Part shown: positions 1 through 64,000 of the stretch, piece by piece
Layout: every line of letters starts with the position of its first letter
Numbering within the stretch: position 1 is the stretch's first letter
Source: Strigamia acuminata
Lineage: Eukaryota > Arthropoda > Chilopoda > Geophilomorpha > Linotaeniidae
Assembly: GCA_949358305.1 (NCBI GenBank)
Contig: OX442317.1
Coordinates: 12,158,186-12,222,185, forward strand
DNA length: 64,000 nt
Direction: 5' to 3'
The notes under the pieces: generated by a model
What the model saw: only the letters and a program-made list of their open reading frames with translations
The model's database searches: none
What the model was told of the DNA's origin: nothing
Program-made: the position numbers and the translations under genes

Positions 1-174
1 AAGGTTGAAAATAGAAAACACGGGAGTAAACAAAAAACAACTTGTTTATTAAAAAGTTGGTTGAGAACTGAATAAAATACACTGATTACATTGGTTCCTG
101 AGGAACCGCACATGCGCAGTGCCCGTTATGGCACACGCCAAGCCGATAGCGGCGAAATACAAAAACAAAAGAAA

Positions 175-196
175 CTCCGTTGTCATAGCAACGGAG
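175..196. promoter_or_regulatory. X-box-like palindrome in LTR
   Basis: An 8-bp perfect inverted repeat, CTCCGTTG and CAACGGAG, with a 6-bp centre. The core resembles the GTTGCCATGGCAAC type of site bound by RFX factors. An equivalent palindrome occurs in every LTR of the window (2154-2173, 9496-9517, 31329-31350, 39098-39119, 56874-56895) although surrounding sequence has diverged, which suggests function. Binding itself is inferred. Confidence 0.45.
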
Positions 197-936
197 GAAA
201 CGAAATCACAGCAAAGTTGTAGTTACATAAAAACTGCACGAAATAAAGATTGCGACATACCAAAATGACCACAAGAATACCAGGAATAATTAATCTAATC
301 ACAACAATATGATCAGAAAAGTAAAACAATGCAAACGGAGCGAAAACAATGATCGTCAAGCAGACGATCGAGACAGCCAATCAGCGTCAAGCAAAATGAG
401 GTAATCAAAACATTTGAATTCCGAACGGAATAAAAATGCAAAAATAGCAAAGAATACAGGTGAAAACACTTCGAAATGAAATAATAAATAAGAATAATAG
501 TATAATAAATTCAAAGCAAACGATTACATCATCAAAATTGCCGATAAATCAACATGGCGCCCAACGGTCACCGAATCGGCGGCAAAACAACACAGTTTGA
601 AAATACAAGTTTAAGATTTGAATAAAAACACCTGACATTGTTGAAATAAATATAGGAAATATTATTTCCTGAACAAAATCACACTATTTAATCAAAACTA
701 CACTGAAATGGATCGTAACACGAACGAAACGAACATCATCGGCCGCGCCCATGTGGTGGCCGACGACGAACGTTCGTAACGTCGAAACGAAAACTCTATG
801 ACAAAATCTGAGCACACCAAACGAAAGAGCACACCGGAATTAGTACAAAACAATACTAAAACGCAACAAAACTACCTTTAAAAGGTGAAAACGAAACGTT
901 AGAAGTTCTTAAGTAACAAGACTAGGAATTGAAAAA

Positions 937-944
937 TGACGTCA
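937..944. promoter_or_regulatory. CRE-like TGACGTCA in LTR
   Basis: Perfect 8-bp palindrome matching the CREB/ATF consensus. The same site is at 10258-10265 in the other LTR of this element, 2957-2964 in the solo LTR, and 56125-56132 and 63816-63823 in element C, each about 310-380 bp from the LTR 5' end. In element B it is degraded to tgacgtat. Role in transcription is inferred. Confidence 0.4.
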
Positions 945-1313
945 CGCGTATAGCCTAACTGTGCTGCATTTCGACGAATGCACTCAAAAATGCCGTACAA
1001 CTAGAAAAATGCATTAGAATTGATAAAATAAAACAAAATACGCAATAAAACACAGAAAATAAGTGACAATAAATTGAATTATCCCTCTTCACAACACTAA
1101 AACACTAAATAACACTGAAAAAGTTTAATAAGGCATAAAATGATTTAATATGAAAAAGAAATTCAAACACATTAAATGCAAAATTTTCACAATAGTAAAA
1201 AATCCCTGAAAAACACACAACATTAGTTTAATTGGAAATAAAACACTAAACAAAATTGCAATATAGCAGTAACTATTAATTCCACTCTGATTGCAACAAC
1301 TTTGGTTGCAACA

Positions 1314-1363
1314 GAGAATTGCCGGCGAGAGAGAGAAAACACACAAAATGAGCTAGAAAACAG
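1314..1363 (-). other. Tail between pol stop and 3' LTR; pyrimidine tract
   Basis: On the element strand this short stretch is a CT-rich tract followed by GCCGGCAATTC and then the LTR. The same arrangement is found before the 3' LTR of elements B and C. There is no purine run at the position where plus-strand priming normally starts. Confidence 0.6.
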
Positions 1364-1731
1364 TCAATCTAACTCCAAGATTCTAATATGTTTCACAGAG
1401 CGTCTTAGCTCTTTACCATCTGGAAGTACTACACTCACAATGCGAATTAATCCGTCATCACCAGGAAAAATTTGTTTTATCCTGGCTAGAGGCCAAAAGT
1501 ATGGGTTTGTTCCCATTTTCTCTAGAAGAACAATCTGGTCCACTTTGGGGTTCTGAAACGACTTATTTCCTTTAATTTCATAAAAATTTCGTAGTTGCAT
1601 CAGGTAACTCTTTTTCCATACACTCCAAAAATCCCAAAGGAATTGTCTTCTTTTCTTGTCTAGTTTCTTAAGATCACTTTTCTTGATAGCGTTCAAGGAC
1701 TTATTTATCATGTACTTGGGCATTCCTCCCG
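1364..1731 (-). pseudogene. Pol C-terminal domain of element A, separated from the rest by a solo LTR
   Basis: These bases encode the last ~120 residues of Pol, from the conserved GGMPKYMIN region through YFWPLARIK to the terminal LELD and a TGA at 1364-1366. This is the C-terminal domain that follows the integrase core in BEL/Pao polyproteins (DUF5641-like). The frame is open and matches elements B and C closely, including the part that is cut off by a stop codon in element C. A frame open up to 1933 continues into the solo LTR and is artefactual beyond 1731. On its own this piece lacks a start codon and is not expected to be translated. Confidence 0.9.
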
Positions 1732-3294
1732 TGTTGCAGGTCAACAAGACAGATAGAAAGGAATGGCGATGCGTATCCAAATTCAAGACACTTGAGCTCG
1801 CCCAAGGTCGTATGGCGTGGTTAGTACGAAAATCGCACTGGAAAGCAATAAATCCGCAACAAATGGCATTGTTGTACCGCTGGAACAATGTGGAGAACAC
1901 CTGCACCAAGTATCCAATAGGTGGCGGAAACATAAGTTGGCCTGAGAATTTTTAAACTACTCACTACACATTGAATGTATTTGAAAATAAGCCTAAAACA
2001 AGAGCTAATAAAACACAACACATTTATTCAAAGGTTGGTTAATAACTGAAGAAATTACAGCAATTAGATTGGTTCTTAGAGAACCGCACATGCGCAATAC
2101 CGAATATGGCACGCGCCAGGCCGATAGCGGCGAAATACAGATACACGAAAGATTCCGTTACCATGGTAACGGAGGAAACAAGATCACGGCAAAGTTGGCA
2201 TTTGCTTAAAAATGCACTAAAAATACATTGAAATACATTGAAATGACCACAAGAATGCGGTGAACAAAAAAGCTAATCACAACAATGTCAAAAAACACGT
2301 TAAACAATGAGATATTAGCAATAAACCGATCTCGGAAAGAAAGGATTGAAAATAGCCAATCACAGGCTTCGAAAATGACATAACGATCACATTTGAATTT
2401 CGATCGGTACAAAAGCACAAAATTATCAAAGAATACATACTGAATAATAACGCAATGTAATAGTAAATGCAAATTATGTGATATAAAATACAAAAATAAC
2501 GGTTACATTGGGTAATCGTCGCTTGGGACAAACATGGCGACCGGCGAACATAACAAAGGTGTTGGATCAAACATGGCGTCCGGCGAACATAACATCGGCG
2601 GCAAAACTACACGTAAAATGAATGTAAAAACACTAAATGTAAATAATCAATAAAGTATCGATTAAATTATAAGAATAATTATCAATTCTCTTCACAAAAC
2701 ATCGGAATAAAATACACAGATTGAATAAATACGAATTTATCGGCCAAACGAACATTCCCGGCTGCGCTTTTATGGCAGACGGAAACGAACGTTCAAACCA
2801 ATCAAACGGAACTTCCAAAGCAGTTTTGATGCATCTAGATAGAAAGAGCATGCTTGAATTAGTCTAAACGAATGCTTAATAAAATTCCAAATGATTTGAA
2901 AAGTACTAAACAAAAGGTTAGAAGACGGAACCGTAACTTTACGGGAAACAGAAATATGACGTCACTAGCATCGCAAATGTATGCTAGGTAACGAAATTTG
3001 CACCAAAACAGTTCGGAATCAATACAAACTCTCAAAAAACAAGTGAATAAGTCAATAAATGCACGGAATAAGATATTTGAAATCAATACAAAGCATAAAC
3101 ATTACTGAATATTGAAAAGTATGAATAAAAATCAAGTCAAAACACTTTAATAAGCAATAAAAATCAGAAAAGTGAAAAAATACCAATTAGGCAAAGGAAA
3201 TTAAAACACTTAAAGATTTCAATCAACTCAAAGCAAATGGTGAAAAATATTGACAATAAAAATAGCACAACAATATCTACGCTGTCTTGCAACA
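1732..3294 (-). repeat. Solo LTR of a related BEL/Pao element, inserted in pol
   Basis: A 1563-bp segment starts tgttgcagg and ends cttgcaaca, the terminal motifs of this family, and is flanked by the 5-bp direct repeat tcccg (1727-1731 and 3295-3299). The internal part of its parent element is missing, so it is the product of LTR-LTR recombination. Its end (gctgtcttgcaaca) and several internal blocks, such as the paired catggcgaccgg and catggcgtccgg boxes, resemble the LTR of element B rather than that of its host element A; its first bases differ from both. It interrupts pol just after the ENFLTG motif. Two short reading frames inside it are not supported. Confidence 0.93.
2154..2173. promoter_or_regulatory. 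Perfect X-box-like palindrome in solo LTR
   Basis: Twenty bases form a perfect palindrome centred on CCATGG, with arms TCCGTTACCA and TGGTAACGGA. It sits at the place of the weaker palindrome in the other LTRs and is the most symmetrical member of the set. Confidence 0.45.
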
Positions 3295-5193
3295 TCCCGT
3301 GAGGAAATTCTCAGGTGAGAGGATTCTGCCGCCATTGATGTTTTCATGTACGTACGACAAAGGTCGTGAATTAATAACAGAACTGACTTCCAAAACTAGA
3401 GTCTGAAGAGTTTCCAAGTCCACTGTATGTCGAAGTAAAACTTTTCGTAATTTGTCTTTGACAGATCTCACTAATCTTTCCCACGCTCCTCCCATCCAGG
3501 GTGAGAGTGGTGGGATAAAAGTCCATATTATTCTTTTCTCGGAAAGAAATGTTTTGATGTCGATGTGACCAATCAATTTTCCCCATGACTGGATTTGTGT
3601 GCTACCCTTTTCAAATGTTTTGCTGTTGTCGGAAAATACTTTTGCTGGACAACCGTAGCGAGCACAAAATCTTCTGAATGCCAATAAGAATTTTTCTGTG
3701 GTCAAATCTTTGGAAACTTCAAGATGTAAGCTTCTCGTGACCATACAAGTGAATAATAAAATGTAGGTTTTCTTCAGTTTTTTCTTGTCTTTTCCAACGA
3801 AAATAGGTCCTAAGTGATCAATTTCCGTGTGTTGGAAAGGAGCTGATGGTGTTATTCTTTCCTTTGGTAATTCTCCAGTAGAAGGATTATTTCTTGCGAG
3901 TTTCGTCCTTCTGCAAATTGCACATTCTCTTATGACAGTCTGAACGGTTCTGCGTCCTCTGAGAATCCAAAATTTTTCACGAACTCGGTATAACGTCTCG
4001 CTCAAATCTCCATGCATGAGATCGAGATGAATCTTGCGAATTATTAGTCTGGCTACCCAGCTTTCATTATGCAACAAAATCGGGTATTTTTCATCAAATG
4101 AGAGCAAAGACAATTTTAGTCTGCTGCGCAAACGCAAAAGTCCATCTTCATCGAGAAAATATTCAAAATTTTTCAAGGGGGAAGTTCTTCCTATTTCAGT
4201 CTTGTTTTCCACTGCTTCGATCTCTTCTCGGAAATAGATTCTTTGTGAAAGCTGCAGAATCCGAATTTGGCTGTATTCCATTTCGCTTTGAGCGAGATCT
4301 TCGCCGCAAAAACGATGAGACTTCCAGCGCATCATGAATGAAAATACTCGGACTAAACGGTTGAAACTTCTAAACCTCCTGAAAAACTTGCTTAAAAATG
4401 TCTCTTTTATTTGAATACTCAAAACTACTATTTTTCTTTCTTCTTCGGGTAATTGTTTTTGCACTATTTCTTTCTTTTCAATAGTAGAAACGTCCACGCC
4501 ATTCCACCAAAGTTTATTTGCCATTAATGTTTTTGAGTTGTGTGGACGGGTCAGTAGGTCAGCTGGGTTGAATTCGGTTGGCACATGAGACCATTGCTCA
4601 GGCTTGGAAAAGGAAATAATTTCCTGAACACGGTTCGAGACATACGGCTTCCAAACATTTTTGTCAGAATTAATCCAGGCAAGTGTGATAGTGGAGTCCG
4701 AGTAGTAACGAACTTCAGTGACAGGGTATCCAGGAAGAAAGTTTTCGAGCAGATATTTTGTCATTCTGACTCCAACCACTGCTGCTGTTAATTCGAGTCG
4801 AGGAAGAGTTACTTTTTTGGCTGGCGCAATACGGCATTTACTCAACAACAATGTTCTTTTGCCCTCCACGTTGACGACAAAAATCGTGCAGCCAAATGCT
4901 TTTGTGCTGGCGTCACAAAAAACTTCTAGGGTTATGTCCTGACCTGAATAAGTATTTAACCAACGTTGAACTTTTAGTTCCTTGAGTTGTTGGATGTCGG
5001 AATTCCATTCTTCAATTTCTTTTTTCTCCGAATCAAGAATCTTTTCATCCCATTTTTTCGTCCGAGCCCAGATCGCTTGAATGAGCAATTTCATTTGAAG
5101 AATCACAGGAGCCAAGAGTCCCATGGGGTCGAAAATTGATGCTAAAAATGAGACAACTTCTCGCTTCGTAATCGGAATTTTTTCAATTTTCGG
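3295..5193 (-). pseudogene. Element A pol: RNase H and integrase portion
   Basis: This part of the frame continues in phase from the stop at 5194-5196 and is open until it runs into the solo LTR. It begins with the connection region (ASIFDPMGLLAP), followed by RNase H (FCDASTKAFG, LPRLELTAA, YSDSTITLAW) and integrase: an HHCC zinc region (HGDLSETL through CAICRRTK) and a core with D in IDHLGP, D in SDNSKTF and E in GAWERLV. All catalytic residues are present. The first in-frame ATG after the stop is at 5124. Relative to elements B and C only scattered substitutions are seen, for example Glu for Gly just before the first catalytic Asp. Without Gag and RT in cis, and without its C-terminal end, it is part of a broken gene. 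Confidence 0.92.
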
Positions 5194-8163
5194 TTATTTA
5201 AACATTATCATGTCCTTTTCTGTGTCCCAAAGTATGCCTAGCATTTTTATGATTCCAAGACTAGAAAACTCTTCGCCCCGCATGTGGAATCCCTCTTTTT
5301 TCAAGTTCTCAAAGACGTCTTTACTGCAAGTCGCCCACTTCACAAGGGGAAGTTTTCCGCTGTCTAAAATCATTTTTAATCTCTCGCAATGTGTCGTTGT
5401 GTCGGCTGGAAAATCTCCTCCAGATGTTAAGTCATCCATAAAAATTCCATCATCTAGCGCATCAACTTCTTTGGCGTGTGTTTTCTTGAATTGTTTTGCA
5501 TGTCTTCGAATTGTTGCGCATAGGAGGAATGGAGAGGAAATAACACCAAAGGGCACGACGATCATCCTCAGGATCATAATGTGGTTCCATAGGTTTTGCC
5601 ACGAATAGGGCTGTTTAAAATAATCACGAGCCACCCACAGAAAGCGTAAAAAGTTTCTTTGAGTTGGGTTGATCATAACTTGCAAGAATGCTTGTTTAAT
5701 ATCTGCTATTATCGGGATGCAATAGAGACGAAATCTCACAATAACAAGAATTAAGTCAGGGTTGAGGGAAGGTCCCGGAAATAAACAGTCATTGAGGGAA
5801 AGTTTTCCCTTCTTGGATGAAGACGCGTTGAACACTATTCTAAATTTGGAAGTATCTCGATCCTCTTTTATGACGGGGTGGTGAGGTATATTATATATCC
5901 CCTTCTTGAGAAAACGCTCCTCCTTTGGGACTTCCTCCGCGTGATTTTCCTCAATATATTGCCACATTGAGTCGTCGTAACGTTTTTTATAGTCCTCATT
6001 TGCATCTATTCTTTTCAGCATATTTGCAAGTTGATTCATGGCCAACTCCCAATTCGATTCCAACTCAGTTTCCTGTCCATTGAAGGGGAGCATCACTTCA
6101 TAGCGTCCATCCTCCAAGCGTTTTGTCGTGGATTCGAATCGGTCTCGAATAAAGTCGGAATCCTTCTCTCCCGAATCTATCCCGATTGCCTCTAAATTCC
6201 AGAGTTTGTCCAACTTTTCATTTATATCAACGTTGCAAGTGTTGCAACACGTGGTTAAGTCGGCTTCATCATCAAACAAATCGATGTTTCCAGCTGCACC
6301 GGTGAGTACCCAGCCAAATAAAGTGTTTATAAGGCCCAAATCCTCGTTGATTTTCTTCTTGCCGTCCTTTAGAATTTTCCACCAAACGTCCACTCCTAAT
6401 AAAATGTCAATTTGGGATGTTTTGGCAGGCAATTCTTCAGCCAACTCAAGATTTAATCCTTTCACTTTTTCTATTACCGTGGAGTTTAGAATTCCTTGCA
6501 CTTTTGGTAGGTTTTCGACCGATAGCATTGTCATTTTGATTTCTTGCGTGTCATTTCGGCTTTTCAAAGTAACGTTAAAAACGTCATAATCCGTTGAAGC
6601 AGGAGTAGAATCATTGAAGCGTTGTGTCGTGGCCAAAATGCTGCCGCACTTTTTCAACTTGATCCTGTTTATCAACTCAGTTGTTATGAAAGATCGGTGG
6701 CTGCCTGGATCTATCATTCCTCGGATGTTGTGAGATCCTCCATTTTTGGTTTTGAGGTTCGCAGTGAATATCATTAATTGAAGAGTCGCGGAGATCGCGC
6801 ACGAGACGTGTGTTGTCACTTGTGGCTCCTTGGGCTTCTCGACAACGCTTGATGAATTCTTCACATCCGATTTCTTGCAAATGGTGGAGTGGTGTCTTCC
6901 GCCACAATGTTTGCAGGAAAACTTCACTTTACAGTCCCCGACGCGATGGCCAGTTCTGAAACAATTGAAGCAAAGCCTGTTTTTCTTGATCAATTCGATT
7001 TTTGCGTTGATCTCAATTTCTTTTTTGCAGGAACCATTAAGGTGATCCTCTTCACAAAAAATGCACTTGATGCTCTTCGTATTAGCAGGTTTGCTTTCTT
7101 GTTTTGTTTCCTGCTTGACTTTGGCACTGGTTGATTGCTTGGAATCCTGTGTCGCAGCGCAAGTCGTCATGGAACCTTTTTGCTTGCTTTTTTCGGCTTC
7201 AGTTTTTTCCTTCTTCACTTTTTCAGAATGAGATGAATTGTCAGTTCTTTCCGCCATAGCTACTTCTTTCAAGAAAAAGTCAAGTAGTGTCATAATGTTC
7301 TTGTTTTGAATTCCATGCACTTGATAAAAACGCAATGCCATCTGAGTTGGAAATTTGCTGATGATATCCGGCATGAGAAAAGCACCTGAAGTTTGTATTG
7401 GTATTTTCAACTGCTCAAGGAGTCTGACGGTGGAAGAAATTTTGGTTAAATTTGTTCTTAACGCTTTAGTTGGATAGACACTTGTAACAATTTTCATTTC
7501 TCGAATTGATCTGATGAGGGCAGTTTGCTGTGCGTCCTCATCCCCGTAGTTTCTCTCCAACTCTTCTCGAGCCAAATGGTAGGATTCTTCGATCAAGGGA
7601 AAAGTTGAAATCAAAGTGGCTGCTTCGCCAACACACATTGTCTGTAGATATTGAAGCTTTTCCACGTCGCTCAAGTCTGGGTCCTTGTGTACTGAAGTTT
7701 CAAAGTTACTTTTGAAAGTCTTGTACTTCAAAATGTCCCCATCGAACTTCACAGACTCCAATTTTGGCAACTTCTGGTTTTTTCGGAAAGAAGCATTCAT
7801 TGTCGTATTACCGCCAGATGCAGTTGACATATTTAGTCGTCCTCCCAGTGTAGGAAGGGACCGTTTCGATACTTCCCAACGTCCGCGGAGAAGATCCACT
7901 CTTGTTTGAACTGCCTCGAGTTTTTCAATGGCTTCAAGATAAAATCCATGTTCGGAATGTGTTTGAAGATCATTGAGTCCATTGACAGCACGTGTCTCTC
8001 GAATATTTGCTGTAGATAACAGCGCCTCCAACTCTCCCGGGTCGCTGGTCTGCTCCGATACAGTCAGCAAAGCGGAGAGTGAAGTGAGTAGCGCTTCCCA
8101 TCTCGTCTCCATAATTTCGAGTTGATCTGGAGTGAGCAAGTTTTGCACGGAAGGTTCTGCCAT
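5194..8163 (-). pseudogene. Element A gag-pol: Gag, zinc knuckles, protease and RT, ended by a nonsense codon
   Basis: 989 codons starting at an ATG with purine at -3 (aaaacATGg). In order: an N-terminal Gag region with a DUF1759-like capsid section (about residues 130-300, KLESVKFDGD through ERNYGDEDAQQ), a charged linker, three zinc knuckles (CIFCEEDHLNGSC, CFNCFRTGHRVGDC, CKHCGGRHHSTIC; about residues 368-435), a retropepsin-like region with MIDPGSHRSF near residue 487, and reverse transcriptase with ADIKQAFLQV and FMDD (about 828 and 910). The frame stops at TAA (5194-5196), where element B has ATA at the same codon; the phase is kept, so this is a substitution rather than a frameshift. 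The product would lack RNase H and integrase unless the stop is read through. Confidence 0.93.
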
Positions 8164-9038
8164 GTTTTCTCTCCTCTCACAAATTCACGGCTGCAAATTG
8201 CGAAAAAGAAGATAAAATCTCGTTTGACAAAAAACACTTCGCTTTCAATTTTTAAAAGAATAAAATTTTCAATTTTATCCCCCAAAAATACACAGAATTT
8301 TTCAACGTTTAATTGCCCAAATGACAAAAAATCAAATGAAAATGCACAAGAATATCGAGTGTTTTAACAATCAAGGATGCTAAAACACACGAGCGACCTT
8401 GATCACGTATGAAAAACGTGACTCAAAAAGTCCTACACAAGTTTGAAATATTTTCGGCGATTCGTACGAAACGAATTTCGCACGAAAACCACTATCAAAT
8501 TTTAGCGTTAATAACTGACAGCCCTTGCAATGAGAGACTGACCAGTAACTAGCTTCAAAAAATCTAAATCTCCCCTGGTTATGCCAGTTATATGGAGATG
8601 CATGCATAAAATTAAAGAAAACACTAAAACGATTTGCAATAAAATTCACTTTTACTAAATTTCCCTTAAGATTAGCATATGAAACAGCAATAATACCAAA
8701 AAGATTACCCAAAACAATACCCTCATGCAAACAAAACCTCCAAAATAAATGCACTGAATGAAAAAACACAAGAAAAGCAATAAATCCAGGGGCGAATCGA
8801 CTTCTCAGCACAGCGCGTTGTGTTATCCAAATCCAAGATGGCGACCGTAGAATCCCGCTGATGACACACAAAAGTTCGCACTCGACGCAAGAGCTGTCCC
8901 AGTCGTGACTGTTGTCACGTTGAACGGCGACACTCGTAGCAGACGACGAATCACGAACGTATTGTTCTCCCGTCGCAACAAACACGCGAAGAAACGTATC
9001 CAAAACGAACCGGAAAAACTCACAGATTTCAGACGGAA
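8164..9038 (-). other. 5' leader of element A
   Basis: Untranslated leader between primer-binding site and gag. A good 3' splice site (pyrimidine-rich run then TTTGCAG, AG at 8192-8191) lies 27 bases upstream of the gag ATG and is conserved in elements B and C, so part of the leader may be an intron. A long minus-strand reading frame of 292 codons (8380-9258) runs from inside the 5' LTR across the primer-binding site and most of the leader. Its middle part can be aligned with a 171-codon frame in element C and with a frame in element B that is shifted by one A in an A-run. No known domain is recognised in it. Confidence 0.6.
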
Positions 9039-9258
9039 TCCTGGTCACGTGCACCATAAAAACGTATTCGATGTTGCGGTCTGTCAACACCAAACAGCTA
9101 TGAATGGGGTCGGGGCTATTTGAATTTCCCGCTTCTAAAAACTCAAGTGATCGTATTGTTAAATTCGTACGAAAACCGCGCTGAGAACACAAATCCGCAC
9201 TGAAAACTATTGTTGAATGCATGGAGCATTGATGGGAACACCGTTGATTAATATCCAA
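8380..9258 (-). CDS. Possible leader ORF of element A, unknown function
   Basis: 292 codons, beginning at an ATG inside the LTR (9258) and ending before gag. The encoded sequence is rich in Phe, Ser and hydrophobic stretches such as GFIAFLVFFHSVHLFWRF, which could be a membrane segment, but no family is recognised. Matching stretches occur in element B (38155-38859, then out of frame) and element C (57332-57847), for example LHEGIVLG, HASPYNW and NQGRFRFF. Openness could be due to chance plus DNA homology, and the region overlaps the primer-binding site, which constrains the nucleotides for another reason. Treat as uncertain. Confidence 0.25.
   Translation of the reverse strand: MDINQRCSHQCSMHSTIVFSADLCSQRGFRTNLTIRSLEFLEAGNSNSPDPIHSCLVLTDRNIEYVFMVHVTRIPSEICEFFRFVLDTFLRVFVATGEQYVRDSSSATSVAVQRDNSHDWDSSCVECELLCVISGILRSPSWIWITQRAVLRSRFAPGFIAFLVFFHSVHLFWRFCLHEGIVLGNLFGIIAVSYANLKGNLVKVNFIANRFSVFFNFMHASPYNWHNQGRFRFFEASYWSVSHCKGCQLLTLKFDSGFRAKFVSYESPKIFQTCVGLFESRFSYVIKVARVF
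9039..9056 (-). promoter_or_regulatory. Primer-binding site of element A
   Basis: On the element strand TGGTGCACGTGACCAGGA begins 15 bases after the end of the 5' LTR. It begins with TGG, as expected for pairing to a tRNA 3' CCA, and its complement has A and C at the positions expected for conserved A58 and C61 of a T arm. The 18 bases are identical in elements B and C while the spacer bases differ. I cannot name the tRNA. Confidence 0.7.
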
Positions 9259-10634
9259 TGGAGTGCTGAATCAATGGCTAATCCAGGGAAAGGCTTAACT
9301 ACTCACAACACATTGAAAACTAAGGTTGAAAATAGAAAACACGGGAGTAAACAAAAAACAACTTGTTTATTAAAAAGTTGGTTGAGAACTGAATAAAATA
9401 CACTGATTACATTGGTTCCTGAGGAACCGCACATGCGCAGTGCCCGTTATGGCACACGCCAAGCCGATAGCGGCGAAATACAAAAACAAAAGAAACTCCG
9501 TTGTCATAGCAACGGAGGAAACGAAATCACAGCAAAGTTGTAGTTACATAAAAACTGCACGAAATAAAGATTGCGACATACCAAAATGACCACAAGAATA
9601 CCAGGAATAATTAATCTAATCACAACAATATGATCAGAAAAGTAAAACAATGCAAACGGAGCGAAAACAATGATCGTCAAGCAGACGATCGAGACAGCCA
9701 ATCAGCGTCAAGCAAAATGAGGTAATCAAAACATTTGAATTCCGAACGGAATAAAAATGCAAAAATAGCAAAGAATACAGGTGAAAACACTTCGAAATGA
9801 AATAATAAATAAGAATAATAGTAGAATAAATTCAAAGCAAACGATTACATCATCAAAATTGCCGATAAATCAACATGGCGCCCAACGGTCACCGAATCGG
9901 CGGCAAAACAACACAGTTTGAAAATACAAGTTTAAGATTTGAATAAAAACACCTGACATTGTTGAAATAAATATAGGAAATATTATTTCCTGAACAAAAT
10001 CACACTATTTAATCAAAACTACACTGAAATGGATCGTAACACGAACGAAACGAACATCATCGGCCGCGCCCATGTGGTGGCCGACGACGAACGTTCGTAA
10101 CGTCGAAACGAAAACTCTATGACAAAATCTGAGCACACCAAACGAAAGAGCACACCGGAATTAGTACAAAACAATACTAAAACGCAACAAAACTACCTTT
10201 AAAAGGTGAAAACGAAACGTTAGAAGTTCTTAAGTAACAAGACTAGGAATTGAAAAATGACGTCACGCGTATAGCGTAACTGTGCTGCATTTCGACGAAT
10301 GCACTCAAAAATGCCGTACAACTAGAAAAATGCATTAGAATTGATAAAATAAAACAAAATACGCAATAAAACACAGAAAATAAGTGACAATAAATTGAAT
10401 TATCCCTCTTCACAACACTAAAACACTAAATAACACTGAAAAAGTTTAATAAGGCATAAAATGATTTAATATGAAAAAGAAATTCAAACACATTAAATGC
10501 AAAATTTTCACAATAGTAAAAAATCCCTGAAAAACACACAACATTAGTTTAATTGGAAATAAAACACTAAACAAAATTGCAATATAGCAGTAACTATTAA
10601 TTCCACTCTGATTGCAACAACTTTGGTTGCAACA
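9072..10634 (-). repeat. 5' LTR of element A
   Basis: 1563 bp, starting tgttgcgg and ending ggttgcaaca on the plus strand, so the ends form the inverted repeat TGTTGC/GCAACA. It contains the palindrome at 9496-9517, a CRE at 10258-10265 and a TTTATT (AATAAA on the element strand) at 9366-9371. The right end joins satellite directly at 10635. No gene other than element signals is supported in it. Confidence 0.95.
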
Positions 10635-13600
10635 ACTTAGCACAAACACCAGAAGACCAATGTCTCTGAATGTTCTGAAATAGTGTTTAAACTTTAGTAG
10701 AAAGCTTTAATGTAAGTTTTAGCAACATCCAAGCAATGATTTGAAAGAATAAACTTTTGATCTCATTTGACATCACAGTTGACTTAGCACAAACATCACA
10801 AGACCAATGTCTCTGAATGTTCTGAAATAGTGTTTAAACCTTAGTAGAAGGCTTCAATGTAAGTTTTAGCAACATCCAAGCAATGATTTGGAAGAATAAA
10901 CTTTTGATCCCATTTGACATCACAGTTGACTTAGCACAAACATCACAAGACCAATGTTTCTGAATGTTCTGAAATAGTGTTTAAACCTTAGTAGAAAGCT
11001 TCAATGTAAGTTTTAGCAACATCCAAGCAATAATTTGAAAGAATAAACTTTTGATCTCATTTGACGTCACAGTTGACTTAGCACAAACACCACAAACCAA
11101 TGTCTCTGAATGTTCTGAAATAGTGTTTAAACCTTAGTAGAAGGCTTCAATGTAAGTTTTAGCAACATCCAAGAAATGATTTGGGAGAATAGACTTTTGA
11201 TCTCATCACAGTTGACTTAGCACAAACACCACAAGACCAATGTCTCTGAATGTTTAGAAATAGTGTTTAAACCTTAGTAGAAGGCTTCAATGTAAGTGTT
11301 AGCAACATCCAAGCAATAATTTGAAAGAATAAACTTTTGATCTCATTTGACATCACAGTTGACTTAGCACAAACACCACAAACCAATGTCTCTGAATGTT
11401 CTGAAATAGTGTTTAAACCTTAGTAGAAGGCTTCAATGTAAGTTTTAGCAACATCCAAGCAATGATTTGGGAGAATAGACTTTTGATCTCATCACAGTTG
11501 ACTTAGCACAAACATCACAAGACCAATGTCTCTGAATGTTTTGAAATAGTGTTTAAACCTTAGTAAAAAGCTTTAATGTAAGTTTTAGCAACATCCAAGC
11601 AATGATTTGAAAGAATAAACTTTTGATCTTATTTGACATCACAGTTGACTTAGCACAAACATCACAAGACCAATGTCTCTGAATGTTCTGAAATAGTGTT
11701 TAAACCTTAGTAGAAGGCTTCAATGTAAGTTTTAGCAACATCCAAGCAATGATTTGGAAGAATAAACTTTTGATCCCATTTGACATCACAGTTGACTTAG
11801 CACAAACATCACAAGACCAATGTTTCTGAATGTTCTGAAATAGTGTTTAAACCTTAGTAGAAGGCTTCAATGTAAGTTTTAGCAACATCCAAGCAATGAT
11901 TTGGAAGAATAAACTTTTGATCCCATTTGACATCACAGTTGACTTAGCACAAACACCACAAGACCAATGTCTCTGAATGTTTAGAAATAGTGTTTAAACC
12001 TTAGTAGAAGGCTTCAATGTAAGTGTTAGCAACATCCAAGCAATAATTTGAAAGAATAAACTTTTGATCTCATTTGACATCACAGTTGACTTAGCACAAA
12101 CACTACAAACCAATGTCTCTGAATGTTCTGAAATAGTGTTTAAACCTTAGTAGAAGGCTTCAATGTAAGTTTTAGCAACATCCAAGCAATGATTTGGGAG
12201 AATAGACTTTTGATCTCATCACAGTTGACTTAGCACAAACATCACAAGACCAATGTCTCTGAATGTTTTGAAATAGTGTTTAAACCTTAGTAGAAAGCTT
12301 TAATGTAAGTTTTAGCAACATCCAAGCAATAATTTGGGAGAATAGACTTTTGATCTCATCACAGTTGACTTAGCACAAACATCACAAGACCAATGTCTCT
12401 GAATGTTTTGAAATAGTGTTTAAACCTTAGTAGAAAGCTTTAATGTAAGTTTTAGCAACATCCAAGCAATGATTTGGGAGAATAGACTTTTGATCTCATC
12501 ACAGTTGACTTAGCACAAACATCACAAGACCAATGTCTCTGAATGTTCTGAAATAGTGTTTAAACCTTAGTAGAAAGCTTTAATGTAAGTTTTAGCAACA
12601 TCCAAGAAATGATTTGGGAAAATAGACTTTTGATCTCATCATAGTTGACTTAGCACAAACACCACAAGACCAATGTCTCTAAATGTTCTGAAATAGTGTT
12701 TAAACCTTAGTAGACGGCTTCAATGTAAGTTTTAGCAACATCCAAGCAATGATTTGGGAGAATAGACTTTTGATCTCATCACAGTTGACTTAGCACAAAC
12801 ACCACAAGACCAATGTCTCTGAATGTTCTGAAATAGTGTTTAAACTTTAGTAGAAAGCTTTAATGTAAGTTTTAGCAACATCCAAGCAATGATTTGAAAG
12901 AATAAACTTTTGATCTCATTTGACATCACAGTTGACTTAGCACAAACATCACAAGACCAATGTCTCTGAATGTTCTGAAATAGTGTTTAAACCTTAGTAG
13001 AAGGCTTCAATGTAAGTTTTAGCAACATCCAAGCAATGATTTGGAAGAATAAACTTTTGATCCCATTTGACATCACAGTTGACTTAGCACAAACATCACA
13101 AGACCAATGTTTCTGAATGTTCTGAAATAGTGTTTAAACCTTAGTAGAAAGCTTCAATGTAAGTTTTAGCAACATCCAAGCAATAATTTGAAAGAATAAA
13201 CTTTTGATCTCATTTGACGTCACAGTTGACTTAGCACAAACACCACAAGATCAATGTCTCTGAATGTTTAGAAATAGTGTTTAAACCTTAGTAGAAGGCT
13301 TCAATGTAAGTGTTAGCAACATCCAAGCAATAATTTGAAAGAATAAACTTTTGATCTCATTTGACATCACAGTTGACTTAGCACAAACACCACAAACCAA
13401 TGTCTCTGAATGTTCTGAAATAGTGTTTAAACCTTAGTAGAAGGCTTCAATGTAAGTTTTAGCAACATCCAAGCAATGATTTGGGAGAATAGACTTTTGA
13501 TCTCATCACAGTTGACTTAGCACAAACACCACAAGACCAATGTCTCTGAATGTTTAGAAATAGTGTTTAAACCTTAGTAGAAGGCTTCAATGTAAGTGTT

Positions 13601-16600
13601 AGCAACATCCAAGCAATAATTTGAAAGAATAAACTTTTGATCTCATTTGACATCACAGTTGACTTAGCACAAACACCACAAACCAATGTCTCTGAATGTT
13701 CTGAAATAGTGTTTAAACCTTAGTAGAAGGCTTCAATGTAAGTTTTAGCAACATCCAAGCAATGATTTGGGAGAATAGACTTTTGATCTCATCACAGTTG
13801 ACTTAGCACAAACATCACAAGACCAATGTCTCTGAATGTTTTGAAATAGTGTTTAAACCTTAGTAAAAAGCTTTAATGTAAGTTTTAGCAACATCCAAGC
13901 AATGATTTGGGAGAATAGACTTTTGATCTCATCACAGTTGACTTAGCACAAACACCACAAGACCAATGTCTCTAAATGTTCTGAAATAGTGTTTAAACCT
14001 TAGTAGACGGCTTCAATGTAAGTTTTAGCAACATCCAAGCAATGATTTGGGAGAATAGACTTTTGATCTCATCACAGTTGACTTAGCACAAACACCACAA
14101 GACCAATGTCTCTGAATGTTCTGAAATAGTGTTTAAACCTTAGTAGAAGGCTTCAATGTAAGTTTTAGCAACATCCAAGCAATGATTTGGAAGAATAAAC
14201 TTTTGATCCCATTTGACATCACAGTTGACTTAGCACAAACATCACAAGACCAATGTTTCTGAATGTTCTGAAATAGTGTTTAAACCTTAGTAGAAAGCTT
14301 CAATGTAAGTTTTAGCAACATCCAAGCAATAATTTGAAAGAATAAACTTTTGATCTCATTTGACGTCACAGTTGACTTAGCACAAACACCACAAGACCAA
14401 TGTGTCTGAATGTTCTGAAATAGTGTTTAAACCTTAGTAGAAGGCTTCAATGTAAGTTTTAGCAACATCCAAGCAATGATTTTGGAGAATAGACTTTTGA
14501 TCTCATCACAGTTGACTTAGCACAAACATCACAAGACCAATGTCTCTGAATGTTCTGAAATAGTGTTTAAACCTTAGTAGAAGGCTTTAATGTAAGTTTT
14601 AGCAACATCCAAGCAATGATTTGAAAGAATAAACTTTTGATCTCATTTGACATCACAGTTGACTTAGCACAAACATCACAAGACCAATGTCTCTGAATGT
14701 TCTGAAATAGTGTTTAAACCTTAGTAGAAGGCTTCAATGTAAGTTTTAGCAACATCCAAGCAATGATTTGGAAGAATAAACTTTTGATCCCATTTGACAT
14801 CACAGTTGACTTAGCACAAACACCACAAACCAATATCTTTGAATGTTCTGAAATAGTGTTTAAACCTTAGTAGAAGGCTTCAATGTAAGTTTTAGCAACA
14901 TCCAAGCAATGATTTGGGAGAATAGACTTTTGATCTCATCACAGTTGACTTAGCACAAACATCACAAGACCAATGTCTCTGAATGTTTTGAAATAGTGTT
15001 TAAACCTTAGTAGAAAGCTTTAATGTAAGTTTTAGCAACATCCAAGCAATGATTTGGGAGAATAGACTTTTGATCTCATCACAGTTGACTTAGCACAAAC
15101 ATCACAAGACCAATGTCTCTGAATGTTCTGAAATAGTGTTTAAACTTTAGTAGAAAGCTTTAATGTAAGTTTTAGCAACATCCAAGCAATGATTTGAAAG
15201 AATAAACTTTTGATCTCATTTGACATCACAGTTGACTTAGCACAAACATCACAAGACCAATGTCTCTGAATGTTCTGAAATAGTGTTTAAACCTTAGTAG
15301 AAGGCTTCAATGTAAGTTTTAGCAACATCCAAGCAATGATTTGGAAGAATAAACTTTTGATCCCATTTGACATCACAGTTGACTTAGCACAAACATCACA
15401 AGACCAATGTTTCTGAATGTTCTGAAATAGTGTTTAAACCTTAGTAGAAAGCTTCAATGTAAGTTTTAGCAACATCCAAGCAATAATTTGAAAGAATAAA
15501 CTTTTGATCTCATTTGACGTCACAGTTGACTTAGCACAAACACCACAAGATCAATGTCTCTGAATGTTTAGAAATAGTGTTTAAACCTTAGTAGAAGGCT
15601 TCAATGTAAGTGTTAGCAACATCCAAGCAATAATTTGAAAGAATAAACTTTTGATCTCATTTGACATCACAGTTGACTTAGCACAAACACCACAAACCAA
15701 TGTCTCTGAATGTTCTGAAATAGTGTTTAAACCTTAGTAGAAGGCTTCAATGTAAGTTTTAGCAACATCCAAGCAATGATTTGGGAGAATAGACTTTTGA
15801 TCTCATCACAGTTGACTTAGCACAAACATCACAAGACCAATGTCTCTGAATGTTTTGAAATAGTGTTTAAACCTTAGTAAAAAGCTTTAATGTAAGTTTT
15901 AGCAACATCCAAGCAATGATTTGGGAGAATAGACTTTTGATCTCATCACAGTTGACTTAGCACAAACACCACAAGACCAATGTCTCTAAATGTTCTGAAA
16001 TAGTGTTTAAACCTTAGTAGACGGCTTCAATGTAAGTTTTAGCAACATCCAAGCAATGATTTGGGAGAATAGACTTTTGATCTCATCACAGTTGACTTAG
16101 CACAAACACCACAAGACCAATGTCTCTGAATGTTCTGAAATAGTGTTTAAACCTTAGTAGAAGGCTTCAATGTAAGTTTTAGCAACATCCAAGCAATGAT
16201 TTGGAAGAATAAACTTTTGATCCCATTTGACATCACAGTTGACTTAGCACAAACATCACAAGACCAATGTTTCTGAATGTTCTGAAATAGTGTTTAAACC
16301 TTAGTAGAAAGCTTCAATGTAAGTTTTAGCAACATCCAAGCAATAATTTGAAAGAATAAACTTTTGATCTCATTTGACGTCACAGTTGACTTAGCACAAA
16401 CACCACAAGACCAATGTGTCTGAATGTTCTGAAATAGTGTTTAAACCTTAGTAGAAGGCTTCAATGTAAGTTTTAGCAACATCCAAGCAATGATTTTGGA
16501 GAATAGACTTTTGATCTCATCACAGTTGACTTAGCACAAACATCACAAGACCAATGTCTCTGAATGTTCTGAAATAGTGTTTAAACCTTAGTAGAAGGCT

Positions 16601-19600
16601 TTAATGTAAGTTTTAGCAACATCCAAGCAATGATTTGAAAGAATAAACTTTTGATCTCATTTGACATCACAGTTGACTTAGCACAAACATCACAAGACCA
16701 ATGTCTCTGAATGTTCTGAAATAGTGTTTAAACCTTAGTAGAAGGCTTCAATGTAAGTTTTAGCAACATCCAAGCAATGATTTGGAAGAATAAACTTTTG
16801 ATCCCATTTGACATCACAGTTGACTTAGCACAAACACCACAAACCAATGTCTCTGAATGTTCTGAAATAGTGTTTAAACCTTAGTAGAAGGCTTCAATGT
16901 AAGTTTTAGCAACATCCAAGCAATGATTTGGGAGAATAGACTTTTGATCTCATCACAGTTGACTTAGCACAAACATCACAAGACCAATGTCTCTGAATGT
17001 TTTGAAATAGTGTTTAAACCTTAGTAGAAAGCTTTAATGTAAGTTTTAGCAACATCCAAGCAATGATTTGGGAGAATAGACTTTTGATCTCATCACAGTT
17101 GACTTAGCACAAACACCACAAGACCAATGTCTCTAAATGTTCTGAAATAGTGTTTAAACCTTAGTAGACGGCTTCAATGTAAGTTTTAGCAACATCCAAG
17201 CAATGATTTGGGAGAATAGACTTTTGATCTCATCACAGTTGACTTAGCACAAACACCACAAGACCAATGTCTCTGAATGTTCTGAAATAGTGTTTAAACC
17301 TTAGTAGAAGGCTTCAATGTAAGTTTTAGCAACATCCAAGCAATGATTTGGAAGAATAAACTTTTGATCCCATTTGACATCACAGTTGACTTAGCACAAA
17401 CATCACAAGACCAATGTTTCTGAATGTTCTGAAATAGTGTTTAAACCTTAGTAGAAAGCTTCAATGTAAGTTTTAGCAACATCCAAGCAATAATTTGAAA
17501 GAATAAACTTTTGATCTCATTTGACGTCACAGTTGACTTAGCACAAACACCACAAGACCAATGTGTCTGAATGTTCTGAAATAGTGTTTAAACCTTAGTA
17601 GAAGGCTTCAATGTAAGTTTTAGCAACATCCAAGCAATGATTTTGGAGAATAGACTTTTGATCTCATCACAGTTGACTTAGCACAAACATCACAAGACCA
17701 ATGTCTCTGAATGTTCTGAAATAGTGTTTAAACCTTAGTAGAAGGCTTTAATGTAAGTTTTAGCAACATCCAAGCAATGATTTGAAAGAATAAACTTTTG
17801 ATCTCATTTGACATCACAGTTGACTTAGCACAAACATCACAAGACCAATGTCTCTGAATGTTCTGAAATAGTGTTTAAACCTTAGTAGAAGGCTTCAATG
17901 TAAGTTTTAGCAACATCCAAGCAATGATTTGGAAGAATAAACTTTTGATCCCATTTGACATCACAGTTGACTTAGCACAAACACCACAAACCAATGTCTC
18001 TGAATGTTCTGAAATAGTGTTTAAACCTTAGTAGAAGGCTTCAATGTAAGTTTTAGCAACATCCAAGCAATGATTTGGGAGAATAGACTTTTGATCTCAT
18101 CACAGTTGACTTAGCACAAACATCACAAGACCAATGTCTCTGAATGTTTTGAAATAGTGTTTAAACCTTAGTAGAAAGCTTTAATGTAAGTTTTAGCAAC
18201 ATCCAAGCAATGATTTGGGAGAATAGACTTTTGATCTCATCACAGTTGACTTAGCACAAACATCACAAGACCAATGTCTCTGAATGTTCTGAAATAGTGT
18301 TTAAACCTTAGTAGAAAGCTTTAATGTAAGTTTTAGCAACATCCAAGAAATGATTTGGGAAAATAGACTTTTGATCTCATCACAGTTGACTTAGCACAAA
18401 CACCACAAGACCAATGTCTCTAAATGTTCTGAAATAGTGTTTAAACCTTAGTAGACGGCTTCAATATAAGTTTTAGCAACATCCAAGCAATGATTTGGGA
18501 GAATAGACTTTTGATCTCATCACAGTTGACTTAGCACAAACACCACAAGACCAATGTCTCTGAATGTTCTGAAATAGTGTTTAAACTTTAGTAGAAAGCT
18601 TTAATGTAAGTTTTAGCAACATCCAAGCAATGATTTGAAAGAATAAACTTTTGATCTCATTTGACATCACAGTTGACTTAGCACAAACATCACAAGACCA
18701 ATGTCTCTGAATGTTCTGAAATAGTGTTTAAACTTTAGTAGAAGGCTTCAATGTAAGTTTTAGCAACATCCAAGCAATGATTTGGAAGAATAAACTTTTG
18801 ATCTCATTTGACATCACAGTTGACTTAGCACAAACACCACAAACCAATGTCTCTGAATGTTCTGAAATAGTGTTTAAACCTTAGTAGAAGGCTTCAATGT
18901 AAGTTTTAGCAACATCCAAGCAATGATTTGGGAGAATAGACTTTTGATCTCATCACAGTTGACTTAGCACAAACACCACAAGACCAATGTCTCTGAATGT
19001 TTAGAAATAGTGTTTAAACCTTAGTAGAAGGCTTCAATGTAAGTGTTAGCAACATCCAAGCAATAATTTGAAAGAATAAACTTTTGATCTCATTTGACAT
19101 CACAGTTGACTTAGCACAAACACCACAAACCAATGTCTCTGAATGTTCTGAAATAGTGTTTAAACCTTAGTAGAAGGCTTCAATGTAAGTTTTAGCAACA
19201 TCCAAGCAATGATTTGGGAGAATAGACTTTTGATCTCATCACAGTTGACTTAGCACAAACACCACAAGACCAATGTCTCTAAATGTTCTGAAATAGTGTT
19301 TAAACCTTAGTAGACGGCTTCAATGTAAGTTTTAGCAACATCCAAGCAATGATTTGGGAGAATAGACTTTTGATCTCATCACAGTTGACTTAGCACAAAC
19401 ACCACAAGACCAATGTCTCTGAATGTTCTGAAATAGTGTTTAAACTTTAGTAGAAAGCTTTAATGTAAGTTTTAGCAACATCCAAGCAATGATTTGAAAG
19501 AATAAACTTTTGATCTCATTTGACATCACAGTTGACTTAGCACAAACATCACAAGACCAATGTCTCTGAATGTTCTGAAATAGTGTTTAAACCTTAGTAG

Positions 19601-22600
19601 AAGGCTTCAATGTAAGTTTTAGCAACATCCAAGCAATGATTTGGAAGAATAAACTTTTGATCCCATTTGACATCACAGTTGACTTAGCACAAACATCACA
19701 AGACCAATGTTTCTGAATGTTCTGAAATAGTGTTTAAACCTTAGTAGAAGGCTTCAATGTAAGTTTTAGCAACATCCAAGCAATGATTTGGAAGAATAAA
19801 CTTTTGATCCCATTTGACATCACAGTTGACTTAGCACAAACATCACAAGACCAATGTTTCTGAATGTTCTGAAATAGTGTTTAAACCTTAGTAGAAAGCT
19901 TCAATGTAAGTTTTAGCAACATCCAAGCAATAATTTGAAAGAATAAACTTTTGATCTCATTTGACATCACAGTTGACTTAGCACAAACACCACAAGACCA
20001 ATGTCTCTGAATGTTCTGAAATAGTGTTTAAACCTTAGTAGAAAGCTTTAATGTAAGTTTTAGCAACATCCAAGAAATGATTTGGGAAAATAGACTTTTG
20101 ATCTCATCACAGTTGACTTAGCACAAACACCACAAGACCAATGTCTCTAAATGTTCTGAAATAGTGTTTAAACCTTAGTAGACGGCTTCAATGTAAGTTT
20201 TAGCAACATCCAAGCAATGATTTGGGAGAATAGACTTTTGATCTCATCACAGTTGACTTAGCACAAACACCACAAGACCAATGTCTCTGAATGTTCTGAA
20301 ATAGTGTTTAAACTTTAGTAGAAAGCTTTAATGTAAGTTTTAGCAACATCCAAGCAATGATTTGAAAGAATAAACTTTTGATCTCATTTGACATCACAGT
20401 TGACTTAGCACAAACATCACAAGACCAATGTCTCTGAATGTTCTGAAATAGTGTTTAAACCTTAGTAGAAGGCTTCAATGTAAGTTTTAGCAACATCCAA
20501 GCAATGATTTGGAAGAATAAACTTTTGATCCCATTTGACATCACAGTTGACTTAGCACAAACATCACAAGACCAATGTTTCTGAATGTTCTGAAATAGTG
20601 TTTAAACCTTAGTAGAAGGCTTCAATGTAAGTTTTAGCAACATCCAAGCAATGATTTGGAAGAATAAACTTTTGATCCCATTTGACATCACAGTTGACTT
20701 AGCACAAACATCACAAGACCAATTTTTCTGAATGTTCTGAAATAGTGTTTAAACCTTAGTAGAAAGCTTCAATGTAAGTTTTAGCAACATGTAAGCAATA
20801 ATTTGAAAGAATAAACTTTTGATCTCATTTGACGTCACAGTTGACTTAGCACAAACACCACAAGACCAATGTCTCTGAATGTTTAGAAATAGTGTTTAAA
20901 CCTTAGTAGAAGGCTTCAATGTAAGTGTTAGCAACATCCAAGCAATAATTTGAAAGAATAAACTTTTGATCTCATTTGACATCACAGTTGACTTAGCACA
21001 AACACCACAAACCAATGTCTCTGAATGTTCTGAAATAGTGTTTAAACCTTAGTAGAAGGCTTCAATGTAAGTTTTAGCAACATCCAAGCAATGATTTGGG
21101 AGAATAGACTTTTGATCTCATCACAGTTGACTTAGCACAAACACCACAAGACTAATGTCTCTGAATGTTCTGAAATAGTGTTTAAACCTTAGTAGAAAGC
21201 TTTAATGTAAGTTTTAGCAACATCCAAGAAATGATTTGGGAAAATAGACTTTTGATCTCATCACAGTTGACTTAGCACAAACACCACAAGACCAATGTCT
21301 CTAAATGTTCTGAAATAGTGTTTAAACCTTAGTAGACGGCTTCAATGTAAGTTTTAGCAACATCCAAGCAATGATTTGGGAGAATAGACTTTTGATCTCA
21401 TCACAGTTGACTTAGCACAAACACCACAAGACCAATGTCTCTGAATGTTCTGAAATAGTGTTTAAACTTTAGTAGAAAGCTTTAATGTAAGTTTTAGCAA
21501 CATCCAAGCAATGATTTGAAAGAATAAACTTTTGATCTCATTTGACATCACAGTTGACTTAGCACAAACATCACAAGACCAATGTCTCTGAATGTTCTGA
21601 AATAGTGTTTAAACCTTAGTAGAAGGCTTCAATGTAAGTTTTAGCAACATCCAAGCAATGATTTGGAAGAATAAACTTTTGATCCCATTTGACATCACAG
21701 TTGACTTAGCACAAACATCACAAGACCAATGTTTCTGAATGTTCTGAAATAGTGTTTAAACCTTAGTAGAAGGCTTCAATGTAAGTTTTAGCAACATCCA
21801 AGCAATGATTTGGAAGAATAAACTTTTGATCCCATTTGACATCACAGTTGACTTAGCACAAACATCACAAGACCAATGTTTCTGAATGTTCTGAAATAGT
21901 GTTTAAACCTTAGTAGAAAGCTTCAATGTAAGTTTTAGCAACATCCAAGCAATAATTTGAAAGAATAAACTTTTGATCTCATTTGACGTCACAGTTGACT
22001 TAGCACAAACACCACAAGACCAATGTCTCTGAATGTTCTGAAATAGTGTTTAAACCTTAGTAGAAAGCTTTAATGTAAGTTTTAGCAACATCCAAGAAAT
22101 GATTTGGGAAAATAGACTTTTGATCTCATCACAGTTGACTTAGCACAAACACCACAAGACCAATGTCTCTAAATGTTCTGAAATAGTGTTTAAACCTTAG
22201 TAGACGGCTTCAATGTAAGTTTTAGCAACATCCAAGCAATGATTTGGGAGAATAGACTTTTGATCTCATCACAGTTGACTTAGCAGTAACACCACAAGAC
22301 CAATGTCTCTGAATGTTCTGAAATAGTGTTTAAACTTTAGTAGAAAGCTTTAATGTAAGTTTTAGCAACATCCAAGCAATGATTTGAAAGAATAAACTTT
22401 TGATCTCATTTGACATCACAGTTGACTTAGCACAAACATCACAAGACCAATGTCTCTGAATGTTCTGAAATAGTGTTTAAACCTTAGTAGAAGGCTTCAA
22501 TGTAAGTTTTAGCAACATCCAAGCAATGATTTGGAAGAATAAACTTTTGATCCCATTTGACATCACAGTTGACTTAGCACAAACATCACAAGACCAATGT

Positions 22601-25600
22601 TTCTGAATGTTCTGAAATAGTGTTTAAACCTTAGTAGAAGGCTTCAATGTAAGTTTTAGCAACATCCAAGCAATGATTTGGAAGAATAAACTTTTGATCC
22701 CATTTGACATCACAGTTGACTTAGCACAAACATCACAAGACCAATGTTTCTGAATGTTCTGAAATAGTGTTTAAACCTTAGTAGAAAGCTTCAGTGTAAG
22801 TTTTAGCAACATGTAAGCAATAATTTGAAAGAATAAACTTTTGATCTCATTTGACGTCACAGTTGACTTAGCACAAACACCACAAGACCAATGTCTCTGA
22901 ATGTTTAGAAATAGTGTTTAAACCTTAGTAGAAGGCTTCAATGTAAGTGTTAGCAACATCCAAGCAATAATTTGAAAGAATAAACTTTTGATCTCATTTG
23001 ACATCACAGTTGACTTAGCACAAACACCACAAACCAATGTCTCTGAATGTTCTGAAATAGTGTTTAAACCTTAGTAGACGGCTTCAATGTAAGTTTTAGC
23101 AACATCCAAGCAATGATTTGGGAGAATAGACTTTTGATCTCATCACAGTTGACTTAGCACAAACACCACAAGACCAATGTCTCTGAATGTTCTGAAATAG
23201 TGTTTAAACCTTAGTAGAAGGCTTCAATGTAAGTTTTAGCAACATCCAAGCAATGATTTGGAAGAATAAACTTTTGATCCCATTTGACATCACAGTTGAC
23301 TTAGCACAAACATCACAAGACCAATGTCTCTGAATGTTCTGAAATAGTGTTTAAACCTTAGTAGAAGGCTTCAATGTAAGTTTTAGCAACATCCAAGCAA
23401 TGATTTGGAAGAATAAACTTTTGATCCCATTTGACATCACAGTTGACTTAGCACAAACACCACAAACCAATGTCTCTGAATGTTCTGAAATAGTGTTTAA
23501 ACCTTAGTAGAAGGCTTCAATGTAAGTTTTAGCAACATCCAAGCAATGATTTGGGAGAATAGACTTTTGATCTCATCACAGTTGACTTAGCACAAACATC
23601 ACAAGACCAATGTCTCTGAATGTTTTGAAATAGTGTTTAAACCTTAGTAGAAAGCTTTAATGTAAGTTTTAGCAACATCCAAGCAATGATTTGGGAGAAT
23701 AGACTTTTGATCTCATCACAGTTGACTTAGCACAAACATCACAAGACCAATGTCTCTGAATGTTCTGAAATAGTGTTTAAACCTTAGTAGAAAGCTTTAA
23801 TGTAAGTTTTAGCAACATCCAAGAAACGATTTGGGAAAATAGACTTTTGATCTCATCACAGTTGACTTAGCACAAACACCACAAGACCAATGTCTCTAAA
23901 TGTTCTGAAATAGTGTTTAAACCTTAGTAGACGGCTTCAATGTAAGTTTTAGCAACATCCAAGCAATGATTTGGGAGAATAGACTTTTGATCTCATCACA
24001 GTTGACTTAGCACAAACACCACAAGACCAATGTCTCTGAATGTTCTGAAATAGTGTTTAAACTTTAGTAGAAAGCTTTAATGTAAGTTTTAGCAACATCC
24101 AAGCAATGATTTGAAAGAATAAACTTTTGATCTCATTTGACATCACAGTTGACTTAGCACAAACATCACAAGACCAATGTCTCTGAATGTTCTGAAATAG
24201 TGTTTAAACTTTAGTAGAAGGCTTCAATGTAAGTTTTAGCAACATCCAAGCAATGATTTGGAAGAATAAACTTTTGATCTCATTTGACATCACAGTTGAC
24301 TTAGCACAAACACCACAAACCAATGTCTCTGAATGTTCTGAAATAGTGTTTAAACCTTAGTAGAAGGCTTCAATGTAAGTTTTAGCAACATCCAAGCAAT
24401 GATTTGGGAGAATAGACTTTTGATCTCATCACAGTTGACTTAGCACAAACACCACAAGACCAATGTCTCTGAATGTTTAGAAATAGTGTTTAAACCTTAG
24501 TAGAAGGCTTCAATGTAAGTGTTAGCAACATCCAAGCAATAATTTGAAAGAATAAACTTTTGATCTCATTTGACATCACAGTTGACTTAGCACAAACACC
24601 ACAAACCAATGTCTCTGAATGTTCTGAAATAGTGTTTAAACCTTAGTAGAAGGCTTCAATGTAAGTTTTAGCAACATCCAAGCAATGATTTGGGAGAATA
24701 GACTTTTGATCTCATCACAGTTGACTTAGCACAAACACCACAAGACCAATGTCTCTGAATGTTTAGAAATAGTGTTTAAACCTTAGTAGAAGGCTTCAAT
24801 GTAAGTGTTAGCAACATCCAAGCAATAATTTGAAAGAATAAACTTTTGATCTCATTTGACATCACAGTTGACTTAGCACAAACACCACAAACCAATGTCT
24901 CTGAATGTTCTGAAATAGTGTTTAAACCTTAGTAGAAGGCTTCAATGTAAGTTTTAGCAACATCCAAGCAATGATTTGGGAGAATAGACTTTTGATCTCA
25001 TCACAGTTGACTTAGCACAAACACCACAAGACCAATGTCTCTAAATGTTCTGAAATAGTGTTTAAACTTTAGTAGAAGGCTTCAATGTAAGTTTTAGCAA
25101 CATCCAAGCAATGATTTGGAAGAATAAACTTTTGATCTCATTTGACATCACAGTTGACTTAGCACAAACACCACAAACCAATGTCTCTGAATGTTCTGAA
25201 ATAGTGTTTAAACCTTAGTAGAAGGCTTCAATGTAAGTTTTAGCAACATCCAAGCAATGATTTGGGAGAATAGACTTTTGATCTCATCACAGTTGACTTA
25301 GCACAAACACCACAAGACCAATGTCTCTGAATGTTTAGAAATAGTGTTTAAACCTTAGTAGAAGGCTTCAATGTAAGTGTTAGCAACATCCAAGCAATAA
25401 TTTGAAAGAATAAACTTTTGATCTCATTTGACATCACAGTTGACTTAGCACAAACACCACAAACCAATGTCTCTGAATGTTCTGAAATAGTGTTTAAACC
25501 TTAGTAGAAGGCTTCAATGTAAGTTTTAGCAACATCCAAGCAATGATTTGGGAGAATAGACTTTTGATCTCATCACAGTTGACTTAGCACAAACACCACA

Positions 25601-28600
25601 AGACCAATGTCTCTAAATGTTCTGAAATAGTGTTTAAACCTTAGTAGACGGCTTCAATGTAAGTTTTAGCAACATCCAAGCAATGATTTGGGAGAATAGA
25701 CTTTTGATCTCATCACAGTTGACTTAGCACAAACACCACAAGACCAATGTCTCTGAATGTTCTGAAATAGTGTTTAAACTTTAGTAGAAAGCTTTAATGT
25801 AAGTTTTAGCAACATCCAAGCAATGATTTGAAAGAATAAACTTTTGATCTCATTTGACATCACAGTTGACTTAGCACAAACATCACAAGACCAATGTCTC
25901 TGAATGTTCTGAAATAGTGTTTAAACCTTAGTAGAAGGCTTCAATGTAAGTTTTAGCAACATCCAAGCAATGATTTGGAAGAATAAACTTTTGATCCCAT
26001 TTGACATCACAGTTGACTTAGCACAAACATCACAAGACCAATGTTTCTGAATGTTCTGAAATAGTGTTTAAACCTTAGTAGAAGGCTTCAATGTAAGTTT
26101 TAGCAACATCCAAGCAATGATTTGGAAGAATAAACTTTTGATCCCATTTGACATCACAGTTGACTTAGCACAAACATCACAAGACCAATGTTTCTGAATG
26201 TTCTGAAATAGTGTTTAAACCTTAGTAGAAAGCTTCAATGTAAGTTTTAGCAACATCCAAGCAATAATTTGAAAGAATAAACTTTTGATCTCATTTGACA
26301 TCACAGTCGACTTAGCACAAACACCACAAGACCAATGTCTCTGAATGTTCTGAAATAGTGTTTAAACCTTAGTAGAAAGCTTTAATGTAAGTTTTAGCAA
26401 CATCCAAGAAATGATTTGGGAAAATAGACTTTTGATCTCATCACAGTTGACTTAGCACAAACACCACAAGACCAATGTCTCTAAATGTTCTGAAATAGTG
26501 TTTAAACCTTAGTAGACGGCTTCAATGTAAGTTTTAGCAACATCCAAGCAATGATTTGGGAGAATAGACTTTTGATCTCATCACAGTTGACTTAGCACAA
26601 ACACCACAAGACCAATGTCTCTGAATGTTCTGAAATAGTGTTTAAACTTTAGTAGAAAGCTTTAATGTAAGTTTTAGCAACATCCAAGCAATGATTTGAA
26701 AGAATAAACTTTTGATCTCATTTGACATCACAGTTGACTTAGCACAAACATCACAAGACCAATGTCTCTGAATGTTCTGAAATAGTGTTTAAACCTTAGT
26801 AGAAGGCTTCAATGTAAGTTTTAGCAACATCCAAGCAATGATTTGGAAGAATAAACTTTTGATCCCATTTGACATCACAGTTGACTTAGCACAAACATCA
26901 CAAGACCAATGTTTCTGAATGTTCTGAAATAGTGTTTAAACCTTAGTAGAAGGCTTCAATGTAAGTTTTAGCAACATCCAAGCAATGATTTGGAAGAATA
27001 AACTTTTGATCCCATTTGACATCACAGTTGACTTAGCACAAACATCACAAGACCAATTTTTCTGAATGTTCTGAAATAGTGTTTAAACCTTAGTAGAAAG
27101 CTTCAATGTAAGTTTTAGCAACATGTAAGCAATAATTTGAAAGAATAAACTTTTGATCTCATTTGACGTCACAGTTGACTTAGCACAAACACCACAAGAC
27201 CAATGTCTCTGAATGTTTAGAAATAGTGTTTAAACCTTAGTAGAAGGCTTCAATGTAAGTGTTAGCAACATCCAAGCAATAATTTGAAAGAATAAACTTT
27301 TGATCTCATTTGACATCACAGTTGACTTAGCACAAACACCACAAACCAATGTCTCTGAATGTTCTGAAATAGTGTTTAAACCTTAGTAGAAGGCTTCAAT
27401 GTAAGTTTTAGCAACATCCAAGCAATGATTTGGGAGAATAGACTTTTGATCTCATCACAGTTGACTTAGCACAAACACCACAAGACCAATGTCTCTGAAT
27501 GTTCTGAAATAGTGTTTAAACCTTAGTAGAAAGCTTTAATGTAAGTTTTAGCAACATCCAAGAAATGATTTGGGAAAATAGACTTTTGATCTCATCACAG
27601 TTGACTTAGCACAAACACCACAAGACCAATGTCTCTAAATGTTCTGAAATAGTGTTTAAACCTTAGTAGACGGCTTCAATGTAAGTTTTAGCAACATCCA
27701 AGCAATGATTTGGGAGAATAGACTTTTGATCTCATCACAGTTGACTTAGCACAAACACCACAAGACCAATGTCTCTGAATGTTCTGAAATAGTGTTTAAA
27801 CTTTAGTAGAAAGCTTTAATGTAAGTTTTAGCAACATCCAAGCAATGATTTGAAAGAATAAACTTTTGATCTCATTTGACATCACAGTTGACTTAGCACA
27901 AACATCACAAGACCAATGTCTCTGAATGTTCTGAAATAGTGTTTAAACCTTAGTAGAAGGCTTCAATGTAAGTTTTAGCAACATCCAAGCAATGATTTGG
28001 AAGAATAAACTTTTGATCCCATTTGACATCACAGTTGACTTAGCACAAACATCACAAGACCAATGTTTCTGAATGTTCTGAAATAGTGTTTAAACCTTAG
28101 TAGAAGGCTTCAATGTAAGTTTTAGCAACATCCAAGCAATGATTTGGAAGAATAAACTTTTGATCCCATTTGACATCACAGTTGACTTAGCACAAACATC
28201 ACAAGACCAATGTTTCTGAATGTTCTGAAATAGTGTTTAAACCTTAGTAGAAAGCTTCAATGTAAGTTTTAGCAACATCCAAGCAATAATTTGAAAGAAT
28301 AAACTTTTGATCTCATTTGACGTCACAGTTGACTTAGCACAAACACCACAAGACCAATGTCTCTGAATGTTCTGAAATAGTGTTTAAACCTTAGTAGAAA
28401 GCTTTAATGTAAGTTTTAGCAACATCCAAGAAATGATTTGGGAAAATAGACTTTTGATCTCATCACAGTTGACTTAGCATAAACACCACAAGACCAATGT
28501 CTCTAAATGTTCTGAAATAGTGTTTAAACCTTAGTAGACGGCTTCAATGTAAGTTTTAGCAACATCCAAGCAATGATTTGGGAGAATAGACTTTTGATCT

Positions 28601-29192
28601 CATCACAGTTGACTTAGCAGTAACACCACAAGACCAATGTCTCTGAATGTTCTGAAATAGTGTTTAAACTTTAGTAGAAAGCTTTAATGTAAGTTTTAGC
28701 AACATCCAAGCAATGATTTGAAAGAATAAACTTTTGATCTCATTTGACATCACAGTTGACTTAGCACAAACATCACAAGACCAATGTCTCTGAATGTTCT
28801 GAAATAGTGTTTAAACCTTAGTAGAAGGCTTCAATGTAAGTTTTAGCAACATCCAAGCAATGATTTGGAAGAATAAACTTTTGATCCCATTTGACATCAC
28901 AGTTGACTTAGCACAAACATCACAAGACCAATGTTTCTGAATGTTCTGAAATAGTGTTTAAACCTTAGTAGAAGGCTTCAATGTAAGTTTTAGCAACATC
29001 CAAGCAATGATTTGGAAGAATAAACTTTTGATCCCATTTGACATCACAGTTGACTTAGCACAAACATCACAAGACCAATGTTTCTGAATGTTCTGAAATA
29101 GTGTTTAAACCTTAGTAGAAAGCTTCAATGTAAGTTTTAGCAACATCCAAGCAATAATTTGAAAGAATAAACTTTTGATCTCATTTGACATC
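10635..29192. repeat. Satellite array 1, 147/140-bp monomers in higher-order repeats
   Basis: About 129 head-to-tail monomers. The long form is 147 bp (for example 11941 to 12088); the short form lacks 7 bp (tctcatcac instead of tctcatttgacatcac) and is 140 bp; another form also lacks one base at cacaaacc. Monomers fall into at least eight diagnostic types, for example one with tctctaaatg and gacggc, one with tgtttagaaatag and aagtgtt, and one with gacgtcac. Types recur in fixed order, giving 1154-bp eight-monomer units (gacggc at 20181 and 21335; 26515 and 27669) and 868-bp six-monomer units (21335 to 22203; 27669 to 28537). No reading frame above 60 codons exists in the array. Centromeric or pericentromeric location is a reasonable inference only. 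Confidence 0.98.
29189..29192. repeat. Target duplication catc, left side of element B
   Basis: The four bases catc directly precede the first LTR end at 29193 and the same four follow the last LTR base at 40242-40245. Removing everything between and one copy rebuilds an uninterrupted satellite monomer junction, in the correct higher-order phase. Confidence 0.85.
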
Positions 29193-29231
29193 TGTTGCGG
29201 TCTGTCAACACCAAACAGCTAGGAATGGGGT
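29193..29231 (-). repeat. 39-bp LTR terminus at outer end of element B
   Basis: Identical to the first 39 bases of the complete LTRs at 30904 and 38673, starting tgttgcggtctgtcaacacc. It is joined at gt to inverted satellite (microhomology of about two bases) and lies directly next to the target duplication, so it provided the integration end. Confidence 0.9.
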
Positions 29232-29507
29232 CAAATGGGATCAAAAGTTTATTCTTCCAAATCATTGCTTGGATGTTGCTAAAACTTACATTGAAGCCTT
29301 CTAATAAGGTTTAAACACTATTTCAGAACATTCAGAGACATTGGTCTTGTGATGTTTGTGCTAAGTCAACTGTGATGTCAAATGAGATCAAAAGTTTATT
29401 CTTTCAAATCATTGCTTGGATGTTGCTAAAACTTACATTAAAGCTTTCTACTAAAGTTTAAACACTATTTCAGAACATTCAGAGACATTGGTCTTGTGGT
29501 GTTTGTG
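29232..29507 (-). repeat. Inverted satellite piece within element B tail
   Basis: About two monomers of the flanking satellite in reverse orientation: a tcccatttgacatcac type and an aaactttag type, the same neighbours as in the array. It ends at ggtgtttgtg, after which the sequence changes to the exon-containing fragment. Confidence 0.95.
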
Positions 29508-30903
29508 TTGCGAATCAGTTCGAAACAGGAAATACATCTCGAAATAAAGGAAATCTTTGCATGCACTTTCAAGTTACTGAAGAAAGAAGGAAGATATATT
29601 AGGTATATTTTACTTACATCTCTTGGGTCAATCCGTTGACAATTGTGCAAAGTCGAGGGAAATTCGGGTCGACTTCAATCCAGAATCATTGGCGAGTCCG
29701 ATGATAGCTGTAAAAGAAAAGACGGGGAAAGTTGAACTTTTCACTAAAGAAAGAAAGAAATAAATTAGTTAAATTTATTTACCACTCAGAGGGCAATCAG
29801 TTGTCACTTAGTTGAACAGGCATCATCTCGGGTTGTTGATCACATTGAAGTTCTAGGAGGTTCTGAAAAGGAGTTCGAGCTTTTAAATAATTGTTTATAA
29901 CGGGAATTAATTGCTATAACTTATCTGAATTTGAAGAACTCCCCGGGTCGTGATAAAATCTCTGGATTCGAGTATATCTGAAAGGAAAATACGTGTTAGT
30001 TGGAATCGAGGTTTACAGGTTTTCATTCGCGTTGATTTATCACTTACGGATAAATTAAGACGGTTCGCGGGATGGGGCAGAAGTCACAAATCTGCTTCAG
30101 ATGAGGGAATGACTGTAAATAAAGAATGTTTAGGTTAAATATAATTACGCTACTTGTTAAATTTATGTTTGACTTTATACACTTGAAATTGTTTACCTTA
30201 AGTTTGGCTGAATATGGATGCAATTCGGTTCGGGAGTTGCACGAGGCTGTAAATAGATATTAAGTTTTATTTACGCTTGTTATTTATTCAAATATTTTAT
30301 GTACTTTGCAGTTATATCGTTGAAGAACATCTCACGCTGTTGTAAAATCGAGGAGACGGAAATCGTACGGCTTGGTTCGGGTGATGGACGCTGAAATGGC
30401 CAAAGGAAACGCTCGTTTAAGCTCAAAGACACAAGCAATATGTTGGAAGGAAATACATATTTGCTTACTTACCTGATCGGTAATTCATGGGATCGCGGGA
30501 GAGAAGTAATCCGCAGCAAAAGGCGATCGTGAGCGAAGGCGTTGTATTTGGTCGGCCATTTTCGGTAGTTGAGACCCGGATGGAGCGTGCGGTTGAATGT
30601 TTCTTCGATTATCTGTTAAAATAAATAGTAATTAGGTTTGAATATGTAATTAGACGAATTAGTTTAGGTCTTTTGTTCAGTTTCATACCTGAATTCATTT
30701 CGACATGATTGTGGACGATTTGCGAGAGATGACACGAAGCGATGGAGCAGTCATACTCGCAAATGACGTCATACATTGAGGAGTTGTATTTTTATTAATG
30801 TTTAGATAACTCAAGTTGTTGTTAGTTAGTTTAAAGCATGTTTTTTATCTCGGATTGCTACTTTCTCTGTGATCTGAGAAATGTATTTAAGTTTGCTCAT
30901 TTG
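29508..30903 (-). pseudogene. Captured multi-exon gene fragment, product unknown
   Basis: On the minus strand eight short exon-like blocks are bounded by good splice signals: 30776-30689, 30612-30473, 30390-30336, 30246-30197, 30112-30048, 29977-29921, 29862-29783 and 29707-29618. Donors read GTATG, GTAAG, GTGAG or GTAAA (the sixth is weak), acceptors TTTNCAG or similar, and the introns would be 58-89 nt. A frame starting at an ATG at 30776 stays in phase through the first six exons but carries a TGA at 30487-30485; a different frame is open through exons 2-4. I recognise no domain. It could be a fragment of a protein gene, a pseudogene or a non-coding RNA gene. It has the same orientation as element B and is intron-containing, so a mature mRNA was not the source. 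The last exons end within the fragment and no promoter or polyadenylation site is evident. Confidence 0.5.
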
Positions 30904-32472
30904 TGTTGCGGTCTGTCAACACCAAACAGCTAGGAATGGGGTTGGGGCTATTTGAATTTCCCGCCTCTTTAAACTCAAGTGATCGTATTGTTAAATTCGT
31001 ACGAAAACCGCGCTGAGAACACAAATCCGCACTGAAAACTATTGATGAATGCATGGAGCATTGATGAGAACACCGATGATTAATATCCAATGGAGTGCTG
31101 AATCAATGGCTAATCCAGGGAAAGGCTTAACTACTCACAACACATTGAAAACTAAGGTTGAAAATAGAAAACACGGGAGTTAACAAAAAACAACTTGTTT
31201 ATTAAAAAGTTGGTTGAGAACTGAATAAAATACACTGATTACATTGGTTCCTGAGGAACCGCACATGCGCAGTACCCAATTACGGCACGCGCCAAGCCGA
31301 TAGCGGCGAAATACAGATACACAAAAAACTCCGTTGTCATAGCAACGGAGGAAACGAAATCACAGCAAAGTTGTAGTTACATAAAAACTGCACGAAATAA
31401 AGATTGCGATATACCAAAATGACCACAAGAATACCAGGAATAAATAATCTAATCACAACAATAAGATCAAAACAGTAAAACAGTGCAAACGGAGTGAAAA
31501 CAATGATCGTCAAGCAGACGATCGAGACAGCCAATCAGCGTCAAGCAAAATGATGCAATCAAAACATTTGAATTCCGAACGGAATAAAAATGCAAAAAAT
31601 AGCAAAGAATACTGGTGAAAACACTTCGAAATGAAATAGTAAATGCAGATTATAAGAATATAAAATACAAAAATAACGGTTACATTGTGTAATCGTCGCT
31701 TGGGACAAACATGGCGACCGGCGAACAAAACAAAGGTGTTGGATCAAACATGGCGTCCGGCGAACATTGCAAAAGCGTCAAAACAATTTGAAATTGGAAT
31801 AAAAGGCACTTAAAGTAAATAACGAATAAAGTAGTGATTAAATTACAAGAGTAATTATTAATTCTTATCACAAAATACTGAAGGAAAACACACAAGTTTA
31901 ATAAATACGAAAATGTTGATCGAACCGAACATTCTCGGCTACGCTTTTAAGGCAGCCGACAACGAACGATCGAAACAACCGATCGAAGCAATTTGGGCAG
32001 TTCTAATGCATCCAGAAAGAAAGATCAGACTCGAAATAGTCAGAAATAATAATAAAACAAACTCCAAATGAGTTTTAAAGCACTAAACGAAAGGTTAGAA
32101 GACGGAAGCAAAAGTCCGCTAGGAACCGAAACATGACGTATCGAACATCGCAAATGTATGCCAGAAAATGAAGAAAACATTAGAACTGCACGCAATAAAC
32201 ACAAAATCAGGGAAAATTAATAGAAAGGTTCAAAAATGCACTCAAAAAGACACGAATAAAATAATAGCAAAGTATTAACACTACATTAAATCGAAAAGTG
32301 ACAATAAAAATCAGTGAAAAACATTTTAATAAGTCAAAATTCCTGTAAAGTGAAAAATATCAATTAATTATGAAAAATAAAACACTAAAGGAAAATTAAA
32401 CAAATCAAAGCAATTAGTAATATTTATTGACACAATCTCAGCACAACAATTCTTCCACGCTGTCTTGCAACA
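30904..32472 (-). repeat. 3' LTR of element B
   Basis: 1569 bp from tgttgcgg to cttgcaaca. I saw no difference from 38673-40241. It carries TTTATT at 31198-31203 (AATAAA on the element strand) inside a CAACTT/AAGTTG arm pair and the palindrome at 31329-31350. It is preceded by the captured fragment rather than by a target duplication. Confidence 0.95.
31329..31350. promoter_or_regulatory. X-box-like palindrome in element B 3' LTR
   Basis: Same 22 bases as in element A at 175-196: arms CTCCGTTG and CAACGGAG around a 6-bp centre. Its copy in the 5' LTR is at 39098-39119. Confidence 0.45.
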
Positions 32473-32525
32473 GCGAATTGCCGGCGAGAGAACAGAGAAG
32501 AGAAAACACGACGAGCTCAAACAAA
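32473..32525 (-). other. Tail between pol stop and 3' LTR of element B
   Basis: On the element strand it reads a CT-rich run, then CGCCGGCAATTCGC, then the LTR. As in elements A and C the expected polypurine tract is missing and pyrimidines take its place. Confidence 0.6.
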
Positions 32526-35500
32526 TCAGTCCAGTTCAAGAGCTCTCACATGCTTAACTGATCTTTTCAGTTCACGTCCATCGGGTAGCACCACTTTAAT
32601 GACTCGGGTAAAACCATCCTCACCTGGAAAAATCTCCTTTATCCGGGCAAGTGGCCAAAAATAGGGATTTGTTCCTATTTTTTCTAACAACACGATCTGA
32701 TTCACTTTAGGGTTTTTGAAATTTTTATCACCTTTGGTCTCATAAAAATTTCGCAATTGCATAAGATAACCTTTTCTCCACACTCTCCAAAATTCCCAAA
32801 TGAACTGTCTGCGTTTAATGTCTAATTTTCTTAAATCTGTCTTTTTGATGGCACTCAATTTTTTGTTTATAAGGTATTTTGGTAAACCACCGGTTAAAAA
32901 ATTTTCAGGCGCCAAAATTCTGCCTCCATCAACACTGTCGGGAACGTAGGACAAAGGTCTTGAATTTAATACGGAACTAATTTCCAAAGCTAAAGTTTGA
33001 AGAGTCTCCAAATCAACGGTATATCGAAGCAAAGTTTTTCGAAGTTTATCTTTAACTGAACGGACAAGGCGTTCCCATGCCCCTCCCATCCAGGGGGACA
33101 GTGGTGGAATAAAAGTCCATAACACTCTTTTTTCAGATAGGAAAGTTTGTATGTCCTTGTGACCAATGAGCTTGCCCCATGATTGTAACTCCACACTACC
33201 GCGTTCAAATGTTTTGCTATTATCTGAGAATATTTTGGCAGGATATCCAAAGCGAGCTCCAAATCGTCGCATTGCTAACAAAAACTTGGGAACAGAAAGG
33301 TCTTCGGACACTTCTAAATGTAGGCTTCTTGTCACCATACACGTGAATAAAAGAATATAAACCTTTTTTCGTTCCTTTTTGTTGTTGCCAACATAAATGG
33401 GTCCAAGATGATCAATTCCAGTGTGTTGGAATGGAGCCGCTGGAGTTACGCGTTCAGTGGGAAGGTCACCAGTAGAAGGGTTATTTCTTGCAAGTTTAGC
33501 ACGTCTGCAAATTGCACACTCTCGAATAACTGTTTGAATTGTTTTCCTTCCTCTTATGATCCAAAATTGTTCACGTAAGTGATAAAGAGTTTCACTAATA
33601 TCACCGTGAAGTAGTTCTAGATGTGCTTTTCTGATCAACAGTCGTGTTATCCAACTATCGTAATGCAAAATAATGGGATAGACTTCATCAAATGTCAATA
33701 AAGATTTTTTCAAACGGCTATGAAGTCTAAGTAATCCGTTTTCGTCAATAAAGAGTTCGAAATTTCTCAAAGTGGAATGTTTGCTTAATTCTCTTTTGTT
33801 TTTCACGTCTTCGACTTCCTCTAAAAAATGTAGTTTCTGCGAAAGTTTTAAGATCTTCAGTTGGTTTGCCTCCAACTCGAGTGGCGAGAGGGGCTCACCG
33901 CGAACAAGTTGACTTTTCCATCTCATTATGTAGGAAAACACTCTCAAAAGTCGATTGTAGTTGCTAAAACGTCGGAAAAATTTGTAAATAAAATTCTCTT
34001 TCACTTGAATAGTCATAACAATTAATTTTCTCTCTTCATCGGGTGGGTTTTCCTGTATAACTTCTTTCTTTTCCAGTTTTGATACATCAACTCCGTCCCA
34101 CCAAAGTTTATTGTTCATCAATGTTTTTGAGTTGTGTGGACGGGTCAATAAGTCAGCTGGGTTGAATTCGGTTGGCACATGAGACCATTGCTCAGGCTTG
34201 GAAAAGGAAATAATTTCCTGAACTCGATTTGAGACATATGGTTTCCAAACATTTTTGTCTGAATTAATCCAGGCGAGTGTAATAGTGGAGTCCGAGTAGT
34301 AACGAACTTCAGTGACGGGATATCCAGGAAGAAAGTTCTCGAGCAGATATTTTGTCATTCTGACTCCAACCACTGCTGCTGTTAATTCGAGTCGAGGAAG
34401 AGTAACTTTTTTGGCCGGCGCAATGCGGCATTTACTTAACAACAATGTTCTTTTGCCCTTCATGTTGACGACAAAAATCGTGCAGCCAAATGCTTTTGTG
34501 CTGGCGTCACAAAAAACTTCTAGGGTTATTTCCTGACCTGAATAAGTAGTTAACCAACGTTGAACTTTTAGTTCCTTGAGTTGTTGGATGTCGGAATTCC
34601 ATTCTTCAATTTCTTTTTTCTCCAAATCAAGAATCTTTTCATCCCATTTTTTCGTCCGAGCCCAGATCGCTTGAATGAGCAATTTCATTTGCAGAATCAC
34701 AGGAGCCAAGAGTCCCATGGGATCGAAAATTGAAGCTAAAAATGAGACAACTTCTCGCTTTGTAATCGGAATTTTTTCAATTTTCGGTATTTTAAACATT
34801 ATCATGTCCTTTTCTGTGTCCCAAAGTATGCCGAGCATTTTAATGATTCCAAGACTAGAAAACTCCTCGCCCCGCATGTGGAATCCCTCTTTTTTCAAGT
34901 TCTCGAAGACGTCTTTACTGCAAGTCGCCCACTTCACAAGGGGAAGTTTTCCGCTGTCTAAAATCATTTTTAACCTCTCGCAATGTGTCGTCGTGTCGGC
35001 TGGAAAATCTCCTCCAGATGTTAAGTCATCCATAAAAATTCCATCATCAAGCGCATCAACTTCTTTGGCGTGTGTTTTCTCAAATTGTTTTGCATGTTTG
35101 CGAATGGTTGCGCATAGGAGGAATGGTGAGGAAACAACACCAAAGGGCACGACGATCATTCTCAGGATCATAATGTTGTTCCACAGATTTTGCCACGAAT
35201 AAGGCTGTTTAAAATAATCACGAGCCACCCACAGAAAGCGTAGAAAGTTTCTTTGAGTCGGGTTGATCATAACCTGCAGGAATGCCTGCTTGATATCCGC
35301 TATTATCGGGATGCAATAGAGACGAAATCTCACAATCACAAGAATTAAGTCAGGGTTGAGGGAAGGTCCCGGAAATAAACAGTCATTGAGGGAAAGTTTT
35401 CCTTTTTTGGATGAAGACGCGTTAAACACTACTCTAAATTTGGAAGTATCTCGATCCTCTTTTATGACGGGGTGGTGAGGTATATTATATATCCCCTTCT

Positions 35501-37760
35501 TGAGAAAACGTTCCTCCTTTGGGACTTCCTCCGCGTGATTTTCCTCGATGTACTGCCACATTGAGTCGTCGTAACGTTTTTTATAGTCCTCATTTGCATC
35601 GATTCGTTTAAGCGTATTTGCGAGTTGATTCATTGCCAACTCCCAATTCGATTCTAACTCTTTTTCCTGTCCATTGAAGGGGAGCATCACTTCATATCTT
35701 CCGTCCTCCAAACGTGTTGTCGTGGATTCGAATCGATCTCGAATAAAGTCGGAATCCTTTTCTCCCGAATCTATCCCGATTGCCTCCAAATTCCAGAGCT
35801 TGTCCAACTTCTCATTTATATCAACGTTGCAAGTGTTGCAACACGTGGTTAAGTCGGCTTCATCATCAAATAAATCGATGTTTTCAGCTGCACCGGTGAG
35901 AACCCAGCCAAATAAAGTGTTTATAAGGCCCAAATCCTCGTTGATTTTCCTCTTGCCGTCTTTGAGAATTTTCCACCAAACATCCACTCCTAATAAAATG
36001 TCAATTTGGGATGTTTTGGCAGGCAATTCTTCAGCCAACTCAAGATTTAATCCTCTCACCTTTTCTATTACAGTGGAGTTTAAAATTCCTTGTACTCTTG
36101 GTAGATTTTCGACCGATAACATTGTCATTTTGATTTCTTGTGTGTCATTTCTGCTTTTCAAAGTAACGTTAAAAACGTCATAATCCGTTGAAGCAGGAGT
36201 AGAATCATTGAAGCGTTGTGTCGTGGCCGAAATGCTGCCGCACTTTTTCAACTTGATTCTTTCTACTAACTCAGTTGTTATGAAAGATCGGTGACTGCCT
36301 GGATCTATCATTCCTCGGATGTTGTGGGATCCTCCATTTTTGGTTTTGAGGTTCGCAGTGAAGATCATTAATTGAAGAGTCGCGGAGATCGCGCACGAGA
36401 CGTGTGTTGTCACTTGTGGCTCCTTGGGCTTCTCGACAATGCTTGATGAATTCTTCACATCCGATTTTCTACAAATGGTGGAGTGGTGTCTTCCGCCACA
36501 ATGTTTGCAGGAAAACTTCACTTTACAGTCCCCGACGCGATGGCCAGTTCTAAAACAATTGAAGCAAAGTCTATTCTTTTTGATGATTTCAATCTTCGCA
36601 TTAACTTCGAATTCCTTTTTGCATGAACCATTCAAATGGTCTTCTTCACAAAAAATACATTTGATGGTCTTCGAGTTGGAAGATTTGTTGTCTTGTTTGG
36701 ACTCTCCGGACTTCACTTTAGCATTTGATTGCGGCTTAGAATCTTGAGTCGCAGCACACGTGGTCATGGAACCCTTTTGCTTGCCTTTTTCGACTTCAGT
36801 TTTCTCCTTCTTCACTTTTTCAGAATGAGAAGAATTGTCAGTTCTTTCCGCCATAGCTACTTCTTTCAAGAAAAAGTCAAGTAGTGTCATAATGTTCTTG
36901 TTTTGAATTCCATGCACTTGATAAAAACGCAATGCCATTTGAGTTGGAAATTTGCTGATAATATCCGGCATGAGAAAAGCACCTGAAGTTTGTATGGGTA
37001 TTTTCAACTGCTCGAGGAGTCTGACGGTTGAAGAAATTTTGGTTAAATTTGTTCTTAACGCTTTAGTTGGATAAACACTTGTAACAATTTTCATTTCTCT
37101 AATTGATCTGATGAGGGCAGTTTGCTGTGCGTCCTCATCCCCGTAGTTTCTCTCCAACTCTTCACGAGCCAAATGGTATGATTCCTCGATCAAGGGAAAA
37201 GTGGAAATCAAAGTGGCTGCTTCACCAACACACATTGTCTGTAGATATTGAAGCTTCTCCACGTCGCTCAAGTCTGGGTCCTTATGTACTGAAGTTTCAA
37301 AGTTACTTTTGAAGGTCTTGTACTTCAAAATGTCCCCATCAAACTTCACAGACTCCAATTTTGGCAACTTCTGGATTTTTCGGAAAGAAGCATTCATTGT
37401 CGTATGACCGCCAGATGCAGTTGACATATTTAGTCGTCCTCCCAGTGTAGGAAGGGACCGTTTCGATACTTCCCAACGTCCGCGGAGAAGATCCACTCTT
37501 GTTTGAACTGCTTCGAGTTTTTCAATGGCTTCAAGATAAAATCCATGTTCAGAATGTATTTGAAGATCATTGAGTTCATTGACAGCACGTGTCTCTCGAA
37601 TATTTGCTGTAGATAATAGCGCCTCCAACTCTCCCGGGTCGCTGGTCTGCTCCGATACAGTCAGCAAAGCGGAGAGTGAAGTGAGTAGCGCTTCCCATTT
37701 TGTCTCCAGAATCTCGAGTTGTTCTGGAGTGATCATGTTTTGCACGGAAGGATCTGCCAT
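32526..37760 (-). CDS. gag-pol: Gag-Pol polyprotein of BEL/Pao element B, intact
   Basis: 1744 codons in one frame with no stop; ATG context aaaacATGg. Domains by approximate residue: helical N-terminus 1-110; DUF1759-like Gag 130-300; Lys-rich linker; zinc knuckles 368-435 (CIFCEEDHLNGSC, CFNCFRTGHRVGDC, CKHCGGRHHSTIC); aspartic protease with MIDPGSHRSF near 487, an unusual Pro after the Asp; reverse transcriptase 770-960 with ADIKQAFLQV and FMDD; RNase H with FCDAST near 1083 and YSDSTITLAW; integrase with the zinc region to CAICRRAK near 1415, then Asp in GIDHLGP (about 1450), Asp in SDNSKTF (about 1511) and Glu in GAWERLV (about 1562); C-terminal domain 1640-1744. Gag, protease and Pol are one frame without a frameshift site, so stoichiometry must be set in some other way, perhaps by splicing. 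With matching LTRs this is the best candidate for an active copy. Confidence 0.96.
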   Translation of the reverse strand: MADPSVQNMITPEQLEILETKWEALLTSLSALLTVSEQTSDPGELEALLSTANIRETRAVNELNDLQIHSEHGFYLEAIEKLEAVQTRVDLLRGRWEVSKRSLPTLGGRLNMSTASGGHTTMNASFRKIQKLPKLESVKFDGDILKYKTFKSNFETSVHKDPDLSDVEKLQYLQTMCVGEAATLISTFPLIEESYHLAREELERNYGDEDAQQTALIRSIREMKIVTSVYPTKALRTNLTKISSTVRLLEQLKIPIQTSGAFLMPDIISKFPTQMALRFYQVHGIQNKNIMTLLDFFLKEVAMAERTDNSSHSEKVKKEKTEVEKGKQKGSMTTCAATQDSKPQSNAKVKSGESKQDNKSSNSKTIKCIFCEEDHLNGSCKKEFEVNAKIEIIKKNRLCFNCFRTGHRVGDCKVKFSCKHCGGRHHSTICRKSDVKNSSSIVEKPKEPQVTTHVSCAISATLQLMIFTANLKTKNGGSHNIRGMIDPGSHRSFITTELVERIKLKKCGSISATTQRFNDSTPASTDYDVFNVTLKSRNDTQEIKMTMLSVENLPRVQGILNSTVIEKVRGLNLELAEELPAKTSQIDILLGVDVWWKILKDGKRKINEDLGLINTLFGWVLTGAAENIDLFDDEADLTTCCNTCNVDINEKLDKLWNLEAIGIDSGEKDSDFIRDRFESTTTRLEDGRYEVMLPFNGQEKELESNWELAMNQLANTLKRIDANEDYKKRYDDSMWQYIEENHAEEVPKEERFLKKGIYNIPHHPVIKEDRDTSKFRVVFNASSSKKGKLSLNDCLFPGPSLNPDLILVIVRFRLYCIPIIADIKQAFLQVMINPTQRNFLRFLWVARDYFKQPYSWQNLWNNIMILRMIVVPFGVVSSPFLLCATIRKHAKQFEKTHAKEVDALDDGIFMDDLTSGGDFPADTTTHCERLKMILDSGKLPLVKWATCSKDVFENLKKEGFHMRGEEFSSLGIIKMLGILWDTEKDMIMFKIPKIEKIPITKREVVSFLASIFDPMGLLAPVILQMKLLIQAIWARTKKWDEKILDLEKKEIEEWNSDIQQLKELKVQRWLTTYSGQEITLEVFCDASTKAFGCTIFVVNMKGKRTLLLSKCRIAPAKKVTLPRLELTAAVVGVRMTKYLLENFLPGYPVTEVRYYSDSTITLAWINSDKNVWKPYVSNRVQEIISFSKPEQWSHVPTEFNPADLLTRPHNSKTLMNNKLWWDGVDVSKLEKKEVIQENPPDEERKLIVMTIQVKENFIYKFFRRFSNYNRLLRVFSYIMRWKSQLVRGEPLSPLELEANQLKILKLSQKLHFLEEVEDVKNKRELSKHSTLRNFELFIDENGLLRLHSRLKKSLLTFDEVYPIILHYDSWITRLLIRKAHLELLHGDISETLYHLREQFWIIRGRKTIQTVIRECAICRRAKLARNNPSTGDLPTERVTPAAPFQHTGIDHLGPIYVGNNKKERKKVYILLFTCMVTRSLHLEVSEDLSVPKFLLAMRRFGARFGYPAKIFSDNSKTFERGSVELQSWGKLIGHKDIQTFLSEKRVLWTFIPPLSPWMGGAWERLVRSVKDKLRKTLLRYTVDLETLQTLALEISSVLNSRPLSYVPDSVDGGRILAPENFLTGGLPKYLINKKLSAIKKTDLRKLDIKRRQFIWEFWRVWRKGYLMQLRNFYETKGDKNFKNPKVNQIVLLEKIGTNPYFWPLARIKEIFPGEDGFTRVIKVVLPDGRELKRSVKHVRALELD

Positions 37761-38639
37761 GTTTTCTCTCCTCTCACAAATTCACGGCTGCAAATTGCGA
37801 AAAGGAAGATAAAATCTCGTTTGACAAAAAACACTTCGCTTTCAATTTTTTAAAAGAATAAAATTTGTTATTTTATCCCCCAAAAATACACAGAATTTTT
37901 TCAACGTTTAATTGCCCAAATGACAAAAAATCAAATGAAAAATGCACAAGAATATCGAGTGTTTTAACAATCAGGGATGCTAAAACACACGAGCGACCTT
38001 GACCACGTATGAAAAACGTGACTCAAAAAGTCCTACACAAGTTTGAAATATTTTCGTCGATTCGTTTGGAACGAAATTCACACGAAAACCACTATTAAAT
38101 TTTAACTTTAATAACTGACAGCCCTTGCAATGAGAGACTGACCAGTAACTAGCATCAAAAAAATCTAAATCTCCCCTGGTTAGGCCAGTTATATGGAGAT
38201 GCATGCATAAAATTAAAGAAAACACTAAAACGATTTGCAATAAAATACACTTTTACTAAATTTCCCTTAAGATTAGCATATGAAACAGCAATAACACCAA
38301 AAAGAATACCCAAAACAATACCCTCATGCAAACAAAACCTCCAAAATAAATGCACTGAATGATAAAACACAAGAAAAGCAATAAATCCAGGGGCGAATCG
38401 ACTTCTCAGCACAGCGCGTTGTGTTATCCAAATCCAAGATGGCGACCGTAGAAAATCGTTGCTGGCACTCAAATGTTCGTAATCGACGCACAAAATGTCA
38501 CCGTTGCGACTGTAGTCACATTGAACGACGACACGCTTTGCTGACGACGACACACGAACGTAAATTCCGCTGCTCGAACCAGATGAACAAGCTAACGTAT
38601 CACTGACGTAACGGAAACACTCACGAAAAGCAGACGATA
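37761..38639 (-). other. 5' leader of element B
   Basis: The leader holds the conserved 3' splice site 27 bases before gag (TTTGCAG, AG at 37789-37788). A 234-codon frame (38859-38155) that starts in the LTR aligns with the leader frame of element A, but an extra A in an A-run near 38156-38162 shifts it, so the remainder continues in another frame (38240-37980). That break argues against an essential protein. Confidence 0.55.
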
Positions 38640-38657
38640 TCCTGGTCACGTGCACCA
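38640..38657 (-). promoter_or_regulatory. Primer-binding site of element B
   Basis: TGGTGCACGTGACCAGGA on the element strand, 15 bases inside the LTR edge, identical to the sites of elements A and C. Confidence 0.7.
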
Positions 38658-38672
38658 AAAGAACGTATTCGA

Positions 38673-40241
38673 TGTTGCGGTCTGTCAACACCAAACAGCT
38701 AGGAATGGGGTTGGGGCTATTTGAATTTCCCGCCTCTTTAAACTCAAGTGATCGTATTGTTAAATTCGTACGAAAACCGCGCTGAGAACACAAATCCGCA
38801 CTGAAAACTATTGATGAATGCATGGAGCATTGATGAGAACACCGATGATTAATATCCAATGGAGTGCTGAATCAATGGCTAATCCAGGGAAAGGCTTAAC
38901 TACTCACAACACATTGAAAACTAAGGTTGAAAATAGAAAACACGGGAGTTAACAAAAAACAACTTGTTTATTAAAAAGTTGGTTGAGAACTGAATAAAAT
39001 ACACTGATTACATTGGTTCCTGAGGAACCGCACATGCGCAGTACCCAATTACGGCACGCGCCAAGCCGATAGCGGCGAAATACAGATACACAAAAAACTC
39101 CGTTGTCATAGCAACGGAGGAAACGAAATCACAGCAAAGTTGTAGTTACATAAAAACTGCACGAAATAAAGATTGCGATATACCAAAATGACCACAAGAA
39201 TACCAGGAATAAATAATCTAATCACAACAATAAGATCAAAACAGTAAAACAGTGCAAACGGAGTGAAAACAATGATCGTCAAGCAGACGATCGAGACAGC
39301 CAATCAGCGTCAAGCAAAATGATGCAATCAAAACATTTGAATTCCGAACGGAATAAAAATGCAAAAAATAGCAAAGAATACTGGTGAAAACACTTCGAAA
39401 TGAAATAGTAAATGCAGATTATAAGAATATAAAATACAAAAATAACGGTTACATTGTGTAATCGTCGCTTGGGACAAACATGGCGACCGGCGAACAAAAC
39501 AAAGGTGTTGGATCAAACATGGCGTCCGGCGAACATTGCAAAAGCGTCAAAACAATTTGAAATTGGAATAAAAGGCACTTAAAGTAAATAACGAATAAAG
39601 TAGTGATTAAATTACAAGAGTAATTATTAATTCTTATCACAAAATACTGAAGGAAAACACACAAGTTTAATAAATACGAAAATGTTGATCGAACCGAACA
39701 TTCTCGGCTACGCTTTTAAGGCAGCCGACAACGAACGATCGAAACAACCGATCGAAGCAATTTGGGCAGTTCTAATGCATCCAGAAAGAAAGATCAGACT
39801 CGAAATAGTCAGAAATAATAATAAAACAAACTCCAAATGAGTTTTAAAGCACTAAACGAAAGGTTAGAAGACGGAAGCAAAAGTCCGCTAGGAACCGAAA
39901 CATGACGTATCGAACATCGCAAATGTATGCCAGAAAATGAAGAAAACATTAGAACTGCACGCAATAAACACAAAATCAGGGAAAATTAATAGAAAGGTTC
40001 AAAAATGCACTCAAAAAGACACGAATAAAATAATAGCAAAGTATTAACACTACATTAAATCGAAAAGTGACAATAAAAATCAGTGAAAAACATTTTAATA
40101 AGTCAAAATTCCTGTAAAGTGAAAAATATCAATTAATTATGAAAAATAAAACACTAAAGGAAAATTAAACAAATCAAAGCAATTAGTAATATTTATTGAC
40201 ACAATCTCAGCACAACAATTCTTCCACGCTGTCTTGCAACA
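38673..40241 (-). repeat. 5' LTR of element B
   Basis: 1569 bp, tgttgcgg to cttgcaaca, followed by the target duplication catc at 40242-40245. It contains the AATAAA-type signal at 38967-38972 and the palindrome at 39098-39119. Transcription of element B should start in this copy and run leftwards. Confidence 0.95.
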
Positions 40242-40710
40242 CATCACAGTTGACTTAGCACAAACACCACAAGACCAATGTCTCTGAATGTTCTGAAATA
40301 GTGTTTAAACCTTAGTAGAAAGCTTTAATGTAAGTTTTAGCAACATCCAAGAAATGATTTGGGAAAATAGACTTTTGATCTCATCACAGTTGACTTAGCA
40401 CAAACACCACAAGACCAATGTCTCTAAATGTTCTGAAATAGTGTTTAAACCTTAGTAGACGGCTTCAATGTAAGTTTTAGCAACATCCAAGCAATGATTT
40501 GGGAGAATAGACTTTTGATCTCATCACAGTTGACTTAGCACAAACACCACAAGACCAATGTCTCTGAATGTTCTGAAATAGTGTTTAAACTTTAGTAGAA
40601 AGCTTTAATGTAAGTTTTAGCAACATCCAAGCAATGATTTGAAAGAATAAACTTTTGATCTCATTTGACATCACAGTTGACTTAGCACAAACATCACAAG
40701 ACCAATGCAG
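40242..40710. repeat. Satellite between element B and Copia fragment
   Basis: About 3.3 monomers. Their types (aagaaatg type, gacggc type, aaactttag type, start of the next) continue the order interrupted at 29192 and show that element B inserted into an existing array. The last monomer breaks off at gaccaat(g). Confidence 0.97.
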
Positions 40711-41156
40711 AAACGATGCGAAGCGAAAAAGGCATTGATCTGCCATATCGAGAATTAGTCGGATCTTTGCTATTTCTCGCACGAATGACGAGACCAGACA
40801 TCCTGTACGCAGTCAGCGTTTTGGCGAGATATTCTTCAAAACCCAGTATCGTCGCCTGGATGCATCTTGAGCATTTATTTAATTATGTGAGATCGACCCC
40901 GTATCAGTGCATTAAGATGAAGAGACCAGAACGTGTTGTCTTTCACTGTTATTCCGATGCATCATTTGCGTCCGATATCGACACACGCAGATCGGTTTCT
41001 GGCCACATCGTGTTTTTGGGCCATGATGCCGTCACTAAATTTATTAGTGAGTGTGGTGTGGTTGTGTGGCTCGAATTTTGTGCGCACAGCGTTTTGTGCA
41101 AGGAGAAGGTCTTTAACAGACAATGTGAGTGCCTGCAACAAGCAGACAATGGATGA
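40711..41156 (+). pseudogene. Copia-type RT C-terminus and RNase H remnant
   Basis: The frame encodes the typical Copia stretch LPYRELVGSLLFLARM, TRPDILYAVSVLARYSSKP and the start of RNase H, HCYSDASFASDIDTRRSVSG followed by HIVFLGHDAVT. After that the similarity to the normal RNase H end is lost and the frame stops at 41154-41156. The upstream RT core with the catalytic Asp pair is missing because the sequence starts at the satellite junction. It cannot encode an active polymerase. A fortuitous frame that overlaps it from 40933 is simply an upstream extension of the next ORF. Confidence 0.85.
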
Positions 41157-43080
41157 CACACACAAGGCACAATTGAAGATGGAAACACATGGACAGAATG
41201 TCTTTAACGGACAGGCAGTGTATAACGCACTTAATGAACAATTGAAAAGGAAAATTAGTGTTCTTGGAAAAGAGAAATTTGATTTGTGTTTTGATTATGA
41301 CAAAAGTGTATTGTTACTAACCCATTTAGTCTGTAAGAGCGCATTAACAGAAAACATTGATGTTATGGCAGGGGCCATTAGTGATCTAGTTTTGACACTT
41401 TGTGCAATGCATGTGCATGTGAGAGAAGCGAATGGGGTTAGCAGTAACAAAGTGCAGGGCACTAGTGATGGTAATCAGAACAGCAACGTGGTTGATTCAA
41501 ATGTGATTTTGAATGCCATGAATGATGTGCAAAACATCAAATCCCAACATGGACACGGGGATTTAGAATATTTGAACAAGGTTCAAATTAGAAAAAGAAA
41601 TAAAGAATTGAATTTCACCACAATTAAAGGTGGTAACCCTCTTAATTTTGTTAAAATGAAGAAAGAAACTAGGCCTAAATTGACAGAAATGGAACATTCG
41701 AACCGGGTTCGGAATGAAAAGAGAGAGGGGGACCCAGATAATATGAAAAAGGGTTTTGTAAGCAATAGGAAATTGCATGGTGCAACCTTAATTAAGGGAA
41801 GTGATCTTCCAAAGGGGATTTCAGGGAAATCCAAAAAGGGTTTGAGTAACCAAAAGTCAAGTATGACAACAAGGATTAAACAGAATGGTCCCTTAAATTC
41901 TGGTATTAGAAACCAGAAACAGAATTCTAGTCATGGAAATGTTAGAAAACAGGAAAACAGTATGGATTTTAGATTCAAGGACAAGGTCCTCCCATTTAAA
42001 TTATGGCATACCCGGATGGGGTATTTGAATGAAGAAAGCATTTATGTTATGAATGGATCAACAGATGTTTTTGGTGTTCAATTGGAGAACACAGGGACCT
42101 CTCCTATAACAGGAGATTTGACAAAGAAGAATATTCCCTCAACACAGAAGAATAATGACAGGAAAGCTTTAGAAGCTGTACATTTGAGTGTTTGGAGGGC
42201 CCCACATGCAACTGGGGAAAAATATGTCATTATAATAGATGATTGTACTGAATATGTATGGTTTAAACCATTAAAGGGAAATAGCTTTTTACTAGAATTT
42301 CAAAAGTGGTTAGCTGAAATTAAATGCTTGAGAGGAACTGTGAATGAAGTTCATTTGGGCCCTGGAATGGAATTTTCCATAGAAGAATTAGCAGCATGGG
42401 TTGAAGCAATGGAGAATTTCGGAATTACAATTGATGGTGTAGATTCTAAGAACCTAATGGCTGACTCCATCTCCGAGAGGGCCAATGCAGACATCATAAG
42501 CGGGGTGGAAAGTTTGATTGTAGAAAATAGATTTCCAAGTTATTTGTGGTTGGAGCTAGCCAACACAGTAACATACTTAAGAAATAGAGCCCCCAGGATT
42601 GATTTAGATTGGAAAACCCCACGCAATATATTGTATGACAGATGTATTTCTGTGCGACACCTTAGGTGTATTGGGTCAAGGGTAGAGGTTTTTCATGTTA
42701 AAAATGGACAGAAGTGTTCATGGATGGGTGCTCTAGTTGGATATTCGAATACACAGAGAAAATATCGAGTCTGGGACCCAAGGAAAAACAGGATTTTTCA
42801 AACGAATAATGTACAAGTAGATGAGTGGAGTTATTGGCACGAGGGGGAAGTTAAACCCTCTCTGGGAATTTCTAATGTGGGCCAAACTTCAGGTAGTGAA
42901 GGAATTGAAATTCCATCGACGGTTGTTGGAGTGCCAACATCTCCTCTGTTTGAAATGCTTTCCCCATGGCGAGTAGGATCTGAGAATCCCCCATTGTCAT
43001 TAAGCAAGGAAAGGGAACACTTAGGAAGTATTGAAAGTATGTCATCTTTGTTGATGACCATTCGGAATATGTGTGGTTGA
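41149..43080 (+). CDS. ORF1: integrase-like protein without catalytic Asp residues, Copia-derived
   Basis: 643 codons from the ATG at 41149; the frame is open further upstream to 40933 but there it is the wrong frame of RNase H. Residues 1-100 are probably helical and unrecognised; 100-280 are basic and low-complexity. Near residue 285, LPFKLWHTRMGYLNEESI matches the Copia pre-integrase region, but the second zinc ligand is Tyr and the Cys pair is absent. An integrase-like core follows: YVIIIDDCTEYVWF (358), LGPGMEF where the second catalytic Asp should be, and ISERANADI (about 444), which keeps the Glu. Then come YLRNRAPR, SVRHLRCIG, ALVGYSN and YRVWDP, all Copia integrase C-terminal landmarks. 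The first catalytic Asp position is also replaced (VHLSVW). The ORF is long and clean for a dead enzyme, which suggests a structural or DNA/chromatin-binding role. Confidence 0.75.
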   Translation: MDDTHKAQLKMETHGQNVFNGQAVYNALNEQLKRKISVLGKEKFDLCFDYDKSVLLLTHLVCKSALTENIDVMAGAISDLVLTLCAMHVHVREANGVSSNKVQGTSDGNQNSNVVDSNVILNAMNDVQNIKSQHGHGDLEYLNKVQIRKRNKELNFTTIKGGNPLNFVKMKKETRPKLTEMEHSNRVRNEKREGDPDNMKKGFVSNRKLHGATLIKGSDLPKGISGKSKKGLSNQKSSMTTRIKQNGPLNSGIRNQKQNSSHGNVRKQENSMDFRFKDKVLPFKLWHTRMGYLNEESIYVMNGSTDVFGVQLENTGTSPITGDLTKKNIPSTQKNNDRKALEAVHLSVWRAPHATGEKYVIIIDDCTEYVWFKPLKGNSFLLEFQKWLAEIKCLRGTVNEVHLGPGMEFSIEELAAWVEAMENFGITIDGVDSKNLMADSISERANADIISGVESLIVENRFPSYLWLELANTVTYLRNRAPRIDLDWKTPRNILYDRCISVRHLRCIGSRVEVFHVKNGQKCSWMGALVGYSNTQRKYRVWDPRKNRIFQTNNVQVDEWSYWHEGEVKPSLGISNVGQTSGSEGIEIPSTVVGVPTSPLFEMLSPWRVGSENPPLSLSKEREHLGSIESMSSLLMTIRNMCG

Positions 43081-44621
43081 GACCGCTAAATAAGAGTATT
43101 TTGAGCGAATTTCAAGAATGGTTATTTGGAATGGGACACGCAACTGAGAAAATAGTTAAGAAAATTAGATTAGGTCCCGGGATAATTTCTTCACTAGAGG
43201 AATGGAATCAATTCACTGAAACTAGAGGAATTGAAATTGACAAAGGGGAATTTGATGATTTGGATCTCACTTCCATCACTGAAAAGGCAAACATTGACAT
43301 CTTAGAGGGGATGAGGATTTTGTTTTTAGAAAATAAATTCCCCGACAATTTGTGGTTGGAACTTGCCAACACAATGGTCTATTTAAGGAATAGAGCCCCG
43401 AGGATTAATTTGAATTGGAAATCCCCATACAATATATTGCATGACCGATGTGTATCGGTACGGCACCTTAGATGCGTGGGATCTAAAGTGAAGGTTTTTA
43501 ATGTCAAAAATGGGCAAAAGAGTTCCTGGGTAGGTGCTCTAGTAGGTTATTCAAATTCATACAGGAAATACCGTGTCTGGGACCCAGTAAAAGATAAAAT
43601 TTTCCAAGTTTTTCCAAACAATATGAAGATATGTGAGTGGAATTATTGGCACGAGGGGGAAGTGAAACCTTCTCTGGAATTTCAATATCAATTTCTTAAG
43701 ATTGATCAAACTTTGGCTATTAACGGAATTGAAATTTCTTCAAAGGTTGTAGTGCCAATATCCCCTCAATTGGAAGTGTCCTCCCCAGTGTTGACATATG
43801 AGGAAGTTAAAATTCATAAGTGTATTCCAAACGAGGGGGAACACTTGAGGGAAATTGAACAGAATTTCGAACAGAATTTTGAGCATAGATTTAAACAAGA
43901 AGTCCCCTCATCATTAGAATTGGTGAAATTGTCACTAGGTAAAGAAGTTGACATTAATGAGTGTAGAAGTATTGAACACGTTGGGCAACAGTTGGAAATG
44001 GTTGAATTAAATCAATATGATCCTTCAACGACACAGGGGGATTATAGAGTGGAAACGGTCCGTGAACATGACCACACTTGCGATTCACCACGGGGTGAAC
44101 CATGCTCTTTAGGATTTTCCCCAACACCATTGATTGAAATAGGTGGAGAAGATATTGAAAGAGAATTTAAGAAGACAAAGAAATCCAAAAGGAGAAAGAA
44201 AAAGGTTAAGACGAGTAATGGAAGTGAAAACGTTAGCATTTTAGCAACAAAAGTTGATAAATATCAATCAGATCCTATTTCGAATTTATCACCGGATGTT
44301 GGCAGGTCAAATCAGTTTAAGAAACTTGACATGTCTCAATGGCATAGAAGGACCACAATTCGATATATGAAAGATGAGACAAATAGGATTGATGTTTATT
44401 ATGTATCACCATATGGAGATCGATTGTTGTGTATCGAGGATGTAATAATATGGTGTTGCGATAATGGTTTTGAGTTAAATGAATTTCTATTTGATTTTGA
44501 GAATGAAACACCAATACCTCCAGCATATCCTGTAAATAATAATTACATAGATCATGATAACATTAAGGTCGTAGAAGAATTTGATGACATGAGATATGGA
44601 ACATGGGAGATAGGATTTTAA
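43071..44621 (+). CDS. ORF2: second integrase-like unit, basic tract and MBD-like domain
   Basis: 516 codons from an ATG at 43071 overlapping the end of ORF1 in another frame; the frame is open from 43035 and that upstream part already encodes homologous residues (YVIFVDDHSEYVWL). Residues 1-200 repeat the ORF1 integrase-like unit, including LWLELANT, YLRNRAPRI, SVRHLRC, GALVGYSN, YRVWDP and YWHEGEVKPSL, again without catalytic Asp residues. Residues 210-360 are acidic and unrecognised. A strongly basic run at about 368-381 (KKTKKSKRRKKKVK) is a likely nuclear signal. Residues 421-480 fit a methyl-CpG-binding domain: QWHRRTTIRYM, DVYYVSPYGDRLL, a hydrophobic helix and LFDF. The Arg that reads methyl-CpG after the SP-G turn appears to be Leu, so binding to methylated DNA is not assured. 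TAA at 44619 is followed closely by a polypurine tract. Confidence 0.7.
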   Translation: MWLRPLNKSILSEFQEWLFGMGHATEKIVKKIRLGPGIISSLEEWNQFTETRGIEIDKGEFDDLDLTSITEKANIDILEGMRILFLENKFPDNLWLELANTMVYLRNRAPRINLNWKSPYNILHDRCVSVRHLRCVGSKVKVFNVKNGQKSSWVGALVGYSNSYRKYRVWDPVKDKIFQVFPNNMKICEWNYWHEGEVKPSLEFQYQFLKIDQTLAINGIEISSKVVVPISPQLEVSSPVLTYEEVKIHKCIPNEGEHLREIEQNFEQNFEHRFKQEVPSSLELVKLSLGKEVDINECRSIEHVGQQLEMVELNQYDPSTTQGDYRVETVREHDHTCDSPRGEPCSLGFSPTPLIEIGGEDIEREFKKTKKSKRRKKKVKTSNGSENVSILATKVDKYQSDPISNLSPDVGRSNQFKKLDMSQWHRRTTIRYMKDETNRIDVYYVSPYGDRLLCIEDVIIWCCDNGFELNEFLFDFENETPIPPAYPVNNNYIDHDNIKVVEEFDDMRYGTWEIGF

Positions 44622-44776
44622 CTGAAATAATCAAACAGAGGGGGGATGTAGGAAATAACAAACATTTATTTCCATATTTGATTGTTTGACTGTTCTTCAC
44701 CTATGTTTTTGATTGGTCATCGTACTCTTGTGAGTGTGGTTGAAACACACTATCAAATACTCTAACAGAGGGGGTA
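44622..44776 (+). promoter_or_regulatory. Duplicated polypurine tract region of Copia element
   Basis: Two similar signals 130 bases apart: acagaggggggatg (tract 44635-44646, TG at 44647) and acagagggggtatg (44764-44776, TG at 44777). Both are followed by TGT..GGAAA. In Copia elements the polypurine tract primes plus-strand DNA directly upstream of the 3' LTR. The second copy is followed by the better LTR start (TGTTGGAAAG). Confidence 0.65.
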
Positions 44777-45240
44777 TGTTGGAAAGTTGTGATACTTTCT
44801 CAATATGTTCGAGTGTTTGTGTGTGTTGGCATGAGGCATTAGATTAATTGCACATGCTTTCATGTATTATAGTTGATTATTATTTGTTGCTTTGTAAATA
44901 TCCGGTTCATATTGTTAGTTTATCCTTAATTTATTCAGTTGTGACATACTGTATTGTAAATATACAGCCAGTATGATTAATTGTTTATTATTGTCATTTG
45001 TATTGGCCTGGTTTATTTATCTAAGTTATATCCTTTGGTTATTTTCAAAGAGGACAAATCACTATTGTGGTTATTGTTTAAATGATTTGTTCTTACTTTA
45101 TTATCATTTCATGTAATCTCAGACCCATGTGGTCTAGTGCTCACTTGGTTCCCAGTTTTCAGTCATTAAAGATGGCAGCCACCTGTGTGGCATGTTTTGC
45201 TAAGTTTTCACAAGTTGTCAGGGCTCACCTCATTGCAGTA
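44777..45240 (+). repeat. Copia-type 3' LTR, right end uncertain
   Basis: Starts TGTTGGAAAG after a polypurine tract, the classic Copia LTR beginning, and extends about 464 bp to the satellite junction at 45240/45241. The end reads cattgcagta rather than a clear CA terminus, and no second copy is in the window, so the end may be truncated by a base or more. It is AT-rich and contains agatggcagcc near 45171-45181, similar to YY1-type motifs. A 65-codon frame across the junction is not considered real. Confidence 0.65.
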
Positions 45241-48200
45241 AATTTTTCTGAATGTTCTGAAATAGTGTTTAAACCTTAGTAGAAGGCTTCAATGTAAGTT
45301 TTAGCAACATCCAAGCAATGATTTGGAAGAATAAACTTTTGATCCCATTTGACATCACAGTTGACTTAGCACAAACATCACAAGACCAATGTTTCTGAAT
45401 GTTCTGAAATAGTGTTTAAACCTTAGTAGAAGGCTTCAATGTAAGTTTTAGCAACATCCAAGCAATGATTTGGAAGAATAAACTTTTGATCCCATTTGAC
45501 ATCACAGTTGACTTAGCACAAACATCACAAGACCAATTTTTCTGAATGTTCTGAAATAGTGTTTAAACCTTAGTAGAAAGCTTCAATGTAAGTTTTAGCA
45601 ACATGTAAGCAATAATTTGAAAGAATAAACTTTTGATCTCATTTGACGTCACAGTTGACTTAGCACAAACACCACAAGACCAATGTCTCTGAATGTTTAG
45701 AAATAGTGTTTAAACCTTAGTAGAAGGCTTCAATGTAAGTGTTAGCAACATCCAAGCAATAATTTGAAAGAATAAACTTTTGATCTCATTTGACATCACA
45801 GTTGACTTAGCACAAACACCACAAACCAATGTCTCTGAATGTTCTGAAATAGTGTTTAAACCTTAGTAGAAGGCTTCAATGTAAGTTTTAGCAACATCCA
45901 AGCAATGATTTGGGAGAATAGACTTTTGATCTCATCACAGTTGACTTAGCACAAACACCACAAGACCAATGTCTCTGAATGTTCTGAAATAGTGTTTAAA
46001 CCTTAGTAGAAAGCTTTAATGTAAGTTTTAGCAACATCCAAGAAATGATTTGGGAAAATAGACTTTTGATCTCATCACAGTTGACTTAGCACAAACACCA
46101 CAAGACCAATGTCTCTAAATGTTCTGAAATAGTGTTTAAACCTTAGTAGACGGCTTCAATGTAAGTTTTAGCAACATCCAAGCAATGATTTGGGAGAATA
46201 GACTTTTGATCTCATCACAGTTGACTTAGCACAAACACCACAAGACCAATGTCTCTGAATGTTCTGAAATAGTGTTTAAACTTTAGTAGAAAGCTTTAAT
46301 GTAAGTTTTAGCAACATCCAAGCAATGATTTGAAAGAATAAACTTTTGATCTCATTTGACATCACAGTTGACTTAGCACAAACATCACAAGACCAATGTC
46401 TCTGAATGTTCTGAAATAGTGTTTAAACCTTAGTAGAAGGCTTCAATGTAAGTTTTAGCAACATCCAAGCAATGATTTGGAAGAATAAACTTTTGATCCC
46501 ATTTGACATCACAGTTGACTTAGCACAAACATCACAAGACCAATGTTTCTGAATGTTCTGAAATAGTGTTTAAACCTTAGTAGAAGGCTTCAATGTAAGT
46601 TTTAGCAACATCCAAGCAATGATTTGGAAGAATAAACTTTTGATCCCATTTGACATCACAGTTGACTTAGCACAAACATCACAAGACCAATGTTTCTGAA
46701 TGTTCTGAAATAGTGTTTAAACCTTAGTAGAAAGCTTCAATGTAAGTTTTAGCAACATCCAAGCAATAATTTGAAAGAATAAACTTTTGATCTCATTTGA
46801 CGTCACAGTTGACTTAGCACAAACACCACAAGACCAATGTCTCTGAATGTTCTGAAATAGTGTTTAAACCTTAGTAGAAAGCTTTAATGTAAGTTTTAGC
46901 AACATCCAAGAAATGATTTGGGAAAATAGACTTTTGATCTCATCACAGTTGACTTAGCACAAACACCACAAGACCAATGTCTCTAAATGTTCTGAAATAG
47001 TGTTTAAACCTTAGTAGACGGCTTCAATGTAAGTTTTAGCAACATCCAAGCAATGATTTGGGAGAATAGACTTTTGATCTCATCACAGTTGACTTAGCAG
47101 TAACACCACAAGACCAATGTCTCTGAATGTTCTGAAATAGTGTTTAAACTTTAGTAGAAAGCTTTAATGTAAGTTTTAGCAACATCCAAGCAATGATTTG
47201 AAAGAATAAACTTTTGATCTCATTTGACATCACAGTTGACTTAGCACAAACATCACAAGACCAATGTCTCTGAATGTTCTGAAATAGTGTTTAAACCTTA
47301 GTAGAAGGCTTCAATGTAAGTTTTAGCAACATCCAAGCAATGATTTGGAAGAATAAACTTTTGATCCCATTTGACATCACAGTTGACTTAGCACAAACAT
47401 CACAAGACCAATGTTTCTGAATGTTCTGAAATAGTGTTTAAACCTTAGTAGAAGGCTTCAATGTAAGTTTTAGCAACATCCAAGCAATGATTTGGAAGAA
47501 TAAACTTTTGATCCCATTTGACATCACAGTTGACTTAGCACAAACATCACAAGACCAATGTTTCTGAATGTTCTGAAATAGTGTTTAAACCTTAGTAGAA
47601 AGCTTCAATGTAAGTTTTAGCAACATCCAAGCAATAATTTGAAAGAATAAACTTTTGATCTCATTTGACGTCACAGTTGACTTAGCACAAACACCACAAG
47701 ACCAATGTCTCTGAATGTTCTGAAATAGTGTTTAAACCTTAGTAGAAAGCTTTAATGTAAGTTTTAGCAACATCCAAGAAATGATTTGGGAAAATAGACT
47801 TTTGATCTCATCACAGTTGACTTAGCACAAACACCACAAGACCAATGTCTCTAAATGTTCTGAAATAGTGTTTAAACCTTAGTAGACGGCTTCAATGTAA
47901 GTTTTAGCAACATCCAAGCAATGATTTGGGAGAATAGACTTTTGATCTCATCACAGTTGACTTAGCAGTAACACCACAAGACCAATGTCTCTGAATGTTC
48001 TGAAATAGTGTTTAAACTTTAGTAGAAAGCTTTAATGTAAGTTTTAGCAACATCCAAGCAATGATTTGAAAGAATAAACTTTTGATCTCATTTGACATCA
48101 CAGTTGACTTAGCACAAACATCACAAGACCAATGTCTCTGAATGTTCTGAAATAGTGTTTAAACCTTAGTAGAAGGCTTCAATGTAAGTTTTAGCAACAT

Positions 48201-51200
48201 CCAAGCAATGATTTGGAAGAATAAACTTTTGATCCCATTTGACATCACAGTTGACTTAGCACAAACATCACAAGACCAATGTTTCTGAATGTTCTGAAAT
48301 AGTGTTTAAACCTTAGTAGAAGGCTTCAATGTAAGTTTTAGCAACATCCAAGCAATGATTTGGAAGAATAAACTTTTGATCCCATTTGACATCACAGTTG
48401 ACTTAGCACAAACATCACAAGACCAATGTTTCTGAATGTTCTGAAATAGTGTTTAAACCTTAGTAGAAAGCTTCAGTGTAAGTTTTAGCAACATGTAAGC
48501 AATAATTTGAAAGAATAAACTTTTGATCTCATTTGACGTCACAGTTGACTTAGCACAAACACCACAAGACCAATGTCTCTGAATGTTTAGAAATAGTGTT
48601 TAAACCTTAGTAGAAGGCTTCAATGTAAGTGTTAGCAACATCCAAGCAATAATTTGAAAGAATAAACTTTTGATCTCATTTGACATCACAGTTGACTTAG
48701 CACAAACACCACAAACCAATGTCTCTGAATGTTCTGAAATAGTGTTTAAACCTTAGTAGACGGCTTCAATGTAAGTTTTAGCAACATCCAAGCAATGATT
48801 TGGGAGAATAGACTTTTGATCTCATCACAGTTGACTTAGCACAAACACCACAAGACCAATGTCTCTGAATGTTCTGAAATAGTGTTTAAACCTTAGTAGA
48901 AGGCTTCAATGTAAGTTTTAGCAACATCCAAGCAATGATTTGGAAGAATAAACTTTTGATCCCATTTGACATCACAGTTGACTTAGCACAAACATCACAA
49001 GACCAATGTCTCTGAATGTTCTGAAATAGTGTTTAAACCTTAGTAGAAGGCTTCAATGTAAGTTTTAGCAACATCCAAGCAATGATTTGGAAGAATAAAC
49101 TTTTGATCCCATTTGACATCACAGTTGACTTAGCACAAACACCACAAACCAATGTCTCTGAATGTTCTCAAATAGTGTTTAAACCTTAGTAGAAGGCTTC
49201 AATGTAAGTTTTAGCAACATCCAAGCAATGATTTGGGAGAATAGACTTTTGATCTCATCACAGTTGACTTAGCACAAACATCACAAGACCAATGTCTCTG
49301 AATGTTTTGAAATAGTGTTTAAACCTTAGTAGAAAGCTTTAATGTAAGTTTTAGCAACATCCAAGCAATGATTTGGGAGAATAGACTTTTGATCTCATCA
49401 CAGTTGACTTAGCACAAACATCACAAGACCAATGTCTCTGAATGTTCTGAAATAGTGTTTAAACCTTAGTAGAAAGCTTTAATGTAAGTTTTAGCAACAT
49501 CCAAGAAACGATTTGGGAAAATAGACTTTTGATCTCATCACAGTTGACTTAGCACAAACACCACAAGACCAATGTCTCTAAATGTTCTGAAATAGTGTTT
49601 AAACCTTAGTAGACGGCTTCAATGTAAGTTTTAGCAACATCCAAGCAATGATTTGGGAGAATAGACTTTTGATCTCATCACAGTTGACTTAGCACAAACA
49701 CCACAAGACCAATGTCTCTGAATGTTCTGAAATAGTGTTTAAACTTTAGTAGAAAGCTTTAATGTAAGTTTTAGCAACATCCAAGCAATGATTTGAAAGA
49801 ATAAACTTTTGATCTCATTTGACATCACAGTTGACTTAGCACAAACATCACAAGACCAATGTCTCTGAATGTTCTGAAATAGTGTTTAAACCTTAGTAGA
49901 AGGCTTCAATGTAAGTTTTAGCAACATCCAAGCAATGATTTGGAAGAATAAACTTTTGATCCCATTTGACATCACAGTTGACTTAGCACAAACATCACAA
50001 GACCAATGTTTCTGAATGTTCTGAAATAGTGTTTAAACCTTAGTAGAAGGCTTCAATGTAAGTTTTAGCAACATCCAAGCAATGATTTGGAAGAATAAAC
50101 TTTTGATCCCATTTGACATCACAGTTGACTTAGCACAAACATCACAAGACCAATGTTTCTGAATGTTCTGAAATAGTGTTTAAACCTTAGTAGAAAGCTT
50201 CAATGTAAGTTTTAGCAACATCCAAGCAATAATTTGAAAGAATAAACTTTTGATCTCATTTGACGTCACAGTTGACTTAGCACAAACACCACAAGACCAA
50301 TGTCTCTGAATGTTTAGAAATAGTGTTTAAACCTTAGTAGAAGGCTTCAATGTAAGTGTTAGCAACATCCAAGCAATAATTTGAAAGAATAAACTTTTGA
50401 TCTCATTTGACATCACAGTTGACTTAGCACAAACACCACAAACCAATGTCTCTGAATGTTCTGAAATAGTGTTTAAACCTTAGTAGAAGGCTTCAATGTA
50501 AGTTTTAGCAACATCCAAGCAATGATTTGGGAGAATAGACTTTTGATCTCATCACAGTTGACTTAGCACAAACATCACAAGACCAATGTCTCTGAATGTT
50601 TTGAAATAGTGTTTAAACCTTAGTAGAAAGCTTTAATGTAAGTTTTAGCAACATCCAAGAAATGATTTGGGAAAATAGACTTTTGATCTCATCACAGTTG
50701 ACTTAGCACAAACACCACAAGACCAATGTCTCTAAATGTTCTGAAATAGTGTTTAAACCTTAGTAGACGGCTTCAATGTAAGTTTTAGCAACATCCAAGC
50801 AATGATTTGGGAGAATAGACTTTTGATCTCATCACAGTTGACTTAGCACAAACACCACAAGACCAATGTCTCTGAATGTTCTGAAATAGTGTTTAAACTT
50901 TAGTAGAAAGCTTTAATGTAAGTTTTAGCAACATCCAAGCAATGATTTGAAAGAATAAACTTTTGATCTCATTTGACATCACAGTTGACTTAGCACAAAC
51001 ATCACAAGACCAATGTCTCTGAATGTTCTGAAATAGTGTTTAAACCTTAGTAGAAGGCTTCAATGTAAGTTTTAGCAACATCCAAGCAATGATTTGGAAG
51101 AATAAACTTTTGATCCCATTTGACATCACAGTTGACTTAGCACAAACATCACAAGACCAATGTTTCTGAATGTTCTGAAATAGTGTTTAAACCTTAGTAG

Positions 51201-54200
51201 AAGGCTTCAATGTAAGTTTTAGCAACATCCAAGCAATGATTTGGAAGAATAAACTTTTGATCCCATTTGACATCACAGTTGACTTAGCACAAACATCACA
51301 AGACCAATGTTTCTGAATGTTCTGAAATAGTGTTTAAACCTTAGTAGAAAGCTTCAATGTAAGTTTTAGCAACATCCAAGCAATAATTTGAAAGAATAAA
51401 CTTTTGATCTCATTTGACGTCACAGTTGACTTAGCACAAACACCACAAGACCAATGTCTCTGAATGTTCTGAAATAGTGTTTAAACCTTAGTAGAAAGCT
51501 TTAATGTAAGTTTTAGCAACATCCAAGAAATGATTTGGGAAAATAGACTTTTGATCTCATCACAGTTGACTTAGCACAAACACCACAAGACCAATGTCTC
51601 TAAATGTTCTGAAATAGTGTTTAAACCTTAGTAGACGGCTTCAATGTAAGTTTTAGCAACATCCAAGCAATGATTTGGGAGAATAGACTTTTGATCTCAT
51701 CACAGTTGACTTAGCACAAACACCACAAGACCAATGTCTCTGAATGTTCTGAAATAGTGTTTAAACTTTAGTAGAAAGCTTTAATGTAAGTTTTAGCAAC
51801 ATCCAAGCAATGATTTGAAAGAATAAACTTTTGATCTCATTTGACATCACAGTTGACTTAGCACAAACATCACAAGACCAATGTCTCTGAATGTTCTGAA
51901 ATAGTGTTTAAACCTTAGTAGAAGGCTTCAATGTAAGTTTTAGCAACATCCAAGCAATGATTTGGAAGAATAAACTTTTGATCCCATTTGACATCACAGT
52001 TGACTTAGCACAAACATCACAAGACCAATGTTTCTGAATGTTCTGAAATAGTGTTTAAACCTTAGTAGAAAGCTTCAATGTAAGTTTTAGCAACATGTAA
52101 GCAATAATTTGAAAGAATAAACTTTTGATCTCATTTGACGTCACAGTTGACTTAGCACAAACACCACAAGACCAATGTCTCTGAATGTTTAGAAATAGTG
52201 TTTAAACCTTAGTAGAAGGCTTCAATGTAAGTGTTAGCAACATCCAAGCAATAATTTGAAAGAATAAACTTTTGATCTCATTTGACATCACAGTTGACTT
52301 AGCACAAACACCACAAACCAATGTCTCTGAATGTTCTGAAATAGTGTTTAAACCTTAGTAGACGGCTTCAATGTAAGTTTTAGCAACATCCAAGCAATGA
52401 TTTGGGAGAATAGACTTTTGATCTCATCACAGTTGACTTAGCACAAACACCACAAGACCAATGTCTCTGAATGTTCTGAAATAGTGTTTAAACCTTAGTA
52501 GAAGGCTTCAATGTAAGTTTTAGCAACATCCAAGCAATGATTTGGAAGAATAAACTTTTGATCCCATTTGACATCACAGTTGACTTAGCACAAACATCAC
52601 AAGACCAATGTCTCTGAATGTTCTGAAATAGTGTTTAAACCTTAGTAGAAGGCTTCAATGTAAGTTTTAGCAACATCCAAGCAATGATTTGGAAGAATAA
52701 ACTTTTGATCCCATTTGACATCACAGTTGACTTAGCACAAACACCACAAACCAATGTCTCTAAATGTTCTGAAATAGTGTTTAAACCTTAGTAGAAGGCT
52801 TCAATGTAAGTTTTAGCAACATCCAAGCAATGATTTGGGAGAATAGACTTTTGATCTCATCACAGTTGACTTAGCACAAACATCACAAGACCAATGTCTC
52901 TGAATGTTTTGAAATAGTGTTTAAACCTTAGTAGAAAGCTTTAATGTAAGTTTTAGCAACATCCAAGCAATGATTTGGGAGAATAGACTTTTGATCTCAT
53001 CACAGTTGACTTAGCACAAACATCACAAGACCAATGTCTCTGAATGTTCTGAAATAGTGTTTAAACCTTAGTAGAAAGCTTTAATGTAAGTTTTAGCAAC
53101 ATCCAAGAAATGATTTGGGAAAATAGACTTTTGATCTCATCACAGTTGACTTAGCACAAACACCACAAGACCAATGTCTCTAAATGTTCTGAAATAGTGT
53201 TTAAACCTTAGTAGACGGCTTCAATGTAAGTTTTAGCAACATCCAAGCAATGATTTGGGAGAATAGACTTTTGATCTCATCACAGTTGACTTAGCACAAA
53301 CACCACAAGACCAATGTCTCTGAATGTTCTGAAATAGTGTTTAAACTTTAGTAGAAAGGTTTAATGTAAGTTTTAGCAACATCCAAGCAATGATTTGAAA
53401 GAATAAACTTTTGATCTCATTTGACATCACAGTTGACTTAGCACAAACATCACAAGACCAATGTTTCTGAATGTTCTGAAATAGTGTTTAAACCTTAGTA
53501 GAAGGCTTCAATGTAAGTTTTAGCAACATCCAAGCAATGATTTGGAAGAATAAACTTTTGATCCCATTTGACATCACAGTTGACTTAGCACAAACATCAC
53601 AAGACCAATGTTTCTGAATGTTCTGAAATAGTGTTTAAACCTTAGTAGAAGGCTTCAATGTAAGTTTTAGCAACATCCAAGCAATGATTTGGAAGAATAA
53701 ACTTTTGATCCCATTTGACATCACAGTTGACTTAGCACAAACATCACAAGACCAATGTTTCTGAATGTTCTGAAATAGTGTTTAAACCTTAGTAGAAGGC
53801 TTCAATGTAAGTTTTAGCAACATCCAAGCAATGATTTGGAAGAATAAACTTTTGATCCCATTTGACATCACAGTTGACTTAGCACAAACATCACAAGACC
53901 AATGTTTCTGAATGTTCTGAAATAGTGTTTAAACCTTAGTAGAAAGCTTCAATGTAAGTTTTAGCAACATCCAAGCAATAATTTGAAAGAATAAACTTTT
54001 GATCTCATTTGACGTCACAGTTGACTTAGCACAAACACCACAAGACCAATGTCTCTGAATGTTTAGAAATAGTGTTTAAACCTTAGTAGAAGGCTTCAAT
54101 GTAAGTGTTAGCAACATCCAAGCAATAATTTGAAAGAATAAACTTTTGATCTCATTTGACATCACAGTTGACTTAGCACAAACACCACAAACCAATGTCT

Positions 54201-55812
54201 CTGAATGTTCTGAAATAGTGTTTAAACCTTAGTAGAAGGCTTCAATGTAAGTTTTAGCAACATCCAAGCAATGATTTGGGAGAATAGACTTTTGATCTCA
54301 TCACAGTTGACTTAGCACAAACATCACAAGACCAATGTCTCTGAATGTTTTGAAATAGTGTTTAAACCTTAGTAAAAAGCTTTAATGTAAGTTTTAGCAA
54401 CATCCAAGCAATGATTTGGGAGAATAGACTTTTGATCTCATCACAGTTGACTTAGCACAAACACCACAAGACCAATGTCTCTAAATGTTCTGAAATAGTG
54501 TTTAAACCTTAGTAGACGGCTTCAATGTAAGTTTTAGCAACATCCAAGCAATGATTTGGGAGAATAGACTTTTGATCTCATCACAGTTGACTTAGCACAA
54601 ACACCACAAGACCAATGTCTCTGAATGTTCTGAAATAGTGTTTAAACTTTAGTAGAAAGCTTTAATGTAAGTTTTAGCAACATCCAAGCAATGATTTGAA
54701 AGAATAAACTTTTGATCTCATTTGACATCACAGTTGACTTAGCACAAACATCACAAGACCAATGTCTCTGAATGTTCTGAAATAGTGTTTAAACCTTAGT
54801 AGAAGGCTTCAATGTAAGTTTTAGCAACATCCAAGCAATGATTTGGAAGAATAAACTTTTGATCCCATTTGACATCACAGTTGACTTAGCACAAACATCA
54901 CAAGACCAATGTTTCTGAATGTTCTGAAATAGTGTTTAAACCTTAGTAGAAGGCTTCAATGTAAGTTTTAGCAACATCCAAGCAATGATTTGGAAGAATA
55001 AACTTTTGATCCCATTTGACATCACAGTTGACTTAGCACAAACATCACAAGACCAATGTTTCTGAATGTTCTGAAATAGTGTTTAAACCTTAGTAGAAAG
55101 CTTCAATGTAAGTTTTAGCAAAATCCAAGCAATAATTTGAAAGAATAAACTTTTGATCTCATTTGACGTCACAGTTGACTTAGCACAAACACCACAAGAC
55201 CAATGTCTCTGAATGTTCTGAAATAGTGTTTAAACCTTAGTAGAAAGCTTTAATGTAAGTTTTAGCAACATCCAAGAAATGATTTGGGAAAATAGACTTT
55301 TGATCTCATCACAGTTGACTTAGCACAAACACCACAAGACCAATGTCTCTAAATGTTCTGAAATAGTGTTTAAACCTTAGTAGACGGCTTCAATGTAAGT
55401 TTTAGCAACATCCAAGCAATGATTTGGGAGAATAGACTTTTGATCTCATCACAGTTGACTTAGCACAAACACCACAAGACCAATGTCTCTGAATGTTCTG
55501 AAATAGTGTTTAAACTTTAGTAGAAAGCTTTAATGTAAGTTTTAGCAACATCCAAGCAATGATTTGAAAGAATAAACTTTTGATCTCATTTGACATCACA
55601 GTTGACTTAGCACAAACATCACAAGACCAATGTCTCTGAATGTTCTGAAATAGTGTTTAAACCTTAGTAGAAGGCTTCAATGTAAGTTTTAGCAACATCC
55701 AAGCAATGATTTGGAAGAATAAACTTTTGATCCCATTTGACATCACAGTTGACTTAGCACAAACATCACAAGACCAATGTTTCTGAATGTTCTGAAATAG
55801 TGTTTAAACCTT
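45241..55812. repeat. Satellite array 2, continuation of array 1
   Basis: About 73 monomers of the same 147/140-bp satellite in the same orientation. The order continues that at 40242-40710. Markers gacggc at 46149, 47017 and 47885 give 868-bp units. The segment from 45535 to about 49800 repeats rare variants of array 1 (aatttttctg, cttcagtgtaag, agcagtaac, aagaaacgattt) in the same order with one additional 868-bp unit. It breaks off inside a monomer at gtttaaacctt, where element C begins. Confidence 0.97.
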
Positions 55813-56124
55813 TGTTGCAAACAACGTGGAATAATTTAGAAACTACTTTTATTGCCAATTTGTGTCTGAATAAATGTTTCCAAAGTGTGTTTTATTTTGC
55901 ATAACATTTCAGTTTTTATTTACAGGATTTTTGCATTATTAAAATGTTTTTAGTGCTTTCAGATACTGATGTTTGATGAAATGTGATATTCCATTGTTTA
56001 TTGCATTTATTTCTAGTGTTTATTGCGTGATTTTGTGTTACTTTATTCATTTTCTATCAATTTGTGTGATTTCGGGTGAAATTTGGTGCATTTGTCGTTG
56101 AACAGTTCACTAGTGTTATTGACG

Positions 56125-56132
56125 TGACGTCA
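56125..56132. promoter_or_regulatory. CRE-like TGACGTCA in element C LTR
   Basis: Perfect palindrome, 312 bp into the LTR, with its copy at 63816-63823. Corresponds in position to the CRE of the element A LTR although neighbouring bases have diverged. Confidence 0.4.
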
Positions 56133-56873
56133 TATTTCAAGTTCTAGTTCGGTTTTTGTTCAAACTTCTAACCTTCCGTTTGGACGGAATTTTGATGGTT
56201 AGAATTGTTTTTGACATTGTTTTAGACTAATTTGGGGGTGATCTGTTGATTCGTGCACTCTAATTTCGTCCCGGAACAGCCGTTTTTCTGCTACGAGCGA
56301 TCGTGACGGACCCCGCATGTGCGTTGCCGTCCAAGATCGTTTCGTTCGGTTTGCGGTTGATTTCAAGTGTTCTTTCATTAAAAAGTGTCTTGTTTTGCGG
56401 GAAATTACATTTCCTGAACTTATTTACTTATTCCAAAGTGTTTACATAAGTTATTTCTTGTGTTGAAATTCAAACCTTGTGTTTTGCCGCCAATGTAGAG
56501 TTTACCGGACGCCATGTTGGATTTTGCCGATGATTTGTAAATCTTTCATGTCGTTTTGTTTTTATATCTCAATTGGTGTTTGTACTATTTAGTTTTAGTG
56601 TATTTCAATGCAAAATCTTTACTTATTTGGTTTTGTGTGTGACTTTGAATTCAAACTTGATGATTATGTCATTTTGCTTGTCTTTGATTGGTTAGGCCCA
56701 ATTGTCTGCCTAGCGATCACTGTTTTCGCTGTTTTCTCATTGTTTTGATTAACGAATCTTGTTGTTACGATAGACTTTATTATTCCTGAGTTTTTTGTGC
56801 TCATTTTGAGTTATTACACATTATTTTTAGTACATTTCTCGTAATTTGTTGTCTTTGCTTGAAATTGCATTTC

Positions 56874-56895
56874 CTCCGTTTCCATGTCAACGGAG
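56874..56895. promoter_or_regulatory. X-box-like palindrome in element C LTR
   Basis: Arms CTCCGTT and AACGGAG around tccatgtc. It corresponds to the site in the A and B LTRs and in the solo LTR, located in the same part of the LTR. Confidence 0.42.
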
Positions 56896-57298
56896 TATTT
56901 CTTTATTGTAATTTGCCAACAATTGGTTTCGCGTGTGCCATCCTATTATAATGTGTAATTATTGAGTTGCCATTTTTATATTTGATTAAAATAGTCGTGT
57001 TAATGTTAACTCTTACCTTTTCTGCTTTTGACCCATTTCCAATGTGTCCTGAGTAGAAAACCATTTTTCCCAGACTGGCCAATGGATCAGCAAACACTTG
57101 GATACCATGCAAAAGTGTTTCCAACAGTTAAACCTTCATGTAACAGGAGATTTTGAGGCGAATCAAGTGCATTTCAACACGGTATACGTACGAATTTCAC
57201 TATACGATCGTTTGAGTTTGTTGGCGGGAGTTTCGAATCGCCACATCTCAGTTCTTCTCTGTTCCTGTTGACTGACCGCAACATCGAATAAGAATTTT

Positions 57299-57316
57299 TG
57301 GTGCACGTGACCAGGA
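57299..57316 (+). promoter_or_regulatory. Primer-binding site of element C
   Basis: TGGTGCACGTGACCAGGA, 15 bases after the LTR end, identical to those in A and B although the spacer (tcgaataagaatttt) differs from theirs. Confidence 0.7.
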
Positions 57317-58192
57317 TTTCGTCTGCTTCTTGTGAGTTTTTTCCGGTTCATCTTTGATACGTTCAACCGTGCATCTGGTGCGATTGACGGAAAATACGTC
57401 CGTGAGTCGTCGTCTGCTAGAATGGTCGTCGTTCAACGTGACAACAGCCACAACGGGGATTTATTTGGCGTCGATCACGAACATTTCTGTGCAAGCAACG
57501 AGATTCTTCGGTCGACATCTTGGATTACACAACGCGCTGTGCTGGAAAGCCGATTTGCCCCTGAAATAATTGCTTATTCTTGTGTTTTGCATTCAGTGCT
57601 TGTATTTTTAAGATTTTGGTTGCATGAGGGTATTGTATTGGGTATTTCAAAGCTGTTTTTGCTGTTTCCTAAGCTAGTTTTGAGGGAAAATTCACTGAAA
57701 GTGTATTTTATTGTGAATTTTTCAAGTGCTTTCTTGAATTTTGTGCATGCATCTCCATATAACTGGCTTAACCAGGGGAGGTTTAGATTTTTTGGAGTTA
57801 GAAACTGTTCAGTCTCTCATTGCAAGAGCTGTCAGTTATTATCGTGAATCTGATAGTGATTTTCTGGCTAGATTCGTTCCGTACGAACAGCAGAAATAAT
57901 TCAAACTTGTGTAGGACTTTCTGAGTCACGTTTTTTAATCCGTGATCAAGGTCGCTCGTTTGTTTTGGCATCCTTGATTGCTAAAACACTCGATATTCTT
58001 GTGCATTTTCAAGGTTTTTTGTCGTTTGGGCAAGAAAACTTTGAAAAATTCTGTTCTTTTAAAGTAAATGATTGTGAATTTTATTCTTTTCAAGTGTAAA
58101 GTTTATAATTTATTCCTTTTAAGTTTAAAGCGAAGTGTTTTGTTGTTCAAAATATTATCTTCTGTTTCATAATTTACAGCCGTGAATTTGAG
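57317..58192 (+). other. 5' leader of element C
   Basis: It contains a 171-codon frame (57332-57847) alignable with the leader frames of A and B (FRFIFDTF, LHEGIVLG, HASPYNW, NQGRFRFF) but ending earlier. The last part is T-rich and ends in a good 3' splice site, TAATTTACAG at 58170-58179, 13 bases before the gag ATG. A leader intron is therefore possible; a GGGTATT-type donor occurs near 57640 but is not proven. Confidence 0.55.
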
Positions 58193-61100
58193 ATGGAGAG
58201 AGATAGAGATACAGAAACTTCCGAATGCGATTTACTCACTGTGGAGCAAATTGAAATACTAGAGACCAGGTGGGAAGCACAACTTTCATCTCTCAACGAC
58301 TTGCTGTCTTTGTCGGAGAAGACGAGCGATCCAGGAGAGTTAGAAGCGCTTCTGCTTACTGCAAATCTGAAAGAGACACGCGTTGTAAATGGCCTGAACG
58401 AGCTTCAAGTCTACTGTGAGCACGCGTTTTACCTTGAGAGTGTCGAGAAACTGGAATCATCACAAACGAGAGTGGAACTTCTCCGAAGAAGGTGGGAGGT
58501 TTCAAAGCGGTCTCTTCCAACCCTTGGAGGAAGACTCAACATGTCTACAGTTTCCGGTGCAAATACATCCCTGAATACTTCGACTTCTTTCCGCAAGAAT
58601 TCCAAGTTGCCCAAACTTGAATCTGTAAAGTTTGACGGGGAGATAATCAAATACAAGACGTTTAAGAGCAACTTTGAAACTTCTGTTCATAATGACCCAG
58701 ATCTGAGCAGTGTTGAAAAGTTGCAATACCTTCAAACTATGTGTACAGGTGAGGCTGCGGCTTTGATTTCCACCTTTCCTTTGATCGAGGAATCCTATGA
58801 CTTGGCACGGAAAGAACTTGATCGTAACTATGGCGATGAGGATGCGCAACAGACGGCTCTCATCCAATCCATTCGAGACTTGAAGACTGTTTCAAGCATA
58901 TACCCGACAAAGGTGTTGAAAGCAAATTTGACGAAAATTTCTTCAACAATACGACTTCTAGAGCAACTGAAGATTCCTGTACGGACATCTGGTGCATTTC
59001 TGATGCCGGACATTCTTAGCAAGTTTCCTGCTCCAATGACTTTGCGTTTTTACCAAGTCCATGGACTGTCTTGCAAGAACATTTTGACTTTGCTTGACTT
59101 TTTTCAAAAGGAAGTAGCTATGGCAGAACGCACTGAAGCTGTTTCTCCATCTGAAAAGGCAAAGAAGGAAAAGTCAGAAGCTGAGAAAACTAAAGTTAAA
59201 GGATCCATGACGACTTTCACTACGACGCAAGACTCCAAACCGTCTTCAAGCGCCAAAGTGAAGACAGAGTCGAGACAAGAGAACAAGTCTGCGAATTCCA
59301 AGGCACTCAAGTGCATTTTTTGTCAAGAAGACCATTTGAGCGGTTCTTGCAAAAAGGAGTTCGAAATCAATGCAAAGATTGAATTGATAAAGAAAAACAG
59401 ACTTTGCTTTAATTGTTTTCGAACAGGTCATCGCGTTGGTGACTGCAAAGTGAAGTTTTCCTGCAAGCATTGTGGCGGAAGACATCATTCAACCATTTGT
59501 AAGAAGTCTGAGGTGAACAATTCTCCAAGTCCGACAGAGAAACCCAAGGAGTCGCAAGTGACCACACACGTCTCGTGCGCGATATCCACTTCTCTTCAAC
59601 TTATGATTTTTGTTGCTGACCTCAAAACCAAATCTGGAGGTTCACACCACATCAGAGGCATGATTGACCCGGGTAGCCATCGGTCATTCATTACAACTGA
59701 ACTGGTGAACCGACTAAAACTGAAGAAGTGCGGCAGTATTTCTGCGACCACACAACGGTTCAACGATTCTATGCCTGCTGCCACTGATTACGACGTATAC
59801 AACGTTACTCTTCAAAGCAAGAATGACGCACAAAACTTCAAATTATCAATGCTTTCAGTGGAAAATTTGCCGAAAGTGCAGGGCATTTTGAATGCATCGG
59901 TAATAGAAAAGGTGAAGAAGCTTAATCTTGAACTTGCCGAAGATCTGCCAGCCAAGACATCTCAAATAGACATTCTTTTGGGAGTTGATGCTTGGTGGAA
60001 AGTCATTAAAGATGGCAAAAAGAAAATCAACGACGATCTTGGACTCATAAATACGTTATTTGGATGGGTGCTTATAGGAGCAGCCGGAAATACGGATTTA
60101 TTCGAAGATGAAGCTGATTTGACTTCATGTTGTAATACTTGCAACATTGAAATCCATGAACAATTAGACAAACTTTGGAATTTAGAGGCAATTGGGATTA
60201 ATGCTGGTGAAAAGGAATCCGATTTCACAAGAGATCGATTTGAAGCCACGACAAAACGTCTTGACGACGGAAGATACGAGGTGATGCTGCCTTTTAATGG
60301 ACAAGAAACTGACTTGGACTCAAACTGGGAGCTCGCACTTAACCAATTAGCCAACACATTGAAGAGAATCGACTCAAATGACGATTATAAGAAGCGATAT
60401 GACGACTCAATGTGGCAATACATTGAAGAAAACCACGCTGAGGAAGTTCCAACTGAAGAACGGTTCCTAAAGAAAGGGATATATAACATTCCACATCATC
60501 CAGTGATCAAAGAGGACCGGGAAACAACGAAATTCAGAGTCGTATTCAATGCGTCGTCTGCGAAAAAAGGAAAACGCTCATTAAATGACTGCCTTTTTCC
60601 TGGACCATCTTTGAATCCAGATTTGATATTGGTGATGGTCAGATTCAGATTGTATTGCATTCCAATCATTGCTGACATTAAACAAGCATTCCTCCAAGTA
60701 ATGATAAACCCCACACATAGGAACTTTCTGCGTTTTTTGTGGGTTTCGAAGCAATATTTCAAGAACCCCTATTCGTGGAGAAATTTGTGGAATAATATTA
60801 TGATTTTGAGGATGATAGTCGTACCATTTGGAGTTATTTCCTCTCCTTTTCTCCTGTGCGCAACAATTCGGAAACAAGCTGATCAATACAAAGAGACACA
60901 TCCGAAAGAAGTTGATGCACTGGACGCCGGGATATACATGGATGATTTAACTTCTGGAGGTGATCACACGACAGACACAACAAAACATTGTGAAGAATTA
61001 AAAATGATTTTAGATGATGGGAAACTCCCACTTGTAAAATGGGCAACAGCCAATGAAAAGGTTTTCAATGACATCAAAGAAAAGGGATTTCACATGAGAA

Positions 61101-63337
61101 GTGATGGATTCTGTGAACAGGGAGTGATAAAAATGCTTGGAATTTTATGGGACACGCAAGAAGACGTCCTCATTTTCAGGATTCCACAAATGGACATTAT
61201 TCCGAACACAAGACGTGAAGTTCTCTCTTTGGTAGCCTCTATTTTCGACCCGATGGGACTCATTTCTCCAGTCGTTTTGAAAATGAGACTCCTTCTTCAA
61301 GACATTTGTCTACGTACAAAGAACTGGGACGGAAGAATTTCGGACTCAGAAAAGCAAGAGATTGACGAATGGAGTCGAGACATCCAGAAATTAAAAGGCT
61401 ATAAGGTACCTCGATGGTTAGAAACCTATTCTAATGAAGAGTTGAGTATTGAAGTTTTCTGTGATGCCAGCACTAAAGCCTTTGGATGTGCAATTTTCAT
61501 CGTCAACAACAAAGGAAAAAGAACTTTGCTACTCAGCAAATGTAGACTAGCCCCTGCAAAAAAGATTACCTTGCCTAGACTTGAATTAACTGCTGCGGTC
61601 GTTGGTGTACGAATGTGTCAGTATTTGACAAATAACTTTCTGCCAGGTTATCCAATCAAGGACATTCGATATTTTTCTGATTCCACCATAACTTTGGCTT
61701 GGATAAATTCGAAGAAAAATGAGTGGAAGCCTTATGTTTCTAACCGCGTTCAGGAAATTGTTTCATCGTCTGACGCAAGCCAATGGTCACATATTCCGAC
61801 AGAGTTCAATCCTGCAGATCTACTTACACGACCACACGATGCAAAAACATTAATGACAAATAAACTTTGGTGGAACGGCGTGGACGTTTCTAAAATCGAA
61901 AAAGTCGAGGTCGTGCAAGAAAAACTACCCGAAGAAGAAAAAAGAATTGTGGTTATGAATGTTCAAGTCAAAGAGACATTTATAAGCAAATTTTTCAAAA
62001 GATATCGCAACTTCAACCGTCTAGTTAGAGTATTTTCGTACATTTTGCGCTGGAAATCTCATCGTTTTCGCGGCGAAGATCTCGCGCAACGCGAAATGGA
62101 ATCCAGTCAAATTAGGATTCTTCAATTTTCACAAGAAATCTACTTTCGAGAAGAGATCGAAGCTGTGAGAAACAAGACTGAAGTTGAGAGATACTCCCCT
62201 TTGAAGAATTTCGAATATTTCTTAGATGAGGATGGACTTTTACGTTTGCGCAGCAGACTGAGATTGTCTTTGCTTTCATTTGACGAAAAATACCCGATTC
62301 TTTTGCATAACGAAAGTTGGGTAACTAGACTAATTATTCGCAAGACTCATCTTGATCTCATGCATGGAGATTTGAGTGAAACGCTTTACCGAATTCGTGA
62401 GAAATTTTGGGTTCTCCGAGGACGCAGGACCATTCAGACTGTGATAAGAGAATGTTCCGTTTGCAGAAGGACTAAACTTGCAAGAAATAATCCGTCTACT
62501 GGAGAATTACCGAAAGAAAGAGTAACCCCAGCAGCTCCTTTTCAACACACCGGAATCGATCATTTAGGACCTATTTTTGTGGGAAAGGACAAAAAACGAT
62601 TGAAGAAAACATACATTTTATTATTCACTTGTATGGTTACACGAAGTTTACATCTCGAAGTGTCCGAAGATTTATCCACTGAGAAATTCTTATTGGCATT
62701 CAGAAGATTTTGTGCTCGTTACGGTTGTCCAGCAAAAGTCTTCTCGGACAACAGTAAAACCTTTGAAAAAGGAAGTACACAAATTCAGTCATGGGGAAAA
62801 CTGATTGGCCGTTCGGACATAAAAACATTTCTGTCTGAGAAAAGGATTGTATGGACATTTATCCCTCCACTTTCACCGTGGATGGGAGGAGCTTGGGAGA
62901 GACTAGTCCGTTCAGTAAAGGATAAATTGCGGAAAACTTTATTGAGACACACTGTGGATTTAGAAAATTTACAAACCTTGGTTCTTGAGATCAGCTCCGT
63001 GTTGAATTCACGACCTTTGTCGTATGTACACGAAAATATAGACGGCGGCAGAATCCTTTCACCTGAAAACTTTTTAACGGGAGGTATGCCGAAATACATG
63101 ATCAACAAGACCTTGAATGCAATCAAGAAAAGTGACCTTCGAAAACTCGACAAGAAAAGAAGACAGTTCATTTGGGATTTTTGGAGTATATGGAAACACA
63201 GTTACTTGATGCAGTTAAGAAACTTTTATGAGACTAAAGGAGATAAATCTTTTCAAAACCCCAAAATTGATCAGATTGTTCTTCTTGAAAAGATGGGAAC
63301 CAACCCTTACTTTTGGCCTCTTGCCAGAATAAAATAA
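58193..63337 (+). CDS. gag-pol: Gag-Pol polyprotein of BEL/Pao element C, C-terminus cut by a nonsense codon
   Basis: 1714 codons with the same architecture as element B: DUF1759-like Gag, three zinc knuckles (CIFCQEDHLSGSC near 373, CFNCFRTGHRVGDC near 404, CKHCGGRHHSTIC near 425), protease (MIDPGSHRSF), RT with ADIKQAFLQV and YMDD near 914 (A and B have FMDD), RNase H (FCDAST, YFSDSTITLAW), integrase with CSVCRRTK and the triad in GIDHLGP (about 1453), SDNSKTF (about 1517) and GAWERLV (about 1568), then the C-terminal domain. A TAA at 63335-63337, directly after PLARIK, removes the last ~35 residues; the frame beyond it stays open and alignable to the normal LELD end with TGA at 63443-63445. 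All catalytic residues are retained, so partial function is possible. The start ATG is in context gagATGg. Confidence 0.93.
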   Translation: MERDRDTETSECDLLTVEQIEILETRWEAQLSSLNDLLSLSEKTSDPGELEALLLTANLKETRVVNGLNELQVYCEHAFYLESVEKLESSQTRVELLRRRWEVSKRSLPTLGGRLNMSTVSGANTSLNTSTSFRKNSKLPKLESVKFDGEIIKYKTFKSNFETSVHNDPDLSSVEKLQYLQTMCTGEAAALISTFPLIEESYDLARKELDRNYGDEDAQQTALIQSIRDLKTVSSIYPTKVLKANLTKISSTIRLLEQLKIPVRTSGAFLMPDILSKFPAPMTLRFYQVHGLSCKNILTLLDFFQKEVAMAERTEAVSPSEKAKKEKSEAEKTKVKGSMTTFTTTQDSKPSSSAKVKTESRQENKSANSKALKCIFCQEDHLSGSCKKEFEINAKIELIKKNRLCFNCFRTGHRVGDCKVKFSCKHCGGRHHSTICKKSEVNNSPSPTEKPKESQVTTHVSCAISTSLQLMIFVADLKTKSGGSHHIRGMIDPGSHRSFITTELVNRLKLKKCGSISATTQRFNDSMPAATDYDVYNVTLQSKNDAQNFKLSMLSVENLPKVQGILNASVIEKVKKLNLELAEDLPAKTSQIDILLGVDAWWKVIKDGKKKINDDLGLINTLFGWVLIGAAGNTDLFEDEADLTSCCNTCNIEIHEQLDKLWNLEAIGINAGEKESDFTRDRFEATTKRLDDGRYEVMLPFNGQETDLDSNWELALNQLANTLKRIDSNDDYKKRYDDSMWQYIEENHAEEVPTEERFLKKGIYNIPHHPVIKEDRETTKFRVVFNASSAKKGKRSLNDCLFPGPSLNPDLILVMVRFRLYCIPIIADIKQAFLQVMINPTHRNFLRFLWVSKQYFKNPYSWRNLWNNIMILRMIVVPFGVISSPFLLCATIRKQADQYKETHPKEVDALDAGIYMDDLTSGGDHTTDTTKHCEELKMILDDGKLPLVKWATANEKVFNDIKEKGFHMRSDGFCEQGVIKMLGILWDTQEDVLIFRIPQMDIIPNTRREVLSLVASIFDPMGLISPVVLKMRLLLQDICLRTKNWDGRISDSEKQEIDEWSRDIQKLKGYKVPRWLETYSNEELSIEVFCDASTKAFGCAIFIVNNKGKRTLLLSKCRLAPAKKITLPRLELTAAVVGVRMCQYLTNNFLPGYPIKDIRYFSDSTITLAWINSKKNEWKPYVSNRVQEIVSSSDASQWSHIPTEFNPADLLTRPHDAKTLMTNKLWWNGVDVSKIEKVEVVQEKLPEEEKRIVVMNVQVKETFISKFFKRYRNFNRLVRVFSYILRWKSHRFRGEDLAQREMESSQIRILQFSQEIYFREEIEAVRNKTEVERYSPLKNFEYFLDEDGLLRLRSRLRLSLLSFDEKYPILLHNESWVTRLIIRKTHLDLMHGDLSETLYRIREKFWVLRGRRTIQTVIRECSVCRRTKLARNNPSTGELPKERVTPAAPFQHTGIDHLGPIFVGKDKKRLKKTYILLFTCMVTRSLHLEVSEDLSTEKFLLAFRRFCARYGCPAKVFSDNSKTFEKGSTQIQSWGKLIGRSDIKTFLSEKRIVWTFIPPLSPWMGGAWERLVRSVKDKLRKTLLRHTVDLENLQTLVLEISSVLNSRPLSYVHENIDGGRILSPENFLTGGMPKYMINKTLNAIKKSDLRKLDKKRRQFIWDFWSIWKHSYLMQLRNFYETKGDKSFQNPKIDQIVLLEKMGTNPYFWPLARIK

Positions 63338-63503
63338 GTTTTTCCTGGTGATGATGGACTAATTCGCATCGTTAGTGTTGTGCTTCCCGATGGAAGAGAG
63401 TTGCGTCGTTCTGTAAGGCATATTAGAGCCCTTGAACTTGATTGATGTGTGTTTTGCAGACTTCTCTCATCTCTCTTCTCTCTCTTTCTCGCTGGCAATT
63501 CGT
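63338..63503 (+). other. Untranslated remainder of pol and pyrimidine tract of element C
   Basis: 63338-63445 is the former Pol C-terminus, still in frame. It is followed by a nearly pure CT run (63461-63490) and GCTGGCAATTCGT, then the 3' LTR. This is the clearest of the three pyrimidine tracts in the window. Confidence 0.7.
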
Positions 63504-64000
63504 TGTTGCAAACAACGTGGAATAATTTAGAAACTACTTTTATTGCCAATTTGTGTCTGAATAAATGTTTCCAAAGTGTGTTTTATTTTGCATAACATTT
63601 CAGTTTTTATTTACAGGATTTTTGCATTATTAAAATGTTTTTAGTGCTTTCAGATACTGATGTTTGATGAAATGTGATATTCCATTGTTTATTGCATTTA
63701 TTTCTAGTGTTTATTGCGTGATTTTGTGTTACTTTATTCATTTTCTATCAATTTGTGTGATTTCGGGTGAAATTTGGTGCATTTGTCGTTGAACAGTTCA
63801 CTAGTGTTATTGACGTGACGTCATATTTCAAGTTCTAGTTCGGTTTTTGTTCAAACTTCTAACCTTCCGTTTGGACGGAATTTTGATGGTTAGAATTGTT
63901 TTTGACATTGTTTTAGACTAATTTGGGGGTGATCTGTTGATTCGTGCACTCTAATTTCGTCCCGGAACAGCCGTTTTTCTGCTACGAGCGATCGTGACGG
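63504..64000 (+). repeat. 3' LTR of element C (partial)
   Basis: The first 497 bases of the LTR, matching 55813-56309 with no difference seen. The CRE is at 63816-63823. The remainder lies beyond the window. Confidence 0.95.

Follow-up and report, generated by a model that had tools for sequence, protein, structure and literature searches.

Some non-autonomous LTR elements, such as the TR-GAG types, encode a single protein, and loss of catalysis with a conserved fold is typical of domestication. As chromodomains demonstrate, LTR elements are able to recognise histone marks. Chromoviruses are Ty3/Gypsy elements with a chromodomain at the integrase C terminus (PMC3605345). Retrotransposons with captured cytosine methyltransferases are reported in PMC5890265, and PMC5408684 reports bdelloid LTR elements with additional ORFs after pol, encoding esterase, exonuclease or envelope-like proteins. 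Here, a Copia-derived locus was analysed in a window of 64,000 nt from Strigamia acuminata (contig OX442317.1). Positions are those of the window, and all features other than the satellite arrays lie on the forward strand. The best explanation of the whole, to which we give a probability of about 0.7, is a mosaic non-autonomous element whose integrase module came from Copia elements with an MBD (MBD-Copia), with putative methyl tethering and co-assembly with a helper.

Both ORFs of the initial annotation were open as claimed. ORF1 (41149..43080, counted from the annotated ATG) belongs to a GTG frame at 40933-43080, its translation being open upstream from 40933. ORF2 was open at 43071-44621, and its natural frame reaches back to 43035 (43035..44621), covering a second dead integrase-SH3 unit, a linker, a basic tract and an MBD. 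A single unit is present twice in the two ORFs, its copies being 54% identical over 268 aa and joined by a frame break near 43035. A tRNA-Leu prediction inside ORF1 had no Rfam support at gathering thresholds.

The named Copia integrase motifs were present in both ORFs. Alignment with L011 and L012, two ordinary Copia integrases from this genome, showed S for the D of H(T/V)D, G for the D of SDNG and no CxxC pair, which bears out the earlier claim that both catalytic Asp and the zinc Cys pair are replaced. The third catalytic residue, E, was kept in both units and is K in some relatives. In the profile check that had been proposed, PF25597 SH3_retrovirus exceeded its cut-off of 27 in both ORFs (43.3 and 30.4 bits), gag_pre-integrs was weak (13.4 bits, cut-off 28.4), and Pfam rve gave no match in the window ORFs. 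In predicted structures, the integrase-like units adopted a retroviral integrase fold. PF01429 MBD reached 18.3 bits in whole ORF2, below its cut-off of 21, and 21.1-21.9 bits on two C-terminal pieces.

The MBD-fold domain was placed at 44328..44528 (21.9 bits on a piece), downstream of the basic tract KKTKKSKRRKKKVK (44169..44210), which relatives carry as well. A model of the C-terminal piece of ORF2 had a mean pLDDT of 71, with 84-92 in the core, and the first 42 Foldseek rows were all MBD/TAM structures (best E 1.0e-3); the VIA-align Z was below 8, which is middling by the tool's own note. The predicted fold thus agrees with the annotated C-terminal MBD and resembles MBD1/2/4, MeCP2, BAZ2 TAM and SETDB2, which share the fold but are host proteins. 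The window piece alone gave E 0.1, and the MBD1 match of profile A2, which contains MBD-Copia rows, is no evidence for the window domain alone. ORF2 had no match at E 0.001 or better among 5.8 billion proteins and none among viral contigs; a protein search with profile A1 gave one match, an ordinary Copia.

The locus was embedded in 147-bp satellite arrays, on the left at 40242..40707 (period 140 here, Tandem Repeats Finder) and on the right at 45247..55812 (CpG observed/expected 0.07). The sequence left of about 41023 is a piece of another Copia, an RT/RNase H fragment of gag-pol (40703..41023) identical at 321/321 bases to L057, whose family is Copia with 1,446-aa frames; CAATG at its left end is common to fragment and satellite. 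Because this RT/RNase H sequence lies directly left of ORF1, an accessory ORF in the env position of an autonomous Copia was first considered. It was rejected, since the adjoining sequence is only the 321-bp piece and two delimited relatives lack pol. The 5′ part of the non-autonomous element (unit 1, 41024..43034) contains an N-terminal region, a gag_pre-integrase remnant, the dead integrase core and SH3, and matched best to L032, L020 and L030 at 87-93%, while 43035..44621 matched mostly to L027/L021 at 79-81%. The sequence at 44764..44776, read from the DNA and resembling another at about 44635-44647, is polypurine-tract-like. It precedes a 3′ LTR (TGTTGG...; 44777..45244, start read from the DNA), and 44730-45244 matched the 3′ region of L023-L025 at 89.8%.

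The window locus is best read as a copy of a non-autonomous LTR retrotransposon that is both defective and mosaic: a Copia gag-pol piece is followed by parts resembling different subfamilies. The two integrase units are not a designed arrangement of the element and belong to this mosaic; the aligned relatives have one ORF and one unit, and a programmed frameshift between ORF1 and ORF2 is unneeded. With its frameshift between the units, its mosaic structure, its truncated 5′ end and only a 3′ LTR, the copy could be taken for mere decayed Copia debris with accidental open frames. That is very improbable as a general account, as the relatives have intact ORFs of 850-1,198 aa, dN/dS well below 1 and recent copies. 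For the family it is contradicted, and it is true only of the window copy. Even the two window units are more than chance, because dN/dS between them was 0.27 and the relatives are intact.

With 83 of 2,676 candidates scored, there were 96 matches; many copies had intact ORFs, and the copies were dispersed over many contigs. Each of the eight aligned relatives had a single ORF (851-1,064 aa) containing one integrase-like unit. The two relatives that were delimited were LTR elements of 5.6 and 5.9 kb, both with paired LTRs with TG..CA ends and a 5-bp target duplication (2/2). The C11 copy had 439-bp LTRs, 100% identical, and the duplication AAGAT; the C1 copy had LTRs of about 455 bp, 99% identical, and the duplication GTATG. 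These copies are recent, with near-identical LTRs. The sequence TGGTAGCAGAG lay directly 3′ of the 5′ LTR. No second ORF over 300 aa was found in the two delimited relatives; the C1 copy has an additional leader frame of 265 aa or more. Copia RT was absent from all eight scanned ORFs and from the open frames that lie between the two LTRs in each delimited copy. These short elements are best explained as non-autonomous LTR retrotransposons whose one long protein is a dead integrase-SH3 with a basic tract and, in some copies, an MBD. Like TR-GAG types, they have LTRs, a primer-site-like sequence, one coding region and helper dependence, but they encode an inactivated integrase in place of Gag. 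Unexpected extra proteins are also known from the bdelloid elements, whose extra ORFs come after pol (PMC5408684), whereas here the ORF replaces gag-pol.

In the protein of the short elements, the two catalytic Asp are uniformly replaced, and so is the CxxC pair. Among the eight relatives' ORFs, Pfam rve matched none and SH3 was over cut-off in 7/8; MBD was reported in 1/8 (15.5 bits), over cut-off in 0/8, and 4/8 lacked the MBD entirely. The initial annotation had named random decay of all relatives as a sign against it. Instead, the integrase-like part had a dN/dS of 0.21-0.36 and the MBD one of 0.18-0.45, with Nei-Gojobori dS near saturation in several pairs, and from the sequences both folds look to be under purifying selection. 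Catalysis lost with the fold conserved is also what would be seen if a Copia integrase and MBD had been domesticated as a host gene, and the initial annotation had suggested a domesticated accessory protein. The dispersed repeated copies on many contigs, and the LTRs and target duplications of both delimited copies, make this most improbable for the copies examined; a repeated LTR element family stands in place of a single-copy gene outside a mobile element. The same conserved fold and uniformly replaced catalytic Asp would be expected of a dominant-negative subunit, and the pseudo-integrase might accordingly act as a brake that poisons or limits helper integration complexes, an inhibitor that is either self-regulating or favoured by the host. 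We consider this unlikely, since the carrier elements have multiplied and have near-identical LTRs, and a pure inhibitor would not spread them.

The pseudo-integrases grouped in the tree with three MBD-Copia integrases (support 100/97), and the best explanation is that the integrase module of the short elements descends from MBD-bearing Copia elements of the same genome. Intact relatives with the fusion, which the initial annotation had called for, were found both as short elements and as Copia gag-pol with a high-scoring MBD. The genome had at least 150 MBD matches over the Pfam cut-off (150/150 of those scored), 124 of them in frames at least 1,300 aa long. In 3/3 stretches analysed in detail, MBD (40.1-42.1 bits, cut-off 21), rve, SH3 and RVT_2 lay in one frame, and in these and a fourth Copia family the MBD was located between integrase SH3 and RT. 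A Copia RT/RNase H match was present at constant spacing for 24/26 MBD matches checked. One copy over the adjacent L063, L059 and L062 contained Retrotran_gag_2, zf-CCHC, Pol_BBD, rve, SH3, MBD and RVT_2. The MBD-bearing gag-pol follows the Copia order in one frame, with RNase H assigned by sequence match, not by a Pfam model, and the integrases have an intact DDE. No LTR repeat was found between L063 and L062, stretches that end short of the element ends, and we call these elements autonomous by domain content.

Like Ty1/Copia, MBD-Copia has Gag, CCHC, a protease-type domain, pre-integrase, rve, SH3 and RVT_2 in Copia order; unlike ordinary Copia, it has a 40-42-bit MBD between SH3 and RT, where L011 and L012 show none. 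With chromoviruses it shares a chromatin reader after integrase and the same proposed use in site choice, and the position of the MBD supports the chromodomain analogy that had been drawn. It differs from them in three respects: integrase precedes RT, the reader is an MBD where they have a chromodomain, and its place is within Gag-Pol, after SH3 and before RT; in the stretches scanned, Copia order and RVT_2 were found and no chromodomain match. The methyltransferase-capturing retrotransposons have also taken up part of the host methylation machinery, but they carry a writer (PMC5890265) where MBD-Copia carries a reader, and no methyltransferase domain was found in the scanned stretches. Three database proteins (P0002, P0004, P0017) have the same fusion. 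In the tree they formed no group with the MBD-Copia of this genome that left out Copia lacking a detected MBD, which requires several gains or losses, or proteins cut short. A literature search for MBD, copia and integrase, with subscription papers and repeat-database reports outside its scope, gave one co-occurrence, on murine leukaemia virus integrase partners, and one for five terms, methyl-CpG, copia and polyprotein among them, gave none, which does not prove absence in print.

The arginines equal to MBD1 R22 and R44, which we take to be the methyl-CpG contacts, separated the two groups. R22 was present in 7/7 aligned Copia gag-pol MBD rows and R44 in 6/7 (K in the other), and the L061 MBD matched MBD1 at E 1.8e-8. 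On sequence grounds, MBD-Copia is best read as Copia integrases carrying a methyl-CpG reader. In the short elements, R22 was kept in 1/10 rows, the window copy, and R44 in 0/10; the window copy lacks one of the pair and the other nine rows lack both, which speaks against methyl-CpG reading by the window protein itself. That short elements keep the fold though the arginines are lost would suit an MBD used for something other than site choice, for instance attachment to methylated DNA of the element itself, opposition to silencing or general DNA binding in assembly. The placement of the MBD after integrase SH3, as chromodomains are, the arginine pair conserved in distant Copia elements and the clustered location on C1 among the matches listed all point away from such uses, which we regard as a minority prospect.

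On contig C1, among the matches listed, 20/37 MBD matches lay beyond 60 Mb against 3/71 other rve matches, the sets not being age-matched and the limit having been picked after the positions were seen; without a limit, a KS test on the matches listed gave p 4.7e-6. The control set of other rve matches was itself non-uniform (p 0.008), and the skew could reflect survival in gene-poor DNA. The host had C5-methyltransferase matches at six places. The CpG observed/expected ratio of the satellite was 0.05-0.07 against 0.98-1.28 in L009-L018, a depletion that is not proof of methylation.

We propose that the MBD of Copia elements binds methylated CpG and may hold the integration complex at chromatin that is methylated or rich in satellites, by analogy with chromodomains in chromoviruses. 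The pseudo-integrase of the short elements, dead at both sites and constrained in fold, would co-assemble with a helper Copia integrase, whose enzyme and reader would then act on the cDNA of the short element. A shared helper is suggested by a sole hint, the one mosaic junction, which chance DNA repair could also explain. Only tentatively, and with the odds somewhat against it, can this be extended to an old invertebrate Copia group that inserts by DNA methylation through a working methyl-CpG reader, a 5mC counterpart of chromoviruses, with pseudo-integrase parasites that borrow catalysis and reading from the helper complex. If true, such a methyl-CpG reader on a Copia integrase would connect DNA methylation directly with the integration site, would explain why certain elements collect in satellite arrays, and would turn MBD-Copia into a natural reagent for integration directed by methylation. 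In the pseudo-integrase there is a testable example of a transposon parasite encoding a non-catalytic subunit of its helper's machine.

The two long ORFs of the window, ORF1 (41149-43080 from its ATG) and ORF2 (43071-44621), were confirmed as the initial annotation gave them. Their assignment to Copia integrase was borne out in part by profile search, in which SH3_retrovirus matched in both ORFs and rve in neither. Alignment with two Copia polyproteins of the same genome upheld the reported loss of catalytic residues: both Asp and the CxxC pair are absent from the window units, with the fold landmarks retained. A model of the integrase-like unit, built with 16 sequences as input (mean pLDDT 74), gave retroviral integrases as top structural matches (Rous sarcoma virus 1c0m, E 2.0e-9), with 396 chains at E <= 1e-3; the whole-chain rmsd was large because the two domains sit in a different placement. 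Between the dead integrase-SH3 units of ORF1 (unit 1) and ORF2 (unit 2), dN/dS was 0.27 over 281 codons. ARAGORN placed a tRNA-Leu at 42665-42756, within ORF1, where Rfam had no match; this call is probably spurious.

The genome was searched with ORF2, giving at least 96 matches (a lower bound; 83 scored among 2,676 candidates), many within open frames of 850-1,198 aa. Eight aligned ORFs of this family showed 49-62% identity to the first, and each has a single integrase-like unit and a single SH3, together with a basic tract. Both catalytic Asp are replaced in all eight, and the Glu is gone in some. The C terminus is an MBD-like domain in four and a short unrelated tail in the other four, and from the alignment it seems to have been swapped among subfamilies. 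At four loci (L023, L030, L032 and L046) the non-MBD tail carries LDF/LGF..WDEN.(Y/I)Y. Of 30 loci scanned by motif (L019-L048), 16 have the MBD start; two copies occur twice each and are so counted in two loci. By dN/dS, the integrase-like part scored 0.21-0.36 over 28 pairs, the MBD 0.18-0.45 over the 14 of 15 pairs that could be computed, and the N-terminal region 0.39-0.78 over 15 pairs. The values for the integrase-like part and the MBD indicate that both are maintained as proteins.

Two copies were delimited by LTRs and target duplications. The copy on contig C11 is 5,629 bp, starts with TG, ends with CA and has identical 439 bp LTRs (1141367-1141805 and 1136177-1136615) with AAGAT on both flanks. 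Its insertion site is the gag of a different Copia element, and the frame of that element runs on across the empty site. The copy on contig C1 is ~5.93 kb, with LTRs of ~455 bp (99%) and target duplication GTATG. In both, TGGTAGCAGAG, which should pair with the 3′ terminus of initiator tRNA-Met, lies within one base after the 5′ LTR, and no further frame >300 aa was found between the LTRs. At least one short element has transposed recently. In the leader of the C1 copy there is an open frame at least 265 aa long (C1:32462901-32463696, minus strand). At C7:352508-370501, four matches to the short-element protein, spaced ~5.69 kb with one TAG apiece, are probably an array of LTR-internal units.

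A PF01429 search of the genome gave at least 150 MBD matches; all 150 scored, among 1,092 candidates, were above cut-off (best 50.3 bits), and 124, counted from the rows, lie within open frames of at least 1,300 aa. Three stretches read closely (L059, L060 and L061) each carry rve, SH3, MBD (40.1-42.1 bits, cut-off 21) and RVT_2 within a single open frame, and their rve domains keep D, D and E intact. Stretches adjacent to one copy carry Retrotran_gag_2, CCHC and Pol_BBD upstream, and downstream the remaining RT to the frame end. Twenty-six MBD matches score 44.3 bits, and for 24 of these a Copia RT/RNase H match lies at constant spacing, 1,080-1,197 bases off. By domain content and order these elements are Copia. 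An MBD between SH3 and RT also occurs in a Copia family whose frames are 1,446 aa long (26.5 bits for a piece, 22.1 for a longer stretch), and alignment revealed none at this place in two other Copia families (L011 and L012). The L061 stretch was then the query of a protein search that admits only 0.55-1.75 times the query length and so cannot reach full polyproteins; of the 58 proteins returned, three carry a precomputed MBD. Pfam scanning of eight proteins found the MBD in P0002, P0004 and P0017 (37.1, 27.7 and 24.4 bits), after SH3 in all three and ahead of RVT_2 in P0002. A literature search, with most subscription journals and repeat-database notes outside its scope, found no publication describing an MBD in Copia integrase.

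In MBD1 numbering, R22, D32 and S45 are conserved in all seven Copia gag-pol MBDs compared, and R44 in six, the seventh having K. Among ten short-element MBDs, R22 and D32 occur in one (the window copy), and R44 and S45 in none; W15 and Y35 are present in all 17. R22 and R44 are presumably the residues gripping methyl-CpG. In the short elements, therefore, the parent module has been stripped of both its active sites, with the folds retained. In the tree, the pseudo-integrases join the integrases of this genome's MBD-Copia (100/97) on a long branch (1.59), and the short-element module is descended from the MBD-Copia module.

The window copy is a mosaic. All 321 bases of 40703-41023 are identical to L057, of the Copia family with 1,446-aa frames, a frame present in eight listed Copia RT/RNase H match rows. 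From 41024 to ~42970 the best DNA matches are L032, L020 and L030, and for 43120-44470 L027 and L021 for the most part. In its LTR region the copy matches L023-L025 (89.8%). Units 1 and 2 fall in separate parts of the family tree, and unit 2 starts abruptly, out of frame; the window has two ORFs because the second unit of this mosaic copy was joined out of frame. We infer that template switching in reverse transcription made these junctions, while joining by DNA repair instead is possible.

The window (C5:12158186-12222185; genome 237.5 Mb, 157 contigs) contains a satellite of 147-bp units in two long arrays (10635-29507 and 45247-55812) and a short one (40242-40707). ORF1 and ORF2 lie between arrays together with BEL/Pao elements, of which the window has three (3277-8163, 32526-37760 and 58193-63337; frames >1,700 aa in two). 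CpG observed/expected is 0.05-0.07 in the long arrays compared with ~0.91 in the BEL elements, and is 0.98-1.28 in ten other stretches of the genome. TpG/CpA is elevated in the CpG-poor satellite, which adjoins young CpG-rich BEL elements. Such CpG depletion is the mark of long-term methylation of the satellite, short of proof. C5-methyltransferase (PF00145) gave 12 matches at six places in the genome, all above cut-off. Beyond 60 Mb on contig C1 lie 20 of its 37 MBD matches and half (8) of its 16 short elements, compared with 3 of the 71 other rve matches; selection could produce this skew equally with targeting.

DNA elements at L001-L007, perhaps Polinton/Maverick, carry a 372-373-aa integrase frame ending in YFVKWMGYGDEFNSW, which we take to be a chromodomain-like motif; the genome thus has chromatin-reader-like domains on two dissimilar integrases. 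The MBD-Copia resemble chromoviruses in outline of working, yet are not chromoviruses. The architecture and the protein constraint described above are established here, and the MBD may steer Copia integration to methylated chromatin. Since it lacks catalytic and reader residues of its own, the short-element protein would work through contact with a helper integrase. That helper may be MBD-Copia, and one hint of co-packaging is that the window mosaic joins a short element to an MBD-bearing Copia.
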